Source: Acidilutibacter cellobiosedens
GTDB taxonomy: Bacteria > Bacillota > Clostridia > Tissierellales > Acidilutibacteraceae
DNA length: 64,000 nt
NCBI RefSeq assembly: GCF_004103715.1
Contig: NZ_CP035282.1
Span: 3,434,501 to 3,498,500, forward strand
Reading direction: 5' to 3'
Below are positions 1-64,000 of the stretch, piece after piece (position 1 is the stretch's first letter; each line of letters starts with the position of its first letter). The notes below the pieces were generated by a model. That model had not been told where the DNA came from. It saw only the letters and a list, made by a program, of their open reading frames with translations, and did no database searches. Both the position numbers and the translations under genes were made by a program.

Positions 1-865
1 CAATCTTTATTTTGTCTCCATATTTATTCTTAATCATCTTTATCGCATCAAATTGATATTCACTGTACCCATCTGATGAATCAACGCATAAAATATCAGC
101 ACCTGCATCAATTAGGGCAGGAACTCGATCCATATAATCCCATGTATTAATAGCTGCGCCTACCATTAAACGCTTTTGAGCATCAACCAGCTGAGAAGTA
201 TATTTTTTACTTGCATCATAATCTTTTCTGAATGTCAAATACTTCAGCCTTTTATTCCTATCAATAATCGGAAGGCAGTTAAGTTTATGCCTCCAAATTA
301 TATCATTAGCCTCATGAAGACTGATACCTTCATATGCAACAACTAATTTGTCAATTGGTGTCATGTATTTATCAAGGGAATCATTAGGATCGATTCGACT
401 TAATCTCAAATCTTTACTCGTCACCAATCCTACAAGAATATCATTGTTACATCCATTTTCAGTAATAGCTATAGTAGAATGTCCTGTCTTTGCACGTAAT
501 CTCATAGCTGTTGCAACTGTATCTTTGGGTGATAAAGTTGTATCACTTGCTACAAAACCAGCTTTATATAACTTAACACTTCTTACCATTTTACATTGTT
601 CTTCAATTGACTGTGAACAATATATAAATGATAATCCTCCTTCTTGTGCCAGCGCTATTGCCATTCTTGCATCAGAAACCGACTGCATAGCAGCCGACAC
701 CATAGGAATGTTTAATCTCATAGCATCAAGATCACATTTATCAGAAACCTTGGTTAGATAAGTAGTTAAAGAAATATTTCCATGTGTACAATCCTTCGTG
801 GTTAAGCGTGGGATTAACAAAAACTCGTTAAATGTATGACTAACACCATCAATAATATCAGCCAT
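1..865 (-). CDS. guaB: IMP dehydrogenase, N-terminal part (runs off the left edge)
   Basis: The leftward reading frame starts at an ATG at 865 behind AAGAGGTG and stays open to the window edge, giving 288 residues. IMP dehydrogenase oxidises IMP to XMP, the first committed step to GMP. The visible part has the family start (FNEFLLIPRLT), the NIPMVSAAMQSVSD strand-loop of the TIM barrel, an inserted pair of CBS-like modules (about residues 95-210) and, after it, DAGADILCVDSSDG. The catalytic Cys loop lies beyond the edge. The CBS insert argues for IMP dehydrogenase over GMP reductase. It appears monocistronic at its 5' end, with 136 bp to the next gene. Confidence 0.9.
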   Translation of the reverse strand, partial: MADIIDGVSHTFNEFLLIPRLTTKDCTHGNISLTTYLTKVSDKCDLDAMRLNIPMVSAAMQSVSDARMAIALAQEGGLSFIYCSQSIEEQCKMVRSVKLYKAGFVASDTTLSPKDTVATAMRLRAKTGHSTIAITENGCNNDILVGLVTSKDLRLSRIDPNDSLDKYMTPIDKLVVAYEGISLHEANDIIWRHKLNCLPIIDRNKRLKYLTFRKDYDASKKYTSQLVDAQKRLMVGAAINTWDYMDRVPALIDAGADILCVDSSDGYSEYQFDAIKMIKNKYGDKIKI

Positions 866-1001
866 TTTATATCACCTCTTATAATATTTTTTAGAAAATA
901 ACTTAAGCAAAACATTACTCATTTTTCGATATATTTTTTTATTTTCTTTGTAATACCCTAAATTTTAGATAGCCTAATCAAATATTGTTTTTTTAATTCT
1001 A

Positions 1002-1280
1002 CTACCCATTAAGTATAATTTCAGGCAACACTCCTAAACTAGATATTTCATAAAACTTTGTTTTTCCACTGATATTATCATAAGTTTTTCCCTTTCGATT
1101 TATCAAAACCGAATCTAATCCATAATTGGCGGCACCCTCTATATCCTCAATAACATCATCCCCAACCATGATACAGCGTCTTTTCTCCAAAGTCTTATTT
1201 CTAAAGATAAAATTGAAAAATAATTTATTTGGTTTAGATACTCCTATTTCTTCACTAAATATGAAATTTGAAAAAATAAA
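1002..1280 (-). pseudogene. Truncated HAD-superfamily hydrolase, C-terminal remnant
   Basis: The frame reads SEEIGVSKPN, then MVGDDVIEDIEGA and GLDSVLINRKG. These match HAD motif III (the Lys of VSKP) and motif IV (GDD..D) of YjjG/YfnB-type phosphatases. The N-terminal half with the nucleophile DxD motif is missing. The recognisable sequence begins directly against the birA stop codon at 1283-1285, and no start codon with a ribosome-binding site precedes it. An internal ATG at 1190 would give only 62 residues. It is read as a deletion remnant in the 3' flank of birA. Confidence 0.7.
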
Positions 1281-1282
1281 TT

Positions 1283-2266
1283 CTATACATATCCTTCCAA
1301 TCCTCTGACGGATACCTCGCCTGAAAATATATTTTCAATGCTTCCGTCTTCAAACATTACAATTAACTGGCCTTCATTGTTTATATCCAAGGCTTTCCCT
1401 GTTTTTGTTTCTCCATCTTTTATTACTCTGACTTTTTTCCCTATCAAGGCAGAATTTTTTTTGCATATTTCTATTACTTCCGAAATTTCATTATCCTCTT
1501 TAAAAGGTATGTAGAATTCTTCAAATCTGTTTAATATGCCGGCCAGTAGTTCTTTTCTGTTAATTTCTTTATTTTGTTCTATTTTCAACGAAGTAGCTTT
1601 ATTTATTAAATTCTCGGAAAAATCCTCTCTATCCATATTGACATTTATTCCAATGCCCATTATAACATAATTTATCATATTCAGTTCGCAGCTCATTTCC
1701 GTAAGAATCCCGCAGACTTTTTTACCGTCTATAACTATATCGTTAGGCCATTTTATTTTAGAGTATATTCCCATATCTTCTAAAGCCTTGTTTACCCCTG
1801 CCGCTCCCAGCAAAGTTATTTTCGCTACTTTCGTAGGTTCCGTTTCGGGTTTTAATATCATGCTCATCCAAATACCCTTTTTGGGGGGAGAAACCCAGTT
1901 TCTATCAAGCCTTCCCTTACCCTTTGCCTGTTCCTCCGATATAACCACTGTCCCTTCCGGATTCTTTAAAGCTATTCTTTTGGCTTCCATATTTGTGGAA
2001 GATATCGTATCAAAATAACAAATATTTCTTCCGACAAATTTGGTGCTTAAATATTCTTTTATTTCTTCGTATGTCAGTACATCAGGTACCGAAACAATTC
2101 TGTAGCCTTGTTTTGGAACTGATTCTATCCCGTACCCTTCTTCTTTTAACACATTTATGTATTTCCAAATAGCTGCCCGGGATACTCCTAACTTTTCACC
2201 TATCTTTTCTCCCGACAAAAATTCATCTTTATTGTTTTTTAATAACCTTAAAATTTCATCTTTCAT
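1283..2266 (-). CDS. birA: Bifunctional biotin-[acetyl-CoA-carboxylase] ligase / biotin repressor
   Basis: BirA makes biotinyl-AMP, transfers biotin to carrier-protein lysines and can repress biotin genes. The N-terminal winged helix (residues about 1-60, GEKIGEKLGVSRAAIWKYI) marks the repressor form. The ligase core follows with SEEQAKGKGRLDRNWVSPP (the GRGRxxR adenylate loop appears as GKGRLDR), KWPNDI and GILTE. A C-terminal SH3-like domain covers roughly residues 280-327. The length of 327 aa is usual for the class. The ATG at 2266 is chosen because AAAGGTGG lies 5 bp upstream, rather than the GTG at 2275. No biotin synthesis genes are adjacent. Confidence 0.95.
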   Translation of the reverse strand: MKDEILRLLKNNKDEFLSGEKIGEKLGVSRAAIWKYINVLKEEGYGIESVPKQGYRIVSVPDVLTYEEIKEYLSTKFVGRNICYFDTISSTNMEAKRIALKNPEGTVVISEEQAKGKGRLDRNWVSPPKKGIWMSMILKPETEPTKVAKITLLGAAGVNKALEDMGIYSKIKWPNDIVIDGKKVCGILTEMSCELNMINYVIMGIGINVNMDREDFSENLINKATSLKIEQNKEINRKELLAGILNRFEEFYIPFKEDNEISEVIEICKKNSALIGKKVRVIKDGETKTGKALDINNEGQLIVMFEDGSIENIFSGEVSVRGLEGYV

Positions 2267-2328
2267 ATATACCACCTTTTATAGTAAAAGTCTACTTATA
2301 ATATAGCATATATCGGCTGATAATTAAA

Positions 2329-2535
2329 TTAATTACTTTCTCTCTCAAATATGATTTGATAGCAATAAGCGGCATAAACACCTGCTTTCTCATTTGGGGG
2401 AATAACAATTTGTACTAACCTCCAACCATTTTTAGCTTCTCTTAAAATTACCTCTTTACATATTTCAAAGGAATCCCCTCTTTTCGTTTTAAAATCCCTT
2501 GCAATCTGTACTTCTTCAAATTTGTATTCGTACAT
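2329..2535 (-). CDS. DUF4177 domain small protein
   Basis: A 68-residue protein that reads MYEYKFEEVQIARDF and has the NGWRLVQIV core of the DUF4177 family. These are short beta-rich proteins of unknown function, common in Firmicutes. The ATG at 2535 is preferred because AGGGAG sits 8 bp upstream, which makes the ATG at 2541 too close. It has no signal peptide or membrane segment. It lies between birA and the giant surface protein with about 60 bp before birA, so it may be cotranscribed with birA. Confidence 0.75.
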   Translation of the reverse strand: MYEYKFEEVQIARDFKTKRGDSFEICKEVILREAKNGWRLVQIVIPPNEKAGVYAAYCYQIIFERESN

Positions 2536-2662
2536 TTTCATCACTCCCTATCTTTTCTTATCCCTAAAAAATATATTATTACAGTTATATATCCATTTAT
2601 CAGTAACTATGACATACCATATTTTATAATCAGCGTCAAGGAATTTTCCTAAATTTTATCAT

Positions 2663-2690
2663 AAAAAAAGTGCGGGTTCTAAGAACCCGC
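2663..2690 (-). terminator. Intrinsic terminator of the giant surface-protein gene
   Basis: GCGGGTTCT and AGAACCCGC form a 9-bp stem at 2672-2690. Read on the minus strand it is followed by ACTTTTTTT. It lies about 50 bp after the stop codon of the gene ending at 2739. Confidence 0.85.
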
Positions 2691-2738
2691 TATAGAAGAT
2701 ATTTTGTAATATCTTCCTCTATATTAATATAAGAGAGC

Positions 2739-5700
2739 CTACTTATTTAAGATTAATTCATACAGCCTGTAAAGCATCACCGCTGTATTTCCTCTTGTTG
2801 CCTTTTCCTTGGGATTAAAACTGTTTTCGTCCAATCCCTCAAATATCCCGTTATATTTTCCTATTGCTACTCCTTTTCTTGCCCAATCCGATATTTCGTC
2901 TGCATCCGTATATTTTATTTCTTCTTCTTTCTGTTCCCTATAAAAGTTATTTTTCAGTATATTTCCTATTATCTTTGCCATTTCTTCGTTGGTTATATTG
3001 GCTTGAGGTTCGAAGATTTCCTTCGTTTTCCCATCTATAAGCCCTTCTCCATATACTGCACATACTGATTTGTAGTACCATTTATCTTTTGATACGTCTT
3101 TGAATGGCAATTCTTTATTTCCTTCTTCGTCATATTTCATCATCCTTGATATTAAGACTGCAAATTCTCCTCTTGTTATGTTCTCATTGGGAGCATATTC
3201 TTTTTCTGTTCTCCCTTTGATTATCCCTTTTGAACTCAGGCTTCTTACTGCTTCCCCTATTATATCGTTTCCTCTAATGTCTTCAAATTCTCTATCTCCT
3301 TCCTGCGGAATAAATCTTCCCGTATTCATTGTTATGAATTTAACCGTATTGTCTGTATTGTCATATACTCCTCCCAGTTCTTCTTTATTCCCTTCATTGC
3401 CTATCTGCAATACTCCTATATTAGACTGTGCTTTTATTTCTTTTGTATAAGGAATCGATATTTCTATTGGCTTGCTTAGCACTATCTCTTTTCCGGCTTC
3501 ATCTTTTATTGATATTTCTACTCCATCTGCTATTTTAATAATTTTTATATCTAATTTTTCACCTCTGTTTATCAATTCTTCACATAAGGATACTATCCCC
3601 AGTTCTGTTTTTATTTCTATTGTTTCTATTCCTTCCTCTTTAGCTTTGTTTAATGCCTCTTTTGCTATGGCCAGTCCTATTTCATATCCTTGTTCTTTTC
3701 CTATTTCTATTATTTCCTTATTTTGTATGCTCCTTGTCGGCTCTATATTTTGTTCCTTAAGTTTCTGTTCTATTGTTTTTGCTGTAGTTATAAATTTATT
3801 GTTTATATAATCTTCCCCTATTGTTCTTTCTTCTTTTGAAAGTTTTACTGTCGAAAGTTTTTCTGATCCTTTTTCCACTAATTTTGCGGATATCGTTTCT
3901 ATTTTCTTTCCATATTCCTTTCCTATATTTTTAACTATCTTACCTTGATTTGTTATGGTTTCATTTATTAGTTCTTCCGTTTTCTTTTCCGATAGTGTTT
4001 TGTTTATCAGTTTAAGTACAAATTCCAGTACCTTTTCCGAAGTTTCTTCTATTTCTTTTCTGTTCTCCTGCAATTTGGCTTTTTCCGATGCCCTAATAAG
4101 TATCGATTGTATCTGCGTATTCTTTGATAATACTATACTCATCCCTTCTTCTGTGGTTATCCTGTCTGCCGCTTTATTCATTATTGTTAATACGTCTCTC
4201 ATATCTTGAGCTATTTTTAATGCAGTTTTCTCTTCTTTTATCTCTTTTCCGTCTCTTGCTAATTTCCCTACTGCCGATTCCACTGCCCTTAATATCTGAT
4301 CTTCCGTGGAATTAGGATCTGTTACCGTTTTGTATTCTATTTCATATTCGGAATTCTTTATAGGTTTTACCTTATCTTTTCCTTCTTCTTCTCCTGTAAC
4401 TTCCTTCTGAGGTATCTCTTCTCCTGTTACCGTTATTTTTACAGGTACGGGACGAATTATATTCCTTATACCTTCTCCGCTGAATCTTTCTGCCGATACA
4501 TAATATGTCCCGGGGCTGTTGAATTTCAATACTGCTTTTCCGTTCTCATCAGTAACTGCCGGCTCACCGTCTACCGAAAATGCATCTTCGTTTACGTATA
4601 TTTCCGCATTATCGACTTTGCCTTTTACCGTATTTCCTCTTCCGCTTTCACCGTTTAGGTCTGTTGACTCTCCTGTAAGAGTTACGGTTAATTCCTCTCC
4701 CGTTTTAACACTGGTTTTGTTGGCAGAAATCTTTGTATACCAATTCTCAAATCCGTAGGCACCAAAATACCATTCTATTACATCCCCGTCTTTAAGATAA
4801 TATTCTTGGGATCCGTAATTAGGAAGCCATCTGTTTACCCTGTACATCCAACCTGACGTAGATCTGTAATCGAATTCCCTGTCTCCATCCACCATAGCAA
4901 GATACAGTGACCAACCGTAATCCTGATAATCATAATCAACCCCTGCAGCTTCCATAGCCCTTATCGTGGCATGAGCCACAGTAGGTCCTTTGAATTTTTC
5001 TTTTCCCCAACCCTTTGACGGTGTGGCGGAACTTCCGCCTGCCGGCCCTAAATAATCATCCAATCCGAACCTCGATACCTTTATATCTCTCATAGATACT
5101 ACAGTATGATCATATCCCTCAATTCTTATCTGTACGGTAACTTCTTTATCGTTAGGATCCGCCGGAGGATTAGGATTGTTTGGATCCGTCGGATCGTTTA
5201 TATCTTTGGTTTTTATTATGATTTCATCACTGAAATCCGAAATATTTCCAAGATTATCAACTGCTCTTATTTTATATTTATATTCCGTATTATAACTTAA
5301 GGCATCGGGATCAACAAAAGAATCTCCCTCGGCATTTCCTAAATATTTGCCGTCTCTATAGATTTCAAAATACTTTATTCCCGATTGGCTTACTGCCGTT
5401 ATATTTTTTAATGTTACTTTATTTTTACTTACTTCATAATCAAATTTTACTCCCGTCGGTTTTGTTTCATCCCCGAATACTCCGTATATTGAAGAATTAT
5501 TGGTAATGTTTACGGTTAACTTTTTATTGGAAACATCATTCCCGAGATATTCAAATTTGTTGGAAGCATTGTTAAAAATATATATGGCGGATTTGGTTAA
5601 ATCTTCTCCTGAATTTACCGGCATTCTAAGTAAAATATCATACGATTCGTTTACGCCTTCAAGAGAAATTTCTATTATCTTTCCGTGTAATTTAAGGGAA

Positions 5701-8700
5701 CTCTCTTCTCCCGGTTTTTTCGAATCTGTTACATCCGAGACCATTATAGTAGAAGAATCGGGATTATATGAGGATTGAGGAAACTCAACGTCTATCCCGC
5801 CGGCAAAATACATTTTACCGTCTTGAGAAATTTTTACTTTTTTACCCAGTTCAATCCTATCATGTTCATCTTCATCATCATGAGTCCAGTCGTAAATGGA
5901 ACCCTTGCCCTCCACAAAGAATATATATTGATCCAATGCATAGAGAGCCTGTTCCGATGCCATGCCGTTAGTTGCCAGACTTCCACCTACTTCCGTATGA
6001 GCTATTCCTCCGTCAGCAGTTTTAAAGCTTAAAAGGGCTTCCACTAAATTTTTATTCTTTGTAAATTCAGGTCCCGTCGGATCCACCCCGTTGGTACAAA
6101 GTCCCATTATCACTTGAGAGCATGATTCCGAATTTACCGTACCCCACGAAGCAAATCCGCCCTCAGGTCTTTGAATTTGTGAAAGAGCATCTACAGCTCC
6201 TGCAATGGCAGCTTGTACCTGAGGATAATCTTTATTGTTATAGGGTGCAAGAGCAGTCATTACCATTCCGCTCATATCGGGATCCGGATCCGTTCCCTTT
6301 CCCCCCAACTGCCAACCGCCATTTGTACATTCATTATTAAGAAGATACTGAATCATCCTGTCTCTATTCCACTTAGCATCAGCCGGAATATCATACTTTT
6401 TACTGTCCACCGCTATAAGTCCGAAGGCAACTCCGTTGTTCCCTTGTCCTTCTATATCTCCGTTATATATTTTCTCTATAAGGTTATACCCGCCTATATT
6501 GGTAGGATCTCCTCCCGCTGCCGTAACTCCTAAAGTTATTCTTTCGTAATCTGTTATGTTGGGAAGAATTCCTTTATTCATTACAATATAATTTTCAGTC
6601 GATTCCAAATAACTGCTCGGAAGGCTTTTTCCTGCCCTGTTCACTCCTACGGAAACCCAGTCCATGCTGTAATGGTTGGTAAGTACCACGTCGGAAAGGA
6701 CATCAACAGTACTTCTCACTTCATCAACAATAGCATCACTTATTTGGAAAGAAGCTGAATATTCCTCTTCCTCTCCGTTTATTTTCAAAATAAATTTATA
6801 CAGACCTTTTTCCAATGTGGAAGGAATAACTATACTTCCGGAATTATATCCTGAGCTGGTAGATGAGGTCTTTCCTTCAATACCTATCTGATTTCCTCCT
6901 TCATCCGTTACGGGTTCATCTTTGGCATTATATAAATATATATTATAATCCGTATTTGAATTAACGCCCTTAACTCCGAACTGGAACTCAACTGTCGTTT
7001 CTTTTCCCTCAGCTATAAAGTTTTTGTTAATCACGAATCTGTCCAGCAATGCAAAATATCCGTAATATTTATCCCCGTCAATTGAAAACTCCAAAGCATA
7101 TTTTCCGCTGGGAAGTTGGTTCAGTTTTCCCATGTTCTCGGGAGTGTTTAATCCTGTATTAATATTGCCCTCCAAAATCCCTTGGGATAACACTACTTCT
7201 TCCCCACTAATCAGCGGATATTTCCCGTTTATATAATCATAAACTTTGAGTTCGTATTCTTTCCCTTTATAAGACTCTCTGTCTAATCTAATATTCAAGT
7301 CAAATGTGGTATTCTTAAATATCAGGCTGTTTACATTAATCGTGATATCCGCCGTATAGCGTACTTGTAGAGCAGCGGTATAAACTTCCCCGTATCTTAT
7401 CTGGAGGCTGTAAGAACCTCCATCGAGCTTATCGGGAAGAGAAATTTCTCCTTCATATTGGCCCTTGTCATCTAATTTTAAAGAATATATGGACTTTCCG
7501 TCTATTAGAACTCCCTGCCCCGAACTTTCATTATTGAGAGACAAAGTAACTTCTCCCTCAGCCCAGGCCGGAGTATCGAGTTGCACATACAATTTGTTTC
7601 CGTCAGCTGTTTTATTTATTTTCGGATACTCTCTTACGGAAAAAACCCACTGTAGACTTTCAGAAGATAATTCGTTTCCGTCCACAATCAAACTAAATAA
7701 ATAATAAATAAACCCTTGGTCTTCTCTTAGTTTCAAATCATGAGGCAAAGTAAACTCTACAGTTGCCAGTCCATCAAGATCTGTCCTTCCCGAAGCCTCA
7801 ATTTCGTCTGTTTCTATTCCTTGGGTTTTATTTGGCGACAGTTTGATAGTAAAATCCTTTTCGGCTTTTTCTCCTATATTTACATATATTTTAAATTTAA
7901 CATCTTTTCCCCATACGGCTTTATAGGAACTAATCCACTCATATCCGTCATCTTCATCAGGTCCACCGTATACCGCATAGAGTTTTCCCTGGATAAAATT
8001 ATCCGGATCATATCTGTCCGCCTCAAGGGTTATGGGATTATATACTATCCTTATTGGGATCTCCTTACACTTGATTCCTCCCAATTCAAGGACTAAGCTG
8101 TATTTGAGTGGCTTTATATCTTTAGTTAGAAGAATTTTTACACTGGTTTTCCCACTCTCGTCAAGATATCCTTCTTTTAAGGTCTTGACTTCCTCTCCGT
8201 CTTCGGTTTCACCTTTTATAACTAATTTAAAATCTTTTTTCGCTAGACCGGCAGCCTCAATCTCAGCCTCTATGGTATCCTTATTGACTTCAAATATTCT
8301 TTTTTCCCCTATATCAAATTTAGAAACGGGATCATATACTATATCTATAGGAATCTCCTTATACTCGATTCCCTCCGATTCAAGGACTAATTTATATTCG
8401 CCCGTCTCAACAGCTTTGGTTAGAGGAATTTCAATATGAGCATCCCCTGCCTCGCCAAATTTTCCCTCTTCTGAAATTCCGGTCGGATCCCCTGTTTCAT
8501 CTTTTATAACCAATTCAAAATCTTTTCCAGCTAAACCGGCAGCCTCGATATCAGTCTTTATAGTATCCTTATTGACTTCAAAACTACTTTCTTCTCCTAT
8601 ATCGAATTTAGAAACAGGATTTTCAACATTGATAAAAGGAACGCAATAATAAACATTCTTATTTGTGTAAAAATGAATTCTTAATACTGAATTGCTATAC

Positions 8701-9860
8701 TTCATTATATTTGCAAGAGAAACTTCTTCAGAATTGACAAGAGAAATTTCTTCCGAAGTATATCCGCCTTTTCCGTCTAATGATTTATTATTCAATAGCT
8801 CTGTGAAATCTGTGCTATCCCAGGAATCCCCATCTTTAATACATATATCTTCTATCTCACTATTAGCCATTTCAGGAATATTCAAATTTATAACAAAGCT
8901 TTCTCCTGCTTTTATACTGCCTCTATTGTAAACAACTATAGAATTCAACGGAAACGGTACGGTGTAAATATTCGAGCCCGATTCTATTCTCAAAACGGCT
9001 TTAGCCCATTTTAAATCTTCGGGAATAGATATTTCTATATCCTTCGAACCGGTATTTTCTACTGCTATTGATTCATCCGCATTATAAGGGTTAACCAAAT
9101 ATATTTTTAAGTCAGAACTATAAATTTCTTCATTTATGGTAGCGGTTATGCTGTCATTGATAAACCTTCCATTCTTGTCATAAGTATTAATTCCGGTTTT
9201 ATCGTAAGTAACAATATCAGTAAAATTTATATTTACCTTTTCGACAGACAGTTTCGAATCACCAACAGCAAATTTCAAAGCATACGTATTGTCATTTATG
9301 TCGTTGGATGCAAGATATCCCGGTATCGAAATGTCGATACGGCCCGTCCCGTTCTCATCTAATGTTACCTTATCTAACGAACCTTTATCTTCTCTAGTAT
9401 AACTGTCATAAAAAATTACATCCACATTTTCATTTTTATGTTCCGGATAATTTATAGTTCCCGTTATATTTTCTCCTGCCGAAAATATATCTTTATCAAA
9501 GCTTATCCCTTCAGATACTTCCGACTGTTCTTCAATTTCATCATTCTGTTCGGACTTTTCTTGGTCTTCCCCATTAGAAACAATATCCTTGTTTTGACCG
9601 GTTTCTTCCGGAACTGCAATATCCTTTGTTTCTTCCCCTCCTTCCTTCCCCGGAATTGTTGTATCTTCCTCATTGGATTCCTGAGGAATTACATCATTTT
9701 CTTCATCTGCATGATTTTCCGTATTCAAATTGTCCTGTGCATATGATATACCCCTCGGAAAATCCTTAGAACGAAAAATCTCTTCGTAAAAAGAACTTCC
9801 GTTAGTAAATATCATTGTCAAAACTATACATAATGATAAAATACGTTTGAACCTTTTCAT
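2739..9860 (-). CDS. Giant SLH-anchored surface protein with intrinsic-factor-like barrel and DUF4430 domains
   Basis: The 2373-residue exported protein starts with a signal peptide (KRFKRILSLCIVLTMIF) and an acidic linker to about residue 125. Serial Ig/MG2-like beta domains follow to about 1000, including two near-identical ~97-aa repeats (about 417-607, each starting VSKFDIGE). About residues 1050-1325 form an alpha/alpha-barrel of the prenyltransferase/cobalamin-binding fold (NGGWQLGG, EGGFASWG, GGIAHTE). A fibronectin III domain lies at about 1470-1560 and a DUF4430 transcobalamin-C-terminal-like domain at about 1575-1705 (GWMYRVN, DGDVIEWYFG). Next come an Ig domain, a long charged helical region (about 1825-2145) and three SLH modules (about 2200-2373) that bind the cell-wall polymer. 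It has its own cobalamin riboswitch upstream. The start at 9860 has GAGGGGG at suitable spacing. Corrinoid capture is inferred from domain pairing and regulation; a structural adhesin is the alternative. Confidence 0.85.
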   Translation of the reverse strand: MKRFKRILSLCIVLTMIFTNGSSFYEEIFRSKDFPRGISYAQDNLNTENHADEENDVIPQESNEEDTTIPGKEGGEETKDIAVPEETGQNKDIVSNGEDQEKSEQNDEIEEQSEVSEGISFDKDIFSAGENITGTINYPEHKNENVDVIFYDSYTREDKGSLDKVTLDENGTGRIDISIPGYLASNDINDNTYALKFAVGDSKLSVEKVNINFTDIVTYDKTGINTYDKNGRFINDSITATINEEIYSSDLKIYLVNPYNADESIAVENTGSKDIEISIPEDLKWAKAVLRIESGSNIYTVPFPLNSIVVYNRGSIKAGESFVINLNIPEMANSEIEDICIKDGDSWDSTDFTELLNNKSLDGKGGYTSEEISLVNSEEVSLANIMKYSNSVLRIHFYTNKNVYYCVPFINVENPVSKFDIGEESSFEVNKDTIKTDIEAAGLAGKDFELVIKDETGDPTGISEEGKFGEAGDAHIEIPLTKAVETGEYKLVLESEGIEYKEIPIDIVYDPVSKFDIGEKRIFEVNKDTIEAEIEAAGLAKKDFKLVIKGETEDGEEVKTLKEGYLDESGKTSVKILLTKDIKPLKYSLVLELGGIKCKEIPIRIVYNPITLEADRYDPDNFIQGKLYAVYGGPDEDDGYEWISSYKAVWGKDVKFKIYVNIGEKAEKDFTIKLSPNKTQGIETDEIEASGRTDLDGLATVEFTLPHDLKLREDQGFIYYLFSLIVDGNELSSESLQWVFSVREYPKINKTADGNKLYVQLDTPAWAEGEVTLSLNNESSGQGVLIDGKSIYSLKLDDKGQYEGEISLPDKLDGGSYSLQIRYGEVYTAALQVRYTADITINVNSLIFKNTTFDLNIRLDRESYKGKEYELKVYDYINGKYPLISGEEVVLSQGILEGNINTGLNTPENMGKLNQLPSGKYALEFSIDGDKYYGYFALLDRFVINKNFIAEGKETTVEFQFGVKGVNSNTDYNIYLYNAKDEPVTDEGGNQIGIEGKTSSTSSGYNSGSIVIPSTLEKGLYKFILKINGEEEEYSASFQISDAIVDEVRSTVDVLSDVVLTNHYSMDWVSVGVNRAGKSLPSSYLESTENYIVMNKGILPNITDYERITLGVTAAGGDPTNIGGYNLIEKIYNGDIEGQGNNGVAFGLIAVDSKKYDIPADAKWNRDRMIQYLLNNECTNGGWQLGGKGTDPDPDMSGMVMTALAPYNNKDYPQVQAAIAGAVDALSQIQRPEGGFASWGTVNSESCSQVIMGLCTNGVDPTGPEFTKNKNLVEALLSFKTADGGIAHTEVGGSLATNGMASEQALYALDQYIFFVEGKGSIYDWTHDDEDEHDRIELGKKVKISQDGKMYFAGGIDVEFPQSSYNPDSSTIMVSDVTDSKKPGEESSLKLHGKIIEISLEGVNESYDILLRMPVNSGEDLTKSAIYIFNNASNKFEYLGNDVSNKKLTVNITNNSSIYGVFGDETKPTGVKFDYEVSKNKVTLKNITAVSQSGIKYFEIYRDGKYLGNAEGDSFVDPDALSYNTEYKYKIRAVDNLGNISDFSDEIIIKTKDINDPTDPNNPNPPADPNDKEVTVQIRIEGYDHTVVSMRDIKVSRFGLDDYLGPAGGSSATPSKGWGKEKFKGPTVAHATIRAMEAAGVDYDYQDYGWSLYLAMVDGDREFDYRSTSGWMYRVNRWLPNYGSQEYYLKDGDVIEWYFGAYGFENWYTKISANKTSVKTGEELTVTLTGESTDLNGESGRGNTVKGKVDNAEIYVNEDAFSVDGEPAVTDENGKAVLKFNSPGTYYVSAERFSGEGIRNIIRPVPVKITVTGEEIPQKEVTGEEEGKDKVKPIKNSEYEIEYKTVTDPNSTEDQILRAVESAVGKLARDGKEIKEEKTALKIAQDMRDVLTIMNKAADRITTEEGMSIVLSKNTQIQSILIRASEKAKLQENRKEIEETSEKVLEFVLKLINKTLSEKKTEELINETITNQGKIVKNIGKEYGKKIETISAKLVEKGSEKLSTVKLSKEERTIGEDYINNKFITTAKTIEQKLKEQNIEPTRSIQNKEIIEIGKEQGYEIGLAIAKEALNKAKEEGIETIEIKTELGIVSLCEELINRGEKLDIKIIKIADGVEISIKDEAGKEIVLSKPIEISIPYTKEIKAQSNIGVLQIGNEGNKEELGGVYDNTDNTVKFITMNTGRFIPQEGDREFEDIRGNDIIGEAVRSLSSKGIIKGRTEKEYAPNENITRGEFAVLISRMMKYDEEGNKELPFKDVSKDKWYYKSVCAVYGEGLIDGKTKEIFEPQANITNEEMAKIIGNILKNNFYREQKEEEIKYTDADEISDWARKGVAIGKYNGIFEGLDENSFNPKEKATRGNTAVMLYRLYELILNK

Positions 9861-9883
9861 TAACATTCCCCCTCTTTATAACT

Positions 9884-9928
9884 AAAAAAATAAAAGTCCC
9901 GGTTTCCACATAGAATCCGAGACTTTTT
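9884..9928 (-). terminator. Riboswitch-linked terminator before the giant gene
   Basis: Minus-strand AAAGTCTCGGATTC and GAAACCGGGACTTT form an imperfect 14-bp stem. It is followed by TATTTTTTT, just upstream of the ribosome-binding site. It lies between the cobalamin aptamer and the start codon, so it is the likely off-state expression platform. Confidence 0.75.
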
Positions 9929-9964
9929 AACAGTCAACAATTTATAATAAATTTCATTTTACCT

Positions 9965-10165
9965 CAATCCCGGAAGGTTAACGTTATCCCCATATAGGCA
10001 GGTCTCCTGACTTATGGCTCAACGCCGCCTTTCCCCTTCCCAAAAATAAAATTTTCAGTGGTATATTTGAAAGGCCGCTCCCCACTTACAGTGACCGGAT
10101 CGCTCAGGATTTTCACCTGATTCCCTTTTAATCTCTAAAAACAGAGAACCTAAAGGTAATATTCA
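9965..10165 (-). promoter_or_regulatory. Cobalamin riboswitch 1
   Basis: On the minus strand the conserved elements occur in order: GGGAATCAGGTGAAAATCC, then GTCACTGTAAGTGGGGAGC, ACCACTG with GGGAAGG, and the B12 box AAGTCAGGAGACCTGCC at 9997-10013. This is the adenosylcobalamin aptamer pattern. The RNA is followed by a terminator, so cobalamin should switch the giant surface-protein gene off. Confidence 0.95.
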
Positions 10166-10198
10166 ATTATTCAATAGTTTACTTCCAAATCTATTTTT

Positions 10199-10227
10199 AT
10201 TATATAACATATTTTGATTATAAACAA
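10199..10227 (-). promoter_or_regulatory. Promoter of riboswitch 1 transcript
   Basis: On the minus strand TTGTTT is followed by 17 bp and TATAAT. Transcription would start about 30 bp before the aptamer. Confidence 0.6.
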
Positions 10228-10270
10228 CACCATAAAAAATTAATTATTATTCAAAAATATAATATTTATA

Positions 10271-10312
10271 AAAAATAAAGGAGATATCATGATGATATCT
10301 TCTTTATTTTTT
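10271..10312 (-). terminator. Intrinsic terminator after the 257-aa DUF4430 gene
   Basis: Two arms, AAATAAAGGAGATATC and GATATCTTCTTTATTT, pair with one mismatch around a short loop. A T run follows on the minus strand. It lies about 55 bp after the stop at 10368, and by symmetry could work in both directions. Confidence 0.75.
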
Positions 10313-10367
10313 ACTGAGTTCCCCTTAAAAACTTTTAATAAAAATGAATATATTTATATTAAATATT

Positions 10368-11141
10368 CTATAACTGTACCCTCACTATCTCCGATTTGAC
10401 AATTTTAGGGCAATGGTCTGGATTTTCTGTTTCTCCATACCATTTTCCTTCCACATAAGCTTTTACATTTTTCCCCTTAAACTTTTTTAAATTAGTTTCA
10501 TTAAACACGGCTTCTCCGTCGTTTATTGTGGCATATATTTTATTTCCCGAATCATCTTCCAATACAGCTCTGCCTTCATCTAACGGAACCGTAATTATCT
10601 GCCAATTCCATACATCTTCAAATATCTCTGCCTCTACATTTATTATCATGTTCCCTGATGAATCAAAGTCTATATCATTATCATCAAGGATTGGGAAATA
10701 GGTATAAGACGGACATGCATAGTACCATGTAATTTTATCTCCCTCTGAAACTTTAGAGTTGGCCGGATCCCCTGCGGAATATCCATGAAGAACATTATTC
10801 ACTCTGAACATCCATCCCGAATAATAATCTTCATTGGGAAGATATCTCATTTCATATTCCCCGTTTATTCCTCTGACATAAGTTCCGGCACCTGAACCGG
10901 AAGCATCCAAAGGAATGCCATTATCTGAACAAATCCTCTGCAGAACATCAAAGTATGTTTCGTCTGTATCTGCTGCAACTTCTTCACTTTGAAATACAAT
11001 GCCGCCTTTATCCGAGGTGCTCACTATTTTATAGCTTATTGTGGCGGGAGCTCCAAAGACTACATTTGATAAAAATAAAGTCAATACCAAAATCAGTATA
11101 CTAATACTTCTGAACTTGTTAATTTCTTTAAATTTTTTCAT
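10368..11141 (-). CDS. Secreted DUF4430 (transcobalamin C-terminal-like) protein
   Basis: This 257-aa protein has a signal peptide (ISILILVLTLFLSNVVFGA, cleavage near residue 31). One DUF4430 domain follows over about residues 35-145, with the family marks YFDVLQRIC, GWMFRVN and GDKITWYYACP. A C-terminal beta domain ends the protein, with no SLH module or LPxTG-type anchor. DUF4430 resembles the C-terminal beta domain of intrinsic factor and transcobalamin, which caps the cobalamin ligand. It is transcribed alone from its own cobalamin riboswitch, with AAGGAGG before the ATG. A role as a soluble corrinoid-binding lid or carrier is inferred. Confidence 0.8.
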   Translation of the reverse strand: MKKFKEINKFRSISILILVLTLFLSNVVFGAPATISYKIVSTSDKGGIVFQSEEVAADTDETYFDVLQRICSDNGIPLDASGSGAGTYVRGINGEYEMRYLPNEDYYSGWMFRVNNVLHGYSAGDPANSKVSEGDKITWYYACPSYTYFPILDDNDIDFDSSGNMIINVEAEIFEDVWNWQIITVPLDEGRAVLEDDSGNKIYATINDGEAVFNETNLKKFKGKNVKAYVEGKWYGETENPDHCPKIVKSEIVRVQL

Positions 11142-11255
11142 AATATTTCCTCCTTAGATTTTTTATTTTTTAAAGTAAATACCTTTTGCTGCTGTGTATC
11201 TCCTCCTTTCTGAACTCTTATGTTTATCCCTTGTCCCCCCTTACCCTAATTTTGT

Positions 11256-11299
11256 AAAAAAATAAACAGCTCTGACTTCCGATAAAAGTCAGAGCTGTT
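11256..11299 (-). terminator. Riboswitch 2 terminator
   Basis: AACAGCTCTGACTT (11265-11278) and AAGTCAGAGCTGTT (11286-11299) form a perfect 14-bp stem. It is followed on the minus strand by TATTTTTTT. It sits between the second cobalamin aptamer and the DUF4430 gene. Confidence 0.9.
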
Positions 11300-11369
11300 A
11301 AACTCGTTAAATATTATAATTTACGATATTTATTATATTAAACAGTTAAGTATAGTTTCACATGTCCCT

Positions 11370-11560
11370 TTCATCGGAAGGTAATGCAATATGTCTAAGC
11401 AGGTATCCTGACTTGTGGATCAAAGCAACGTTTTCCTTCGTCTTCCCATTTACTATCTAAACAGTGACTTCTTGAAGGAACGCTCCCCACTTACAGTGAC
11501 CGGATCGTTCAGGATTTTCACCTGATTCCCTTTTAATCTTTGTCTTGAGATAAAGAACTC
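11370..11560 (-). promoter_or_regulatory. Cobalamin riboswitch 2
   Basis: Minus-strand order: GGGAATCAGGTGAAAATCC, GGTCACTGTAAGTGGGGAGC, a variable arm with GGGAAGA, then the B12 box AAGTCAGGATACCTGCT near 11398-11414. The core closely matches riboswitch 1. It controls the 257-aa secreted DUF4430 protein through the terminator at 11256-11299. Confidence 0.95.
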
Positions 11561-11609
11561 AAACAATTTATTATTAAATTGTTAAAAGTTTAATTTTTTT
11601 ACTATAATC

Positions 11610-11638
11610 AGTATACCATATAAATCTAATTACTTCAA
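11610..11638 (-). promoter_or_regulatory. Promoter of riboswitch 2 transcript
   Basis: Minus-strand TTGAAG, 17 bp, TATACT, placed 50-80 bp before the aptamer. Confidence 0.6.
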
Positions 11639-11692
11639 TATTTAACAATCAAATTTTGTAATATTTTTAAACTTTCTTTAAATGATATTTTA

Positions 11693-11721
11693 TTGTACAA
11701 GCATGAATATTTTGGTAAAAT
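11693..11721 (+). promoter_or_regulatory. Toxin mRNA promoter
   Basis: TTGTAC (11693-11698), 17 bp, TAAAAT (11716-11721). The predicted transcript begins at about 11728 with AAGGTAATCGG. Confidence 0.65.
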
Positions 11722-11770
11722 AAAAGAAAGGTAATCGGAAAAAGCAGGGTGTGTTTGCCGGTGGTGCGGT

Positions 11771-11869
11771 ATGACTGCATATCAAGCAATATCATTAATG
11801 ATTGCGTTTGGCGTGTTGTTGGTATCGCTTATCTCCTATTTAGATAGGAATAACAATCGAAAAAACTAA
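11771..11869 (+). CDS. Small hydrophobic Hol_Tox-type putative toxin
   Basis: A 32-residue peptide begins MTAYQAISLMIAFGVLLVS and ends with a basic tail (DRNNNRKN). This layout matches the holin-like toxin family (Hol_Tox), a group of membrane peptides in type I toxin-antitoxin systems of Firmicutes. One membrane helix spans about residues 5-24. The ATG directly follows GGTGGTGCGGT, which serves as the weak ribosome-binding region and can be paired away by 11920-11928. An antisense RNA from the other strand overlaps its 3' end. Toxicity is inferred from the family. Confidence 0.8.
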   Translation: MTAYQAISLMIAFGVLLVSLISYLDRNNNRKN

Positions 11870-11947
11870 TCACCCTGCCACTAACAGGGTGATTATATAA
11901 TGTAATCAACTTGATGGTAACCGCACCATTGCGGTACCGATTACCTT
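11858..11947 (-). ncRNA. Candidate antisense RNA antitoxin
   Basis: A minus-strand promoter at 11954-11981 would start an RNA at about 11947. It runs through a small hairpin (ACCGCA...TGCGGT) and ends at the stem ATCACCCTG/CAGGGTGAT (11869-11893), which on this strand is followed by TAGTTTTTT. The roughly 90-nt RNA overlaps the 3' end of the toxin mRNA, as in TxpA/RatA and BsrE/SR5 systems. It has the same first 11 nucleotides as the toxin mRNA. Confidence 0.7.
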
Positions 11948-11953
11948 ATTAAT

Positions 11954-11981
11954 ATTATACCATAAACAGTTAAAAAGTAAA
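11954..11981 (-). promoter_or_regulatory. Antisense RNA promoter
   Basis: Minus-strand TTTACT, 16 bp, TATAAT. The -10 matches the consensus exactly, and the start point falls on the inverted repeat arm at 11947. Confidence 0.6.
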
Positions 11982-12012
11982 CATAAAACAATTTTGAATT
12001 TTCTCTTTTTAC

Positions 12013-12621
12013 TTATTTTACCAGCCATATCAATAAAACAGCAAACCATACCACATTTTCTAAATTCATAACTACGGTATTAAGTTTTAAGTATTTTAAA
12101 AATTTTGGTTTTTTATTAATACTACTGTTAAATAACATATTTAAATAAAAAAGGGTCAATATACAATAAACAATACCTATCATGAAAAATATTGTTTGTT
12201 CGTTTAATTTAAAGCAAATCGTAAGAAATATAGCCCATATGCCTTTAAGAAACCCAGCCGTTAATTCAACTAATCCGCCTAAAAGGCCATTCAACATCCA
12301 TTCATCTCTGTTCTCCCATAAAATCTTGTCTGTACCTTGAACCTTTGCAGAATATGATAAATGACCTGCTTGTAACAGCATCGTAAATATAAAAAGTAAA
12401 AGCGACAATACGCCAAATATTGTCCCAATCATCAAAAAGTCATACTCCTTCATTTTAATATAAATTGCAAAAGGGATCGGAAGCCAACAAATAAACATTA
12501 ATGACATTAACAAGTGCAAAAACCCGCTTTCATTGTCTAACAACAATCTCTTAAATGAGCAGGCTATAAACATGAATAAAAGTATTCCGATTACTCCCAT
12601 AATCAAGGTTATAACAGTCAA
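12013..12621 (-). CDS. Unknown multi-pass membrane protein
   Basis: About 202 residues with five or six hydrophobic helices and short basic loops. I do not recognise the family. A TTG at 12621 is chosen because AGGAGG lies 8 bp upstream; the next TTG at 12624 is also possible, and an in-frame TTG at 12642 lies before the ribosome-binding site. It follows the ECF S-component gene by about 130 bp on the same strand but has its own strong ribosome-binding site. A link to cobalamin uptake is possible but not shown. No terminator was seen on either side. Confidence 0.6.
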   Translation of the reverse strand: MTVITLIMGVIGILLFMFIACSFKRLLLDNESGFLHLLMSLMFICWLPIPFAIYIKMKEYDFLMIGTIFGVLSLLLFIFTMLLQAGHLSYSAKVQGTDKILWENRDEWMLNGLLGGLVELTAGFLKGIWAIFLTICFKLNEQTIFFMIGIVYCILTLFYLNMLFNSSINKKPKFLKYLKLNTVVMNLENVVWFAVLLIWLVK

Positions 12622-12751
12622 CAATAATTCCTCCTTTCTCAATACAATTTAGAAAAATAAACCTATTAAGACAATAAACTGAAGTATTACATAACGATTA
12701 TTCATACTAATAATATCACAAAAGAAAAAAGAGAAAAAATTAATCTTTATC

Positions 12752-13432
12752 TTATAAATCGTATTTTATTTTAACTCTGTCAAAAATCTTTTTCCAACTC
12801 TTACTGAACATGAGTATAAATACCACATTGGAAACTGCATGGTTTAAATCCACCTTAAAACTGGTTATACATGACACTAAAAATACCTGAAAGGAAAATG
12901 AATCAGCACCGAAATACAGGACATACCATATATTCATTATCCAGCCAAATAAAAATCCCCATATAAATCCAAATATACTCTGTCCGATTATATTCTTCAT
13001 AAATTTTGTATTTCTCAATATTCCCGCCGAAACCCCCATCATTCCCCAGCAAAACATCTGCCATATAGTCCAAGGTCCTTGGCCCATAAACATATTTGAA
13101 ACAAATGCCCCCAAGGCGCCGACCATAAATCCCGCTTCCTCTCCAAAGGAAAGAGCAGTCATTATTATAACAAAGGATGTGGCTTGTACACTGGGTATGG
13201 CTGCAAAGGGAACCCTGCCGAGAACCGCCGCCGATGCCAGTATGGCAATCAGTACCGTATTTTCTGCTTTCAGTTCTTTTCTTTCAAACTTAAGAAAAAA
13301 GGGAACTAATGACAAAAAAATTATCAGAATACTGAAAATCATATAATGTTTATCCGTCCACAATACCGAAAATATCAATATAAGTATACTTCCAAGCAAA
13401 ATTAAAATGATATATTTTTTCGAATTAATCAT
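12752..13432 (-). CDS. ECF transporter substrate-binding (S) membrane component, predicted corrinoid-specific
   Basis: About 226 residues with six to seven helices and the ECF S-component look: AILASAAVLGRVPFAAIPSV, GEEAGFMVGALGAF, FMGQGPWTIWQMFCWGMMG. S components bind one vitamin or metal ligand in the membrane and dock on the EcfAAT module. This is the last gene of the riboswitch-controlled operon and overlaps the EcfA gene. The start is ATG 13432 or TTG 13435 (AAGGAGG upstream favours either). Cobalamin or a precursor (cobinamide) is inferred as substrate from the riboswitch and the DUF4430/barrel neighbours, in the way of CbrT. Motifs alone do not fix the ligand. Confidence 0.8.
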   Translation of the reverse strand: MINSKKYIILILLGSILILIFSVLWTDKHYMIFSILIIFLSLVPFFLKFERKELKAENTVLIAILASAAVLGRVPFAAIPSVQATSFVIIMTALSFGEEAGFMVGALGAFVSNMFMGQGPWTIWQMFCWGMMGVSAGILRNTKFMKNIIGQSIFGFIWGFLFGWIMNIWYVLYFGADSFSFQVFLVSCITSFKVDLNHAVSNVVFILMFSKSWKKIFDRVKIKYDL

Positions 13433-15032
13433 CAATTATCAAATCCTCCTTGATAACCCCTTGAGGTATTATATCTCTGAATATCCTGTTAATAGCTGTT
13501 GTGTAGAAATAATTTCTGCTGAAAAACAGAGAGGGAATATCTTCAACGGCTATTTCTCCGTTAAACAGCAAAGCACATCTGTCGGAATTTTCCGCTGCAA
13601 ATTCCAAATCATGAATAGACATAATTACAGTCATTCCTTTGTTTTTCAATTTATCTATAATATGTTTAAGAACATCTTTAGATATAACATCCATCCCCTT
13701 AGTGGGCTCATCTAAGAGAATCACATCTGGATTTGTCATGAGTATGGAAGCCAATATCACCTTTTGTTTTTCTCCTCCGCTCAAATCATATGGATGCCTC
13801 TTCAATAAATCTTTTATAGAAAAAAGTTCTATAATCCTTTCGAATTTTTCATTTCTAAAATCCTTATTTTCTTTTTCCTTACATATTTCTTCTTCCACGG
13901 TGTCATAAAGAAAATAGCTCATTGGATTCTGAGGGAGATATCCTATTTTAAAATCATTCGATAAGATCTTTCCCCTTTGAGGTTTGAACATTTTCCCTAT
14001 TATTTTAAGAAGAGTCGATTTTCCGGTTCCGTTGCCCCCCAATACTGATAATACTTCTCCCTTGTATATTTTCAGGTCTAATTTGTTTAAAATATATGGA
14101 CCTTCTCTTACATACTTAAATGAAATATCCTTCAAATCCATAATGACGGAATCGAAATTTTTTGAATTAATTTCTTTTCCTTTTATTTTATTTATATCTA
14201 TGCCGCTGAGCCATCTTTTCCCTTCCCTGACCGTAATGGGAATATTGCCGATTGCCGGATTCTTCTCCTTTTGAAAATAAAATTGGGTTATTGTCGGAAG
14301 AAATTTCATATATAATTTATCTTTCTTATCATATATACTTTTGGCAACCTCCTTAGGCCTTCCGTCATACTCTATTCTCCCATTCTTAATCATAATAATC
14401 CTGTCGGCTATAGGAAAAACTTCTTCCAACCTGTGCTCAGTCATTAAAACCGTCATAAAGAAATCCCTGTTCAACCTATATACCATCTGAATAAAATCTT
14501 TGGCTGAAACCGGGTCAAGCTGAGAAGTAGGTTCATCGAGAAGAAGTACTTTCGGATGAAGACACAGTACCGATGCTAAATTGAGTATCTGTTTCTGTCC
14601 TCCCGACATGTTTTTTATCTCATCGTAAAACTTATTTTCCATTCCAAAAAAATTGAATATCTCTCCAATCCTCTTTTTCATCTCCTCCGAGGAATATCCT
14701 AAATTTCCTAAAGAAAAAGACAATTCATGGCATACTGTATCCGTCACGATTTGAGCTTCCGGTTCCTGAAATACCATCCCTATTTCTTCAACTGCAATTT
14801 TCCTATCCATTTTTTCAATGGACTGTCCCTTATACAATATCTCCCCTTCTTTTCCCCCGTTAGGTGCAATTTCCTTTTTCAACTGATTTAAAAGGGTAGT
14901 CTTTCCGCATCCGGAAGGACCGCATAATACTAAAAATTCCCCCTCTTTTACCGAAAAGGAGATATTATCCAAAGCCTTCTTCTTTTGATTGGGATAAGTA
15001 AAGGATAAATTTTTTATCTGAATTTGTTCCAT
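13425..15032 (-). CDS. ECF transporter ATPase, fused EcfA1-EcfA2
   Basis: The protein has 535 residues and two complete ABC ATPase domains. The first has Walker A GPSGCGKTT (about 38), signature MSGGQKQ and Walker B VLLLDEPTS. The second, after a linker, has Walker A GGNGTGKST (about 333), signature LSGGEKQ and VILLDEPTKGMD. Energy-coupling factor transporters usually use two separate ATPases; the fused form occurs in Firmicutes and archaea. It overlaps ecfT upstream by 19 bp and the S component downstream, so the three parts of one transporter are translationally linked. Confidence 0.92.
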   Translation of the reverse strand: MEQIQIKNLSFTYPNQKKKALDNISFSVKEGEFLVLCGPSGCGKTTLLNQLKKEIAPNGGKEGEILYKGQSIEKMDRKIAVEEIGMVFQEPEAQIVTDTVCHELSFSLGNLGYSSEEMKKRIGEIFNFFGMENKFYDEIKNMSGGQKQILNLASVLCLHPKVLLLDEPTSQLDPVSAKDFIQMVYRLNRDFFMTVLMTEHRLEEVFPIADRIIMIKNGRIEYDGRPKEVAKSIYDKKDKLYMKFLPTITQFYFQKEKNPAIGNIPITVREGKRWLSGIDINKIKGKEINSKNFDSVIMDLKDISFKYVREGPYILNKLDLKIYKGEVLSVLGGNGTGKSTLLKIIGKMFKPQRGKILSNDFKIGYLPQNPMSYFLYDTVEEEICKEKENKDFRNEKFERIIELFSIKDLLKRHPYDLSGGEKQKVILASILMTNPDVILLDEPTKGMDVISKDVLKHIIDKLKNKGMTVIMSIHDLEFAAENSDRCALLFNGEIAVEDIPSLFFSRNYFYTTAINRIFRDIIPQGVIKEDLIIDD

Positions 15033-15940
15033 TTCAATCTGTCCGTCCCTTCCAAAACAATAGGAATACTCATATATAAAATAAATAATATGTACAGAAA
15101 TACATCTTTTAAATTAAACAATATATTTCCCACTTTCGGATAAATTTCAAATTTTCCGTAACCTAAACCGTGCAAAACAATTATCAAAAATATTAAAGAC
15201 AAAAGAACCAAGAAAACCGTCCAATCCCTTTTATCCATCCTGTAGTTATTATAAAAAGTTCTCCTGTGTACAACTCCGTATCCTCTCCCTTTCATGGATC
15301 TTGCCGTCTCAATGGATTCTTCCAAGGACCAGGCGATAAGGACATTTAGTATTTTCATTCCGTTTTCCAGCCTTTTTTTAATTTTTCCCTCTTTTGTACT
15401 GATTCCCCTTTGCTCCTGAATCAGTGATATATCTTGAATTCTATCCTTTAAAAGAGGCACAAATCTCAATATCATCATGACAATCAGTCCCGTATTCGGT
15501 GATATATTTGAAAAAAGAAACAAAATTTTTTCATTTGTCATTATTTGATTAAATGATATAAATACAAAAAGTATGATTAAGAGAGAAAACATCATTACAA
15601 TCCCGTATACTACGGATTCCAAAGTGATAGGACGGCTGAAAAAATAAAAAATTATCGTATTCCCTTCATGGGATATGAAAGGGTTTATCAAGGCTACCAT
15701 CATTCCTATAAAGAGATAAAACTTCAAACTTTTTTTTAAGGTTCTTCCCTCATCTCCTATATAATTGATAAATATGGTTAAAACCAAACCCGTAAATATA
15801 AATAAGGGATGCTTTATCATCATGGAAAAAATTATTACTCCTATGTAATATATTAAACAAGGGAGGGGGTGCACAGATGAAAATCCAATATTCCTGTCAC
15901 GGGCTAAATATTTTTTTTGACTTTCAGCTATATTTTTCAT
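15014..15940 (-). CDS. ECF transporter transmembrane component EcfT
   Basis: A 308-residue membrane protein of the CbiQ/EcfT family. It has several helices and the coupling motifs near residues 205-230: a first Ala-Arg-like stretch ending in SIETARSMKGRGYGV, the conserved A-R-[SG]-x-x-x-R-G box that contacts the ATPases. A GGAGGG site precedes the ATG at 15940. It sits between the SLH barrel gene and the double ATPase, and links ATP hydrolysis to movement of the S component. Confidence 0.88.
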   Translation of the reverse strand: MKNIAESQKKYLARDRNIGFSSVHPLPCLIYYIGVIIFSMMIKHPLFIFTGLVLTIFINYIGDEGRTLKKSLKFYLFIGMMVALINPFISHEGNTIIFYFFSRPITLESVVYGIVMMFSLLIILFVFISFNQIMTNEKILFLFSNISPNTGLIVMMILRFVPLLKDRIQDISLIQEQRGISTKEGKIKKRLENGMKILNVLIAWSLEESIETARSMKGRGYGVVHRRTFYNNYRMDKRDWTVFLVLLSLIFLIIVLHGLGYGKFEIYPKVGNILFNLKDVFLYILFILYMSIPIVLEGTDRLKWNKFR

Positions 15941-15962
15941 CTGTTCTTCCCTCCAATTAGAT

Positions 15963-17567
15963 TTAATTGTTAATATTCAAAAATTGATATAAGCTCCATG
16001 CACATTGAGCTCTTGTAACTGGTTCTTTAGGCTGAAAATTTTCATATACAAGACCTTTTTCCTTTGCCAAATTTATATACCCTTCAACCCAATCTCCGCC
16101 TCCTGTTTTCAGTTTGTCGTCCTCTTCTTCAAGACCTGCCGCTCTTATTAAAATTATCATAAGCTGTTCTCCCGTTATGGGATCTTCCGGTTTAAATGTA
16201 TCTTCGGTAACTCCGGTGATATATCCCTTTTCCGCACTTACTCCTATATTCCCGTAGGCCCAGTGGTCTTCAGGTACATCATTAAATTTACTTTCTCCCG
16301 AATAATCTCTCGCTTCGTTTCTGAATCCCTTCCCGTTGTTCAGCATCTTTGTAAATTCAGCTCTTGTTACGTTATTATCCGGTTTAAAAGTACCGTCGGT
16401 ATATCCCGATATGATATAGTCATAAACCAAATCCGCCGTTTCTTTAAATGCATAATCTCCCGGTTTATAATCCTTAAAAAGATATTTTTCCCCTTCAGGT
16501 CTGTACTTTTCATAAAGCATATCGTAGGCTGACTTCTTGTTATAGGCATCTGCCATTCCGTATAATGCTTCATAAGTAGACATACTGTTTTCATATACAT
16601 CTATCATATCGTCTTCTTCCAATACATGAACAAAGCTTCCGTCGGAATTCTGAAATCTCAGAAGAGATGTAACGGGGTTTTGTCCCTTTGTATTTGTCCA
16701 TTCAGGCCCCATGGGATCCTGTCCGAGTAATGTCAATGCCTGTATGGCCCATGCACAGCTTTCGGGATTGTCGGTCCCCCAGGAATGAAATCCTCCATTC
16801 GGAAGCTGTTCATCATGTAAAAACTGTATTGCTTTGGCAACTACAGGATTCGATTCATCTTCCCCAAGTATGGCAAAAGCCATCAGTGCTGCTGCCGTCA
16901 TATCCACATCGGAAACAATATAATCATAATCCTTAGGATTATCAAAATATTTTACATCCCAAGTAAATCCTCCATCCTTATGCTGCTGCTTTTCAAGCCA
17001 TTCCACACATTTATCCCTATTCGGTATTGGTTCTCCGGCACAATGTAGAGCAATAACCCCAAATATATGAGCATTTATTAAATTGTCCCCCACGGGTTTC
17101 CCTGTTTTATTATCCGCTACGGAATCTGCAAAATGCCCGTTTGGAAGCATTGTATCTTTTACAATCTGAACCAAATTCATCCCGGCGAAGTTTCTCGGAT
17201 CCTTTCCCGCCGCACAAATACCGATAATGGTTCTCTGAAAATCTGTATTCTTGGTTTTGGAAAGACCGACCCCGTTTTTAGCTTCTTCTTCTCTGAAATA
17301 AGCTGCATTTTTTCCGTCTACGGTCCACTTAGGACCGCTTACATCTTCTCCGAATCCGAATAATCCAAGGGCAGGCCAATCCATTATTCCTTCATATTTT
17401 TCCGACTTATAGGTTTTATGATAATATTCTATTGTTTTCTGAGCCGCCTTATAAAGCTCTTCCCTTGTTAACGAGGATTCGTTAGCGGCAAAAACACCTG
17501 TACATATATTTGTTGATATAATCAAAACGAGCAATAACGATACAATTATTCTTCTCCTTCTATTCAT
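15963..17567 (-). CDS. SLH-anchored alpha/alpha-barrel (prenyltransferase/cobalamin-binding-like) protein
   Basis: This 534-aa protein has a signal peptide (RRIIVSLLLVLIISTNICTGVFA). An alpha/alpha-toroid domain follows to about residue 360, with repeats such as HKDGGFTWD, LPNGGFHSWG, ESCAWAIQAL and NSDGSFVHV. Three SLH modules complete it (about 375-534: SGYTDGTFKPDNNVTRAEF, TGVTEDTFKPEDPITGEQL, and a last less regular copy). The barrel shares its fold with the alpha domain of intrinsic factor and transcobalamin as well as with terpene cyclases; no cyclase DxDD motif was noticed. The next gene upstream encodes the DUF4430 partner domain, so the two may form a split intrinsic-factor-like corrinoid binder on the wall. 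Confidence 0.82.
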   Translation of the reverse strand: MNRRRRIIVSLLLVLIISTNICTGVFAANESSLTREELYKAAQKTIEYYHKTYKSEKYEGIMDWPALGLFGFGEDVSGPKWTVDGKNAAYFREEEAKNGVGLSKTKNTDFQRTIIGICAAGKDPRNFAGMNLVQIVKDTMLPNGHFADSVADNKTGKPVGDNLINAHIFGVIALHCAGEPIPNRDKCVEWLEKQQHKDGGFTWDVKYFDNPKDYDYIVSDVDMTAAALMAFAILGEDESNPVVAKAIQFLHDEQLPNGGFHSWGTDNPESCAWAIQALTLLGQDPMGPEWTNTKGQNPVTSLLRFQNSDGSFVHVLEEDDMIDVYENSMSTYEALYGMADAYNKKSAYDMLYEKYRPEGEKYLFKDYKPGDYAFKETADLVYDYIISGYTDGTFKPDNNVTRAEFTKMLNNGKGFRNEARDYSGESKFNDVPEDHWAYGNIGVSAEKGYITGVTEDTFKPEDPITGEQLMIILIRAAGLEEEDDKLKTGGGDWVEGYINLAKEKGLVYENFQPKEPVTRAQCAWSLYQFLNINN

Positions 17568-17581
17568 TCATATCCCTCCCA

Positions 17582-18901
17582 TTATTTTAAATACGGTACT
17601 TTTTCAACTCCATTCTTAGAAACCACTGCTCCGAAACAATCCTTGATCTTTTGGGGTTCATTGAGAAGCACGTTATACGCCATTTTAAATCCTTCATCAT
17701 CGGTTCCTGTTACAACCCATATGGGCTTTGTGCTTCCTATTCCTGCTGCATAAGCATATATTGCCCCTCCCTGGTCATAGGAAGAAACAGTTTCCCCTTT
17801 AAAGTTTAACGCATGGACTTTCCCCCCCTCAAATTTTGAATTAACTCCGACAAATTTATTTTTTTCATTGATATCCTTCATCAGATTTATTTCTTTTCCT
17901 TTGCTGTTCGTTATATTGCTTTGGGTAACCAAATCATCCCAAACACCCAATACAATATAATATTTTTTGGGGTTTTCGATAAGTGTTGCATCATATTTTC
18001 CTATATCTATTTGTGTAACTCCTTGTTTTTGCAAGCTTTTCTTTAACCTCTCAGCCTCATTGGCATAAGAAGACGTATACAATATTACGGTTCCCGGATT
18101 TTTCCCCTGAAATCCACTCTTAAAAGGTTGCGGATAAGAGCCTATTACTGCGGGTATAAACATTGTTATACTCCAATCGTGATAATCCCACCATATTACA
18201 TCTCCCGGTTTAGGCCTGTATTCCGCTACCCCTATAGGAGCAAGGATGCCGTTGACCCAATAAAACCAGTCTTCTTTCTTTCTTTCATCTCCCGTAAAAA
18301 ATGTATATTTTGATTCAATGCCGTTAATGGCATTAACGAATCCTCCTCCATATCCGGTTTGAATATCAAGATTCCTAAACAGGACTTCCATTCCCACTTC
18401 GTCTTTTACCATTCCCACATTTTTCGCAAAAATTTTTTTATGCCCAAATCCTGTAGTGACTATCAGATTAACTTTATATGGACTTTCAATATCTCCCGAT
18501 GATTTATATTCATCGGAATTTTTCTTTGCCGGTGTGCCTTCCTTGTACTTCTTTTCTCCCTGGACAGGCCCTTTATAATTTTTGTATGTTACACCATCTA
18601 TCACTACCACATTTTCTTCTTTTTTTGTCTCTTCCGTCTTTTTATCTTGGGATTTGTCTTGCTCACCCTTTGTTTCTTCCGTATTTTTATCCTTTTCTTC
18701 CTTTTTATCCTCTTCTTTATTTTTTAAAATCTCTACAGGGCTTTCTCCCTTTGACCCTGATATGTCATTGTTTTCTTTATTTCCCTTATCTTCAATATTA
18801 GTTATTTCTTTAGTATTGCTTTTCCCGCATCCCGTAAGAATTGAAAAGGACATTATCAAAATCAACAAAACAGATATAAACCTTATTACTTTCTTTCTCA
18901 C
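17582..18901 (-). CDS. Lipoprotein with DUF4430 transcobalamin-like domain
   Basis: The 440-aa protein starts at a GTG (18901), 7 bp after GGAGGG. The ATG at 18946 would add 15 residues before an otherwise normal lipoprotein signal (SFSILTGC). A Lys/Glu-rich linker of about 75 residues comes first. The DUF4430 domain follows at about 145-245 (DEVGMEVLFRNL, DWFYWVNGIL, PGDVIWWDYHDW). A C-terminal alpha/beta domain of about 180 residues ends the protein (VILYTSSYANEAERLKKSL, YYIVLGVWDD). It should sit on the outer membrane leaflet and present ligand to the ECF transporter encoded three genes downstream. The role is inferred. Confidence 0.82.
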   Translation of the reverse strand: MRKKVIRFISVLLILIMSFSILTGCGKSNTKEITNIEDKGNKENNDISGSKGESPVEILKNKEEDKKEEKDKNTEETKGEQDKSQDKKTEETKKEENVVVIDGVTYKNYKGPVQGEKKYKEGTPAKKNSDEYKSSGDIESPYKVNLIVTTGFGHKKIFAKNVGMVKDEVGMEVLFRNLDIQTGYGGGFVNAINGIESKYTFFTGDERKKEDWFYWVNGILAPIGVAEYRPKPGDVIWWDYHDWSITMFIPAVIGSYPQPFKSGFQGKNPGTVILYTSSYANEAERLKKSLQKQGVTQIDIGKYDATLIENPKKYYIVLGVWDDLVTQSNITNSKGKEINLMKDINEKNKFVGVNSKFEGGKVHALNFKGETVSSYDQGGAIYAYAAGIGSTKPIWVVTGTDDEGFKMAYNVLLNEPQKIKDCFGAVVSKNGVEKVPYLK

Positions 18902-18902
18902 A

Positions 18903-21332
18903 CTAATTCCCTCCAAACTTTTTTCTGACCCAAAGATCCGATACAAATAAAATTCCGGCCAAAGGTAAAAATATATAATTCATATTTATATCAGAATAAC
19001 TCTTATCCTTTATAGGAAGTGAAAAAATTTCCGTTTCACCGTTTATTACAGTGTATTTACTCATAAGTTCCAAATTTTTATCCTTTTCTTCCTCCAAAAA
19101 ATATTCCGGAGAATAATCTAAGTACAGCACTCTTGTATATAATGAATTTGAACCGTCTTCATTGCTTACCTTTAAATTAACTATATAACTTCCTTTTTTA
19201 TTTAATATTATATTTTGATTGAATTTTCCTTTTTCATACTGTTTCATAGCGAGTTCGTAATTTTTTCCGTCGGGTTCCGTAACGGATATATCGACTTTTT
19301 CCCCATTTTTCTCAGTATCCACATATATATCAGCATTCCCACCTTTTTGGATAATCTCAATGTGATCTTCTCCCGAATTTCTTTGACTTAAAAGATAGTC
19401 TATTATATTAGACCAGTTTTTCTCAAACCCTTCCCATTCTATCCAATCTTTGCTCCACTTTCCGCTTAAATCGGAAGTCCACACCAAAACATTTCCCGAA
19501 CCGTATTGCCATTCTGCCAAAAGGGGTTCATCCAAATCGGTTTTCAATATTAAATTTGCCCTGTCCTTTAAGCTGGTGGAAATATATCCCTTTATTTTAG
19601 GCAGAAAATTTTTGTTTATTATTCCCGAACTATTGACCAGTTGGGGATAAAAGGCTCTCTCGTTTATATACTTTCTTGTTGCCATATAGGTTTCCTTGGC
19701 AAATATTTTAGGAATATCTGCCGGATCTTCTACATAATAACTTCTCCCCTTTGTTTCCTCACTTAGATATTTTAAAAACTTCTCATCGGAATCCTTTCCC
19801 ACGGCAATTGTCGATAAGGTAATTTCCTTTTCTTCCATCTCCTTTAATATATCTTCATACCCTTCCTTTTCCCCTTCCCCGTCGCTCAGGAGTATTATGT
19901 GATTTATTTTGGTATTACCTGAAGACAGTGACTTTATACTTTCCTTTAAAGAAGGCATTATCAAGGTCCCTCCCTGAGCTTTCAATTTTCCTATACTTTC
20001 TTCAATATTTTTTTTATCCTTGATTTTCCCATAGGGAACAACCCATTCTGTCCTATCCGAAAATCCTATTACTCCTGCCCAATCATTGTCATCCAATATA
20101 TCCAGGGAAGATATAGCCGCTTCTTTGGCAATTTCTATTTTTTTTACGCCTCCTGTTTCATCTTCCATACTTCCCGAAGTATCTATTGCCAGAACAATTC
20201 CCGAATTAGGCTTCTTTTCATTTCCTTTTATCTGACTTTTAACAGGAAGCATCGATTCCAATAAGGTATCCTTATAATTTCCCATGGAGAAGGTGTTTTC
20301 TCCTCCTATTACCAGAAGGCCCGTCCCCTCTTTCTTAACACAGTATTCCAAATTTTTTTCCAATTCCTCCGATATATCATCATGGGAAACATTGGTCAAT
20401 ATTATTTCGTCAAACTGTACCAAATAATCAACAGAACCGTTCACTTCTTTCGGAGTATAATGGGATATCTGAATACCTATACTGTTTAAGAGATTAGTCA
20501 CATTTTTCGTATCTTCCTTTGTGCCCAAAATCAATATCTTTGGGCTCCCGGCGGGATTTAATCCTATAGTGAATACATTATTATAAGAGTTTGTATCTCC
20601 GTCAGCTTTTATCTCTCCCTTTAAACTCTTCCAACCGCTGTCCTCGGGGGAGATATCATATTTTAATGAATTCAAGCCTTTTTTTATTTCTATTCTTTTA
20701 TTCAGTATCTCCTTCTCATCTCCATAGAGATGAAAATCGGCAGTTGTACCGTAATTTGAATAAATTTCTACCGACAGTTGAAATTCCTCGTTATTATAAA
20801 TTTTTGCAGGTACTTTCATGGATTTCAGCTGGCAGTCATTTTTATCCGCTCTTTTTAAAGGATATATGAACAAATTAACATTTTCTTCTTTTAATTTTTC
20901 TTCTACCTGTTGATAACTTCCCAAATTTTCAATCCCATCTGTGAATAACACAAGATTTTTATTAACATCCTGAGGAAAAGAGTCCAAAGCAAACCGAATT
21001 CCGTTTTCAATATTTGTAAAATCAGGGTTTACATTTGTATTAAATGCAAATTTTTCTTTCTTATCGGTCAAAGGCATGTCCGTCATTGCGTTTTCCCCGA
21101 AGGAAATAACTTCTGTAAGGCTTTTTTTATCCTTCTTCTGAATTTGTTCGTTTATATATTTTTCTATTGATTCTTTACTTTCAGCCGTGCTTAAGGATCG
21201 GTCAACCAAAAATACGGTATCGTCTTTTTTATTAACTCTGTGAATTCTTATGTCAAAAAGAGAAAGAATCAAAAGAATAAAAACTCCCGTTCTTAAAATA
21301 ATCCACAAATTCTTTTTAATTTTAGAAAGCAT
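18903..21332 (-). CDS. Large vWA-domain membrane protein
   Basis: An 809-residue protein anchored by an N-terminal helix (about 8-30) and a C-terminal helix (about 787-806). It has two von Willebrand A-type regions. The first reads DTVFLVDRSLSTAESKES near residue 37, a DxSxS-like site in which the second residue is Arg. The second has a full MIDAS site DTSGSMED near 382 with a matching IILLSDGEGE strand. The middle is beta-rich and probably extracellular. It overlaps the preceding vWA gene by 11 bp. BatA/BatB-type proteins form such pairs with MoxR and DUF58 proteins. Exact function is unknown. Confidence 0.8.
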   Translation of the reverse strand: MLSKIKKNLWIILRTGVFILLILSLFDIRIHRVNKKDDTVFLVDRSLSTAESKESIEKYINEQIQKKDKKSLTEVISFGENAMTDMPLTDKKEKFAFNTNVNPDFTNIENGIRFALDSFPQDVNKNLVLFTDGIENLGSYQQVEEKLKEENVNLFIYPLKRADKNDCQLKSMKVPAKIYNNEEFQLSVEIYSNYGTTADFHLYGDEKEILNKRIEIKKGLNSLKYDISPEDSGWKSLKGEIKADGDTNSYNNVFTIGLNPAGSPKILILGTKEDTKNVTNLLNSIGIQISHYTPKEVNGSVDYLVQFDEIILTNVSHDDISEELEKNLEYCVKKEGTGLLVIGGENTFSMGNYKDTLLESMLPVKSQIKGNEKKPNSGIVLAIDTSGSMEDETGGVKKIEIAKEAAISSLDILDDNDWAGVIGFSDRTEWVVPYGKIKDKKNIEESIGKLKAQGGTLIMPSLKESIKSLSSGNTKINHIILLSDGEGEKEGYEDILKEMEEKEITLSTIAVGKDSDEKFLKYLSEETKGRSYYVEDPADIPKIFAKETYMATRKYINERAFYPQLVNSSGIINKNFLPKIKGYISTSLKDRANLILKTDLDEPLLAEWQYGSGNVLVWTSDLSGKWSKDWIEWEGFEKNWSNIIDYLLSQRNSGEDHIEIIQKGGNADIYVDTEKNGEKVDISVTEPDGKNYELAMKQYEKGKFNQNIILNKKGSYIVNLKVSNEDGSNSLYTRVLYLDYSPEYFLEEEKDKNLELMSKYTVINGETEIFSLPIKDKSYSDINMNYIFLPLAGILFVSDLWVRKKFGGN

Positions 21333-22872
21333 TTTTGTACACCTTCCATTCCATTACTAACAATACCAAAGCCAAAAGAATCGAATAATTTTTAATCGGC
21401 TTTAAAGGAGTATAGGAAACGGCTTTTCTTTCGTTGGCATCTCTATTATTCATATCCCCTACAACCAACTGAGAAGGCGGGTTTGTAAATTCTTCTTTAT
21501 CTAAAAGATAATCTCCGTCAAAAAACCAGCCGATACTTTCCTTTATAACTATGGGAAAATATGGAGTCATTACAAAATTGGTATTATTGAAGTCCAATGA
21601 AGAATACATGACCTTTTCGCCTTTCTTCATGCCGTAAACCATGAAGGAACCCCCTTCTCCTTTCAGCAAAGGGTGAAAATTCTTTATATCATTTAAATAC
21701 TTAGCATTGTTTACATATGTTTTGCTCATGTCCAAGTCTGATAAAAAACTTCCCTCATCTTCGTGAATTTCTTCAGTCCGGGTTTTTAAGCCAGAAATTT
21801 CCCACTCGGGATCTAAATACCATACGCCTGAATCTTCAATATTATTTTCAGCGGATTGATTATCGGCAAATATATATAAATCAAATTTTTTATCACCGGA
21901 AGAAATCTTGTCCTTCTTTACATAATTAATTTGAGGAATACTTTTCAATGCACTGTCAAAAAAAAGGTTATCCCCTACTAAAACCACGCTCTTCTTATAT
22001 TTCTGTCCCACAGGAATCGTATATTTATTGTCTTCCGATAAGGAATCCTCATTTTCTATGCTGACAATAAATACATTTTTTTCCTTTTTAGGGTGAAAAA
22101 ACATATCCTTTTCTTCTCCAGGCCCGATTGACCATTTATCTATAGCCTTATTCCCTTCTTCATCGGATATTGATATATGAACTTCTTTTCTCTTTGAAGA
22201 ATAATTTTTTATTTTATATATCAAATCTCCGTTATAATAATCATAGTAACCATATGTAATTCCCAAATTATCAAAATCCTTCCCTACTTTTATTACACTG
22301 CCGTCAAAATTTACATCCTTATCCGTTATGAAAACTTTTTCTCCATCAAACTGAGATTTTATTTCCGAGAACTTGTTCAAATTCAGCGGAAAATCCGAGC
22401 AGCTTATTTTTTTTAGTATATCAATTCCTTCCTTTTTACTTCCCCTCTCAAGAAGTACATTTTCATCACTGTCTATAAGGACTAAATTTATCCTTACATC
22501 ATCCTTTAAAGTATGAAGAAATTTGTTTATTTCTTCTTTAGCCAATTGGAAGTGGCTTTCTCCCTTCTCCACAGAATTCATGGAGATGGAAGAATCCAAA
22601 AATACCGTTATTTCATCTTCAGCTTTTCCTTTAACCAAATACGGATCCGATAATGCCAAAGCTATTGATATTACAATCATAATCTCTAAGAACAGAAGAA
22701 GGTATTTATTGATATTTTTTGTTCTGATTCCTTCTGCTTCTTTTAAAACTTCATCCCATATTTTTATACTTGATATCTTTATTTCCTTTTCCTGATGTTT
22801 TTTAAAATAAAGAAGCAGAATAAGAGGTATAAGAAGTACCGGCCAGAGGCCCTGCATATTCAAAAGTCTCAT
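21322..22872 (-). CDS. BatA-like vWA membrane protein
   Basis: A 516-residue protein that opens with the BatA/aerotolerance-regulator N-terminal helix pair (MQGLWPVLLIPLILLLYF, then LLFLEIMIVISIALALSD). A vWA-like domain with ITVFLDSSISMNS, a DxSxS MIDAS site, begins near residue 87. The rest is beta-rich and probably extracellular, with a closing helix (SILLALVLLVMEWKVYK). It starts one base after the DUF58 gene ends and overlaps the next vWA gene. It is a probable membrane partner of the MoxR ATPase. Confidence 0.8.
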   Translation of the reverse strand: MRLLNMQGLWPVLLIPLILLLYFKKHQEKEIKISSIKIWDEVLKEAEGIRTKNINKYLLLFLEIMIVISIALALSDPYLVKGKAEDEITVFLDSSISMNSVEKGESHFQLAKEEINKFLHTLKDDVRINLVLIDSDENVLLERGSKKEGIDILKKISCSDFPLNLNKFSEIKSQFDGEKVFITDKDVNFDGSVIKVGKDFDNLGITYGYYDYYNGDLIYKIKNYSSKRKEVHISISDEEGNKAIDKWSIGPGEEKDMFFHPKKEKNVFIVSIENEDSLSEDNKYTIPVGQKYKKSVVLVGDNLFFDSALKSIPQINYVKKDKISSGDKKFDLYIFADNQSAENNIEDSGVWYLDPEWEISGLKTRTEEIHEDEGSFLSDLDMSKTYVNNAKYLNDIKNFHPLLKGEGGSFMVYGMKKGEKVMYSSLDFNNTNFVMTPYFPIVIKESIGWFFDGDYLLDKEEFTNPPSQLVVGDMNNRDANERKAVSYTPLKPIKNYSILLALVLLVMEWKVYKNAF

Positions 22873-23718
22873 TTACATACCTCCAATAGTCTTTCTTAGA
22901 ATTTCTTGAGGGGAATCGCTGCTTAATGCAAAAGTATAAACTATATCCCTTTTAAGAGACATGCTTCTGTTGTTGTCTATAAATGAATTAATCTTTTTTT
23001 TGTACATATCCTTCATAATCCTGTTAATATCTATCTTTACAATTTCATTAGTCTCCTTATCAATTAACTTTAACTTATCGTTAACTTCAGGTTCTACTTC
23101 ATCTTCGGATAATATTTGAATAAATAAGACTTCCTCTCCTCTGCCGCATAAAAAATCCAGTACTTTATCAATATTCTCACCAAATCCGTCTGTTATGAGA
23201 AAGGTTATTCCTCCTCTTTCTCTGTTGAATTCATTTAATCTTATGATATTTTCATAATCGGTCATGCCCTCACAACTTATGCTATCCAACACTTTAAAAA
23301 GTTGATAAAATTTATCTTTGCCTTTAATTGATGTTTCCCCATATGTTCCATTATTAAGGGGAATAAAACTGAATATATCTCCCTGGTTCAATGTCAGATA
23401 TCCTATCCCTTTAGTTAATGTCTTTGCAAGATCGAATTTCACGGAAGTTCCATAGTCCATTGAAAGGCTGTTGTCCATTATCACTTTTATATGTATTGTC
23501 TTTTCTTCTGTAAACTGCCTTATATATAAATTTTTGGTTCTCATGTATGCCTTCCAATCGATTCTTCTGACATCATCCTGAGGAATATATTGTCTATGAT
23601 CATAGAAATCCATGGAATTTCCAAGACTCTGGGATCTATAATTTCCTGTCTCGCCGTAAGTCAGCTTTTTCCTCGGCTTGATCTTTAAATCACTTATCTG
23701 TCTGAGAAAATCATCCAT
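22873..23718 (-). CDS. DUF58 domain protein
   Basis: 281 residues without membrane helices. It carries the DUF58 signature DDVRRIDWKAYMRTKNLYIR near residues 48-67, followed by a vWA-like strand MDNSLSMDYG and ITFLITDGFGE. DUF58 proteins are regularly encoded beside MoxR ATPases and are thought to be adaptors between the ATPase and membrane vWA proteins. The gene begins one base after moxR ends, inside the riboswitch-controlled operon. Confidence 0.9.
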   Translation of the reverse strand: MDDFLRQISDLKIKPRKKLTYGETGNYRSQSLGNSMDFYDHRQYIPQDDVRRIDWKAYMRTKNLYIRQFTEEKTIHIKVIMDNSLSMDYGTSVKFDLAKTLTKGIGYLTLNQGDIFSFIPLNNGTYGETSIKGKDKFYQLFKVLDSISCEGMTDYENIIRLNEFNRERGGITFLITDGFGENIDKVLDFLCGRGEEVLFIQILSEDEVEPEVNDKLKLIDKETNEIVKIDINRIMKDMYKKKINSFIDNNRSMSLKRDIVYTFALSSDSPQEILRKTIGGM

Positions 23719-24690
23719 TTATTTCACCTTCTTCAGCACTTCCTCTATTATATGATCTGCTGTCATTCCGTCAGACATTGCTCTGAAATTCAAGCAAATC
23801 CTATGTCTCAAGGACAAATAGGCGGAATAATATAAATCCTCCAACGATACGTTATACCTTCCTTCAATTAAAGCTTTAGCTTTGGCTCCCAAAATCATTG
23901 ATTGAGTTCCTCTCGGACTTGACCCCCATTTTACATATTCCCTGACAATATCCGAACCGGTCTTTTCCGGATGAGTTTCAAGTGTTATTTCTACGGCCTT
24001 TTCCTTTACTCTTTGACATAAAGCCACATGTCTTACTACTTCCTTCATCTGAAGAACATCATCTTTTCCGGCCTTTTTCTCTATATTTAATTCTTCATTG
24101 TCTCCCACAGTCAAATTCACTATATCCATCAGTACCTTTTCATCAGGCATATCTATATTCAGCTTAAACATGAACCTGTCCAGCTGAGCTTCGGGAAGAA
24201 GATAAGTTCCTTCCATTTCAATAGGATTTTGGGTGGCAAGAACAAAGAAGGGTTCCTCCAGCATATAAGTATTTTTGCCTACAGTTATGGATTTTTCGGC
24301 CATGGCTTGAAGAAGTGCGCTTTGAGTTTTGGGAGTCCCTCTGTTTATCTCGTCTGCTAATATCAAGGAACTGAATATGGGTCCTTTTTCAAAGGAAATA
24401 TCCATACCGTTTCCGTTATTTTTTATTATCTCGGTACCGATAATATCCATAGGCATCAAATCGGGAGTAAACTGTATTCTTGAAAATGGAAGATCCAATA
24501 CCTTTGACAAAGTTTTTATTAAGAGGGTCTTCCCAAGACCTGGTGCTCCCTCCATAAGTATATTACCGCTGCAAATTATTCCTATCAGTGTATTGCTCAC
24601 CACTTCATCCTGACCTATAATCTGCTTTTTTACTTCTTTCAGTACACTCTCAAATTTTCCCTTGAAATTCAGTATCATATTTTCTTCCAT
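23719..24690 (-). CDS. MoxR-family AAA+ ATPase
   Basis: 323 residues of a MoxR ATPase: Walker A GAPGLGKT, Walker B LILADEINR, sensor I VLATQNPIE, the arginine region LLPEAQLDRFMFK and the C-terminal lid with WGSSPRGTQS. MoxR ATPases act as chaperones with vWA proteins, for example in metal or cofactor insertion. The cobalt chelatase subunits CobS and CobT are distant relatives of this ATPase/vWA pair. It is the fourth gene of the cobalamin-riboswitch operon, one base from its neighbours. Confidence 0.95.
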   Translation of the reverse strand: MEENMILNFKGKFESVLKEVKKQIIGQDEVVSNTLIGIICSGNILMEGAPGLGKTLLIKTLSKVLDLPFSRIQFTPDLMPMDIIGTEIIKNNGNGMDISFEKGPIFSSLILADEINRGTPKTQSALLQAMAEKSITVGKNTYMLEEPFFVLATQNPIEMEGTYLLPEAQLDRFMFKLNIDMPDEKVLMDIVNLTVGDNEELNIEKKAGKDDVLQMKEVVRHVALCQRVKEKAVEITLETHPEKTGSDIVREYVKWGSSPRGTQSMILGAKAKALIEGRYNVSLEDLYYSAYLSLRHRICLNFRAMSDGMTADHIIEEVLKKVK

Positions 24691-26205
24691 CTATTTTTCC
24701 TCCGTTAATATTTCAAAATATCTGTTTACAAGCTCTTTATTTTTCTCTGGTATCTTATATTTATTAATGTACTTTAATTTGTCCTTCTCAAATTCTCTAT
24801 AGCTTCCGGTAAGTAAATTATCAATTCCCGATGTTCCTATACCATTTTCATTGGAGTTTGTAATTATATCTCCTTTTTCTCCCTGGACTCCCTGTATATT
24901 TAAAAGGTTGGATTTTTCGTTATCTATTCTTGTGGACTTCGTACTTTTTTTCACATTCCCTTCTTGCAAAGAAACATCATTTTCCCCTTTGCCGTCTCCT
25001 CCGATTCCTCCGCTATCATCATAATCCCCGAGGCCTTTTCCTGCTATGGATTCTTTGTAGTCTCCCTTATTTCTTTCACCTTCTTCGTAATTATCCCTTT
25101 CTCCAGAGGTAAAACTTTCGGTTTTATCCTTACCTCCGATACTCTCAAATCCGTTCCCGTCCTTGTCCAAAAATCTCTCCTTCATGTCATTCAAATCCAC
25201 CTGAGCTGTCTCTACGGAATTTGAAAGAGATTTTCCATCAGCAATATTCCTAACATTCTCCTTCCAATCATCGGACTTCAATTCCCTTTCCATTTGATTT
25301 ATAACATTTAAGTCCTTTTGAGACATCTTTTCTTCTCCGTCGGATTTCATATCTTGAATATTTTTTAAGGCTTTTTGCCTATATTCTTCCGACAAATCGC
25401 CGGAAATGTTGCTCACTTCTTTATTAAGGGAGGATTGAATCCCCGTCCCGTTAAAAATACTTGCTATTATACTATTATCTTGATCATATTTCTTATTTAT
25501 ATTATCCAAATCCCGTTGGGCATCTAAAATATGATAGGCTCCTTCTTCATAATCATAAGTATCCGAAAGTTTATCTATCAGTTTTTTTAATGTTTTCTTC
25601 ATCTCTTTTTCTTCTTCTGATGTAATATTGCCGTTTTTTTCTTCTTTTTTAAGATCTTCCACAATATTTTCTACTTTTTTTCCTTCCTCTTTTAAATCCT
25701 TATTTATTTCTTCTCCGCTTTGTGCAATATCCCGTTTATTTGAAGGAATAAAAAATATCCCCAGGGAAATAAAAAAAATAATCAATGATATTAAAATCAT
25801 CTTTTTATCTATCTTAATATGATATTTCTTCCCTATATCTTCCTCTGAAAGAGCTTCCCTCATCTCATCAAAAAAAGCATCATATATTTCTCCATGACAG
25901 TTTCTGTATTCCAAATAAGTTGAAAACCTTTCTTTAAACCCTGTATCGTCTCCAATTTCTGCTGTTTCTTCAATGGATGGAATTTTGAAAAGAGAATAAA
26001 GCACTCCCAATAATAGTCCCCCTTCAACAATATAAAAAATCTTTTTCCCTACATAAACTATCGGGAATACATGACTTAAAACGGCCATCAAAAAAACCGT
26101 GCCGGAAATCCCCAATCCAAAATAGACAGTGGTATTTAATAATCTGTTCAGCCATATCTTTTTTCTCAATTTTTTTAAAACAGTAAAAGCATTATTTTTT
26201 TTCAT
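24691..26205 (-). CDS. Membrane protein with long charged coiled-coil region
   Basis: 504 residues. Two helices near the N-terminus (TTVYFGLGISGTVFLMAVL; FYIVEGGLLLGVLYSLF) precede a third at about 140-158. A long Lys/Glu/Asp-rich, probably helical and partly disordered region follows (about 165-460). The start at 26205 has GGAAGG 7 bp upstream. I do not recognise a named family. Similar uncharacterised proteins occupy this place in MoxR/DUF58/Bat clusters and may scaffold the complex. It ends directly before moxR. Confidence 0.7.
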   Translation of the reverse strand: MKKNNAFTVLKKLRKKIWLNRLLNTTVYFGLGISGTVFLMAVLSHVFPIVYVGKKIFYIVEGGLLLGVLYSLFKIPSIEETAEIGDDTGFKERFSTYLEYRNCHGEIYDAFFDEMREALSEEDIGKKYHIKIDKKMILISLIIFFISLGIFFIPSNKRDIAQSGEEINKDLKEEGKKVENIVEDLKKEEKNGNITSEEEKEMKKTLKKLIDKLSDTYDYEEGAYHILDAQRDLDNINKKYDQDNSIIASIFNGTGIQSSLNKEVSNISGDLSEEYRQKALKNIQDMKSDGEEKMSQKDLNVINQMERELKSDDWKENVRNIADGKSLSNSVETAQVDLNDMKERFLDKDGNGFESIGGKDKTESFTSGERDNYEEGERNKGDYKESIAGKGLGDYDDSGGIGGDGKGENDVSLQEGNVKKSTKSTRIDNEKSNLLNIQGVQGEKGDIITNSNENGIGTSGIDNLLTGSYREFEKDKLKYINKYKIPEKNKELVNRYFEILTEEK

Positions 26206-26884
26206 AGCAAGGCCTTCCATGCTTAATAAGTATACTTATTCCCAAGGATATTAAAATCCAGAATATGCAGAAAATACCCAAAGGTTTGTGTCCCAGATAA
26301 TTTGGCTGACCCAGCTGTGAAGCAGCCGTTCCCGCCGAGGTCATCACGGGATTTAAGAAAAATATAAGGGGAATTCTCCTGTCGAATATCGATACTATAA
26401 CTAAATTCCTATATTCATAATAATAATAAAAGAATATCAAACTGAATATTATTACCGTACATATAAATATCTTGAGTATAAGCTGTATATGAAAATCACT
26501 TTTTCCTTTATACATCATCATGTTTTTAATGCTGATAATTACCATTGCCCATATATATTGGATAATAAGAGGGAAAAGGCCGTACAATCCGCTCATATTG
26601 TTTACCGATAAGAGTAAAATCGTATGAGGAAAAGAAGATAATGTAAACATGGCAATATGAAAAAATCCTTTCTTTTCCCATTCCCACAATGTTATGAGAA
26701 TCGAATTCAATATTAATTGAAATATGGAATAATAAAGATACATTTTACCCGTTAAATCTTCCTCGTAAGAATTATCCGTTAAAATTATCATGAAAAAACA
26801 CCCTAAAAGAACTATGGTATTAATCAATACATAACTGAATATCAGCTCTCTGTTTTTTTTACTCATCTCTAAAAAATTATTCAT
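26192..26884 (-). CDS. Unknown six-helix membrane protein
   Basis: 230 residues, almost entirely hydrophobic, with about six predicted helices and no soluble domain. The ATG at 26884 lies behind AGGTGA and within the end of the preceding gene; a start at 26893 is possible. It overlaps the next gene. No family is recognised with confidence. Its constant place between the two other membrane proteins suggests it belongs to the MoxR-linked membrane complex. Confidence 0.65.
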   Translation of the reverse strand: MNNFLEMSKKNRELIFSYVLINTIVLLGCFFMIILTDNSYEEDLTGKMYLYYSIFQLILNSILITLWEWEKKGFFHIAMFTLSSFPHTILLLSVNNMSGLYGLFPLIIQYIWAMVIISIKNMMMYKGKSDFHIQLILKIFICTVIIFSLIFFYYYYEYRNLVIVSIFDRRIPLIFFLNPVMTSAGTAASQLGQPNYLGHKPLGIFCIFWILISLGISILIKHGRPCYEKK

Positions 26885-28889
26885 TATTCTCACCTGATTT
26901 TAATTTCCCCCGGAGGGATATTTGAGGAAGCATAATTCTTCCCTTACCGGTTATCTTAATGGTCAACGGACCATTTTCCGTAAAATTCTTCACTCTGTCA
27001 CTCTGAAATAATTGAGACGATAATTCTTCCCATTTTTTATCTTTTTGATTTAATGCCTCTATTTTTAAGCTGCCATAATCAATCTTTGCTCTAAGATTCA
27101 GGGATTCAATATCCCCTCGCACAGGCATAGGATAGTATAAAAGAAGTTCTTCTCCCTCTTCCAACGTATATTCCCTTATATATTCATCTTCCGAGTATTT
27201 AGTATAGTTTTTAACCGGACAAATAACTCCGAAGGGAATGTTTAAATGTTCTTTTTCTTCAAAATCAATTTGAAAGACATTCATTGTATATGTCTTTTCA
27301 TCTTTATCCTTTATTGTACTAAATCCTATCAGGCAGCAGTTCTTAGGATTACTTTCAGCATAGTAATACTGTTCAAACAGCTGTTTTTCTTCGTCATCTA
27401 ATTTGACAGCAGTAGAAACCTTGTCCAAATAATTAAAATCGCCGGTATTCTTTAAATTTTCATCCAATCTATATTTAATATCCAATTTTTGTTTTCCGTT
27501 TAATGTTCCAATATTTATAACCGTATCTCCTATTATGATGAAGCTGTTATCCAAATCATAAGGGAGAATATTTTGTATTTCACCTGATACAATTGAATTT
27601 TCGTCTATAGAAAGTTTCTGCACATAACTTTCTTTTTCATCCCGATTCTGAAAAAATATATGATACACCTCTTTTTTCAATGCAAGAACCTTTTGGTTTA
27701 AAGGCATAACATGAATATTGTCTTCTCCATATCCGTCCAAGAATCCATCATTCAGCTGAAATTCCGAATTCTCTTTAGTTCCCTTTACATATGCAACTCC
27801 TGTAGAGAAAACTCCTTCTCCGTATTCCTTTATCTCAACCTTTCCCACATTGCTTCCATAGATATTTTCTCTAAAAAAAGCTATTAAAAATATCAAAGAA
27901 AAGGCTCCTATTGATATTCCAAATATTTTACCTCTTTTTTCTCCCAATCCTATAATAAGAAATATTAAATAAACTATCAGTAAGGACAGAAATATATAAA
28001 CCAAATTATAACTGGGTTTCAACAGAGAATTTCCTATAAAAAACATATTTTTCCACTCATTTTCCCTGTTAAAAATATTTTCAGGTTTGATCAAATCGTT
28101 AAGATTTAAATATGTAGCATATTTTTCAATTGATTCTTTTATGTTATCTAAGGATATCGTTTCCAAATTTTCGTTTACGGGTACAACGTTACCTTCTCCC
28201 AAATGCCAAATCTCTTCTTGATTTAAATTTTTAAATATTCCGGTTAAAGTTTTATATTTGTAGGTTTTGTTTCCAATGAAAATATTGTGTCCTCTTTTAA
28301 CCCATTGAATAAGATTTTGCCCGAATTCTTCCGGTAATTGTTCTGAATTGTAGTTCTCTATAAAAACCATATCTAAATTTTCAAGTTCTTCTTCATTCAG
28401 GCTGAGGTATTTGGTCAAATCAACTATTTCTATATCTTCCATGGGAATAAAATTTAGTTTCAATTGGCTGAGATAATTCAATCTCTCCGGTTCATCGGAT
28501 AATATTCCTAAGACGGTTGTTTTCTCGGAAATAGGTTCAAATGGGATTTCGACGGAATTTATCTTCTTTCCTTTATTCTCTAACGTTACTTTTATTTTAC
28601 CCTCGGAATCAGGTATGGGAATGGAAAAATAATATACTTTTTCACTATTATCATCTATCTTTACGGGTTCATAATATTTCCTGTTTTCAGTTTCTATGCG
28701 GATTATACCTTCATCTATACCTGAATTTCCGGTACTTACGGTGATTTTTAACGGATTTACACTTTTCAGCTTTACTTTTCCGCCAAATCCGATGATTCCT
28801 GTAATTCTTGTTTCGCCGCTTCCATAGGATATCCCCCATGAAGATAATATTATAAAAATTAACAAACCTATTCCAACTAATTTTTTCAC
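26877..28889 (-). CDS. Exported membrane protein, first gene of the riboswitch operon
   Basis: About 670 residues. The GTG at 28889 (GAGGAAG 9 bp upstream) gives a normal signal peptide (KKLVGIGLLIFIILSSWGISYG). The alternative ATG at 28928 lies inside the terminator hairpin and is rejected. An extracytoplasmic beta domain (to about 270) is followed by two membrane helices (about 285-345: LVYIFLSLLIVYLIFLIIGL, ISIGAFSLIFLIAFF) and a second large soluble domain. The layout resembles membrane proteins found in MoxR/vWA clusters, but I cannot name the family. Confidence 0.7.
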   Translation of the reverse strand: MKKLVGIGLLIFIILSSWGISYGSGETRITGIIGFGGKVKLKSVNPLKITVSTGNSGIDEGIIRIETENRKYYEPVKIDDNSEKVYYFSIPIPDSEGKIKVTLENKGKKINSVEIPFEPISEKTTVLGILSDEPERLNYLSQLKLNFIPMEDIEIVDLTKYLSLNEEELENLDMVFIENYNSEQLPEEFGQNLIQWVKRGHNIFIGNKTYKYKTLTGIFKNLNQEEIWHLGEGNVVPVNENLETISLDNIKESIEKYATYLNLNDLIKPENIFNRENEWKNMFFIGNSLLKPSYNLVYIFLSLLIVYLIFLIIGLGEKRGKIFGISIGAFSLIFLIAFFRENIYGSNVGKVEIKEYGEGVFSTGVAYVKGTKENSEFQLNDGFLDGYGEDNIHVMPLNQKVLALKKEVYHIFFQNRDEKESYVQKLSIDENSIVSGEIQNILPYDLDNSFIIIGDTVINIGTLNGKQKLDIKYRLDENLKNTGDFNYLDKVSTAVKLDDEEKQLFEQYYYAESNPKNCCLIGFSTIKDKDEKTYTMNVFQIDFEEKEHLNIPFGVICPVKNYTKYSEDEYIREYTLEEGEELLLYYPMPVRGDIESLNLRAKIDYGSLKIEALNQKDKKWEELSSQLFQSDRVKNFTENGPLTIKITGKGRIMLPQISLRGKLKSGENNE

Positions 28890-28907
28890 ATTCCCACACT
28901 TCCTCTT

Positions 28908-28940
28908 AAAAATAAAACCCTCTTCCAAGGAAGAGGGTTT
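28908..28940 (-). terminator. Riboswitch 3 terminator
   Basis: AAACCCTCTTCC (28915-28926) and GGAAGAGGGTTT (28929-28940) form a perfect 12-bp stem. It is followed on the minus strand by TATTTTTAAG. It lies between the third cobalamin aptamer and the first gene of the 12-gene operon. Confidence 0.85.
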
Positions 28941-28959
28941 AAATTCATTTCACTCAACC

Positions 28960-29145
28960 TTCCCTTTCCTCTAAGTCGGAGTATCGAGAAGAAATACAAC
29001 ACCAAGTTTTCTGGCTTTCAGATCATCTTTAGGTCGAACCTTCCCATTTGTATACAAACAGTGGCAAAAACACCAACCTAAATTCCTGATTACAGCTGCG
29101 ACTACAGCAAGGGCTTTTCACCCTTTTCCTTATTGTGCTATATTT
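28960..29145 (-). promoter_or_regulatory. Cobalamin riboswitch 3, divergent sequence
   Basis: On the minus strand the order is AGGGTGAAAAGCCC, then TCGCAGCTGTAA, a long P5/P6 arm with TGCCACTG and GGGAAGG, and a B12 box variant AAAGCCAGAAAACTTGG near 29005-29020. The order and spacing match the cobalamin aptamer, although the sequence differs from riboswitches 1 and 2. A terminator follows. It commands the MoxR-to-ECF operon (28889 down to 12752). Confidence 0.9.
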
Positions 29146-29179
29146 TATCTTTTCCATATATTAAATTACTTTCATCAAC

Positions 29180-29209
29180 ATTATATTCCATGCAAATTAA
29201 TATTGTCAA
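29180..29209 (-). promoter_or_regulatory. Promoter of the 12-gene operon
   Basis: Minus-strand TTGACA (29204-29209), 18 bp, TATAAT (29180-29185): both boxes match the consensus. The -35 overlaps the end of nrdG. Confidence 0.75.
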
Positions 29210-29715
29210 GGAGTTATAACTATAGGCTCCCCACAAAGGATAGAATCTTTCACGTCTATAATCCTTTGGTTTGAAGAACCCCTGAATTTCAGCATAATGC
29301 TCCTTTTATCTATCTCAAAGGGACCGTCTATGAGAATATCCGTACATCTCATTAATCTCTCCCAATCCGGTCTGTCATAGAAACTTTCAATTATTTTCTC
29401 ATAAGTATATCCCGTATAAGTTATGACATTTAGCCCCATTTCCTTTATTTTTTCTCCTAAAACCGCAAAACTTTCAGCTTGCTCAAGAGGTTCTCCTCCG
29501 CTGAAGGTTATTCCGTCTAAGAGAGGATTATCCTTTACCATTTCCAAGATATCTTCAATATTTATCAGTCTGCCGCCGGTAAAAGAATGAGTCTCCGGGT
29601 TATGGCATCCTTTACAGTTGTGTTTACAACCTTGAGAAAAAACTACCAGTCTTATACCGGGTCCGTCAACTATAGATTCTTTAATTATTCCTGCTATTCT
29701 TAAAAAATCAGTCAT
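29206..29715 (-). CDS. nrdG: Anaerobic ribonucleotide reductase activating enzyme
   Basis: A 169-residue radical SAM enzyme that generates the glycyl radical on NrdD. The [4Fe-4S] motif CKHNCKGC (Cx3Cx2C) lies near residues 30-37, and GITFSGGEPL (the SAM-binding GGE motif) near 70. The start has GGGAGACAG upstream. It lies 10 bp after nrdD on the same strand and is certainly cotranscribed. The length is normal. Confidence 0.95.
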   Translation of the reverse strand: MTDFLRIAGIIKESIVDGPGIRLVVFSQGCKHNCKGCHNPETHSFTGGRLINIEDILEMVKDNPLLDGITFSGGEPLEQAESFAVLGEKIKEMGLNVITYTGYTYEKIIESFYDRPDWERLMRCTDILIDGPFEIDKRSIMLKFRGSSNQRIIDVKDSILCGEPIVITP

Positions 29716-29725
29716 ATCTGTCTCC

Positions 29726-32053
29726 CTATTTTACAGAGCAGGAAAAATGTTTAACTCTGTCCCTTTCCTCTGCCCTTTTTGCATCATTGAAACGGTCTAA
29801 GGTCCCCACCAAATATCCTGTAATACGTCTGATCCTCTCAAAAGGTATATTGCCTTCTTCCCTCCCGCATTTAGGACAGGTATCGCCGATAATTCCGGTA
29901 TATCCGCAGACGGGATCTCTGTCCACGGGATGATTTATTGAACCATAGCCTACTCCGGATTCCTTCATTACTCTTATAATTTTTTCAAAGGCTTCTAAGT
30001 TTTGAGTCGGATCTCCGTCTAACTCCACATATGTTATATGTCCCCCATTTGTAAGAGAATGATATGGAGCTTCCGTTTTTATCTTATGAAAAGCGGTTGT
30101 TTCGTAATATACAGGAACATGGAAACTGTTTGTATAATATTCTCTATCCGTTATCCCTTCAACGGAACCAAATATTTCTCTGTCCATTTTAACAAATCTT
30201 CCCGCTGTCCCTTCCGCCGGAGTAGCAAGAAGGGAAAAATTCATCTTATATTTTTGGCTTGCTTCGTCCATTCTCTTTCTCATATGCCCTATAATTTCAA
30301 GGCCTAATCTTTGCGATTCCTCGGATTCCCCATGATGTTTTCCCGTAAGTGCTTTCAAACATTCGGCAAGGCCTATAAATCCCATAGTCAAAGTCCCATG
30401 TTTCAATACTTCTCTTACCTCGTCTTCTTCTCCTAATTTATCCGAATCAATCCATATTCCCTGCCCCATGAGGAAGGGGTAATTTTTTACCTTTTTGCGC
30501 CCTTGCATCTCAAATCTTTCCAACAATTGATCGATAACTAAATCTATAACCTTATCAAGTTCCTTAAAGAATATATCCAGATTACCTTTGCTTTTCAGCC
30601 CCAATCTCGGCAAATTGACAGTAGTAAAGCTTAAATTCCCTCTTCCGTATATTATTTCTCTGTCGGGGTCATAAACATTTCCTACAACTCTTGTTCTGCA
30701 TCCCATATATGCAATCTCCGTTTCCGGATGGCCCTGTTTATAATACTGAAGATTATACGGTGCATCCAAGAACGAAAAATTAGGAAACAGTCTCTTTGCA
30801 CTTACTCTGCATGATAATCTGAACAGGTCATAATTTGGCTCCCCTTCATTATAATTAACTCCTTCCTTAACTTTAAAAATCTGTATCGGAAATATGGGAG
30901 TTTCTCCGTTTCCGAGGCCGGCTTCCGTAGCAAGAAGAAGATTTTTCATAACCATTCTGCCTTCCGGAGACGTATCGGTTCCATAGTTAACGGAACTAAA
31001 AGGTATCTGAGCTCCCGCTCTGGAATGCATAGTATTTAAATTGTGTATAAATGCTTCCATTGCCTGAAAAGTTTTTCTGTCCGTTTCTTTCAACGCATTT
31101 TTTTCTGCAAATTTTTGGGCTTTTTTTATCAATAAAGGATCTTTTATAAGATCAGAAAGATAATTAAATTCCGCTTCTTTATACTTCTCGTTATTTGCAA
31201 TGGAGGGCTTCAATCCCTTTTCTTTGTGAATGTTATCAAAGATATCTATAATTTTATCTTGAATTTCTCCATCCTCCGTCAACAACTCAAAGACTTTTAA
31301 TAAATTTACTCTATATAATTTTACATATGTTTTTTTAACCCCCGGTGCCATTCCGTAGTCAAAATTCGGTATGCTCTGACCACCGTGCTGGTCATTCTGA
31401 TTGGACTGTATAGCAATACAGGCTAAAGCGGCATAACTTTGAATGTCGTTAGGTTCTCTCAAAAATCCATGGCCGGTACAAAACCCTCCTTTAAACAGCT
31501 TTACGATATCTATCTGGCAGCAGGTAGTAGTCAGCATAAGAAAATCCAAATCATGTATATGAATATCCCCTTCTTTGTGAGCTTTGGAATGTTCGGGCTT
31601 TAATATAAACAAATCATAAAACTGTTTCGCCCCTTCGGAACCAAATTTAAGCATGGTACCCATAGCCGTATCTCCGTCTATGTTGGCATTTTCCCTCTTT
31701 AAGTCATTATCCTTGGCATCTTTAAAGGTCAGATCTTCGTATACCTTCATAAGTCTTGTGTTCATTTCCCTTACTCTGTTTCTTTCGGCTCTGTAGAGAA
31801 TATACTCTTTTGCCGTACGGGCATGACCTGACTCTATAAGTACCTTTTCCACTATATCCTGTATTTCTTCAACTTCGGGTACCTTATGTATATAATCCCG
31901 TTCTAGTATTTCAGCAACTTCTTCCGATAAAGCAACTGCCATATCATAATCCTGTCCTCCGGCCGCTTTTGCTGCTTTAAATATAGCATTTGAAATCTTT
32001 TCAATATTAAAGGGGACCTCTCTTCCATCTCTTTTTTTGATCTTCGTAATCAT
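29726..32053 (-). CDS. nrdD: Anaerobic (class III) ribonucleoside-triphosphate reductase
   Basis: A 775-residue oxygen-sensitive reductase that makes dNTPs. The N-terminal ATP-cone (about 1-90) gives allosteric control. The catalytic core follows. Near the C-terminus a zinc site (VCGYTG...CPKCG) precedes the glycyl radical loop RRITGYLVGTLDRFND. AGGAGATG precedes the ATG. It is paired with nrdG. Candidate NrdR-like boxes lie upstream at 32110-32162. Because this enzyme does not need B12, it can supply dNTPs when cobalamin is scarce, but no cobalamin control was seen. Confidence 0.96.
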   Translation of the reverse strand: MITKIKKRDGREVPFNIEKISNAIFKAAKAAGGQDYDMAVALSEEVAEILERDYIHKVPEVEEIQDIVEKVLIESGHARTAKEYILYRAERNRVREMNTRLMKVYEDLTFKDAKDNDLKRENANIDGDTAMGTMLKFGSEGAKQFYDLFILKPEHSKAHKEGDIHIHDLDFLMLTTTCCQIDIVKLFKGGFCTGHGFLREPNDIQSYAALACIAIQSNQNDQHGGQSIPNFDYGMAPGVKKTYVKLYRVNLLKVFELLTEDGEIQDKIIDIFDNIHKEKGLKPSIANNEKYKEAEFNYLSDLIKDPLLIKKAQKFAEKNALKETDRKTFQAMEAFIHNLNTMHSRAGAQIPFSSVNYGTDTSPEGRMVMKNLLLATEAGLGNGETPIFPIQIFKVKEGVNYNEGEPNYDLFRLSCRVSAKRLFPNFSFLDAPYNLQYYKQGHPETEIAYMGCRTRVVGNVYDPDREIIYGRGNLSFTTVNLPRLGLKSKGNLDIFFKELDKVIDLVIDQLLERFEMQGRKKVKNYPFLMGQGIWIDSDKLGEEDEVREVLKHGTLTMGFIGLAECLKALTGKHHGESEESQRLGLEIIGHMRKRMDEASQKYKMNFSLLATPAEGTAGRFVKMDREIFGSVEGITDREYYTNSFHVPVYYETTAFHKIKTEAPYHSLTNGGHITYVELDGDPTQNLEAFEKIIRVMKESGVGYGSINHPVDRDPVCGYTGIIGDTCPKCGREEGNIPFERIRRITGYLVGTLDRFNDAKRAEERDRVKHFSCSVK

Positions 32054-32109
32054 TTTAGCATCTCCTTATTTTTATAATGAATAGGATAATATGACAAAAA
32101 AATAATAAC

Positions 32110-32162
32110 AGCATATACTATATGTTGTTATTATATGATAACAAGTATCTATATAATGTGTC
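32110..32162 (-). promoter_or_regulatory. Possible NrdR box pair
   Basis: Two AT-rich imperfect palindromes, around ACAACATATAGTATAT and ACACATTATATAGATA (minus strand), lie about 32 bp apart, near three helical turns. This is the arrangement of tandem NrdR boxes upstream of ribonucleotide reductase genes. The match to the consensus is only moderate. Confidence 0.4.
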
Positions 32163-32190
32163 AAGTGCAAAATTTAATGCAGTAATAAAG

Positions 32191-32325
32191 TTCCAGTGAA
32201 TATATCGGGACTACTGATAAAGTCGTTATTTTTAAAAATTACTCAGTAAAAATGCGGATTTGGAGATACAAAAAATTAAAAAATTGGACTTTTTCACTGG
32301 TCCCGAATATATCCAGTGTCTTGAT
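32191..32325. repeat. Palindromic MITE-like element
   Basis: Left arm (from 32191, with ATATATCGGGAC and AAAGTC) and right arm (to 32325, with GACTTTTTCACTGGTCCCG and ATATAT) are imperfect inverted repeats of about 35 bp. They flank about 60 bp without coding potential. It fills most of the 334-bp gap between nrdD and the next gene. No clear target duplication was seen. Confidence 0.35.
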
Positions 32326-32387
32326 GTTATTTTATAATAGAAATATAATATATTCAAGATATGATTAAAGAAAGGAGCAAAAGTTTA

Positions 32388-33266
32388 ATGGAACAAAATA
32401 ATAAAGAAAAAAATTATTTTTTGTTAAGTTGTCAACAGCGGGAACGGGATGAAGCAGAACTGTATAAAAGAATTTCCGATCGCATCAAGGATCCTGAAGC
32501 AAAAAAAATCTTAAAATCCATATCTCAGGATGAAAACTCCCATGCCGAAAAATTTGCTTCATATTCTAACCAAATTCTCAAACCTAATATGAGTCGGATA
32601 AGGTTCTACAACTTCATAGCAATTATGTTGGGATATACATTTATGCTTAAAATGTTTGAAAGAGGAGAAGAAAAGGCAATCAATTCATATAAAGCCCATA
32701 TAGCGGAAATACCTATGTTGGAAACCATCCTTCGTGATGAGGAAGCCCACGAGGCAAAACTCATTGATCTATTGGATGAAGAAAGATTGCAATATGTAGG
32801 AGATATGGTATTGGGCATGAATGATGCTCTTGTGGAATTAACGGGATCATTGGCCGGATATACCCTTGCCATGCAGAATACGTCGGTTATAGCTATGGCC
32901 GGCTTGATTACCGGAATTTCCGCTACTCTTTCCATGAGTGCATCAGGATACCTATCATCTCGGGCATCAGGGAACAAAAATGCCGTAAAATCTTCTGCCT
33001 ATACAGGTATTGCCTATTTGATTACTGTAGTGCTGTTAATTATACCTTATTTGCTGTTCTCTAAAGACAATTATATTCCGGCATTGATTGTAACAATGCT
33101 TATTGCTATTTCCATAATCGCAGGGTTTAATTTTTATATTTCCGTTGCTAAAGATGAACCATTTAAGCGTAACTTTTTTGAAATGGCAGGCATCAGCATG
33201 GGTGTAGCGGTGATATCCTTTATTGTAGGTATAATCGTTAAACAGGTATTGGGAATTGATTTGTAA
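32388..33266 (+). CDS. Ferritin-like/VIT1-CCC1 family membrane protein
   Basis: 292 residues. The N-terminal ~135 residues form a ferritin-like di-iron bundle with Glu/His metal ligands (QQRERDEAELY, SQDENSHAEKF, LRDEEAHE). The C-terminal half is a VIT1/CCC1-type iron/manganese transporter with five helices (MNDALVELTGSLAGYTLA, GLITGISATLSMSASGYL). Such fusions are thought to move or detoxify iron. The ATG at 32388 (AAGGAG upstream) is preferred over the one at 32361. It appears to be a single-gene unit. Confidence 0.85.
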   Translation: MEQNNKEKNYFLLSCQQRERDEAELYKRISDRIKDPEAKKILKSISQDENSHAEKFASYSNQILKPNMSRIRFYNFIAIMLGYTFMLKMFERGEEKAINSYKAHIAEIPMLETILRDEEAHEAKLIDLLDEERLQYVGDMVLGMNDALVELTGSLAGYTLAMQNTSVIAMAGLITGISATLSMSASGYLSSRASGNKNAVKSSAYTGIAYLITVVLLIIPYLLFSKDNYIPALIVTMLIAISIIAGFNFYISVAKDEPFKRNFFEMAGISMGVAVISFIVGIIVKQVLGIDL

Positions 33267-33321
33267 TAAATAACACCCTACAGGAATATAATTTATTAAC
33301 AAATAATACTGGGGGTGTCCT

Positions 33322-33966
33322 ATGAAAAATTTTAAAAAATGTATTTCATTTATCATTATTGCAGTTCTATTTTTAAGTTTATCCATTCCATCCTTTGCAG
33401 AAAAAGAAAAAATTTTAACGGCTGAGGAAGTATTTGATTCGGAAACTGTGGAAAAAATAAAAGAAGAAATAGAAAAAAATTTAGTAATCGTACCGGATAA
33501 AACAGAAGATGCGGATAAAGAACAAAATAATTCCTTTGGAACATATCCTACAAGAAAAGGTGTAATTCTTGTTACGGCAGATAAACTCAAGGGAATAATT
33601 CCGACAGGCCATGCAGCTATAATATACAGTTCCGGTACAGTTGTGGAATCTTTGTCAAATGGCGTGACCACCGGAAATAATGATTGGAACCGTACCAGAG
33701 GTACATGTTACGGAGTTACTGTGACAAGTACAACTATATCTGAAGATGCATCGGCTGCAAATTATTGTTACAACAAAATAGGTTTGCCTTATAATTTTAA
33801 CTATCTCAATCCTTATACAAGAAGTAAATTTTATTGTTCGCAGCTTGTTTATGCCGCATTTTTAGATTTATATGATATAAATCTCGACACAGCCGCATTC
33901 GCTATTGCAGTCCATCCTATGGAATTAGTAAATACAGATAAAACAATGACCATATATGAAAAATAA
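33322..33966 (+). CDS. Exported YiiX/YebB-like (permuted NlpC/P60, papain-fold) hydrolase
   Basis: 214 residues with a signal peptide (ISFIIIAVLFLSLSIPSFA), a charged linker, and a permuted NlpC/P60 domain from about residue 70. The likely catalytic His lies in IPTGHAAIIYSSG and the Cys in SKFYCSQLVYAAF, in the His-before-Cys order of YiiX-type enzymes. The substrate is unknown: either peptidoglycan peptides or lipid/amide bonds. GGGGGTG precedes the ATG. It lies 55 bp after the VIT1-like gene, but no functional link is evident. Confidence 0.8.
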   Translation: MKNFKKCISFIIIAVLFLSLSIPSFAEKEKILTAEEVFDSETVEKIKEEIEKNLVIVPDKTEDADKEQNNSFGTYPTRKGVILVTADKLKGIIPTGHAAIIYSSGTVVESLSNGVTTGNNDWNRTRGTCYGVTVTSTTISEDASAANYCYNKIGLPYNFNYLNPYTRSKFYCSQLVYAAFLDLYDINLDTAAFAIAVHPMELVNTDKTMTIYEK

Positions 33967-34008
33967 TAAAAAATAGAAAGGGCTTCTATTGAAGCATTAA
34001 TATATTAG

Positions 34009-34057
34009 GGCACTTCTCAAACAATCTTATTTTCAATACCGTTGTTTTTGGAGTGCC
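34009..34057 (+). terminator. Stem-loop after the YiiX-like gene
   Basis: GGCACTTCTCAAACAA and TTGTTTTTGGAGTGCC can pair with a few mismatches around a 17-nt loop. It is followed by TAATTTT. A weak terminator is the best reading. Confidence 0.5.
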
Positions 34058-34095
34058 TAATTTTAACTTTAAGAAAATAATAAGGAGGAAATCAA

Positions 34096-35154
34096 ATGAT
34101 CAAAAAATTCTTGGGAATTACATTTTTATCTGCTATTGTGCTTATAGGATGTACAAATACGGGAAATATGGTAAACAGTAATTCAAATCTTCATATGGGT
34201 ATTATTGAAACAACAGGGCAATCAAATGAAACATACTTAACACTTTTAGATCAAAATCTGAAAGTAATCAAACGGGAAAAGATTGAATTGGGTTCCATGG
34301 GTTCTCCCTTTGATCTTCCCAGAATATTCAACGGCAGTATGTATGTTGTACCAAAGGGCCTAATAACAAAGGACCTGACTGTCGTATTCGAATATGGCTT
34401 AAGCAATGGAAATACAAACACTTATGACGTGAAACAGCACAATATAAATACCTTTGCTGTAGATGAAAATTTTCTTTACACCGCAAATACTTTAAATATG
34501 AGTTCAATTATCACCAAATGCAATAAATCAACAAATAAATTGGAGACACTGAATATAAATAATGTCTACATCAGCAGATTAGATGCCTACGATAATACTC
34601 TATATGCTTTCGGCGAAGAGATGAATGATGAACCGGCGCATAAATCCTTCCTATATTTGATTGATCCCGTGAGTTTAAAAATAAATGATATTATAGATAT
34701 TACAGAATGCGGAACGGGACAATATTATAGTTTAAAAATAAATGATAAAATATATTTTACAAATCAATATGATATAGATGGAAACCCGGGTTATAAATTA
34801 AGCGTATTTGATATAAACAATAAAAAAGCTGAAAACTATGAGCTTAAATCGCCTTTTCCCTATCAAATCTTTGAATATAACAATAAACTTTTAATTTCTC
34901 ATTATGACCTTGTTCAAAACAGAGGAAATGACTTAACCATATTTGATCCTACGGATCACTTGCAGAAATTAACTACTTTTAAAAACTCCATCGGTCAAAT
35001 TTATGTATTTGGAAATACGCTTTATTCTGCTGATTTAGAAAATTTATATGTATATAACTTAGAAAATTTTAAGTTGGAAAAGACCATTGATATATATTCC
35101 AAAAGGAATGAAAAAATGTTCTTCTACTTTTCAAGCTTTTTCATCAAACCGTAA
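34096..35154 (+). CDS. Lipoprotein, probable beta-propeller
   Basis: 352 residues with a lipoprotein signal ending SAIVLIGC (Cys at about 18). The mature part is built from repeated short beta stretches with aromatic/Asp turns (FAVDENFLYTANT, ISRLDAYDNTLYAFGEE, IYVFGNTLYSADLENLYVY). This is the look of a six- or seven-blade propeller. I do not recognise a named family and no catalytic motif is visible. AAGGAGG precedes the ATG. It stands alone on the plus strand. Confidence 0.65.
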   Translation: MIKKFLGITFLSAIVLIGCTNTGNMVNSNSNLHMGIIETTGQSNETYLTLLDQNLKVIKREKIELGSMGSPFDLPRIFNGSMYVVPKGLITKDLTVVFEYGLSNGNTNTYDVKQHNINTFAVDENFLYTANTLNMSSIITKCNKSTNKLETLNINNVYISRLDAYDNTLYAFGEEMNDEPAHKSFLYLIDPVSLKINDIIDITECGTGQYYSLKINDKIYFTNQYDIDGNPGYKLSVFDINNKKAENYELKSPFPYQIFEYNNKLLISHYDLVQNRGNDLTIFDPTDHLQKLTTFKNSIGQIYVFGNTLYSADLENLYVYNLENFKLEKTIDIYSKRNEKMFFYFSSFFIKP

Positions 35155-35182
35155 AATCAGGTTTCCCATTATCATATTTATT

Positions 35183-35830
35183 CTATGATTTAATAATTAA
35201 GCCCAAGAGTTGAGACAGCTCACATGCCTGGGAGGGAGTAACAACCGCCCCTTTCAGTTCATATCCCGAAACCACAATTCCTTCAATATCATCGGTAGTA
35301 AAATCAACATCCTTTAAAGAAGTATGCAAAAAATCAGCTCCATTTAGTTTGCATTTATGAAATTCAATAAATTTCAATTGACAGTCCTGCACATTTCCAT
35401 TTGTTAAATCAGAATCATCGAATGATGTATTTTTTAAATTGGCGGAAAATAGATTTATATATTTACAATTACAATTAGTCATTAGCATATTGTTTAAATC
35501 AGTACTGGCAAAATTAGCCCCTACTGCCTTGCAATTTCTAAATTCAACCCGGTGAAAAATACAGCTTTCAAAATCAATATTGGAAATATCGCAGCTTTCA
35601 AATACAACATCAACAAAAAATACCTTATTCAATTTACACTTTATAAAGTTACAATTTTCAAATATGCAGTCGTTAAATTCAATATTACGTACTTGTACAT
35701 TTTCTACATAGCTATTGTCAAAATGAGACCCTTCGATATCCTCTTCGTCTTCAATTCCTTGCTGTATGGCAGATTGAAGATCAACATCTTCCTTAAGTAC
35801 CTTTGACAGTTTTGGTTTAGTCAGTTTCAT
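35183..35830 (-). CDS. Pentapeptide-repeat protein
   Basis: 215 residues with about 25 consecutive A(D/N)LxX-type five-residue steps between residues 38 and 180 (for example VEFRNCKAVGANFASTDLNN). They predict a right-handed quadrilateral beta-helix. It is cytoplasmic, without signal or helices. Relatives include the DNA-gyrase-protecting Qnr/MfpA proteins, but most have no known role, and Qnr-specific features were not identified. AAGGAGG lies before the ATG. Confidence 0.85.
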   Translation of the reverse strand: MKLTKPKLSKVLKEDVDLQSAIQQGIEDEEDIEGSHFDNSYVENVQVRNIEFNDCIFENCNFIKCKLNKVFFVDVVFESCDISNIDFESCIFHRVEFRNCKAVGANFASTDLNNMLMTNCNCKYINLFSANLKNTSFDDSDLTNGNVQDCQLKFIEFHKCKLNGADFLHTSLKDVDFTTDDIEGIVVSGYELKGAVVTPSQACELSQLLGLIIKS

Positions 35831-35950
35831 TTATACTCCTCCTTAAACTTTTGACGGTTCCCTTCATAGGATTATACCATTATTGATATACTGTCATACA
35901 TTAATAATAGCATATATTAATTTTTTTCCTATTGTTTTTATCGGGTTTTA

Positions 35951-35979
35951 TTGTAATGTAAAAACAGTCATAGTATAAT
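35951..35979 (+). promoter_or_regulatory. Promoter of the zinc-ribbon membrane protein gene
   Basis: TTGTAA, 17 bp, TATAAT, ending 38 bp before the ATG at 36018. Confidence 0.65.
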
Positions 35980-36017
35980 GTATTTATATAACTATCTTGA
36001 AAAAGGAGATATGATTT

Positions 36018-36410
36018 ATGAACTGGCTCAGAAGAGTAATGTTAGGAAGATACGGACCCGATCAGTTATCTATTGCCTTGATGATTCTTTATATGGTATT
36101 ATCGTTATTGTCACGGTTTACCAATGTTTATGTACTTTCCGTTATTTCTTTGATTCCCCTTGTGTTTTGCTTTTTCAGAATGTTTTCCAAAAATATACAG
36201 AAGCGTTATCAGGAAAATAATATTTTTATGGGATATTATAATAAAGTAAAATATGGATTTTACAATAAAAGAGACAGAATAAGGGATATGAAGATATATA
36301 AATATTATAAATGCCCCAATTGTTCAAATAAGCTTCGGGTACCAAGGGGAAAAGGAAAAATATGCATTACATGTCCCAGTTGTAAAACCAAATTTATAAA
36401 AAGAACTTAA
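36018..36410 (+). CDS. Small membrane protein with C-terminal zinc ribbon
   Basis: 130 residues: two helices (about 16-55), a basic linker, then a zinc-ribbon ending with CPNCSNKLRVPRGKGK and CPSCKTKF. The two CxxC knuckles lie about 20 residues apart, as in MJ0042-like fingers. Related proteins are annotated only as hypothetical. AAAGGAG precedes the ATG and an intrinsic terminator follows, so it is a monocistronic unit. Confidence 0.75.
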   Translation: MNWLRRVMLGRYGPDQLSIALMILYMVLSLLSRFTNVYVLSVISLIPLVFCFFRMFSKNIQKRYQENNIFMGYYNKVKYGFYNKRDRIRDMKIYKYYKCPNCSNKLRVPRGKGKICITCPSCKTKFIKRT

Positions 36411-36420
36411 ATATTTTATA

Positions 36421-36463
36421 AAAAAGGCTTCTTTATATATATTTTAATAGAAGCCTTTTTTTA
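36421..36463 (+). terminator. Intrinsic terminator
   Basis: AAAAGGCTTCT and AGAAGCCTTTT pair around an AT-rich loop and are followed by a T run. Confidence 0.9.
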
Positions 36464-36563
36464 TATTCCAGTCATTTAAATTCTTGTAACTCAAATCTGT
36501 TGATTATCTCCTCTAAAAAAGTTGCACAGCTTTGATACATTTATTTAATATTTGTAATCCTTA

Positions 36564-36592
36564 TTGACTTTTAGATATAATATTGTTAATAT
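36564..36592 (+). promoter_or_regulatory. Promoter of the hydrogenase-maturation leader RNA
   Basis: TTGACT (36564-36569), 17 bp, TAATAT (36587-36592). The predicted start is near 36599, giving a leader of about 165 nt before the first start codon. Confidence 0.6.
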
Positions 36593-36598
36593 ATTATC

Positions 36599-36719
36599 AG
36601 GAACATAATCCGAGTTTTTTGAGAGTATTCTTGAGTCATTCGGATAAAAAATACAGCCAATACCTGACGGGTTGAGAATGATCTTACCTGAAAGGGAATC
36701 GGGTCTCTGACTACACCTG
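36599..36719 (+). ncRNA. Structured leader RNA, possible riboswitch, upstream of TM1266-hydG-hydF
   Basis: About 120 nt without an ORF. ATCCGA and TCGGAT enclose an internal hairpin (36611-36646). Further on CCTGACGGG, CCTGAAAGGG and ATCGGGTCTCTGAC provide alternative pairings, and TCAGG at the 5' end can close with CCTGA near 36717. An intrinsic terminator follows directly. I could not match it to a known riboswitch class by eye. Confidence 0.55.
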
Positions 36720-36744
36720 ACTTCCTTTGAGAGGAAGTTTTTTT
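36720..36744 (+). terminator. Leader terminator before the TM1266-like gene
   Basis: ACTTCCT and AGGAAGT pair around a 5-nt loop and are followed by a T-rich run. It lies 22 bp before the chosen TTG start codon, so it can attenuate the hydrogenase-maturation operon. Confidence 0.85.
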
Positions 36745-36765
36745 ATGGAGAAAGGAGGAAAATTT

Positions 36766-37026
36766 TTGAAAGAAAGAATTGGTGTAATAAGTGCCATCCT
36801 TGAAAACCCTAAAGGTTCTCAGTATGAATTCAATAAAATAGTCTCTGAATATAAACGGATAATTAAAGGCAGAATGGGGATTCCCTTTGATGAAGAAGAC
36901 ATTTCGGTAATATCCATCACCGTTGTAGGTACTTTAGACGAGATCAACAGCCTTACAGGTAAGCTTGGAAATTTACATGAATGTATAGTTAAAACTTCAA
37001 TTTCAAAAAAAGAGTTGGACATATAA
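36766..37026 (+). CDS. TM1266-family iron-only hydrogenase system regulator
   Basis: 86 residues. The start is a TTG 8 bp after AAAGGAGG; upstream in-frame codons lie in the terminator. The protein (KERIGVISAILENP, QYEFNKIVSEYKRIIKGRMG, TVVGTLDEINSLTGKLGNL) is a ferredoxin-like ACT/NikR-C-type fold. It belongs to the family found with [FeFe]-hydrogenase maturation genes and is presumed to be regulatory. There is no DNA-binding domain. It is followed after 26 bp by hydG. Confidence 0.85.
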   Translation: MKERIGVISAILENPKGSQYEFNKIVSEYKRIIKGRMGIPFDEEDISVISITVVGTLDEINSLTGKLGNLHECIVKTSISKKELDI

Positions 37027-37052
37027 TTAAATCACGAATAGGGGGAATTAAA

Positions 37053-38453
37053 ATGTATTCGGAAGATTTTATCAACGATGATGAGATATTCAAACTTTTA
37101 GAGGAAGGGAAAAATGCCGAAAAGAACGAAATAAGAGAAATAATCAACAAGTCGCTTCAAAAAATTCGTCTTGAACCTATAGAAACAGCTAAACTGCTCC
37201 AAACAGAAGATAAGGAGCTTCAAGAAGAAATATTTGCTGCCGCAAGAAAATTAAAGGAAAGGATATACGGAAACAGAATAGTATTTTTTGCCCCTCTGTA
37301 TATAGGAAACAAATGTATAAACAACTGTTTATATTGCGGTTTCAGAAGAGACAACAAGGCCATAGTCCGTAAAACTCTCACGGAAGAAGAACTTGTAGAG
37401 CAAGTAAAAATTTTGGAAAGCAAAGGCCATAAAAGGCTGATTCTCGTATATGGAGAGCATCCGTTTTACAATGCGGATTTTATAGCGAATACCGTAAAAA
37501 TCGTATATAATACAAAAAATCACAATGGAGAAATCAGAAGAGTTAATATAAACGCTGCACCTATGGATGTAGAAGGATATAGAAAACTAAAAAAAGTCGG
37601 AATAGGGACTTTCCAAATATTTCAGGAAACATATCATCACAAGACCTACAACATTCTTCACCCGCAAAATGATATGAAAGGAAATTATCCTTGGAGATTA
37701 TATGGACTGGACAGGGCAATGCAAGGAGGAATAGACGATGTGGGAATAGGAGCATTGTTTGGGCTGTTCGATTGGAAATTTGAAGTAATGGGACTTTTAT
37801 ATCATGCCATTCACTTGGAAAAAACCTTCGGAGTAGGTCCCCATACTATTTCATTCCCGCGAATTGAACCGGCGATAAATACAGAATTTTACGATCAAAC
37901 AAAATACAAGGTTTCCGACGAAGATTTCAAACGGGTAGTGTCAATCCTTCGTCTTTCCGTACCATATACGGGAATGATACTTACTGCAAGAGAAACCCCG
38001 GAAGTAAGAAGAGAAATAATTCCTCTTGGAATATCCCAGATAGATGCAGGTTCAAAAGTAGGTATAGGAGGATACACCAAAGATGACTACATTCCGGAAA
38101 AGGAACAATTCCATCTCGGAGATATCCGTGCCCTTGATACGGTAGTAAACGAAATGTGTGAAAACGGCCATATCACTTCCTTCTGTACGGCCTGTTACCG
38201 AAGCGGAAGAACGGGAGAGGATTTTATGGATATGGCGAAACCGGGACTGATTCAAAAATTCTGCGTTCCCAACGGTATACTCACATTTAAGGAATATCTT
38301 CTGGACTATGCTTCAGAAAAAACAAGAAAAAACGGAGAAGCATTGATTAACAAAGAACTCGAAGAAATAGGAGAGTCCGATCCGGGAAGAAGAAAAATGA
38401 TAGAAGAAAAAATAGCTCTACTGGAAAAAGGAGAAAGGGATATATATGTATAG
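37053..38453 (+). CDS. hydG: [FeFe]-hydrogenase maturase HydG (tyrosine lyase)
   Basis: 466 residues. This radical SAM enzyme cleaves tyrosine to p-cresol and dehydroglycine, and makes the CO and CN ligands of the hydrogenase H-cluster. The radical SAM motif CINNCLYC (Cx3Cx2C) lies at about residue 90. The second cluster motif near the C-terminus reads CTACYRSGRTG...FC (about 385-410). The length is normal. AGGGGGA precedes the ATG. It overlaps hydF by 8 bp. HydE, the third maturase, is not in the window. Confidence 0.96.
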   Translation: MYSEDFINDDEIFKLLEEGKNAEKNEIREIINKSLQKIRLEPIETAKLLQTEDKELQEEIFAAARKLKERIYGNRIVFFAPLYIGNKCINNCLYCGFRRDNKAIVRKTLTEEELVEQVKILESKGHKRLILVYGEHPFYNADFIANTVKIVYNTKNHNGEIRRVNINAAPMDVEGYRKLKKVGIGTFQIFQETYHHKTYNILHPQNDMKGNYPWRLYGLDRAMQGGIDDVGIGALFGLFDWKFEVMGLLYHAIHLEKTFGVGPHTISFPRIEPAINTEFYDQTKYKVSDEDFKRVVSILRLSVPYTGMILTARETPEVRREIIPLGISQIDAGSKVGIGGYTKDDYIPEKEQFHLGDIRALDTVVNEMCENGHITSFCTACYRSGRTGEDFMDMAKPGLIQKFCVPNGILTFKEYLLDYASEKTRKNGEALINKELEEIGESDPGRRKMIEEKIALLEKGERDIYV

Positions 38454-39657
38454 TGAAAACACTATGAATTCCACACCAAATTCCAACAGAATTACCATAT
38501 CAATATATGGGAAAAGAAATGCAGGTAAATCTTCCCTTTTAAATGCCTTAGCAGAACAGGAAATATCTATTGTAAGCAATGTAGCCGGAACTACTACAGA
38601 TCCTGTAAAAAAAGCTATGGAGTTAATACCCATAGGCCCGGTACTGTTCATCGATACGGCCGGAATTGATGATGAGGGAGAACTTGGTGCTTTGAGGATG
38701 AAAAAAAGTATAGAAACTGCAAGAAGAACCGACATAGCACTATATGTAATGGATATAACAGATATAGATGAAGATTCATTAAATTCTATGGTCCACAATT
38801 TCAACAAATATAGTATTCCATATATTCTCGTTATGAACAAAATAGATGAAGTCAGTGAAGAATATTTAAATAAAGTAAAAGATAAATATAAAAATGCTAT
38901 ATTCACTTCATCAACAAAAAAAATAAACGTGAATATGCTCAAAGATGAATTAGTCAGAAGAATACAATCTGTTGAAGAGGATCAGCCTATTATAGGAAAT
39001 CTCCTTCCTTATAATGGGGATGCCGTCTTAGTTGTTCCCATAGATAAAGAGGCCCCCAAGGGAAGACTTATATTGCCTCAGGTTCAGGTAATAAGAGATC
39101 TCCTCGACTACGGAATCAAAACTCACGTAGTAAGAAATACCGAGCTTGAAAGTACCATAAAGGAATTGAAAAATATAGATTTGGTAATCACAGATTCCCA
39201 AGCTTTTAAGGAAGTAGCCGAAATAGTTCCGAGGGAAATAAAATTGACATCCTTTTCGATACTCTTTGCAAGGCAAAAGGGAGATTTGGAGGAATTTATA
39301 AAGGGTGTAAATGCAATTTCCGGTCTTCCCGATAATGCAAATATACTTATTGCCGAAAACTGTACTCATAATACCTTCCACGATGATATAGGAAGAGTTA
39401 AAATACCAAAGCTGTTAACGAAAGTAACTAAGAAAAATTTTAAATACACTTATAAAACAGGATATAATTTTACAGAAGAGTTGAAGGAGTACAGCCTTGT
39501 AATCCACTGCGGAGGATGTATGGTAAACAGAAAGGAAATTCAAAGCAGAATAAAAATATGCAGAGACAATAATATTCCTATTACGAATTATGGTATACTC
39601 CTTGCTTATTTAAACGGCATATTAGACAGATCTATAGAAATATTTGATTTAAAATAG
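38446..39657 (+). CDS. hydF: [FeFe]-hydrogenase maturation GTPase HydF
   Basis: 403 residues. HydF is the scaffold on which the di-iron centre is built before transfer to the hydrogenase. The N-terminal GTPase domain shows GKRNAGKSSLLNAL (P-loop), TTTDPVKK (switch), DTAGIDD and MNKIDE. The middle is the dimerisation domain. The C-terminal cluster ligands appear as ENCTHN and HCGGC. It overlaps hydG and is followed by a bidirectional terminator. Confidence 0.96.
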   Translation: MYSENTMNSTPNSNRITISIYGKRNAGKSSLLNALAEQEISIVSNVAGTTTDPVKKAMELIPIGPVLFIDTAGIDDEGELGALRMKKSIETARRTDIALYVMDITDIDEDSLNSMVHNFNKYSIPYILVMNKIDEVSEEYLNKVKDKYKNAIFTSSTKKINVNMLKDELVRRIQSVEEDQPIIGNLLPYNGDAVLVVPIDKEAPKGRLILPQVQVIRDLLDYGIKTHVVRNTELESTIKELKNIDLVITDSQAFKEVAEIVPREIKLTSFSILFARQKGDLEEFIKGVNAISGLPDNANILIAENCTHNTFHDDIGRVKIPKLLTKVTKKNFKYTYKTGYNFTEELKEYSLVIHCGGCMVNRKEIQSRIKICRDNNIPITNYGILLAYLNGILDRSIEIFDLK

Positions 39658-39667
39658 CATCAAAAAT

Positions 39668-39710
39668 AATAAATAATTCCCATCTCAATACAGATGGGAA
39701 TTATTTATTA
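39668..39710. terminator. Bidirectional terminator between hydF and the clpP-like gene
   Basis: AAATAATTCCCATCT and AGATGGGAATTATTT form a perfect stem with a 6-nt loop. There are A runs before and T runs after it, so it works for both convergent genes. It overlaps the clpP-like stop codon by a few bases. Confidence 0.9.
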
Positions 39711-40289
39711 TTTATTTAACAGTTCATCACTTCGTGTGATAATCTTACCGACGATACCATAATCTATAGCTTCTTCAGCGCTCATCCAATAATTTCTGTC
39801 CGTATCTTTATTTACCTTTTCAAGGGGTTGACCCGTAGCATCGCTTATCAATTTATTTATACGACTGCGGACACGTACAATTTCATTTGCTTCAATCTCT
39901 ATATCTGTACTTGTGCCGCTTGCTCCGCCCATAGGTTGATGAATCAAATATCTTGTATTAGGTAATGAAAGACGGTATTGTTTCTCGGATGCAAGAAAAA
40001 TGGTTATGCCTGCACTTGCGACCCAGCCTGTACCGATAATATATACTTTCGGTTTTATAAACTGAATAATATCATGAATAGTATCACCTGATTCAACATG
40101 GCCTCCCTGGCTGTTAATAAACAGCTTTATCGGCTCATCCCCTAATTCCTGCAAAATTAACAACTGTGAGCATACTTTCTGTGCAAGTTCCTGACTTATT
40201 TCGCCGCTTATAAACACAGAACGGGACTTTAATAATTTGTCCATTAAGAATTTGTCCATATTGCTTTGTACATCCTGAGCATTTTCCAT
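39708..40289 (-). CDS. ClpP-like serine protease subunit
   Basis: 193 residues. It keeps the ClpP triad: Ser in [15 protein letters not shown], His in [11 protein letters not shown] and Asp in [13 protein letters not shown]. The Ser loop differs from the usual GQAASMGA, which suggests a second, divergent ClpP rather than the housekeeping one. ClpP forms tetradecamers that degrade proteins fed by Clp ATPases; no Clp ATPase gene is near. The ATG at 40289 is chosen (AGAGAGG upstream); a longer frame begins at 40319. Confidence 0.85.
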
Positions 40290-40401
40290 TATAAAAAACC
40301 TCTCTTCCAGATTATTCAACTAATGCTATTAAATCCATTATATTATTTATAAAATTATGTGTCAACATACACAAAATATAATCAGTTATTTTCTTAATCA
40401 G

Positions 40402-41058
40402 TTAATCCCAAACAGAATCAAATTTCGCATATGATAAATTCCAGTGAATGTTTCTTAAGTAGTTATCAATCCCTTCTTTATCCCTATTCTTAAATAATTC
40501 AATAATTTTTTTGTGCTGACTGTTTGTTTCCTTTAAAATATTATTTACTTCTTTATCTGAACCTTTAATATTATACTCCTGCTTTATTAAGCTTTTTTTG
40601 AGAGTATCTATAATCCTTATTAATTCAGAATTTTCTGAGGCTGATATAAATATTGAATGAAATTTCATCTGTAGTTTATAATAATCCTCGAAACTTTCAT
40701 TTTGAATGGCCTCGTCTATTTCTTCAACTATTTTCTCCATATTAATAATATCCTTTTCGGTTAAATTATCTACGGAAAGTCTTCCCGCCAATCCTTCCAG
40801 CACTCCTAAGATTTTATATATTTCTCTTATCTTCTCCAAAGGGACTTCCTTCACTATAAAACCCCTTCTCGGATGTCTTTCCAATATCCCATCGCTCGCT
40901 AATTCTATTAATGCCTCTCTTACAGGAGTTCTGCTTACATTTAAGGTCTGGCATATATTGCTTTCGTTGATTTTTTCCCGCGGTTTTATATTGTTGTTTC
41001 TTATTTCTTCGGATATATATTCATAAACATAATCCTTTAATGTTTTGTAGATATTCAT
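40402..41058 (-). CDS. GntR-family regulator (FCD subfamily)
   Basis: 218 residues. The N-terminal winged helix (KPREKINESNICQTLNVSRTPVREAL) is typical GntR. The C-terminal all-helical FCD effector domain includes a metal-site-like FHSIFISASENSELIR. It is divergent from the dimethylargininase-like gene. The palindrome TTGTATACAA occurs both upstream of this gene (41090-41099) and at the divergent promoter (41235-41244), so it probably represses both. AGGAGG precedes the ATG. Confidence 0.88.
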   Translation of the reverse strand: MNIYKTLKDYVYEYISEEIRNNNIKPREKINESNICQTLNVSRTPVREALIELASDGILERHPRRGFIVKEVPLEKIREIYKILGVLEGLAGRLSVDNLTEKDIINMEKIVEEIDEAIQNESFEDYYKLQMKFHSIFISASENSELIRIIDTLKKSLIKQEYNIKGSDKEVNNILKETNSQHKKIIELFKNRDKEGIDNYLRNIHWNLSYAKFDSVWD

Positions 41059-41089
41059 TTTTCCTCCTAATTAACTTTTTAAATGTATA

Positions 41090-41099
41090 TTGTATACAA
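41090..41099. promoter_or_regulatory. GntR operator candidate, gntR side
   Basis: The perfect palindrome TTGTATACAA lies about 30 bp upstream of the gntR start codon. It is identical to the copy at the divergent promoter. Confidence 0.5.
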
Positions 41100-41187
41100 A
41101 TAACTATATCATATATGGAAGATTCGTTCAACTTTAGAAGTTTTCCAAAAAAATCTTATTTACCAAACCTATTTATTAATTCTATAC

Positions 41188-41216
41188 TTGCAATTAAAAT
41201 TAATACGTGGTATATT
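41188..41216 (+). promoter_or_regulatory. Promoter of the dimethylargininase-like operon
   Basis: TTGCAA (41188-41193), 17 bp, TATATT (41211-41216). The -10 lies within the left arm of the 18-bp inverted repeat. Confidence 0.55.
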
Positions 41217-41256
41217 GTATTCAGTATATAATATATTGTATACAATATACCACGTA
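41203..41256. promoter_or_regulatory. 18-bp perfect inverted repeat, probable GntR operator
   Basis: ATACGTGGTATATTGTAT at 41203-41220 recurs in exact inversion at 41239-41256, 18 bp apart. The right arm contains the core palindrome TTGTATACAA (41235-41244). The repeat covers the -10 box and start region of the plus-strand operon. Confidence 0.7.
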
Positions 41257-41278
41257 TATATAATAGGGGGAATAAAAA

Positions 41279-42040
41279 ATGTTTAAAAACGTAATTGTAA
41301 GAAAACCATGTAAGGCAATGGTAAACGGAATAACTTCCGCAAATTTGGGTAAACCCGACTTTGAATTAGCAAAAAAGCAACATGAATTTTATATTGAAAC
41401 TTTAAAAAAGTGCGGAGTGAAAGTTACAATATTGGATGCGGACGAAAAATACCCTGATTCCTGCTTTGTTGAAGATGTTGCATTGTGTACAAAAAAATGC
41501 GCTATTATTACACGACCCGGGGCTCTGAGCAGACGCGGTGAAGAAGTAGAAATGAAAGAAGTTTTGAAAAAGTTCTACTCGGACATTGAAGAAATTAAAG
41601 AACCTGGAACAGTAGAAGCAGGAGATATAATGATGGTAGGAGATCATTTCTATATCGGATTGTCTGCCAGAACAAATAAAGATGGGGCAGAACAAATGAT
41701 ATCAATCTTAGAAAAATACGGTTTTTCAGGTTCTGTAGTTCCTCTTAATGAGATGCTCCATCTAAAAAGCGGACTTGCATACTTGGAAAACAATAATCTT
41801 TTAATTGCGGGAGAATTCATCAAAAATCCTGTTTTCAAAGATTTCAACAAAATAATAATACCCGAAGATGAAGGGTATGCCGCAAACTGTATATGGGTAA
41901 ACGATCATGTTCTTGTTCCCATGGGTTATCCAAAAACTCAAGAGGCAATAAAAAAATTGGGATACAAAGTTGAAATAGTTGATACTTCAGAGTTCAGAAA
42001 ATTAGATGGAGGTCTCAGTTGTTTATCCTTGAGATTCTAA
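41279..42040 (+). CDS. Dimethylarginine dimethylaminohydrolase-like amidinotransferase-fold enzyme
   Basis: 253 residues of the arginine-deiminase superfamily, DDAH type. DDAH hydrolyses N-methylated arginines to citrulline and methylamines. Likely catalytic residues are visible: substrate-binding DSCFVEDVA (Glu/Asp), SRRGEE, His in LHLKSGLAYL and the nucleophile Cys in GGLSCLSLRF at the C-terminus. The length fits DDAH rather than arginine deiminase (about 410). A GGGGG site precedes the ATG. It forms an operon with the permease downstream and is divergent from a GntR regulator. Confidence 0.85.
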   Translation: MFKNVIVRKPCKAMVNGITSANLGKPDFELAKKQHEFYIETLKKCGVKVTILDADEKYPDSCFVEDVALCTKKCAIITRPGALSRRGEEVEMKEVLKKFYSDIEEIKEPGTVEAGDIMMVGDHFYIGLSARTNKDGAEQMISILEKYGFSGSVVPLNEMLHLKSGLAYLENNNLLIAGEFIKNPVFKDFNKIIIPEDEGYAANCIWVNDHVLVPMGYPKTQEAIKKLGYKVEIVDTSEFRKLDGGLSCLSLRF

Positions 42041-42109
42041 TCCAAAATCTTTTAATATATCAGAGTCCGTCTTATATAAAACGGACTCTTAATATAAGGG
42101 GGTTAAAAA

Positions 42110-43570
42110 ATGACTGAAAATAAAGTTAAAAATGTACAGCAGACCGAAGGATTAGGATTTCTCAGGCTCACCGCCGTTGCATTAGGTGCAACGATAGGAG
42201 GAGGAGTATTCAGTCTTTCAGGGGATATGGCGGCAAACGGAGCAAACACTGCTGCAGTATTGGCAGGCTGGGGAATCTGTGGCATCGGAATGCTCTGCTT
42301 AACTTTATGCTTCTTTGAATTGAACAAAAGAAAACCAAATTTGACAGGCGGAATATACAGCTATGCAAAGGAAGGTTTCGGGGATTATATAGGATTTAAT
42401 TCCGCATGGGGATATTGGATAAGTGCTCTTCTGGCAAATGTATCATATGCGACCTTGTTGTTTTCGGCTATCGGGTATTTCATACCTGTATTTGAGCAAG
42501 GAAACAATCTTATTTCAATTATTTGCGCTTCTATTTTAATATGGATTATGAATTATATGGTTTCAAAAGGAGTAAAGCAAGCGGCAGGTATAAACCTTGT
42601 TGTTACAATAAGTAAAATAGTTCCGATACTAATATTTATTATAACAGTATTATTTATTAAAGCTTTTGATCCTAAAATATTTATGAGCAACTTTTGGGGG
42701 GAGCCGGGAGGGCCTTCATTTTTGGAACAGATAAAAGCTACAATGATAACTACTGTGTGGTCATTTATAGGAGTTGAAGGTGCCGTAGTTATATCCGGAA
42801 GGGCAAAAAAATCGAGTGATGTAGGTAAAGCTACAGTTTCGGCATTTCTCGGAGTACTTTTAATCTATTTACTTGTTTCTATTCTAAGCATGGGTATTAT
42901 GACAAGAACAGAATTAGCAGCTCTCGGCAATCCGCCCTTAGCTTTTATATTTGAAAAAGCCGTTGGAAAATGGGGAGCTTCAATTATAAATTTCGGTGTT
43001 ATACTGTCTTTGGCCGGTGCCACATTGGGATATACGATTATCGCTTCCGAATGTCCTTATATAGCTGCTCAAAACGGAGTATTTTCAAAAGCATTTGCAA
43101 AAGAAAACAAAAATCATGCCCCTATAAATTCACTTTTACTTACAAATTCTATTATACAGCTTTTCCTTATTATAACATTTTTTAATGCAAGCACTTATCA
43201 GATATTTTATACAATTTCGGCAGGAATGATAATTCCTCCTTATCTATTAAGTGCTCTTTATTTTCTTAAAATTACAATTAAAAAGGACGGGTTCGAGAAA
43301 GATTCTTCCTCGGATGTACTAAAAAATAGAATATTGGCTGTTCTTGCAACTATATACGCCTTCTGGCTTGTTTATTCCACCGGTTGGCAGTCTCTGCTTA
43401 TAATGGCAATATTGTATGCACCGGGTACATTGGTCTATATAAAGGGTAAAAGAGAACAGAATAAAAAATATTTCGATAACAGCAGGGATAGGATATTACT
43501 TGGACTTATCATCGCTCTTGCTGTATTATCCATTATTCTTATTGCAAACGGAACTATTCATCCCTTTTAA
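42110..43570 (+). CDS. APC-family amino acid permease (basic amino acid/polyamine antiporter type)
   Basis: 486 residues with about 12 helices. The APA-family glycine-rich first helix reads ALGATIGGGVFSLSGDMA, and GVEGAVVISGRAK is a later hallmark. Relatives exchange arginine for ornithine, or lysine for cadaverine. Next to a DDAH-like enzyme the cargo is probably arginine, methylarginine, citrulline or ornithine. It starts 69 bp after the enzyme gene, in the same operon. A GCCATGAG/CTCATGGC stem follows at 43588-43630 but lacks a T run. Confidence 0.85.
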   Translation: MTENKVKNVQQTEGLGFLRLTAVALGATIGGGVFSLSGDMAANGANTAAVLAGWGICGIGMLCLTLCFFELNKRKPNLTGGIYSYAKEGFGDYIGFNSAWGYWISALLANVSYATLLFSAIGYFIPVFEQGNNLISIICASILIWIMNYMVSKGVKQAAGINLVVTISKIVPILIFIITVLFIKAFDPKIFMSNFWGEPGGPSFLEQIKATMITTVWSFIGVEGAVVISGRAKKSSDVGKATVSAFLGVLLIYLLVSILSMGIMTRTELAALGNPPLAFIFEKAVGKWGASIINFGVILSLAGATLGYTIIASECPYIAAQNGVFSKAFAKENKNHAPINSLLLTNSIIQLFLIITFFNASTYQIFYTISAGMIIPPYLLSALYFLKITIKKDGFEKDSSSDVLKNRILAVLATIYAFWLVYSTGWQSLLIMAILYAPGTLVYIKGKREQNKKYFDNSRDRILLGLIIALAVLSIILIANGTIHPF

Positions 43571-43735
43571 CAAAATATAAATTAACAGCCATGAGGACGA
43601 TTGTGTAACTTTCATTCTCATGCTCATGGCGGTTAAAAGAGTTCCCTTAATTCCTGATACCATCATTTTATCCCATTTTTTAAATAAAAAATTATGCATT
43701 TTCAATATATATAATTTTTACTTAATTTGTCTTCA

Positions 43736-44494
43736 TCAAATCGAATCTATAATTGCTTTATCTATCTTCGGAACAATTAATTTTCTAAAAATAAGATAAA
43801 GTAAGATTAACTGGACCGATAAGATAAAATAAGTGAAAATTCCGGATAATATGAGACTTTCCAATCCAAAAAAATTGCGAAAAAGATTGAATAAATAGGT
43901 TATAGGAGAAATTAATGAAATAACTCGAATTAGCTTAGGGGAATCGGCATAATATGTATAGCAAGAAGAGAACAGAAAAATTATATTAATAAATAAACCG
44001 CTGAAAGAAAATCTTTTTGTAGCTATGGTTAACATGGAAAACGCCGCACCGAATAAGCAAATAAAAAGAAAAAGATATATTAAAAACAATATAACCCTTA
44101 ATATAAGAAAAGCATTAAATTTCAATTTAAATTCAGTTAATAGGGATAACAGAATAATTATTACAACCACCTGAACCATATTGGAAAAAAAGTAAAAGAG
44201 AGACTGAGCCGCTACATATTTTTCGATGCTCAAGTTTGACATCTTAAATTGAACCATTTTATTGGAAATAATTTCTCTATATAATTCAAAATTAATGCCG
44301 ACAATAACAGACATAATAAAATTAACAGCCGTCATTGTCAGAACCGCAAATTGAATATTAAAATCAGTATTTTTCAAATACACGGAATATATATAATAAG
44401 GAATTATAAATAACAACATTCTAAAACAAGACAGCAGGTATTCAGTTAAGTTTCTTCTGTAATAAAATATGTCTTTCATTATCAAACTAACCAT
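43736..44494 (-). CDS. ABC-2-type permease (system 1)
   Basis: 252 residues with six predicted helices and the ABC-2 permease layout. The start has AGGAGG 5 bp upstream and lies within the end of the preceding permease (8 bp overlap). It is the third gene of an ATPase-permease-permease unit. Such two-permease systems export drugs, lipids or peptides, or give immunity; the substrate cannot be told from sequence. Confidence 0.75.
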   Translation of the reverse strand: MVSLIMKDIFYYRRNLTEYLLSCFRMLLFIIPYYIYSVYLKNTDFNIQFAVLTMTAVNFIMSVIVGINFELYREIISNKMVQFKMSNLSIEKYVAAQSLFYFFSNMVQVVVIIILLSLLTEFKLKFNAFLILRVILFLIYLFLFICLFGAAFSMLTIATKRFSFSGLFINIIFLFSSCYTYYADSPKLIRVISLISPITYLFNLFRNFFGLESLILSGIFTYFILSVQLILLYLIFRKLIVPKIDKAIIDSI

Positions 44495-45200
44495 AAAAAC
44501 CTCCTGAATGCAAATATTTCCTTTTGCTGCTTCTCACCAATAAAAATGATAATACGAAAAAACCTACCCACATGACAAATCTGTGAGTTATTTCAACAGA
44601 CGGAGAATAACTGAATTCCATAATATTAGTAATCGGTAAAATCCTTGCAATATATTTAATAAATATAGGCATTATCTCAATGGGATACAAAACCCCACAC
44701 AATGCATAAATCACATCCATAAGAAAATTAAAGCGATTAAAATAATTCGGTGTTTTCATCTGAACAGCCAGTAGAATATAACTCATCAACAAATTATTTA
44801 TAAAAACCAGAAAAACGCATAGGCAAGCAAAAGCAAAATCAATTTTTAAATTAAAAATAATATTATACAAAAATAACGTTATAAAAAGTGAAGGAATATA
44901 TAATACATTTACTGCACATGTCTGAAAAAAACTGAAAGAAAACAGTGATGTTGCCGATATCATTACATCTTGGATTTTTTCCGTATTAAAAGTTTCCATT
45001 CTCCTGTTAACTACTTCAAATATAGAAAAAGAAAAGCAAGACCACAGGCATAACCTTAAGGTTGTTCCTTCATCTACATAACCGCTTATTGCCATACCTA
45101 TAAATAAAGGCGGCAAAATCATATTAAAGGGTGAAAGCAAAAAAATCTTTACCAAATTCCACTTATTTCTTGCCAAACTTAAAAACAATAGACGAAACAT
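44487..45200 (-). CDS. ABC-2-type permease (system 1)
   Basis: 237 residues with six helices. The ATG at 45200, one base after the ATPase stop, has AAGGAG upstream; the open frame extends to 45293 but would overlap the ATPase by 90 bp. The C-terminal half (YALCGVLYPIEIMPIFIKYI) shows the ABC-2 periplasmic-loop pattern. It pairs with the next gene as a heterodimeric channel. Confidence 0.75.
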   Translation of the reverse strand: MFRLLFLSLARNKWNLVKIFLLSPFNMILPPLFIGMAISGYVDEGTTLRLCLWSCFSFSIFEVVNRRMETFNTEKIQDVMISATSLFSFSFFQTCAVNVLYIPSLFITLFLYNIIFNLKIDFAFACLCVFLVFINNLLMSYILLAVQMKTPNYFNRFNFLMDVIYALCGVLYPIEIMPIFIKYIARILPITNIMEFSYSPSVEITHRFVMWVGFFVLSFLLVRSSKRKYLHSGGFYG

Positions 45201-45201
45201 T

Positions 45202-46119
45202 CTAAACCACACTCTCCTTGTTTTTATATATATAATAAAAGAAGATATCCTCCAGCTGAATTCTTCTTTCCTGAAAAGATTCAATAAAATCATTTGATGA
45301 AAACTTTTTAAAGTCGCTTAATTCATGGAATATCATCATTACCGTTGAATTATTTTGATGAAATACAATATAGTCCTCCGGATTCATATTTTCTGTAAAG
45401 GGCTTTAATTTCCCATCCTCACATGGAAAATGAATTTCATAAATCTTTTTCCCAAATTTATCAAACAAATCACCCATACTGCAATTTTCAATTATCATTC
45501 CTTTATTTAAAAATACCACTCTTGAGCATAATCTCTCCACTTCATTCATAACGTGAGAACTTATAATAACAGTGACTTTAAATTTTTGCGACAGTTCTGA
45601 CAGCAAATTATTTATCTCCACTTTTGATATGGGATCTAATCCGCTTGTAGGCTCATCTAAAATCAACAATTCCACGTTTAACATCATGGTTTTAATAATA
45701 TTCAGCTTTTGTTTCATTCCTGTTGAAAGGGTCCTGACAAGTTTTGATTTCCTGTCATATAGATCTACCAACTTTAACATTGAATCAATCTCATCCATCG
45801 TCCTCTTCTGCTTGAACAGGCTTAAAGAAAATTTTATATTCTCAAGAACGGTCAGTTCGTCATACAGTTGATTGGAATTCAATATCAAGCCGACTCTCGT
45901 ATTTTTTTTATCATTCTTTTTAAGTAATTTTAATTCATCATAACTCGTAGGCACTAACAATCCGCTCAATATTTTAATCAGTGTCGTCTTGCCGGCACCA
46001 TTAGGCCCTATCAATCCCAATATTTCGCCTTTGGATATTTCCAAATCAATGTTTTTTAAACTGAAAAAATCATTCCCTTTATACTTTTGACAAACATTTT
46101 TCATTGATATTAAGCTCAC
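45202..46119 (-). CDS. ABC transporter ATPase (system 1)
   Basis: 305 residues: Walker A GPNGAGKTT, signature LSTGMKQ, Walker B LLILDEPTSG, and H-loop ISSHVMNE. The C-terminal extension of about 90 residues is typical of ABC-2 export ATPases. The start is uncertain: a GTG at 46119 gives a normal N-terminus, while the frame opens at 46149. A conserved upstream element shared with the LytTR gene lies at 46170-46215. Confidence 0.85.
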   Translation of the reverse strand: MSLISMKNVCQKYKGNDFFSLKNIDLEISKGEILGLIGPNGAGKTTLIKILSGLLVPTSYDELKLLKKNDKKNTRVGLILNSNQLYDELTVLENIKFSLSLFKQKRTMDEIDSMLKLVDLYDRKSKLVRTLSTGMKQKLNIIKTMMLNVELLILDEPTSGLDPISKVEINNLLSELSQKFKVTVIISSHVMNEVERLCSRVVFLNKGMIIENCSMGDLFDKFGKKIYEIHFPCEDGKLKPFTENMNPEDYIVFHQNNSTVMMIFHELSDFKKFSSNDFIESFQERRIQLEDIFFYYIYKNKESVV

Positions 46120-46169
46120 TATGCTCTCTTTCAACCTCCATGGAATCATTATTTAATTTTTAATCCCTT

Positions 46170-46215
46170 CTATAATTATTAAATTCTACATTATTTTCCT
46201 AATTCCTCTAAAAAG
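46170..46215 (-). promoter_or_regulatory. Conserved upstream element, type 2 copy
   Basis: Shares about 40 positions with 54750-54796 upstream of the LytTR gene, including TATAATTATTA, ATTCTACATTATTTT and TTCCTCTAAAA (plus-strand letters). Its CTACATT-TTTTCCT core resembles part of the 52-bp elements at 48941, 51701, 53502 and 62361. Confidence 0.5.
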
Positions 46216-46324
46216 AGAGAACAATTTTATAATATATACAGGGAATTGAATTAATTTATTTTAATATTTCAGCTGAAACCCCTTATTCTTATAAATAAAA
46301 GTTCGAGGGTAGCTTTCATTTACA

Positions 46325-47074
46325 TCATCCTTTAATATCTCGATTTTTAAATATCATGATTTGACTTGCAAATGCAAGAACAATATATATCGTTATGCCT
46401 ATAATAAAAGAAGTATCGAACTGTCGGAAGTTGATCCACATAGTTTGGGCATTTTGGGATAATGTTGACACGGAATAGTTTGTAAATTTTTCTATAATCG
46501 GAAATACATAGGCCATGATATTAAATACAAAAAGTACCACACCCATTATTAATGTCAAAAATAACACCAATGCGGGAACCGTCTTTTGAAAGCAGAATAA
46601 AAAAGCAGCAGCAATCTGAGAAAAAGCAAGTGTTTTTAAATAGGTTATAATCCCCATAACCGCAATTGATTGAATATCCTGTGCATATACGGCTAGATGC
46701 CCACCCGCAATCATAAACGAAATAAGATAAACAGCACCCAAAATCAAAAATACTATAGCCGAATATAAGATAAATATAACGGCCTTAACAAGCAGATATG
46801 CCAATCTATGCAGTCCGGTACCTATAATCTTTATAAGCATTCTGTCTTTTAAATCATCTCCGTAAACGGCTAAAAATACCTGTGTGCCCACAAATACAGG
46901 TAGTAAGGAAATAATACTCTGTGCACTTTCAAGCAATGTGTTAGGTGTATAAAGATCTTGTATAGCCAAAAACAAAATACTTATAATATATACGAAAATC
47001 AAAAAAACATAATAAATAAAACTGCTTCGTTTATGAGTTAAACGCCATATTTCAGATTTAAAATAATTAAACAT
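46325..47074 (-). CDS. ABC-2-type permease (system 2)
   Basis: 249 residues with six helices, of the BcrB/lantibiotic-immunity-like permease type (FKSEIWRLTHKRSSFIYYV at the N-terminus is common there). AGGAGG precedes the ATG. It overlaps the ATPase gene by 8 bp. Bacteriocin immunity or export is plausible, but no specific cargo is shown. Confidence 0.75.
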   Translation of the reverse strand: MFNYFKSEIWRLTHKRSSFIYYVFLIFVYIISILFLAIQDLYTPNTLLESAQSIISLLPVFVGTQVFLAVYGDDLKDRMLIKIIGTGLHRLAYLLVKAVIFILYSAIVFLILGAVYLISFMIAGGHLAVYAQDIQSIAVMGIITYLKTLAFSQIAAAFLFCFQKTVPALVLFLTLIMGVVLFVFNIMAYVFPIIEKFTNYSVSTLSQNAQTMWINFRQFDTSFIIGITIYIVLAFASQIMIFKNRDIKG

Positions 47075-47963
47075 TCGTATTGCCTCCTATAAGATTCAAG
47101 AAATATTCTTCCAAGGATACCTGATTCACCTTAAGCTGCATCAAGTCAAGACCGTTTTCCACCATACATTTGGCAATGATATAAGGTCTGTCTTCATAAC
47201 CGGGCAAAATAATTTCCTTATTTTTAGTTACCCTGTAATCAGTGATTTTTAATTTATTTTCTAATAATTCACAAGCCTTCTTAAGCTTGTTTACTTGAAA
47301 TATAAGACCTTGATGTATGTTGTTATGCAGTTCTTTTGCACTAATTTCCTGCACTAAATAACCCTTGTTTATGAATCCGAAACGAGTGCCTATGAGATTT
47401 AATTCTCCCAAAATATGAGAAGAGATCAAAAATGTAGTTTGATATTTTTGATTAAGCTCCATCACAAGGTTCCTGAAATCCGCAATTCCCTGAGGATCTA
47501 AACCATTAGTCGGTTCATCAAGTATAACCATATCAGGATTTCCCAATAAAGCCTGCCCAATTGATAGCCTTTGTTTCATTCCCGTTGAAAATGTGCTGAA
47601 TGTTTTTGTCGAATTTTTAAGTCCTACAAGCTGTAAAATTCGGTTGATTTCCTTTTCATCTTCGATTCCTTTAAGCTTAGCGGCAAACATCAGATTATCA
47701 TGAGCATTTAAATAAGAGAAAAATCCGTCTTCCATCATAAAGCCAATAGAATGGCGAGCCATTTCCAAATTATAACTTTCTAAAAAAGTAATAGAACCAC
47801 CCGAAGGTTTGATAAGTCCCATTAAGAGTTTAAAAATAGTGGTTTTCCCGGCACCATTTTTGCCTATTAAACCATATATGTCTCCTTTTTGTACAGACAT
47901 AGAAACATTGTTAACCGCAAAATAATTACCATATTTCTTTGTCAGTTGCTGAGTTTGAATCAC
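47067..47963 (-). CDS. ABC transporter ATPase (system 2), BcrA-like
   Basis: 298 residues: Walker A GKNGAGKTT, signature FSTGMKQR, Walker B MVILDEPTNG, ISSHILGEL. The C-terminal extension ends in the EEYFLNLIG motif of BcrA/NatA-type ATPases. The start is GTG 47963 with AAGGAGG upstream. Two TTTAAG(T/A)CTTAAA palindromes flank its predicted promoter, so it appears separately regulated from the neighbouring transporters. Confidence 0.85.
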   Translation of the reverse strand: MIQTQQLTKKYGNYFAVNNVSMSVQKGDIYGLIGKNGAGKTTIFKLLMGLIKPSGGSITFLESYNLEMARHSIGFMMEDGFFSYLNAHDNLMFAAKLKGIEDEKEINRILQLVGLKNSTKTFSTFSTGMKQRLSIGQALLGNPDMVILDEPTNGLDPQGIADFRNLVMELNQKYQTTFLISSHILGELNLIGTRFGFINKGYLVQEISAKELHNNIHQGLIFQVNKLKKACELLENKLKITDYRVTKNKEIILPGYEDRPYIIAKCMVENGLDLMQLKVNQVSLEEYFLNLIGGNTNV

Positions 47964-48082
47964 ACTATGACCTCCTTGAGCTTAACTTTCATTTATTAAA
48001 CATCTGAACTTATTTTTGAATCACTAAAATACTTTTCACATCTTTTAAATCTTTCATATGGTCAATTTCTGGGCTATATAAA

Positions 48083-48144
48083 TTTTAAGTCTTAAAATCT
48101 CTTGTCGAGTCTATTATACTCAATAAGAAAATTTAAGACTTAAA
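48083..48144. promoter_or_regulatory. Paired palindromic operators flanking the system 2 promoter
   Basis: TTTTAAGTCTTAAAA (48083-48097) and TTTAAGACTTAAA (48132-48144) are copies of one quasi-palindrome, 48 bp centre to centre. A minus-strand TATAAT (48111-48116 region) lies between them. This suggests a repressor that binds on both sides of the promoter. Confidence 0.5.
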
Positions 48145-48181
48145 GAAATAATAAAGAAAAAATAAAGATTTCTTGATAAAT

Positions 48182-48889
48182 CTATAAAAATATCAATTTT
48201 TTGTTTTCAATTATAATTTTAAATAATCCTTTATTGTCATTTTTATCTATATTAGTTTCTTCAGTATTAACCCCTATGTCAATATCACTTTCCGTATTAT
48301 TATATTCTGTACCTTCCTTTACTAAAAATTTTATCAAAATAACACATAAAAATATGGTTACCGCATTTCCTATAAACAAATATTTTGTATAATTATTAAA
48401 TATAGTACCGCCAACAAGTTGTCCTACCGAAAGCCCTATATTATGCCCCAGATACAACAAAGAAAAAGCTGTGCTTCTGTTTTCATTATTAGTGAAGTTG
48501 GAAACCATGGCAGTATTGGAAGGTTGAGAAATTCCATCTGATACGTTGGCTAATATTAAAAATATAATCATTATTCTTGAATTCAGTAAAAATCCGCATA
48601 TCAGAAATAATATTCCGGTAAACCCCGAAAACAGCATGAATGTGCTTTTATACTTCCACCTGTCAGCCAATATTCCTCCCAATATCGAGGCAGGCACATA
48701 TATAACCGATGTGATCAACATTATTATCCCTGTTTCAAAAGGACTGTAATTCATTTTTTCGGTTAATATTAATGTAAGAAACGGATAAACAAAATTTCCT
48801 ACAGCATTAATTATTCTTATAAAAAACAATACATACATTTCTCTCGGTAAACCTTTGTATTCACTTATGTTACTTTTTATATTCAACAT
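48182..48889 (-). pseudogene. MFS transporter, 3'-truncated
   Basis: 235 residues with the first six helices of a major facilitator efflux pump (motif A region GGILADRWKYKS, then NVSDGISQPSNTAMVSNF). The central loop follows, and the frame stops at the start of helix seven (ENKKLIFL). Full-length relatives have about 400 residues. The 3' half is absent and the next 200 bp belong to another promoter. AAGGACAG precedes the ATG, and a 52-bp shared promoter element lies upstream, so it may still be transcribed. Confidence 0.75.
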
Positions 48890-48940
48890 ATTAACTGTCC
48901 TTCTTTCATGTTATAAGGGTTTATATTTGGCTGTCAACAT

Positions 48941-48992
48941 CTACATTGTTTTCCTTATTTAACTATATCACCATCGAAAAATATATCAATAA
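48941..48992 (-). promoter_or_regulatory. Shared 52-bp promoter element, copy A
   Basis: On the minus strand: TTGATA, 16 bp, TATAGT, then about 6 bp and AGGAAAACAATGTAG. It lies 52 bp upstream of the truncated MFS gene. Confidence 0.7.
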
Positions 48993-49123
48993 TAAATATC
49001 GCCTTCAATTTATGTAATGTAACAGAGTAACAGATTATACTGTGGAATATTTTTTCTTTTTTCATTTTAATAGTGAAACCTATTAGAAAATTGGATATAA
49101 TATGTATAAGGATGTGATATATA

Positions 49124-49564
49124 ATGGATAACAGAGAAAAATATGAATACTGGTTAGAAACTGCTAAATATGATTTAGAAACAGCAAAGATAATGATGAA
49201 TAACGGAAGATATATTTATGTTGTTTTTATGTGTCAACAGGCAATAGAAAAACTCACCAAAGGAATATATACATTATATACTAATAACGAACCACCATTA
49301 ATTCATAATATTTCGAGTATATTCAATTACCTAAAGAGAGAAATTAATTTTAAAGAGTATTTATCTATAAATGAATTTGAATACAATTTAAATAATTATA
49401 AAAGTTTTTTCGCTGAACTATTATCCTATTATATATCTGGCAGATATCCTAGTTATAAGGAAAAAATGTCTAATTTGATAAATTCAGATAGAGCTAAAAG
49501 AACATTGGCTACTACAGAGGAGGTATTCAAATGGATAGAATCCCTGAGTCAATACAAAAAATAA
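49124..49564 (+). CDS. HEPN-domain protein
   Basis: 146 residues with the HEPN pattern: EYWLETAKYDLETAKIMM, VVFMCQQAIEKLTKGIY and PPLIHNISSI. HEPN proteins are often RNases and pair with MNT nucleotidyltransferases as a toxin-antitoxin module. The Rx4-6H catalytic motif of toxic members is not clear here. AAGGATGTG precedes the ATG. It overlaps the MNT gene by 34 bp. Confidence 0.85.
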   Translation: MDNREKYEYWLETAKYDLETAKIMMNNGRYIYVVFMCQQAIEKLTKGIYTLYTNNEPPLIHNISSIFNYLKREINFKEYLSINEFEYNLNNYKSFFAELLSYYISGRYPSYKEKMSNLINSDRAKRTLATTEEVFKWIESLSQYKK

Positions 49565-49854
49565 TCAAAGATTATATTAGAAAATTAAACAAGAAGATTG
49601 TAATAGATAAAGCTATATTGTTTGGATCTTATGCAAAAGGCACTCCTCATAAATATAGTGATGTTGATTTAGCAATCTTTTCGGATTATTTTAAAAACAT
49701 GAATAGGATTGATGGTCTTTACTTTTTATTGTTAAATGCAGTGGATTATGAAATTGATCTTGAACCGCAACCATTTACTATGGATGACTATAGACAACCT
49801 GTCGGAATAGTAAAGGAAATAATAGAAACAGGAATTGAAATTCCAACGATATAA
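49531..49854 (+). CDS. MNT-type minimal nucleotidyltransferase
   Basis: 107 residues with the nucleotidyltransferase motif GSYAKGTPHKYSDVDLAI (GS...DxD, residues about 32-49) and a later ligand in EIDLEPQ. In HEPN/MNT modules the MNT enzyme adds AMP to the HEPN partner and neutralises it. GAGGAGG lies 7 bp before its ATG, inside the HEPN gene. The pair is the only plus-strand unit in this part of the island. Confidence 0.88.
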   Translation: MDRIPESIQKIIKDYIRKLNKKIVIDKAILFGSYAKGTPHKYSDVDLAIFSDYFKNMNRIDGLYFLLLNAVDYEIDLEPQPFTMDDYRQPVGIVKEIIETGIEIPTI

Positions 49855-49893
49855 TGCTAAGGATGACCTGATATAAAATTCTCTATTAAAAAC

Positions 49894-50679
49894 TTAAAAT
49901 CTTGAAAAAGAACCTTCTTTTGCTGCCTTTTTAAAGCTCAATTTGAATATAACTATTCCCAAGATTAAATATGCTATGGAATTTATAAATAAGAACAATA
50001 TATCTTGTCCCCCTATATTATAATTCGCACCTTCTATATTTTTTAGGAGGCTTACACTTTTAGTAAATGGAAGAGAGTATATAATCTTTTGAATTTTGGA
50101 TGGCAGTACCGAAAGATCAACAATGCTGGTCCCAAGAAAAAGAATGCTGATAATAAAAGACAGTTGTCCCACATTTTTATATATCAAGGTTGCCCCTCCT
50201 ATCATAAAGGAAAAACCTGCTATTCCCAATAACGATATCATAAATATCATTATCGTATCCATTCCTATATCTAATTTAATATTTGTGGAAATCATCAGAA
50301 GCAAGCTCAGCAGCAGTATCAATACAATATTTCTTATAAAATATATTATTAATCTTATTACATATATCTCCATTATACTATGATGGTTTATGCATACCTG
50401 TTCAAAGGTCCCTTCCAACAATTCTCTGTAGATTCCGTTATTCATAAAACTAATTGTAAATGAAAAGAAAAACCAGCATATGTACCCTACAAATTGTGTA
50501 GTAACCGCCCTGTTTATTTCCTCGGCAGACATTATGTTCATATTGCTTTTAATAAAAATATACAGTCCTATAAACACAAAATAATATACCAGCATATCCG
50601 CTAAAAAATTCAAAAAATATCTTCTTTGAATTATTAACATCTTTTTGGTTTCACTTTTAAATATATTGAGTATCTCCAT
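49894..50679 (-). CDS. ABC-2-type permease (system 3)
   Basis: 261 residues with six helices, of the NodJ/DrrB-like or ABC-2 family (QFVGYICWFFFSFTISFMNN, GTFEQVCINHHSIMEIYVIR, ending in SFKKAAKEGSF). The ATG at 50679 lies 9 bp after GGAGGA; one at 50688 is too close. It follows its ATPase by 30 bp. Confidence 0.75.
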   Translation of the reverse strand: MEILNIFKSETKKMLIIQRRYFLNFLADMLVYYFVFIGLYIFIKSNMNIMSAEEINRAVTTQFVGYICWFFFSFTISFMNNGIYRELLEGTFEQVCINHHSIMEIYVIRLIIYFIRNIVLILLLSLLLMISTNIKLDIGMDTIMIFMISLLGIAGFSFMIGGATLIYKNVGQLSFIISILFLGTSIVDLSVLPSKIQKIIYSLPFTKSVSLLKNIEGANYNIGGQDILFLFINSIAYLILGIVIFKLSFKKAAKEGSFSRF

Positions 50680-50709
50680 ATTACTCATTCCTCCATAAAA
50701 TTTGGCGAC

Positions 50710-51657
50710 TTAATTTTCCGGTACGGATTTCACCGTCTTTTTGTTACCTATCACCTCGGTAAATATATCTTCAAGGTCGCTTTTTTTCTTATATATATCC
50801 TTTATATTCATTCCATTCGATTTCAAAAGATTTAAAAAATCAAGAATTTCATTGTCATTATTCAATGTAACCATGAATTCAACACTATCTTCAAATTTTT
50901 CAATTTCCACATCAAATTTTGCTTTTATGATTTTTTCTGTATCATCACGGACGCCGTCTGCTTCTACAGCATAAACAATACTTTCGGAATACCTGTTTAG
51001 AAAATCAATATCCTCATCTAATACCATCGTCCCGTTATTTATTATGATAATCCTATTGCACAATGAGCTGATAAAATTAAGGTCATGGGATGTTATTATC
51101 ATGGTTCTGTCTTCTTTTATCAAATTCTTCAATACATCACGTATAAGCAAAACCGATTGAACATCCAATCCCAATGTAGGTTCATCAAGAAATAAAACCT
51201 TTGGATTATGAATTAAACTGCAGCATATAGCAACCTTCTGCTGCATCCCTCTTGAAAGTTTGCCGCATTCCATATTTCTTTTTTCTGTTAAGCTAAACAT
51301 TTCCAAGTATTCATCCATCTGATTCCTTATTTTTTTCTTTCCGATGCCCTTCATGCCCGCAAAATATTCTATATTCTCAACGGGAGACAGTTTCCAATAA
51401 ATATTTCTGTTTCCTTCCAATACGGCTCCTATATTTTTTAAATACTGTTTCCTGTCTTTCTTCAATGAATAACCGCAACATTCCACGTCCCCTTTTGTAG
51501 GTGTAATCAAGCCGCAGCTCATCTTTATGGTGGTAGTCTTTCCGGCACCGTTAGGGCCTAAAAATCCGACAATATCTTTATCATTTATTTCAATATTTAA
51601 ATTATTTACAACAACATGGTCCTTATATTGTTTTGATAACATATTATACTTCAGCAT
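50710..51657 (-). CDS. ABC transporter ATPase (system 3)
   Basis: 315 residues: Walker A GPNGAGKTT, signature LSRGMQQ, Walker B VLFLDEPTLG, ITSHDLNF. The long C-terminal extension (about residues 220-315) is typical of DrrA-type exporters. AAGGAGG lies before the ATG. Shared promoter element copy B ends 44 bp upstream. Confidence 0.88.
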   Translation of the reverse strand: MLKYNMLSKQYKDHVVVNNLNIEINDKDIVGFLGPNGAGKTTTIKMSCGLITPTKGDVECCGYSLKKDRKQYLKNIGAVLEGNRNIYWKLSPVENIEYFAGMKGIGKKKIRNQMDEYLEMFSLTEKRNMECGKLSRGMQQKVAICCSLIHNPKVLFLDEPTLGLDVQSVLLIRDVLKNLIKEDRTMIITSHDLNFISSLCNRIIIINNGTMVLDEDIDFLNRYSESIVYAVEADGVRDDTEKIIKAKFDVEIEKFEDSVEFMVTLNNDNEILDFLNLLKSNGMNIKDIYKKKSDLEDIFTEVIGNKKTVKSVPEN

Positions 51658-51700
51658 TAAATTAACCTCCTTAACAAGAGTTTACGTTTCGCTGCCAATC

Positions 51701-51752
51701 TCTATATCGTTTCCCTGATTTTAATTATATCGCCTTAAAAAATATATCAATA
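51701..51752 (-). promoter_or_regulatory. Shared 52-bp promoter element, copy B
   Basis: Minus strand: TTGATA, 15 bp, TATAAT, then a gap and AGGGAAACGATATAGA. It lies upstream of the system 3 ATPase gene. Confidence 0.75.
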
Positions 51753-51791
51753 TTTAAAGCATCTATGCAACCTGATGGCTCTATGCCATAC

Positions 51792-53477
51792 TTATTTAAA
51801 AACATTATACAAACTATAAAAATAGCCCTTCTTGTCCAACAAATCATAAAAATTGCCTTGTTCTTCTATTTGACCGTCTTTCATAGCAATAATCGAATCG
51901 TATTGTTTCAGTATACTTTCCGAAAGGTTATGAGTAACAACTATGCAAGTCAACTCATCAATATCGAGCAGTGAATTTTCAATACTGTGGGCAGTTTCAC
52001 TATCAAGTGATGATGTTGCCTCGTCTAATATCAATATAGGCGTCTTTTTTATAATAGCTCTTGCAATAGCAATACGTTGTTTTTCACCGCCTGAAAGAAG
52101 TACCCCGTTTTCACCTACATTTTCAAGCAATTTTTTAGGCTTACTGTTTACAAAATTATACAGTCCGCATAATTTAATGGTGGTATTTATTTCATCATCA
52201 CTATAATCTTTGTATAAAGTTATATTATCCTTTACAGTCGAATCAAAAATAAATACATTTTGATGTATTATAGACATTATTTTATATATATCATCAATAT
52301 TGATATTTCTTATATCCGTACCATCCATCAATATATTTCCGGAAAAGTTATCATAATATCTGAATAATATCCTCAAAAAAGTGGATTTTCCACAACCGCT
52401 CTTTCCTACAATGGCATATTTTTTACCTTTTTCTATAGTTAAATTTATATCCCTTAAAGTTTTTTTATCACTATTATAAGAAAAACTTAGATTACTAATT
52501 TCTATTTTATCGTTAAAATCATCTTTAGATATTCCGTTTGATGCCAGTTCTTTTTTGGTACAAATGGATTCAATATTATCGGCTATCAATTTAGTGGATT
52601 TTAGTTTGTTAATTCTTTCCGAAAACCTGCTTATAGGCGGCACTACGCTATTCATAAGCTGTATCGCTGCAAAAAGAAGTCCAAAAGTAATTTTCCCTTG
52701 TATAAAAAAATAAGTCCCCAATAAAATAGCTACAAAAAATATAGAAAAGCCAGTACCTTGAGATAAAGTTTCCACGCCTGCACTAAATTTTGTAAACTTA
52801 AATTTGGAATCCTCTGTTTTGAAATTATAGTTGCTAAATTCCTCTTTTATACTGTCTTCTATGTTAAAACCCTTTATTATTTCAAAACCGCTGAATGTAT
52901 CTTTCATATTTATAGTTAAATTTGATAATGAATCGGAATATTTTTTTCTCAGGCTGCTTACGGTTTTAGAAAATATTATAGGTATAATCAGTGTAATAGC
53001 TCCCACTATAAATACCCCTGCCGCAATTTGTACATTTACTTTAAAGATTGCAAAAGTTCCGATTGCCAGTGTAGCCAACTCTCCAATCAAATCAAGCAAA
53101 TTTATAAAGTAGTCCTGCTCCAATATATTTATATCATTTGTTAAAGTTGAAATATAAGAAGCACTATTTTTGCTGATAAAATCCGGCATGTCTTTATCTA
53201 TAACATTAGTATATATATCATTCCTCAGACTTTGTATATTTTTTTTGACAAACACTGCTTGAGTTATTTTTCTAAGATAAATTATAAGAAAATAACATAT
53301 CAAGTACAATACAATATATTTTAAATTTTTAATAAAACCCGGCATGTCCTTGTTGGTGCCAAAATCCAAAATATATTCAATTAAAAATGCTATTGATACA
53401 TCTGCAGCACCTTCTACACATCTTATAAAAACGCTTAAAAAAAATATTCCCTTATACTTGAAAATATACTTTTTCAT
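51792..53477 (-). CDS. ABC exporter, fused membrane and ATPase domains (system 4)
   Basis: 561 residues. Six helices lie in the first 310 residues (type IV exporter fold). An ATPase domain follows with Walker A GKSGCGKST, signature LSGGEKQR, Walker B ILILDEATSSLD and VVTHNLSES. There is no peptidase C39 domain, so it is MsbA/LmrA-like and not a leader-cleaving bacteriocin exporter. GGGAGG precedes the ATG. Copy C of the shared promoter element lies 25 bp upstream, and a related broken copy of this gene lies at 54830-55560. Confidence 0.9.
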   Translation of the reverse strand: MKKYIFKYKGIFFLSVFIRCVEGAADVSIAFLIEYILDFGTNKDMPGFIKNLKYIVLYLICYFLIIYLRKITQAVFVKKNIQSLRNDIYTNVIDKDMPDFISKNSASYISTLTNDINILEQDYFINLLDLIGELATLAIGTFAIFKVNVQIAAGVFIVGAITLIIPIIFSKTVSSLRKKYSDSLSNLTINMKDTFSGFEIIKGFNIEDSIKEEFSNYNFKTEDSKFKFTKFSAGVETLSQGTGFSIFFVAILLGTYFFIQGKITFGLLFAAIQLMNSVVPPISRFSERINKLKSTKLIADNIESICTKKELASNGISKDDFNDKIEISNLSFSYNSDKKTLRDINLTIEKGKKYAIVGKSGCGKSTFLRILFRYYDNFSGNILMDGTDIRNINIDDIYKIMSIIHQNVFIFDSTVKDNITLYKDYSDDEINTTIKLCGLYNFVNSKPKKLLENVGENGVLLSGGEKQRIAIARAIIKKTPILILDEATSSLDSETAHSIENSLLDIDELTCIVVTHNLSESILKQYDSIIAMKDGQIEEQGNFYDLLDKKGYFYSLYNVFK

Positions 53478-53501
53478 TACAGCCTCCCAATATTAAAAAT
53501 T

Positions 53502-53553
53502 TCTATATCGCTTTCCTAAATCAACTATATCACTATTAAAAAATATATCAATA
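53502..53553 (-). promoter_or_regulatory. Shared 52-bp promoter element, copy C
   Basis: Minus strand: TTGATA, 16 bp, TATAGT, then a gap and AGGAAAGCGATATAGA. It lies upstream of the system 4 exporter. Confidence 0.75.
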
Positions 53554-53606
53554 GAAAAGCTTAATTTTTTTATCGTATATATTAATTTTTATTATTATAA
53601 GATTGA

Positions 53607-53672
53607 ATATATTAATAGAAAGCGACATCATATTTTATTATATTAATATGATGTCGCTTTCTATTAATATAT
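53607..53672. repeat. 28-bp perfect hairpin
   Basis: Arms at 53607-53634 and 53645-53672 are exact inverted copies around a 10-nt AT loop. The GC part is AGCGACATCAT. There is no clear U run on either side. It could be a terminator, a small palindromic insertion or an RNA-stability element. Confidence 0.75.
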
Positions 53673-53760
53673 AATTCGAATTTAAGACTAACATAAGGAA
53701 TCAATTTCTTTTAACATTTCAAAAGCGGAAATCCGTTAAAAAATTTAATTTTTGTCAATG

Positions 53761-53865
53761 TTAATTATTTGATCGTTTATTAGCATTAGTTATAATCTTA
53801 ACTATAAATACAGCTAAAATAATAATTAAAATTAAGATAAATGCCAAAGCAATAATTTTTTTCAT
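53761..53865 (-). CDS. Possible 34-aa hydrophobic peptide
   Basis: The frame reads MKKIIALAFILILIIILAV and ends KIITNANKRSNN. It has a charged N-terminus, one membrane helix and a basic tail, like small membrane peptides or peptide signals. AAGGGG lies 11-13 bp upstream, a weak site. It lies between the LytTR gene and the system 4 exporter on the same strand. No double-Gly leader is present. It may be a chance ORF. Confidence 0.4.
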   Translation of the reverse strand: MKKIIALAFILILIIILAVFIVKIITNANKRSNN

Positions 53866-53981
53866 TTTTTTGTTTATCCCCTTTATTCTTTCAGAAATAA
53901 TTTATATTCCAAACTCATGTGAAAATTCTTTATTTCAATCCCAAATCTCAGTTCAAATTTATCTTTTGTTTTATTAAAACC

Positions 53982-54707
53982 TCAATTCCAAGTTTCAACG
54001 ATACAATTAGCTGAGGTAATTTTGTTTTCAAAATCTTCCTTGTATTTCTCCCCTATTGATATAGGTTCTTCTATACTTATAAGTTTAATACTGTCATTAT
54101 TAAATTTTTCAATATACCTAATATTTACTATATAGCCTCTATGGCACCTTACAAAGTCTTTTGTCAGTTTATTTAAATCATCCAATAGCTTTTCCAAAGT
54201 AAACGTATAGGAAGAAAGAGAAATTTCTTTATTAACGGTGAATACATTTATTGATTTTTTTGCCGATTCAATATAAATGATTTCATTTGTTCTAACAACA
54301 TAGGAAAAATCTTTTTTCTTCAATATAATGTATGGTCCGGAATTATCGCACAACTCCGATGGATTTTTTCTCCTGTTCTTTTCTATAAAAAAATCGGTTA
54401 CATAATTCCAACAATGCATTTCCTTTAACATATCGCTTTTTGCCATAGAAACGAAAAAAACAAAAAATATAGGTGTTAGTCTATAAACATCCATATTTCT
54501 TATTTTTTTAGCTAATCCAATAGGTGAACAATTCTTTAAACCAACATCCAGCATAAATAAATCATAACGATCTGTTTTTATATATCTTAGGAATTCTTCA
54601 ACACAATTCGCTACAGTGATATTTAAATCGCTACGTATAGATTTTTCTGCTTCTGCCAAACTCTTTACAAAAATTGAATTATCTTTGACCAATAGCAATT
54701 TATTCAT
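53982..54707 (-). CDS. LytTR-family response regulator
   Basis: 241 residues. The N-terminal receiver domain has the phospho-acceptor region FMLDVGLKN. The acidic pair near the N-terminus is degenerate (LLLVKDNS), so phosphorylation is doubtful. The C-terminal LytTR DNA-binding domain is clear (IIYIESAKKSINVFT, DFVRCHRGYIVNIRYIEKF). LytTR regulators usually bind pairs of direct repeats upstream of peptide and transporter operons. There is no histidine kinase in the window. Its upstream region carries the type 2 element also found before ABC system 1. Confidence 0.9.
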   Translation of the reverse strand: MNKLLLVKDNSIFVKSLAEAEKSIRSDLNITVANCVEEFLRYIKTDRYDLFMLDVGLKNCSPIGLAKKIRNMDVYRLTPIFFVFFVSMAKSDMLKEMHCWNYVTDFFIEKNRRKNPSELCDNSGPYIILKKKDFSYVVRTNEIIYIESAKKSINVFTVNKEISLSSYTFTLEKLLDDLNKLTKDFVRCHRGYIVNIRYIEKFNNDSIKLISIEEPISIGEKYKEDFENKITSANCIVETWN

Positions 54708-54749
54708 TTAAATACCCCCTTCGAACATTTATGTTAATTTATTTACTTC

Positions 54750-54796
54750 TATAATTATTATAATTCTACATTATTTTTTTATTTCCTCTAAAAGAA
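54750..54796 (-). promoter_or_regulatory. Conserved upstream element, type 2 copy
   Basis: It matches 46170-46215 over about 40 positions, including TATAATTATTA, ATTCTACATTATTTT and TTCCTCTAAAA. It lies upstream of the LytTR gene, which may therefore control itself and ABC system 1. Confidence 0.5.
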
Positions 54797-54829
54797 TTAA
54801 ATAATATTATTTAATTTTATAATTATCAA

Positions 54830-55560
54830 ATACTTATAAAAAACAATTTTTATATTATTTGGATATGACTCTCCTAATGATAATTCAGGCTTAGAGCTAT
54901 CAATTTTATAAAAATTATAGAAATATCCTTTTTTCTCTATTAATTCATTAAAATTTGCATTTTTTGCCATACTCCCTTTATCTATAAATAAAATTTCACC
55001 ATATCTTCTAAATATATATCCATTTAATTTATGAGTTACTGTTATGATTGTTACATCATCTATACCGACTAATATATCCTCAATATTATATGCGGTTTAA
55101 GTACCTAATGCCGATGTGGCTTCACCTAAAATTAATATGGGAGTATGTTGTATTAATGCTCGAGCTATTGCTATCCTCTATTTTTGTTTTCCAGATAGGT
55201 CGGAACCATTTTCCCCGACTAAAGAATTCAATCCTTTCTCCATATTATTAATAAACTTATCTGCACCGCTTATTTGTAAACTTTCAGATATCTTATTGTC
55301 AGAAAAGTCTTTTGATAAACATATATTGTATTTTAAAGATTTATCAAACATATATATTTTGATGTATGGTTGATATTAACCTTACAATGGACGATTGGTT
55401 CACTGTTCTGATCTCATTCTCATCAATCATTATTTCTCCATCATAATTATCATAATAATCTAAAATCAATTTAATAAGAATTATTTTATCACATCCGCCT
55501 TCCCTGACAATCGCATATTTTTTGTTTTTTTCAAATTTATATGTAAAATTGTCTATTGCT
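54830..55560 (-). pseudogene. Broken ABC exporter ATPase domain
   Basis: Pieces of an exporter ATPase like that of system 4 can be read leftward: KYAIVREGGCDKIILIKLIL (decayed Walker A), DYYDNYDGEIMIDENEIR, a signature region LSGKQK followed by a stop, IAIARALIQHTPILILGEATSALGT followed by a second stop, then IITVTHKLNGYI. The membrane domain is missing. A frame change near 55370 also interrupts it. Confidence 0.8.
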
Positions 55561-55577
55561 TTTTGCTCCCATCATAA

Positions 55578-55673
55578 GTAGATGCCTTAAAATTAGGAAA
55601 AGATCACAAATTAGTTAGCCACATAGAGAAAAAGATTAGAGATGAGAAATATTCTCCAGATGCTGTAATTTGA
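55578..55673 (+). mobile_element. IS30-family transposase scrap
   Basis: A 31-codon fragment ends LVSHIEKKIRDEKYSPDAVI and a stop. It matches the region just after the DNA-binding part of IS30-type transposases (KYSPDAV-G-I). No start, catalytic DDE domain or terminal repeats remain. It lies next to the broken ABC gene and marks past insertion in this island. Confidence 0.65.
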
Positions 55674-55850
55674 CATTTGAAACACTCTCTTAAATTTTGG
55701 TTATACTTAGTTTTGGGGGTTTTCAAAATACCATTTAATTAATTTACTTTTGGTTATAATATTTTTTATCTATATTATTATATTAAAATTTCTTTAGAGA
55801 AAAAATCTTTGGGAAAGAGCCAATCTCATTTTGTAAAAAATACCTTTTTT

Positions 55851-56540
55851 CTAATCTACCATTCTTTTTCGATATGAGTATATAAATAGACAAATACTAA
55901 TTAGTAGCCATGTCGAAATGGTAGCACAATTAAATTTCATATTTTGTTTTTTTAGTAATTCTAACATCGCATTCGTTGGTAAATAGCGTGCAAACATTCC
56001 AATACTATCATTTAAATTGCCAAGAGCAGTAGGAATTAATAGAATTAAAATCAAAGGTGTCGATAGAATGCTAGTTGACATTTGATTTTTAGAAAGTATT
56101 CCTATTACAGCGCCTAAGCAAATTAAACTTATATTTGTAATCGAAGAAGTTAAAAAATACCAGCTATAATCTATAGTCGCACCAGTTAATAAATACACAA
56201 TGGTCCCGACAAACTGAGTTAAACAAAAAATTATAAACGTTTTTGAAAATAAGAACTCAATTGGAGACACATTTGCAAGCATCAATGTTCTTAATGTATT
56301 TTTTTCTTTTTCTTCTGATATTGAAATTGCCATTGAAGATATAGGCATTGTGCATACACTCATTAATAAACCAATAGTAAACACATAAAAAGAATCCATT
56401 TTTTTACCACCAAAACTAAATTTATGATAAAGTTCCGTGAATAATATCGGAAGCAATGTAAAAATTATTGTATTACTATTTCTAAGATTATTACGAATAT
56501 CTTTTATTAATAAAGCCTTTATCTTATTCAGTTTCTTCAA
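55851..56540 (-). CDS. ABC-2-type permease (RiPP cluster, last gene)
   Basis: 229 residues with six helices. The central CMPISSMAISISEEKEKNTL motif is typical of ABC-2/NatB permeases. The start is TTG at 56540 behind GGGAGG, overlapping the ATPase gene by 4 bp. With that ATPase it forms an exporter or self-immunity transporter for the cluster product. Confidence 0.78.
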   Translation of the reverse strand: MKKLNKIKALLIKDIRNNLRNSNTIIFTLLPILFTELYHKFSFGGKKMDSFYVFTIGLLMSVCTMPISSMAISISEEKEKNTLRTLMLANVSPIEFLFSKTFIIFCLTQFVGTIVYLLTGATIDYSWYFLTSSITNISLICLGAVIGILSKNQMSTSILSTPLILILLIPTALGNLNDSIGMFARYLPTNAMLELLKKQNMKFNCATISTWLLISICLFIYSYRKRMVD

Positions 56541-57385
56541 TATAAATTCCTCCCAGTAATTTTAAGAAAAACCTCTTCTAAATTTGGTTCTGATGAGTGT
56601 ATTGTAAGTATGCCTCCATTTTTTTCAAACCAATTCATAAGATCATAAAGTCCTTCTTTGTTCTTCTCCACTATTTTTTGTTTTCCATTTTTAGCCTTTG
56701 CATATACTGTATCGTTGCTATATTCCAGTTTTAATTTTTCTGGTGTATCACAAGCACATATTTTCCCTTGATTAAGAATTGCAACCCTATCACATAATTT
56801 ATCTGCCTCTTCCATATTATGTGTTGTGAGAAAAATTGTAGTTCCAGTATTATTTAGTTCAATAAGATATTCATGTATATTCTTTGCAGTTATAGGATCC
56901 AATCCAGATGTTGGCTCGTCTAAAAAAAGTAGCTTAGGTTTATGTAATATAGCACAAGCAAGCATTAATCTTTGTTTCATACCTTTCGATAAATTACTTG
57001 CCTTTTTTTTACACTCATCTATAAGATCAACTGCTTTTAATATTTTTTCTATTGTAACTTCAGTTAATGAGTGTATTCCAGCAAACAATTCTAGATTTTC
57101 TTGAATAGTCAGTCGTTCATAAAAACCTGTCGTGTCAGATAAAACACCAATATTATCGAAGAAGTTATTCTGAGACAGTGCAATAGGATTCCCAAATATT
57201 GATATTTGACCTTTATCAGCATTTAATTGTTTTGTCAATAATTTGATTGTTGTTGTTTTACCTGCACCACTTGGCCCTAAAAATCCAAATATTTCTCCTT
57301 CATCAACTTCAAAAGATAGCCCGGAAAGGGCTTCTTGTTTCCCAAAAAATTTATATACATCTACCATTCTTATTAAAATATCCAT
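56537..57385 (-). CDS. ABC transporter ATPase (RiPP cluster)
   Basis: 282 residues: Walker A GPSGAGKTT, signature LSKGMKQR, Walker B LLFLDEPTSG, LTTHNMEEA. The C-terminal extension ends NLEEVFLKITG, as in antibiotic-export ATPases. GGAGG is 8 bp before ATG 57385; a longer start at 57400 is less likely. It lies 22 bp after the other cluster ATPase. Confidence 0.88.
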   Translation of the reverse strand: MDILIRMVDVYKFFGKQEALSGLSFEVDEGEIFGFLGPSGAGKTTTIKLLTKQLNADKGQISIFGNPIALSQNNFFDNIGVLSDTTGFYERLTIQENLELFAGIHSLTEVTIEKILKAVDLIDECKKKASNLSKGMKQRLMLACAILHKPKLLFLDEPTSGLDPITAKNIHEYLIELNNTGTTIFLTTHNMEEADKLCDRVAILNQGKICACDTPEKLKLEYSNDTVYAKAKNGKQKIVEKNKEGLYDLMNWFEKNGGILTIHSSEPNLEEVFLKITGRNLY

Positions 57386-57407
57386 TACTATTTCCTCCAT
57401 TATACAC

Positions 57408-58076
57408 TTAAGAAAATATTTTTAGATATATTCGCTCGATTTCTTGCATATTAATATTTTCAAGCATTGCTTTTCCTTCTTTTATAAATACCACCTTTGT
57501 AGCAACATTTTTTACAAAATCAAGTACATGACTTGAAAGGATTGTAATTTTCCCTTTTATACTACGCTCTCGTAACAACTCCTTTAACTTTATCAATGTC
57601 ATCGTGTCTATTCCGTTTGTTGGTTCATCAAGTACAAGCAGATATGGATCCCCGACCAAGGAGGCTATTAATGCTACTTTCTTCCTTTGTCCTTGTGACA
57701 AATTTTTTAATTTATAATCTGCATATTGTTCTACGTTAAAGTAATATATTAACCGATCAATATTCTCATATGTTGTAATATTTTTCATACCAGCAATAAA
57801 TTTTAAAAATTGATAGGCATTCAAATTATCAATTAAATATGGTATTTCAGGTAAGTAGCCAATTTTATTTTTGCATTGAAAAATCGGTTTCCCGTTAAGT
57901 AGACATTCTCCCTTATCCTGACGATGTACATCACATATTATTTTGAGCAATGTGGATTTACCAGCTCCATTTGGCCCAACAATGGCTAAAATATCGCCAG
58001 AATTAGCTATAAAATCAGCATATAATAAACCAATCCCAGGAGCATATTCTTTTGAAATATTATAAAGGCATAACAT
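57408..58076 (-). CDS. ABC transporter ATPase, short (RiPP cluster)
   Basis: 222 residues: Walker A GPNGAGKST, signature LSQGQRKK, Walker B LLVLDEPTNG, LSSHVLDF. It is a minimal ATPase without the C-terminal extension. It overlaps the 424-aa membrane protein gene by one base, so these two form one transporter, separate from the ATPase/permease pair downstream. Confidence 0.88.
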   Translation of the reverse strand: MLCLYNISKEYAPGIGLLYADFIANSGDILAIVGPNGAGKSTLLKIICDVHRQDKGECLLNGKPIFQCKNKIGYLPEIPYLIDNLNAYQFLKFIAGMKNITTYENIDRLIYYFNVEQYADYKLKNLSQGQRKKVALIASLVGDPYLLVLDEPTNGIDTMTLIKLKELLRERSIKGKITILSSHVLDFVKNVATKVVFIKEGKAMLENINMQEIERIYLKIFS

Positions 58077-59350
58077 TAATCACGACCTCCACAGAAAATT
58101 TTTTGCGCTTTCTTTGTTGCTATCAACAAATATAAAACCGGAAGTGCCGGGAAAATCACAGTAATAAAAAGTAAAATAGTAAGTATTATTATAAATTTAT
58201 CCTGAGAATATAAATATCTCATAATAAGAACACATTGCATAGCACAAAGAAGTATGTTAATTATCAATACTATGCATAGTATTACAATCAAATTCATAAC
58301 TGAATAAGAACCATTAAGTAATGAAATTTCTAAAAAAGTTAACGATGGAATAAGCAGTACTGTCGAAACACTAAAAATTTTTGATACAAAATATTTATGT
58401 TGGCTAATAGGTAGGGTACGTATAAACGATATGTTTGACATATCATCTTTCATTATTTCTTCACTAAGTGTTGAGGTTACAAACGTATAAATAATTGCTA
58501 TAAGATAATTAGCATGTATATTGAAGTGGTATATTGCCGAAAGGCAACCTAAAATCAATGCAATAATATAAAATGCAGCAACTATAGGATTTGATAATGA
58601 AGATATTATATCTTTATAAAAGAGATTGCAATACATATTTGTAAAAATTTTTTTACTATGCTCTTTAATTTTTCGTCTTTTTGTATTTAATATGATTATT
58701 TCATAGGTATGATCTTTTGTACTATATAAAATTAACCATACAAAATACAAACATAGGATATACCACTTAGCGACAAAAAATTTAGAATATAGAATCATAA
58801 AAACACTATTGCCACCTTTATAGATAAATACTGATATAATTACAGCTAACAATGGTATACATAGTAGAATGATTGATATACATCTATTTTTGACTATCCA
58901 TTTTTTAATAATGGTATATAAATCATATATTGCTATCGAAATTACAATAATCCCCCAAAAACTGTATATCGCCTGATACACAGCAGTACCATTATTAACA
59001 TTCCAAAAAAGAATACATAATAAAGTATACACCAAAGCACATGGTAACACTTTGCAGCATATAACGAACCCACGAAAAAAAGAAGAAAGTTGTAGTGACC
59101 GAAAGAAACGATATTCTTGTGAATTTACATATCTTTCCATACAAAAAATGCCAGAAACACAAAGAACGATAAATAAATAGATTTGAATGATACAAACACG
59201 CATATGTATTTTATTACTTACAAAAGACATATGAAGTACGTCTTCCATGATAAGCAATAAAAATATAGATAGTATTAATATGACATACAATATTTTCTTA
59301 AGTATACTTGTATTAATTTCCATATGCATATAGTAAAAATACTTTTTCAT
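58076..59350 (-). CDS. Large ABC-permease-like membrane protein (RiPP cluster)
   Basis: 424 residues with about ten helices in two halves and a basic central loop (LNTKRRKIKEHSKKIF). In the second half NISFIRTLPISQHKYFVSKI is a typical coupling-helix region of ABC-2-like permeases. AAGGAG lies before the ATG. It is cotranscribed with the short ATPase. The substrate is probably the modified peptide of the cluster, by position only. Confidence 0.7.
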   Translation of the reverse strand: MKKYFYYMHMEINTSILKKILYVILILSIFLLLIMEDVLHMSFVSNKIHMRVCIIQIYLFIVLCVSGIFCMERYVNSQEYRFFRSLQLSSFFRGFVICCKVLPCALVYTLLCILFWNVNNGTAVYQAIYSFWGIIVISIAIYDLYTIIKKWIVKNRCISIILLCIPLLAVIISVFIYKGGNSVFMILYSKFFVAKWYILCLYFVWLILYSTKDHTYEIIILNTKRRKIKEHSKKIFTNMYCNLFYKDIISSLSNPIVAAFYIIALILGCLSAIYHFNIHANYLIAIIYTFVTSTLSEEIMKDDMSNISFIRTLPISQHKYFVSKIFSVSTVLLIPSLTFLEISLLNGSYSVMNLIVILCIVLIINILLCAMQCVLIMRYLYSQDKFIIILTILLFITVIFPALPVLYLLIATKKAQKIFCGGRD

Positions 59351-59450
59351 TCGGATTTCAACTCCTTGTAAACATAATCATAAACGCTTCCATTCAGATA
59401 TTTCTTCCGTGTCTATATGCTAGCAGATAAGAGAAAACTACTTGTAAAAA

Positions 59451-60071
59451 TCAATAATTAGTATTTATAAACATACTCTTTATAGTATCGAATACATATC
59501 GTATATTAGAAGTATGTTTTAGAGCCTTAACAAAAATATAGCCATCACTTTCGTAGCCAACAATCTTTGATGGAAATAAGGATAGTATAGGCAATATCAG
59601 TAAAGATATCGCAATAGGTTTCCTGTATCTAATTTTTAAAAAATATATAATAATAACAACAGTTAATGAAAATAAAAAGGAAAAAAAGGCACCATTAAAA
59701 GCAATAGATGCTAAGTCCTTTTCCTTTAAATCTGATTTTGTAAATCGAACAGATGCACTATAACATAATAATGGTATTGTTTTAATATAAATCACACGTA
59801 AAATAATACCTTGAATTGCTGAAAATCGGCCTAAATGTACAGCGGTTAGGACATGCAATGATTCTTCAACTGCTAAAGATAGCAGAAAAGAAAAAGTACA
59901 TATTGGCAAAAGAACAAGTTTTGTCTCTTTGAAAATATCAAATAAAGATAACAGTGCAAATATAAACAAAATTTTACTTTTGCATAATACACCATGTCCT
60001 AATATAGAACGCACTATCTGTAAAAAGGAAATTTTCTTGTTTAAGTACATCTGTAAAATTCTAAGATTCAT
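59451..60071 (-). CDS. Membrane protein resembling a degenerate M50 (site-2) metalloprotease
   Basis: About 206 residues with five or six helices. One helix carries LAVEESLHVLTAVHLGR, in the place where M50 proteases have HExxH, here changed to EExxH. A later YESDGYIF resembles the DG motif of the third metal ligand. If the relation is right, the first zinc ligand is lost and the protein may be inactive, or have another role such as immunity. The ATG at 60071 lies 8 bp beyond the radical SAM stop; the open frame extends upstream to 60176 within that gene. Confidence 0.55.
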   Translation of the reverse strand: MNLRILQMYLNKKISFLQIVRSILGHGVLCKSKILFIFALLSLFDIFKETKLVLLPICTFSFLLSLAVEESLHVLTAVHLGRFSAIQGIILRVIYIKTIPLLCYSASVRFTKSDLKEKDLASIAFNGAFFSFLFSLTVVIIIYFLKIRYRKPIAISLLILPILSLFPSKIVGYESDGYIFVKALKHTSNIRYVFDTIKSMFINTNY

Positions 60072-60078
60072 TTTTGCA

Positions 60079-61452
60079 TTATTCTCCTTTAACATTAAAA
60101 ATCGATTTTCGTATATATTCAGTACGTTTTTTATGCGATTCCGAACAATTAATCGACTTGCTGGTAGAAGCATCAAAAAAATATGTTTGTATTTCTTGTG
60201 TTGTAAGGTGTTTAGTATTCATAACAGAAGTATACGTAGTATAATGATCCCAGTTCTTATCAAATATTTCAAGACCAAGTTCATCAGCATGGTTAAACAT
60301 ATATGTCCCTGGATAAGGAGTTGAGATTGAATATACAATATACGCCCCTATAGATGATAACTCTTCTGCAAAAGCAATACTTTCTTCTGTTGTAGTTCTT
60401 GTATCATCAGGATTCCCGATAATAAAGCAGCATGAAGTTGGAATTTCAGCTTCTGCAGCTAAAGAAAAAGCTTTTCGTATTTGTTCCAAGCTTATTCCTT
60501 TTCTCATACTATTAAGCATAGTCTGAGAGCCACTTTCCACGCCAAACTGTATAGATACACAGCCGCTTTTCTTTAACCATTTCATTAGATCTTTGGTTAC
60601 AATATCTACGCGTGATTCACAAGCCCATTGAAAATTATTATCTTTATTTTTCTTTTTAGTAAACTCGTTAATTAATAATTCAAGACGTTCTACATCTGCA
60701 GTTACAGTATCATCAACAAAATGAAAATAGTTAATACCTAGTTTGGTTAAATAGTCTATCTCATCAACTACACTTTGCGCACTTCTACTTCTGTATCTTC
60801 CACCTCCCATAGCTCCAGCAGCACAGAAAATACATCTACCAGGACAACCTCTGCTTGATGAAATTGTACCAGGAGTTCTATACTTATTAATTTCAACAAA
60901 TTTTCGTTCTGGAAATGGTATCTCATCCAAATTTGTAATAAAAGCTCGATTTTTCGTTTTCATAACTTTATTTCCATCTCTATATACAATGCCTCTTATT
61001 TCATATAAAGATGTGATACTTTTCCCAATATAAAAATCGCATAACTCCTTAAGCGTTTCTTCTCCCTCCCGTAGAGAAATAATATCAACAAATGAATTTT
61101 TCAACGCATCATTATATTCAAATGTTACATGAGCTCCACCCATAACAATTATAATGCTATCATCCGTTTCTTTACAAAGTTTTGCTATGCGTAAACCGCA
61201 TTGATATGATTCTGTAGTTGTTGAAATGCCAATTATACGTGGCTTTTTAATGTTTATTATATCAATTATAGTACCAATATTGTTGTGCTCAAGTTGAAGA
61301 TCACAAATTTCAGCAACATAATTATGGATTTTAAGGTATGTAGCAATACTACAAATTCCAAGTGGAGGATAACTTGTAACACGATTAGATATCACTGCCA
61401 GAGGAGATGGAGAAGGTGCTGCAATTAATAGTACATCCAATAACCTTTTCAT
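60079..61452 (-). CDS. B12-binding-domain radical SAM enzyme (RiPP cluster)
   Basis: 457 residues. The N-terminal Rossmann-like cobalamin-binding domain (about 1-140: YPPLGICSIATYLKIHNY, RIIGISTTTESYQ, IIVMGGAHVTF) lacks the DxHxxG motif, as is usual in class B radical SAM enzymes. The radical SAM barrel (about 190-400) has the cluster motif SRGCPGRCIFC (Cx3Cx2C) and FHFVDDTVT, FGVESGS. Class B enzymes methylate unactivated carbons, including Val and Ile side chains in peptides. It follows the PqqD-like gene after 150 bp. AAGGAGG precedes the ATG. Confidence 0.9.
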   Translation of the reverse strand: MKRLLDVLLIAAPSPSPLAVISNRVTSYPPLGICSIATYLKIHNYVAEICDLQLEHNNIGTIIDIINIKKPRIIGISTTTESYQCGLRIAKLCKETDDSIIIVMGGAHVTFEYNDALKNSFVDIISLREGEETLKELCDFYIGKSITSLYEIRGIVYRDGNKVMKTKNRAFITNLDEIPFPERKFVEINKYRTPGTISSSRGCPGRCIFCAAGAMGGGRYRSRSAQSVVDEIDYLTKLGINYFHFVDDTVTADVERLELLINEFTKKKNKDNNFQWACESRVDIVTKDLMKWLKKSGCVSIQFGVESGSQTMLNSMRKGISLEQIRKAFSLAAEAEIPTSCCFIIGNPDDTRTTTEESIAFAEELSSIGAYIVYSISTPYPGTYMFNHADELGLEIFDKNWDHYTTYTSVMNTKHLTTQEIQTYFFDASTSKSINCSESHKKRTEYIRKSIFNVKGE

Positions 61453-61603
61453 TTTTTCCCTCCTTAAGCAAAATTCTAAAAAGATACTGCCATATTTTGA
61501 ATAATTTCAAGACCATAACTAAACTGTAACAGTAGATACAAGCATAATCAGATATATTAATTAATGTAAAAAATAATTACCTACTCTACTTATTTATATA
61601 CAT

Positions 61604-61900
61604 CTATGCTAAAGGATCCCAATTATATACGATAAGATCTTTCTCAGCCATCTGATCGAGTAGTAAACAAACATCTCGATTAATTTGATCTATAGAAGCT
61701 CCTGTAAAGTTTTCAGTAATCTTTTCACCTAATTCACGTATAGTTGCGTTACCATCTATTCGGGCCCAAAGGAATGCCCCTACGCCAGATATCCTAAAAA
61801 TGCCTTCTCCTTTTATACTCGCAACATACAATTTAGTCTCTTCTTTATCTGTTTTAAAAATAGAAGTCCTACGCCATGGTATATAGTCAAGTTTATCCAT
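61604..61900 (-). CDS. PqqD-like peptide chaperone
   Basis: 98 residues with the PqqD fold pattern: a beta-hairpin start, then FRISGVGAFLWARIDGNATI, RELGEKITENF and INRDVCLLLDQMAEKDLIV. PqqD proteins bind the leader of a ribosomal precursor peptide and present it to a radical SAM enzyme. It lies 60 bp after the 43-aa precursor candidate and 150 bp before the radical SAM gene, all on one strand. GAGGTG precedes the ATG. Confidence 0.88.
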   Translation of the reverse strand: MDKLDYIPWRRTSIFKTDKEETKLYVASIKGEGIFRISGVGAFLWARIDGNATIRELGEKITENFTGASIDQINRDVCLLLDQMAEKDLIVYNWDPLA

Positions 61901-61924
61901 AATTTTTCACCTCAATTAATTATG

Positions 61925-62149
61925 TAGCGAGAGATTCAATAATTTTTAATTAATTATAACTACTCACCAGGAGATGGTATTAAAACTCCTACAATAACAA
62001 TTAAGACTCCAACAACAATAGGAGCGTGCGTTTCAACAATATCAGATTCTTCTACCCAATCCATAACAGGTGATGAATATACTTTCTTCATTATGCTCAC
62101 CTCCTCTCTTTCTCTTTATTCTTATACTCGCCAAAAGAATCTCTCGCTA
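61925..62149. repeat. 13-bp inverted repeat flanking the precursor gene
   Basis: TAGCGAGAGATTC at 61925-61937 occurs in exact inversion at 62137-62149. In the leftward transcript the two copies flank the peptide gene and could pair 5' to 3'. Confidence 0.7.
61960..62091 (-). CDS. Candidate RiPP precursor peptide
   Basis: 43 residues, too short for routine gene calls. A very strong ribosome-binding site (GAGGAGGTGAGC) stands before the ATG at 62091. The leader begins MKKVYSSPVMDWVEESD. It has the Y-x-x-P motif followed by acidic residues, as in precursors recognised by PqqD-like domains. The C-terminal part is very hydrophobic and Val/Ile/Gly-rich (IVVGVLIVIVGVLI) and ends PSPGE. It contains no Cys, Ser or Thr for thioether rings in that core, which fits C-methylation better than lanthionine or sactionine chemistry. 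It is the first gene of the PqqD/radical SAM operon. The product is unknown. Confidence 0.75.
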   Translation of the reverse strand: MKKVYSSPVMDWVEESDIVETHAPIVVGVLIVIVGVLIPSPGE

Positions 62150-62360
62150 TTTGTAACCAGTAAAAAAACAAAAACACAGTATGACCCTAACGTAATATTC
62201 TTATAGTAGATATTTATATATTATTAATTTCAGTATACAAATATAGTTCATAGGTAGCTCCGATCACAATAATAAATATTCTTTGTTGCCATCTTCATAG
62301 GATAAAAGGTAAAACTAAGTCCACAAATAAGTATTACATTTTATAATATCAGCCCCCACC

Positions 62361-62412
62361 CCTATATCGTTTTCCTACCTTAATTTTATCACTCCCCCAA
62401 AACATATCAATA
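62361..62412 (-). promoter_or_regulatory. Shared 52-bp promoter element, copy D (RiPP operon)
   Basis: Minus strand: TTGATA, 16 bp, TAAAAT, then a gap and AGGAAAACGATATAGG. The next leftward gene is the precursor, 270 bp away. The rest of the 62092-62476 gap holds only the leader region and the 13-bp repeat arm. Confidence 0.7.
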
Positions 62413-62476
62413 ACTTTGGACAAACAGTACTTTTATCAATATGAACAGTCTATTTATCAACATAAATTATTTCCCT

Positions 62477-63220
62477 TCAACATTGACACAACTTTACCGG
62501 CCTATGATCCGATATATCGGCAGACAGTACTTCACTTCTTAAAACATATGTCGAAAGTCCTCTCATAAACAAAAAATCAATCTTCGGATTGTCAGGGTTA
62601 TTATAGCAGTTCAAAGTACAGACTCCTGCGGGGCCGATGTCAATCATGGGAAAACCGTGATTAATCATTATATCATAAGTGTCTGAACCTTCCCGCGCAT
62701 TTAAATCTCCTCCAAGAATCAATCTTTTGTTAAAATAACCTTTATTGTTTAATATATCCTTTATCTGCTGTGCCTGAATACTGTGATCTCCTTGCAGTCC
62801 CAAATGAAATGTGCCTACATATGTACAAAAATTGTCCCCATCAACCCTTGTGAGAAGAAAACTGCGGTCTTCTCTGCTGTTTACCTTGGGCAAGGAAATT
62901 TTTAAAGCAGTTGTCAAAGGATAACAGCTTAAAATTGCATTCCCGTAATAGCCCGGATTCATATTTTTAGAGACAATATGCTCATAATTCCAAGCCTTTC
63001 CGGTAATTGAGGTAAGTTTGTCGGCAATATATGCGGCCTGATGAATTTTTATACCGGATCGCAAGGTGCAGGCATCTACTTCTTGAAAACAGGCAGCTGA
63101 AGCTTTGGAATCCTTAACAGCTTCTGCAATTCTGTCCAAATTTTTCGTCTTTGGGATTGGATAACTGCCGTCTTTATTCTGTCCGGCTTTAATATTCCAT
63201 GTGAGAACATTCATGTACAT
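62477..63220 (-). CDS. Endonuclease/exonuclease/phosphatase-fold protein
   Basis: 247 residues of the EEP superfamily: LTWNIKAG at the start, FQEVDACT (metal-binding Glu), GTFHLG, LILGGDLNARE and ISDHRPVKL at the end. These are the standard active-site motifs in order. Substrates in this family range from DNA to phospholipids, and none is clear here. The ATG at 63220 lies 8 bp after GGGGAG; the frame extends to 63322 without a site. No signal peptide. It is not obviously part of the RiPP operon. Confidence 0.85.
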   Translation of the reverse strand: MYMNVLTWNIKAGQNKDGSYPIPKTKNLDRIAEAVKDSKASAACFQEVDACTLRSGIKIHQAAYIADKLTSITGKAWNYEHIVSKNMNPGYYGNAILSCYPLTTALKISLPKVNSREDRSFLLTRVDGDNFCTYVGTFHLGLQGDHSIQAQQIKDILNNKGYFNKRLILGGDLNAREGSDTYDIMINHGFPMIDIGPAGVCTLNCYNNPDNPKIDFLFMRGLSTYVLRSEVLSADISDHRPVKLCQC

Positions 63221-63423
63221 TATTTTCACTCCCCGATTTTCTATTTTCATATAATAAGCTTTACTATTTATTTTGTTAATATATATACTGCCAATATATA
63301 GATAATTATGTTCTAAAAACAATTATTATTGCATCTATTACAAAAAGCTGATAAAATCTTATCGATATGAATATATTACAAGATAAGTGAAAAAAATATG
63401 CCGTACAAAAAGGAGTGATATCA

Positions 63424-64000
63424 ATTAAAAAGTTATTCAGATACTTTATGCCTATAGTTTTTGTACTATTTTTGATTGTTTCCTTTTCACCAGGAGTATC
63501 AGCGGAAAGTGATATTCTTATTAACAGATGGATAGTAAATTCACAGCTTAGGAAAAACGGAGATTTATATATAGAAGAGGATTTGACATTTAAATTCAAT
63601 AGGGATTTTAACGGGGTATTCAGGGATGTCAGTTCAGAAAAAACAGACGGAATAAAAGGTGTTCAAGTTTTTCAAATGGTAAACGGAAAAGAAATTGAAT
63701 ACAAAGAAAAGGATAATGCTAAAAATGGAGATAGCAGGGTATTCAATATAGATAGAAAATCAGACAACAGCCTTATAACCATATACTCTCCTTCGGAGAA
63801 CGAAGAAAAAACATTCAGAATTAAATATACCGTTAAAAATGTTGCCGTTAAATATAATGACACGGGAGAATTGTATTATAAATTTCTTGGAGACGAAAAC
63901 GAAACTCCCATAGAATATTTTTCTGTAAATATAATACTCCCTCAGGATAGAACAGATAGAGTTAAAATATTTGCTCACGGGCCTTTAAACGGAACAATAA
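63424..64000 (+). CDS. DUF2207 membrane protein, N-terminal part (runs off the right edge)
   Basis: The frame begins KKLFRYFMPIVFVLFLIVSF, a signal peptide. An extracellular beta domain of the DUF2207 family follows (INRWIVNSQLRKNGDLYIEE, FNRDFNGVFRDVS, FRIKYTVKN), still open at 64000. No ATG or TTG fits the start. The best site, AAAGGAG, is 8 bp before an ATT at 63424; a GTG at 63415 overlaps the ribosome-binding site and an ATG at 63448 has none. An ATT start is therefore proposed. Function unknown. Confidence 0.75.
   Translation, partial: MKKLFRYFMPIVFVLFLIVSFSPGVSAESDILINRWIVNSQLRKNGDLYIEEDLTFKFNRDFNGVFRDVSSEKTDGIKGVQVFQMVNGKEIEYKEKDNAKNGDSRVFNIDRKSDNSLITIYSPSENEEKTFRIKYTVKNVAVKYNDTGELYYKFLGDENETPIEYFSVNIILPQDRTDRVKIFAHGPLNGTI

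What the first reader, a model, noticed from the sequence alone, without database searches (positions are those of the whole stretch)
55851..62412. Probable undescribed RiPP cluster: Val/Ile-rich precursor, PqqD, B12 radical SAM, M50-like protein, two ABC transporters
A 43-aa ORF with a strong ribosome-binding site sits first, followed by a PqqD-like protein and a class B radical SAM enzyme. The hydrophobic core has no Cys/Ser/Thr, so carbon methylation of Val/Ile is the most natural chemistry. No lasso cyclase, lanthionine synthase, epimerase or C39 protease is present, so it fits no standard class. Dependence on cobalamin connects it to the uptake locus in the same window.
Basis: partly seen in the sequence, partly recalled or inferred. 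Interest (0 to 1): 0.85.

Follow-up and report, generated by a model that had tools for sequence, protein, structure and literature searches.

The report
Undescribed B12-radical-SAM peptide (RiPP) family
A small gene cluster that probably makes an oily, membrane-active peptide modified by a vitamin-B12-type radical enzyme; related clusters turn up in other Clostridia and in one unrelated phylum, which makes it look like a peptide family that has not been described.

Summary
An eight-gene minus-strand cluster (55851-62091) encodes a 43-aa precursor, a PqqD/RRE protein, a class B (B12-binding) radical SAM enzyme, an M50-like membrane protein and two ABC transporters. In the closest rSAM clade (window plus 8 loci), PqqD is present or fused in 9 of 9 and a short Y-x-x-P precursor with a hydrophobic core in 7 of 9; one miss is a contig end, the other a YcaO/ThiF-like variant. 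The same leader motif recurs beside more distant PqqD/B12-rSAM sets. A Zixibacteria pair shows purifying selection on the precursor. YxxP is a published RRE-recognition motif. The layout mirrors the epipeptide locus yydFGHIJ, with a B12-type radical SAM in place of the epimerase. Most likely it makes a hydrophobic, membrane-active peptide, C-methylated on Val/Ile/Leu/Ala (chemistry inferred, not shown). Corrections: the 'M50' protein scores below Pfam's cut-off and carries EExxH, not HExxH; the second ABC pair has no counterpart in the three closest relatives; the link to the cobalamin-uptake locus is unsupported. I found no description in the papers searched. New variant of a known kind.

The parts
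61960..62091 (-). precursor peptide, 43 aa, MKKVYSSPVMDWVEESDIVETHAPIVVGVLIVIVGVLIPSPGE; YxxP leader motif, acidic leader, hydrophobic core, Pro-containing tail
   Evidence: AGGAGG ribosome-binding site 8 nt before the ATG; same type beside PqqD/B12 rSAM in relatives
61604..61900 (-). PqqD-family peptide chaperone (RiPP recognition element), 98 aa
   Evidence: PF05402 E 6.9e-11, above cut-off
60079..61452 (-). class B (B12-binding) radical SAM enzyme, 457 aa, proposed peptide C-methyltransferase
   Evidence: PF02310 and PF04055 above cut-offs; CPGRCIFC; AlphaFold2 mean pLDDT 86; clade
59451..60071 (-). M50-like membrane protein, 206 aa, EExxH at residues 69-73 and D176; proposed leader protease/exporter
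   Evidence: PF02163 below cut-off; E69, E70, H73 and D176 invariant in the 7 aligned sequences; model mean pLDDT 82
58076..59350 (-). ABC transporter permease (multi-TM), 424 aa
   Evidence: PF09847 12TM_1 weak, below cut-off; overlaps the ATPase gene by 1 nt; a large membrane protein in the same position in L033, L035, L112 (read from sequence)
57408..58076 (-). ABC transporter ATPase, 222 aa
   Evidence: PF00005 90.4 bits; an ATPase gene in the same position in L033, L035, L112 (read from sequence)
56537..57400 (-). second ABC transporter ATPase, 287 aa; no counterpart next to the L033, L035 or L112 clusters
   Evidence: PF00005 110.2 bits; best NCBIfam is drrA, below cut-off
55851..56540 (-). 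second ABC permease (ABC-2 type), 229 aa, TTG start; no counterpart next to the L033, L035 or L112 clusters
   Evidence: PF12698 and PF01061 above cut-offs
53982..54707 (-). LytTR response regulator 1.1 kb downstream; possible regulator, membership in the system uncertain
   Evidence: PF04397 LytTR above cut-off, receiver domain just below; LytTR or AgrB genes also flank L039, L040, L115

Best explanation
It is a RiPP biosynthetic cluster of an undescribed family. The 43-aa precursor is bound through its N-terminal Y-x-x-P leader by the PqqD-type RRE protein, which hands it to the B12-dependent radical SAM enzyme. That enzyme abstracts hydrogen from unactivated carbons of the Val/Ile/Leu-rich core and transfers methyl from methylcobalamin (beta- or side-chain C-methylation, +14 Da steps). 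The M50-like membrane protein cuts off the acidic leader in or at the membrane. One or both ABC transporters export the roughly 17-22-residue hydrophobic peptide or protect the producer. The product is most likely a membrane-active antimicrobial or competition peptide, organised like the epipeptide locus yydFGHIJ but with C-methylation instead of epimerisation. Shown here: the genes, their conservation as a set, the leader motif, and coding selection on one precursor pair. Inferred: RRE binding, methylation, leader removal, export and antimicrobial role.
For: PqqD, B12-binding and radical SAM domains above cut-off. In the closest rSAM clade of 9 loci (window, L022, L033, L034, L035, L036, L038, L039, L112), PqqD is 9 of 9 (two fused to the rSAM), EExxH M50-like 8 of 9, YxxP precursor 7 of 9. 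Two members are Zixibacteria, so the set crosses phyla. YxxP enrichment: of 783 ribosome-site-preceded ORFs of 38-65 aa in 61 sequences, 16 carry YxxP near the N-terminus and 10 of those 16 are the candidate precursors. Purifying selection in the Zixibacteria pair: pS 0.547, pN 0.199, differences 11/6/21 at codon positions 1/2/3. The window enzyme sits in a 5-row clade at 99/97 support with L033, L034, L035, L112. Literature: RRE groups bind W/Y/LxxP/L/I (PMC12710340, passages) and YxxP is essential for RRE binding in another Bacillota RiPP (PMC13381572, abstract and passages); RRE-containing B12 rSAM ApyD beta-methylates Tyr (PMC10635010, passages); a bottromycin rSAM C-methyltransferase methylates Val (PMC11285071, passages); M50 proteases act in pearlins and epipeptides (PMC10885120, passages); yydFGHIJ has a comparable layout and a 17-mer membrane-permeabilising product (PMC7026026, passages).
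Against: None of the 25 NCBIfam models shown for the enzyme (of 31) reaches its cut-off; the best are HpnJ, BchE, PhpK and ApyD, a mixture of chemistries. The closest solved structure by sequence is AprD4, named a diol-dehydratase. B12 rSAM enzymes also do ring contraction, ring closure and thioether formation (PMC13331322, introduction). L034, inside the clade, has no YxxP precursor. L036 and L038 show no ABC genes downstream (L038's contig ends). The window's second ABC pair is absent from L033, L035 and L112. The Caloranaerobacter pair gives no evidence of purifying selection (pS 0.066, pN 0.049, 7 differences). The M50-like protein lacks the first His of HExxH. The YxxP enrichment was measured after the motif had been seen, YxxP loci are not one clade in the rSAM tree, and 4.1% of 122 background ORFs reach a mean hydropathy of 2.5.
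Confidence: 0.6

Rival explanations
1. Same RiPP logic, but the B12 rSAM does not methylate: it epimerises, forms a C-C or ring bond, or dehydrates residues of the core.
For: Nearest characterised enzymes by profile and PDB sequence include BchE (cyclase), AprD4 (dehydratase) and OxsB (ring contraction). Non-methylating B12 rSAMs are reviewed in PMC13331322 (introduction). Val-to-cyclopropylglycine by the radical SAM enzyme TvgB is known (PMC9062424, abstract), so Val is a chemically reachable target.
Against: The RiPP-associated B12 rSAMs in the passages read (ApyD, TmoD, the bottromycin enzymes, PoyB/C) are methyltransferases.
Confidence: 0.25
2. The modified peptide is a pheromone or signal rather than an antimicrobial, released by the M50-like protein and read by agr/LytTR-type regulators.
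For: LytTR or AgrB genes lie next to 4 of 14 loci with a YxxP precursor (window, L039, L040, L115) and to none of the other 52 sequences in the same scan; the two profiles were built from these same hits, so the contrast is biased.
Against: agr systems make their own peptide (recalled), so here they more likely regulate the cluster; two ABC transporters fit export plus immunity.
Confidence: 0.12
3. The small ORF is spurious, and PqqD plus rSAM act on another protein or a small molecule.
For: L034, within the clade, lacks a YxxP ORF beside PqqD; P0001 itself finds no relative in 391 class genomes beyond the window (the one other hit, in G254 at E 0.02, lies inside a 571-aa frame and is judged chance).
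Against: Seven of nine clade members carry the ORF with ribosome site, similar length, YxxP and hydrophobic core; codon-position bias in the Zixibacteria pair.
Confidence: 0.03

Closest known systems
Epipeptide locus yydFGHIJ / epeXEPAB (Bacillus)
   Same: Precursor, radical SAM enzyme, membrane protease, ABC transporter; short membrane-acting product (PMC7026026, PMC10885120, passages)
   Different: The radical SAM here has a B12-binding domain and a separate PqqD; the protease-like protein has EExxH; second ABC transporter; different precursor
Aminopyruvatide (ApyD)
   Same: RRE plus B12 rSAM acting on a RiPP precursor; NCBIfam ApyD model 135 bits
   Different: Score far below the ApyD cut-off of 750; no MNIO or P450 here; target there is a Tyr; ApyD contains an RRE itself (PMC10635010, passages)
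Pearlin tmo cluster (TmoD, TmoG)
   Same: B12 rSAM, RRE protein, membrane metalloprotease, transporter in one cluster (PMC9303977, passages)
   Different: No PEARL or MNIO here; C-terminal residue of the precursors is not conserved, so no carrier-peptide logic
Bottromycin (BotRMT) and polytheonamide (PoyB/C) C-methyltransferases
   Same: Radical SAM C-methylation of Val and other unactivated carbons in RiPPs (PMC11285071, passages)
   Different: No YcaO and no further tailoring enzyme in the window cluster; leader has no Pfam match; discrete PqqD and YxxP leader instead (pathway contents of the known systems partly recalled)
Lasso peptides / LPP family (Bacillota)
   Same: YxxP leader recognised by a PqqD-like RRE
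   Different: No lasso cyclase or leader peptidase of that type here; the main text of the LPP paper has no mention of radical SAM

Membership tests
RRE-dependent RiPP | RRE (PqqD-like) protein above the Pfam cut-off next to modifying enzyme and transporter | tested here: met
   PF05402 42.8 bits against 23.4; neighbours
RRE-dependent RiPP | Conserved short precursor with recognition motif | tested here: met
   YxxP precursor in 7 of 9 clade members; motif in PMC12710340 passages
RRE-dependent RiPP | Peptide is modified | not testable with these tools
   needs expression and mass spectrometry
Class B (cobalamin) radical SAM methyltransferase | CxxxCxxC plus N-terminal B12-binding domain | tested here: met
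   PF02310 residues 19-137, PF04055 residues 197-361; CPGRCIFC
Class B (cobalamin) radical SAM methyltransferase | Match to a curated methyltransferase model (rSAM_ocin_1, ApyD, PhpK) | tested here: not met
   119, 135 and 144 bits against 281.85, 750 and 600
Class B (cobalamin) radical SAM methyltransferase | Binding of cobalamin and methyl transfer to carbon | not testable with these tools
   biochemistry needed
Epipeptide | Precursor - radical SAM - membrane protease - ABC layout | tested here: met
   against PMC7026026 passages; with an extra PqqD and an extra ABC pair
Epipeptide | Radical SAM epimerase of YydG type | tested here: inconclusive
   enzyme has a B12-binding domain; that YydG lacks one is recalled, and no YydG sequence was compared
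Peptidase M50 | Pfam match above cut-off | tested here: not met
   13.7 bits against 27.2
Peptidase M50 | HExxH zinc motif | tested here: not met
   EExxH in 7 of 7 aligned sequences, with invariant later Asp
Lasso peptide | Cyclase and leader protease | tested here: not met
   no such family among the matches shown for 8 proteins
Pearlin | PEARL ligase and conserved precursor C-terminus | tested here: not met
   no such Pfam match among the 8 proteins; C-termini vary

The most novel reading that the evidence does not exclude
A widespread, undescribed RiPP superfamily unified by a YxxP leader, a PqqD protein and one B12-rSAM lineage, with at least four architectures: M50-like/ABC (window type); CGFNC precursor plus a second B12 rSAM (L023, L113); Gly/Ala/Val precursors ending in PGPxxPG with paired B12 rSAMs (L040-L042, L115); and a YcaO/ThiF-like hybrid (L034, itself without YxxP). 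Their hydrophobic cores are remodelled on aliphatic carbons into membrane-active peptides, and the EExxH protein is a new kind of leader protease.
Probability: 0.4. Interest if true: 0.78.

Novelty: new variant of a known kind. Interest (0 to 1): 0.62.

Why it matters
Aliphatic C-H methylation of peptides is rare and useful, and the RiPP examples met in the papers read come from few pathways. A compact set (precursor, PqqD, one enzyme) found in named Clostridia, among them Caloranaerobacter azorensis, gives a small system for testing how an RRE steers a B12 radical SAM enzyme along a nearly featureless Val/Ile core. It would also test whether the EExxH membrane protein is an active leader protease, and would add a candidate class of membrane-active peptides.

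Tried and rejected
A genome scan with P0003 alone found no relative; the three-row alignment A1 then gave 53 loci. Searching 391 class genomes with the precursor alone found only the window plus a chance hit. With the M50-like protein it found only the window plus a fragment with stops in G227. Plasmid hits to the rSAM (41 records, all under 60% identity) are distant; I looked at the neighbours of the best one only (Rhizobium acidisoli) and they differ.

LytTR binding repeats upstream of the precursors: a scan of 13 upstream regions was no better than base shuffles in 12 of 13 (L039 alone p 0.01), so I dropped the idea. Promoter-like sites in the region are no more frequent than in shuffles. 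The pearlin reading was rejected because precursor C-termini vary; the proteusin and lasso readings because leader or cyclase is absent. The cobalamin-uptake link was judged unsupported.
Full report
What is there. The minus strand of 55851-62091 carries eight closely spaced genes: a 43-aa ORF, a PqqD protein, a B12-binding radical SAM protein, an M50-like membrane protein, and two ATPase/permease pairs (gaps). The small ORF starts at an ATG 8 nt after AGGAGG. Pfam supports PqqD (42.8 bits, cut-off 23.4), radical SAM (87.1, cut-off 29.5), B12-binding (65.7, cut-off 32.1), both ATPases and the second permease. The M50 call is weak (13.7, cut-off 27.2). In NCBIfam no model shown reaches its cut-off for any of the eight; lists are capped at 25 per protein, and the rSAM had 31 matches and the ATPases 206 and 208. 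The precursor has no Pfam or NCBIfam match up to E 1.

Relatives. A scan of 84,980 species genomes with a three-sequence alignment gave 53 loci. Scored with a profile built from nine rSAMs, one group stands apart: window, L022 (= L037), L033 (Caloranaerobacter azorensis), L034 (a Lachnoclostridium MAG), L035 (Clostridium manihotivorum), L036 and L038 (Zixibacteria MAGs) and L039 (Alkalibaculum bacchi MAG) all score at least 688 bits; the next, L023, 639; the rest in that or less. These nine were the rows used to build the profile, so the gap is partly built in. A later member, not among the nine, is L112 (G413, 753 bits). In a 68-row tree the window falls in a 5-row clade with L033, L034, L035 and L112 (99/97) and in a 14-row set (99/94); the YxxP label is clustered (7 changes against 18.9 when shuffled) but not monophyletic. 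In sampled genomes the alignment A4 at E of 1e-90 or better matches 9 of 150 of the order (the window's genome included; 6 of the 9 are the more distant types), and 2 of 32, 2 of 11 and 2 of 4 in three families that were chosen because they held a hit. With P0003 alone, 8 of 391 class genomes match at 1e-50. The system is sparse.

Conserved set. Across the nine clade members (window, L022, L033, L112, L034, L035, L036, L038, L039): PqqD 9 of 9 (fused to the rSAM in L022 and L039); EExxH M50-like protein 8 of 9; YxxP precursor 7 of 9. In L022 the contig ends about 100 bp upstream of the fusion gene. L034 has instead a ThiF protein (PF00899), a YcaO-like protein (named from reading the sequence), an M50-type protein with a canonical HELGH motif, and a different hydrophobic small ORF ending in CGGC. 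ABC genes (read from sequence, not run through Pfam) follow the M50-like gene in L033, L112 and L035 as one pair; the window's second pair has no counterpart there. They come after an extra radical SAM gene in L022 and L039, lie upstream in L034, and are not seen in L036 or L038, where the next gene is a peptidase M1 in L036 (PF01433) and L038's contig ends.

Precursor tests. Of 783 ribosome-site-preceded ORFs of 38-65 aa in 61 sequences, 16 have Y-x-x-P near the start; 10 of the 16, in nine loci, are the candidates beside PqqD/B12-rSAM genes and 6 are scattered elsewhere (the motif had already been seen, so this is not a blind test; L038 was missed because it starts at the contig edge). More turned up in L112, L113, L114 and L115, 14 loci in all. 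Seen the other way, of 19 loci with a PqqD match, 10 have a YxxP precursor. Of the 9 without, L022 is cut off, L034 is the hybrid, L043 and L066 have other small ORFs, L024 has a Cys-containing one, in L028, L048 and L073 the scan found none of this type, and L086 was not scanned. The Zixibacteria precursor pair shows 38 differences, 11/6/21 by codon position, pS 0.547 against pN 0.199, so it is most likely translated under selection; the Caloranaerobacter-type pair L033/L112 (7 differences, pS 0.066, pN 0.049) says nothing either way. The window core is unusually hydrophobic (2.86 over 17 residues; 4.1% of 122 background ORFs reach 2.5), but several relatives (1.4-1.8) are not exceptional.

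How it probably works. Published work reports RRE groups that bind W/Y/LxxP/L/I leaders (PMC12710340, passages), that the YxxP of a Bacillota RiPP is essential for RRE binding (PMC13381572, abstract and passages), that an RRE-containing B12 rSAM makes beta-methyltyrosine in a RiPP (PMC10635010, passages), that a radical SAM C-methyltransferase methylates Val in bottromycin (PMC11285071, passages) and that TmoD methylates three times on a carrier peptide (PMC9303977, passages). Membrane M50 proteases release pearlins and act on the epipeptide (PMC10885120, passages). The B. subtilis locus yydFGHIJ has precursor, radical SAM, membrane protease and ABC transporter, and its 17-mer permeabilises membranes (PMC7026026, passages). 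Putting these together, the window cluster reads as the same layout with a C-methylating enzyme. Binding, methylation, leader removal and activity are inferences. The chemistry is the least certain step: the enzyme's best matches mix methylases with BchE, AprD4 and OxsB, and B12 rSAMs have other reactions (PMC13331322, introduction).

The M50-like protein. In 7 of 7 aligned members the motif is E-E-x-x-H with a later invariant Asp (E69, E70, H73, D176 in the window); L112 shows EETFH too. A 206-aa model has mean pLDDT 82 with the motif inside a long helix followed by a beta-hairpin. Whether Glu can replace the first His as a metal ligand is open. Fold comparison was not available.

Regulation and cofactor. 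A LytTR regulator lies 1.1 kb past the cluster (53982-54707). AgrB or LytTR genes lie beside L039, L040 and L115: 4 of 14 loci with a YxxP precursor and none of the other 52 sequences scanned, but the two profiles were built from these hits, so this is a lead and not a test. Three cobalamin riboswitches sit at 9980-10167, 11381-11577 and 28984-29162, near ECF/CbiQ transport genes at 12752-15940. The nearest is about 27 kb from the cluster, none was found in eight related loci, and the genome has a cobS match, so a dedicated link is not supported.

Novelty. Searches of the open-access library listed no paper that, by title, abstract start or the passages read, describes this set. Listings were capped (one search listed 25 of 2,651) and subscription papers are mostly absent, so this is not proof. 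antiSMASH-type tools might flag it as RRE-containing (recalled). I rate it a new variant of a known kind: an RRE-guided B12-rSAM RiPP family with its own precursor type.

Noticed in passing
L040 7354-7530, L041 3471-3638 and 3657-3827, L042 6446-6631, L115 12040-12207 and 11841-12011: Second precursor type: YxxP leader, Gly/Ala/Val/Ile core ending in PGPxxPG, in tandem in L041 and L115, with two B12 rSAMs per cluster; a subtilisin-like protein in L040, L041 and L115 and a C39-like ABC protein in L042 (both named from reading the sequence).
   Followed up: partly
L023 12618-12755, L113 7880-8017: Third precursor type with YEAP leader, CGFNC motif and tail PxPGPT, each with two B12 rSAM genes.
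   Followed up: partly
L034 2704-11394: Apparent hybrid of YcaO/ThiF chemistry with PqqD and B12 rSAM; small ORF 2704-2835 with hydrophobic core ending CGGC.
   Followed up: partly
L114 1395-13011: Cluster with four B12 rSAM genes, two PqqD-like genes and a YxxP precursor; some neighbours look like TldD/PmbA proteins (recalled, not tested).
   Followed up: no
L043 6205-6610, L066 6509-6766: Other small ORFs (MLKRP/MLPKP start, Gly/Val-rich ends) beside PqqD and B12 rSAM: possibly yet another precursor family.
   Followed up: no
window 54797-55490: By eye, fragments of a decayed ABC transporter gene between the LytTR regulator and the cluster, resembling the intact ABC gene at 51792-53477.
   Followed up: no
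window 43736-53477: Several further ABC-type export genes on the minus strand close to the RiPP cluster, read from sequence; only 51792-53477 was confirmed by Pfam, and 44487-45293 had no match.
   Followed up: no
window 49124-49854: HEPN protein followed by a nucleotidyltransferase (PF05168, PF01909): looks like a HEPN-MNT toxin-antitoxin pair.
   Followed up: partly
window 9980-10167, 11381-11577, 28984-29162: Three cobalamin riboswitches on the minus strand, the second upstream of a DUF4430 protein, in the same stretch as ECF/CbiQ transport genes.
   Followed up: partly
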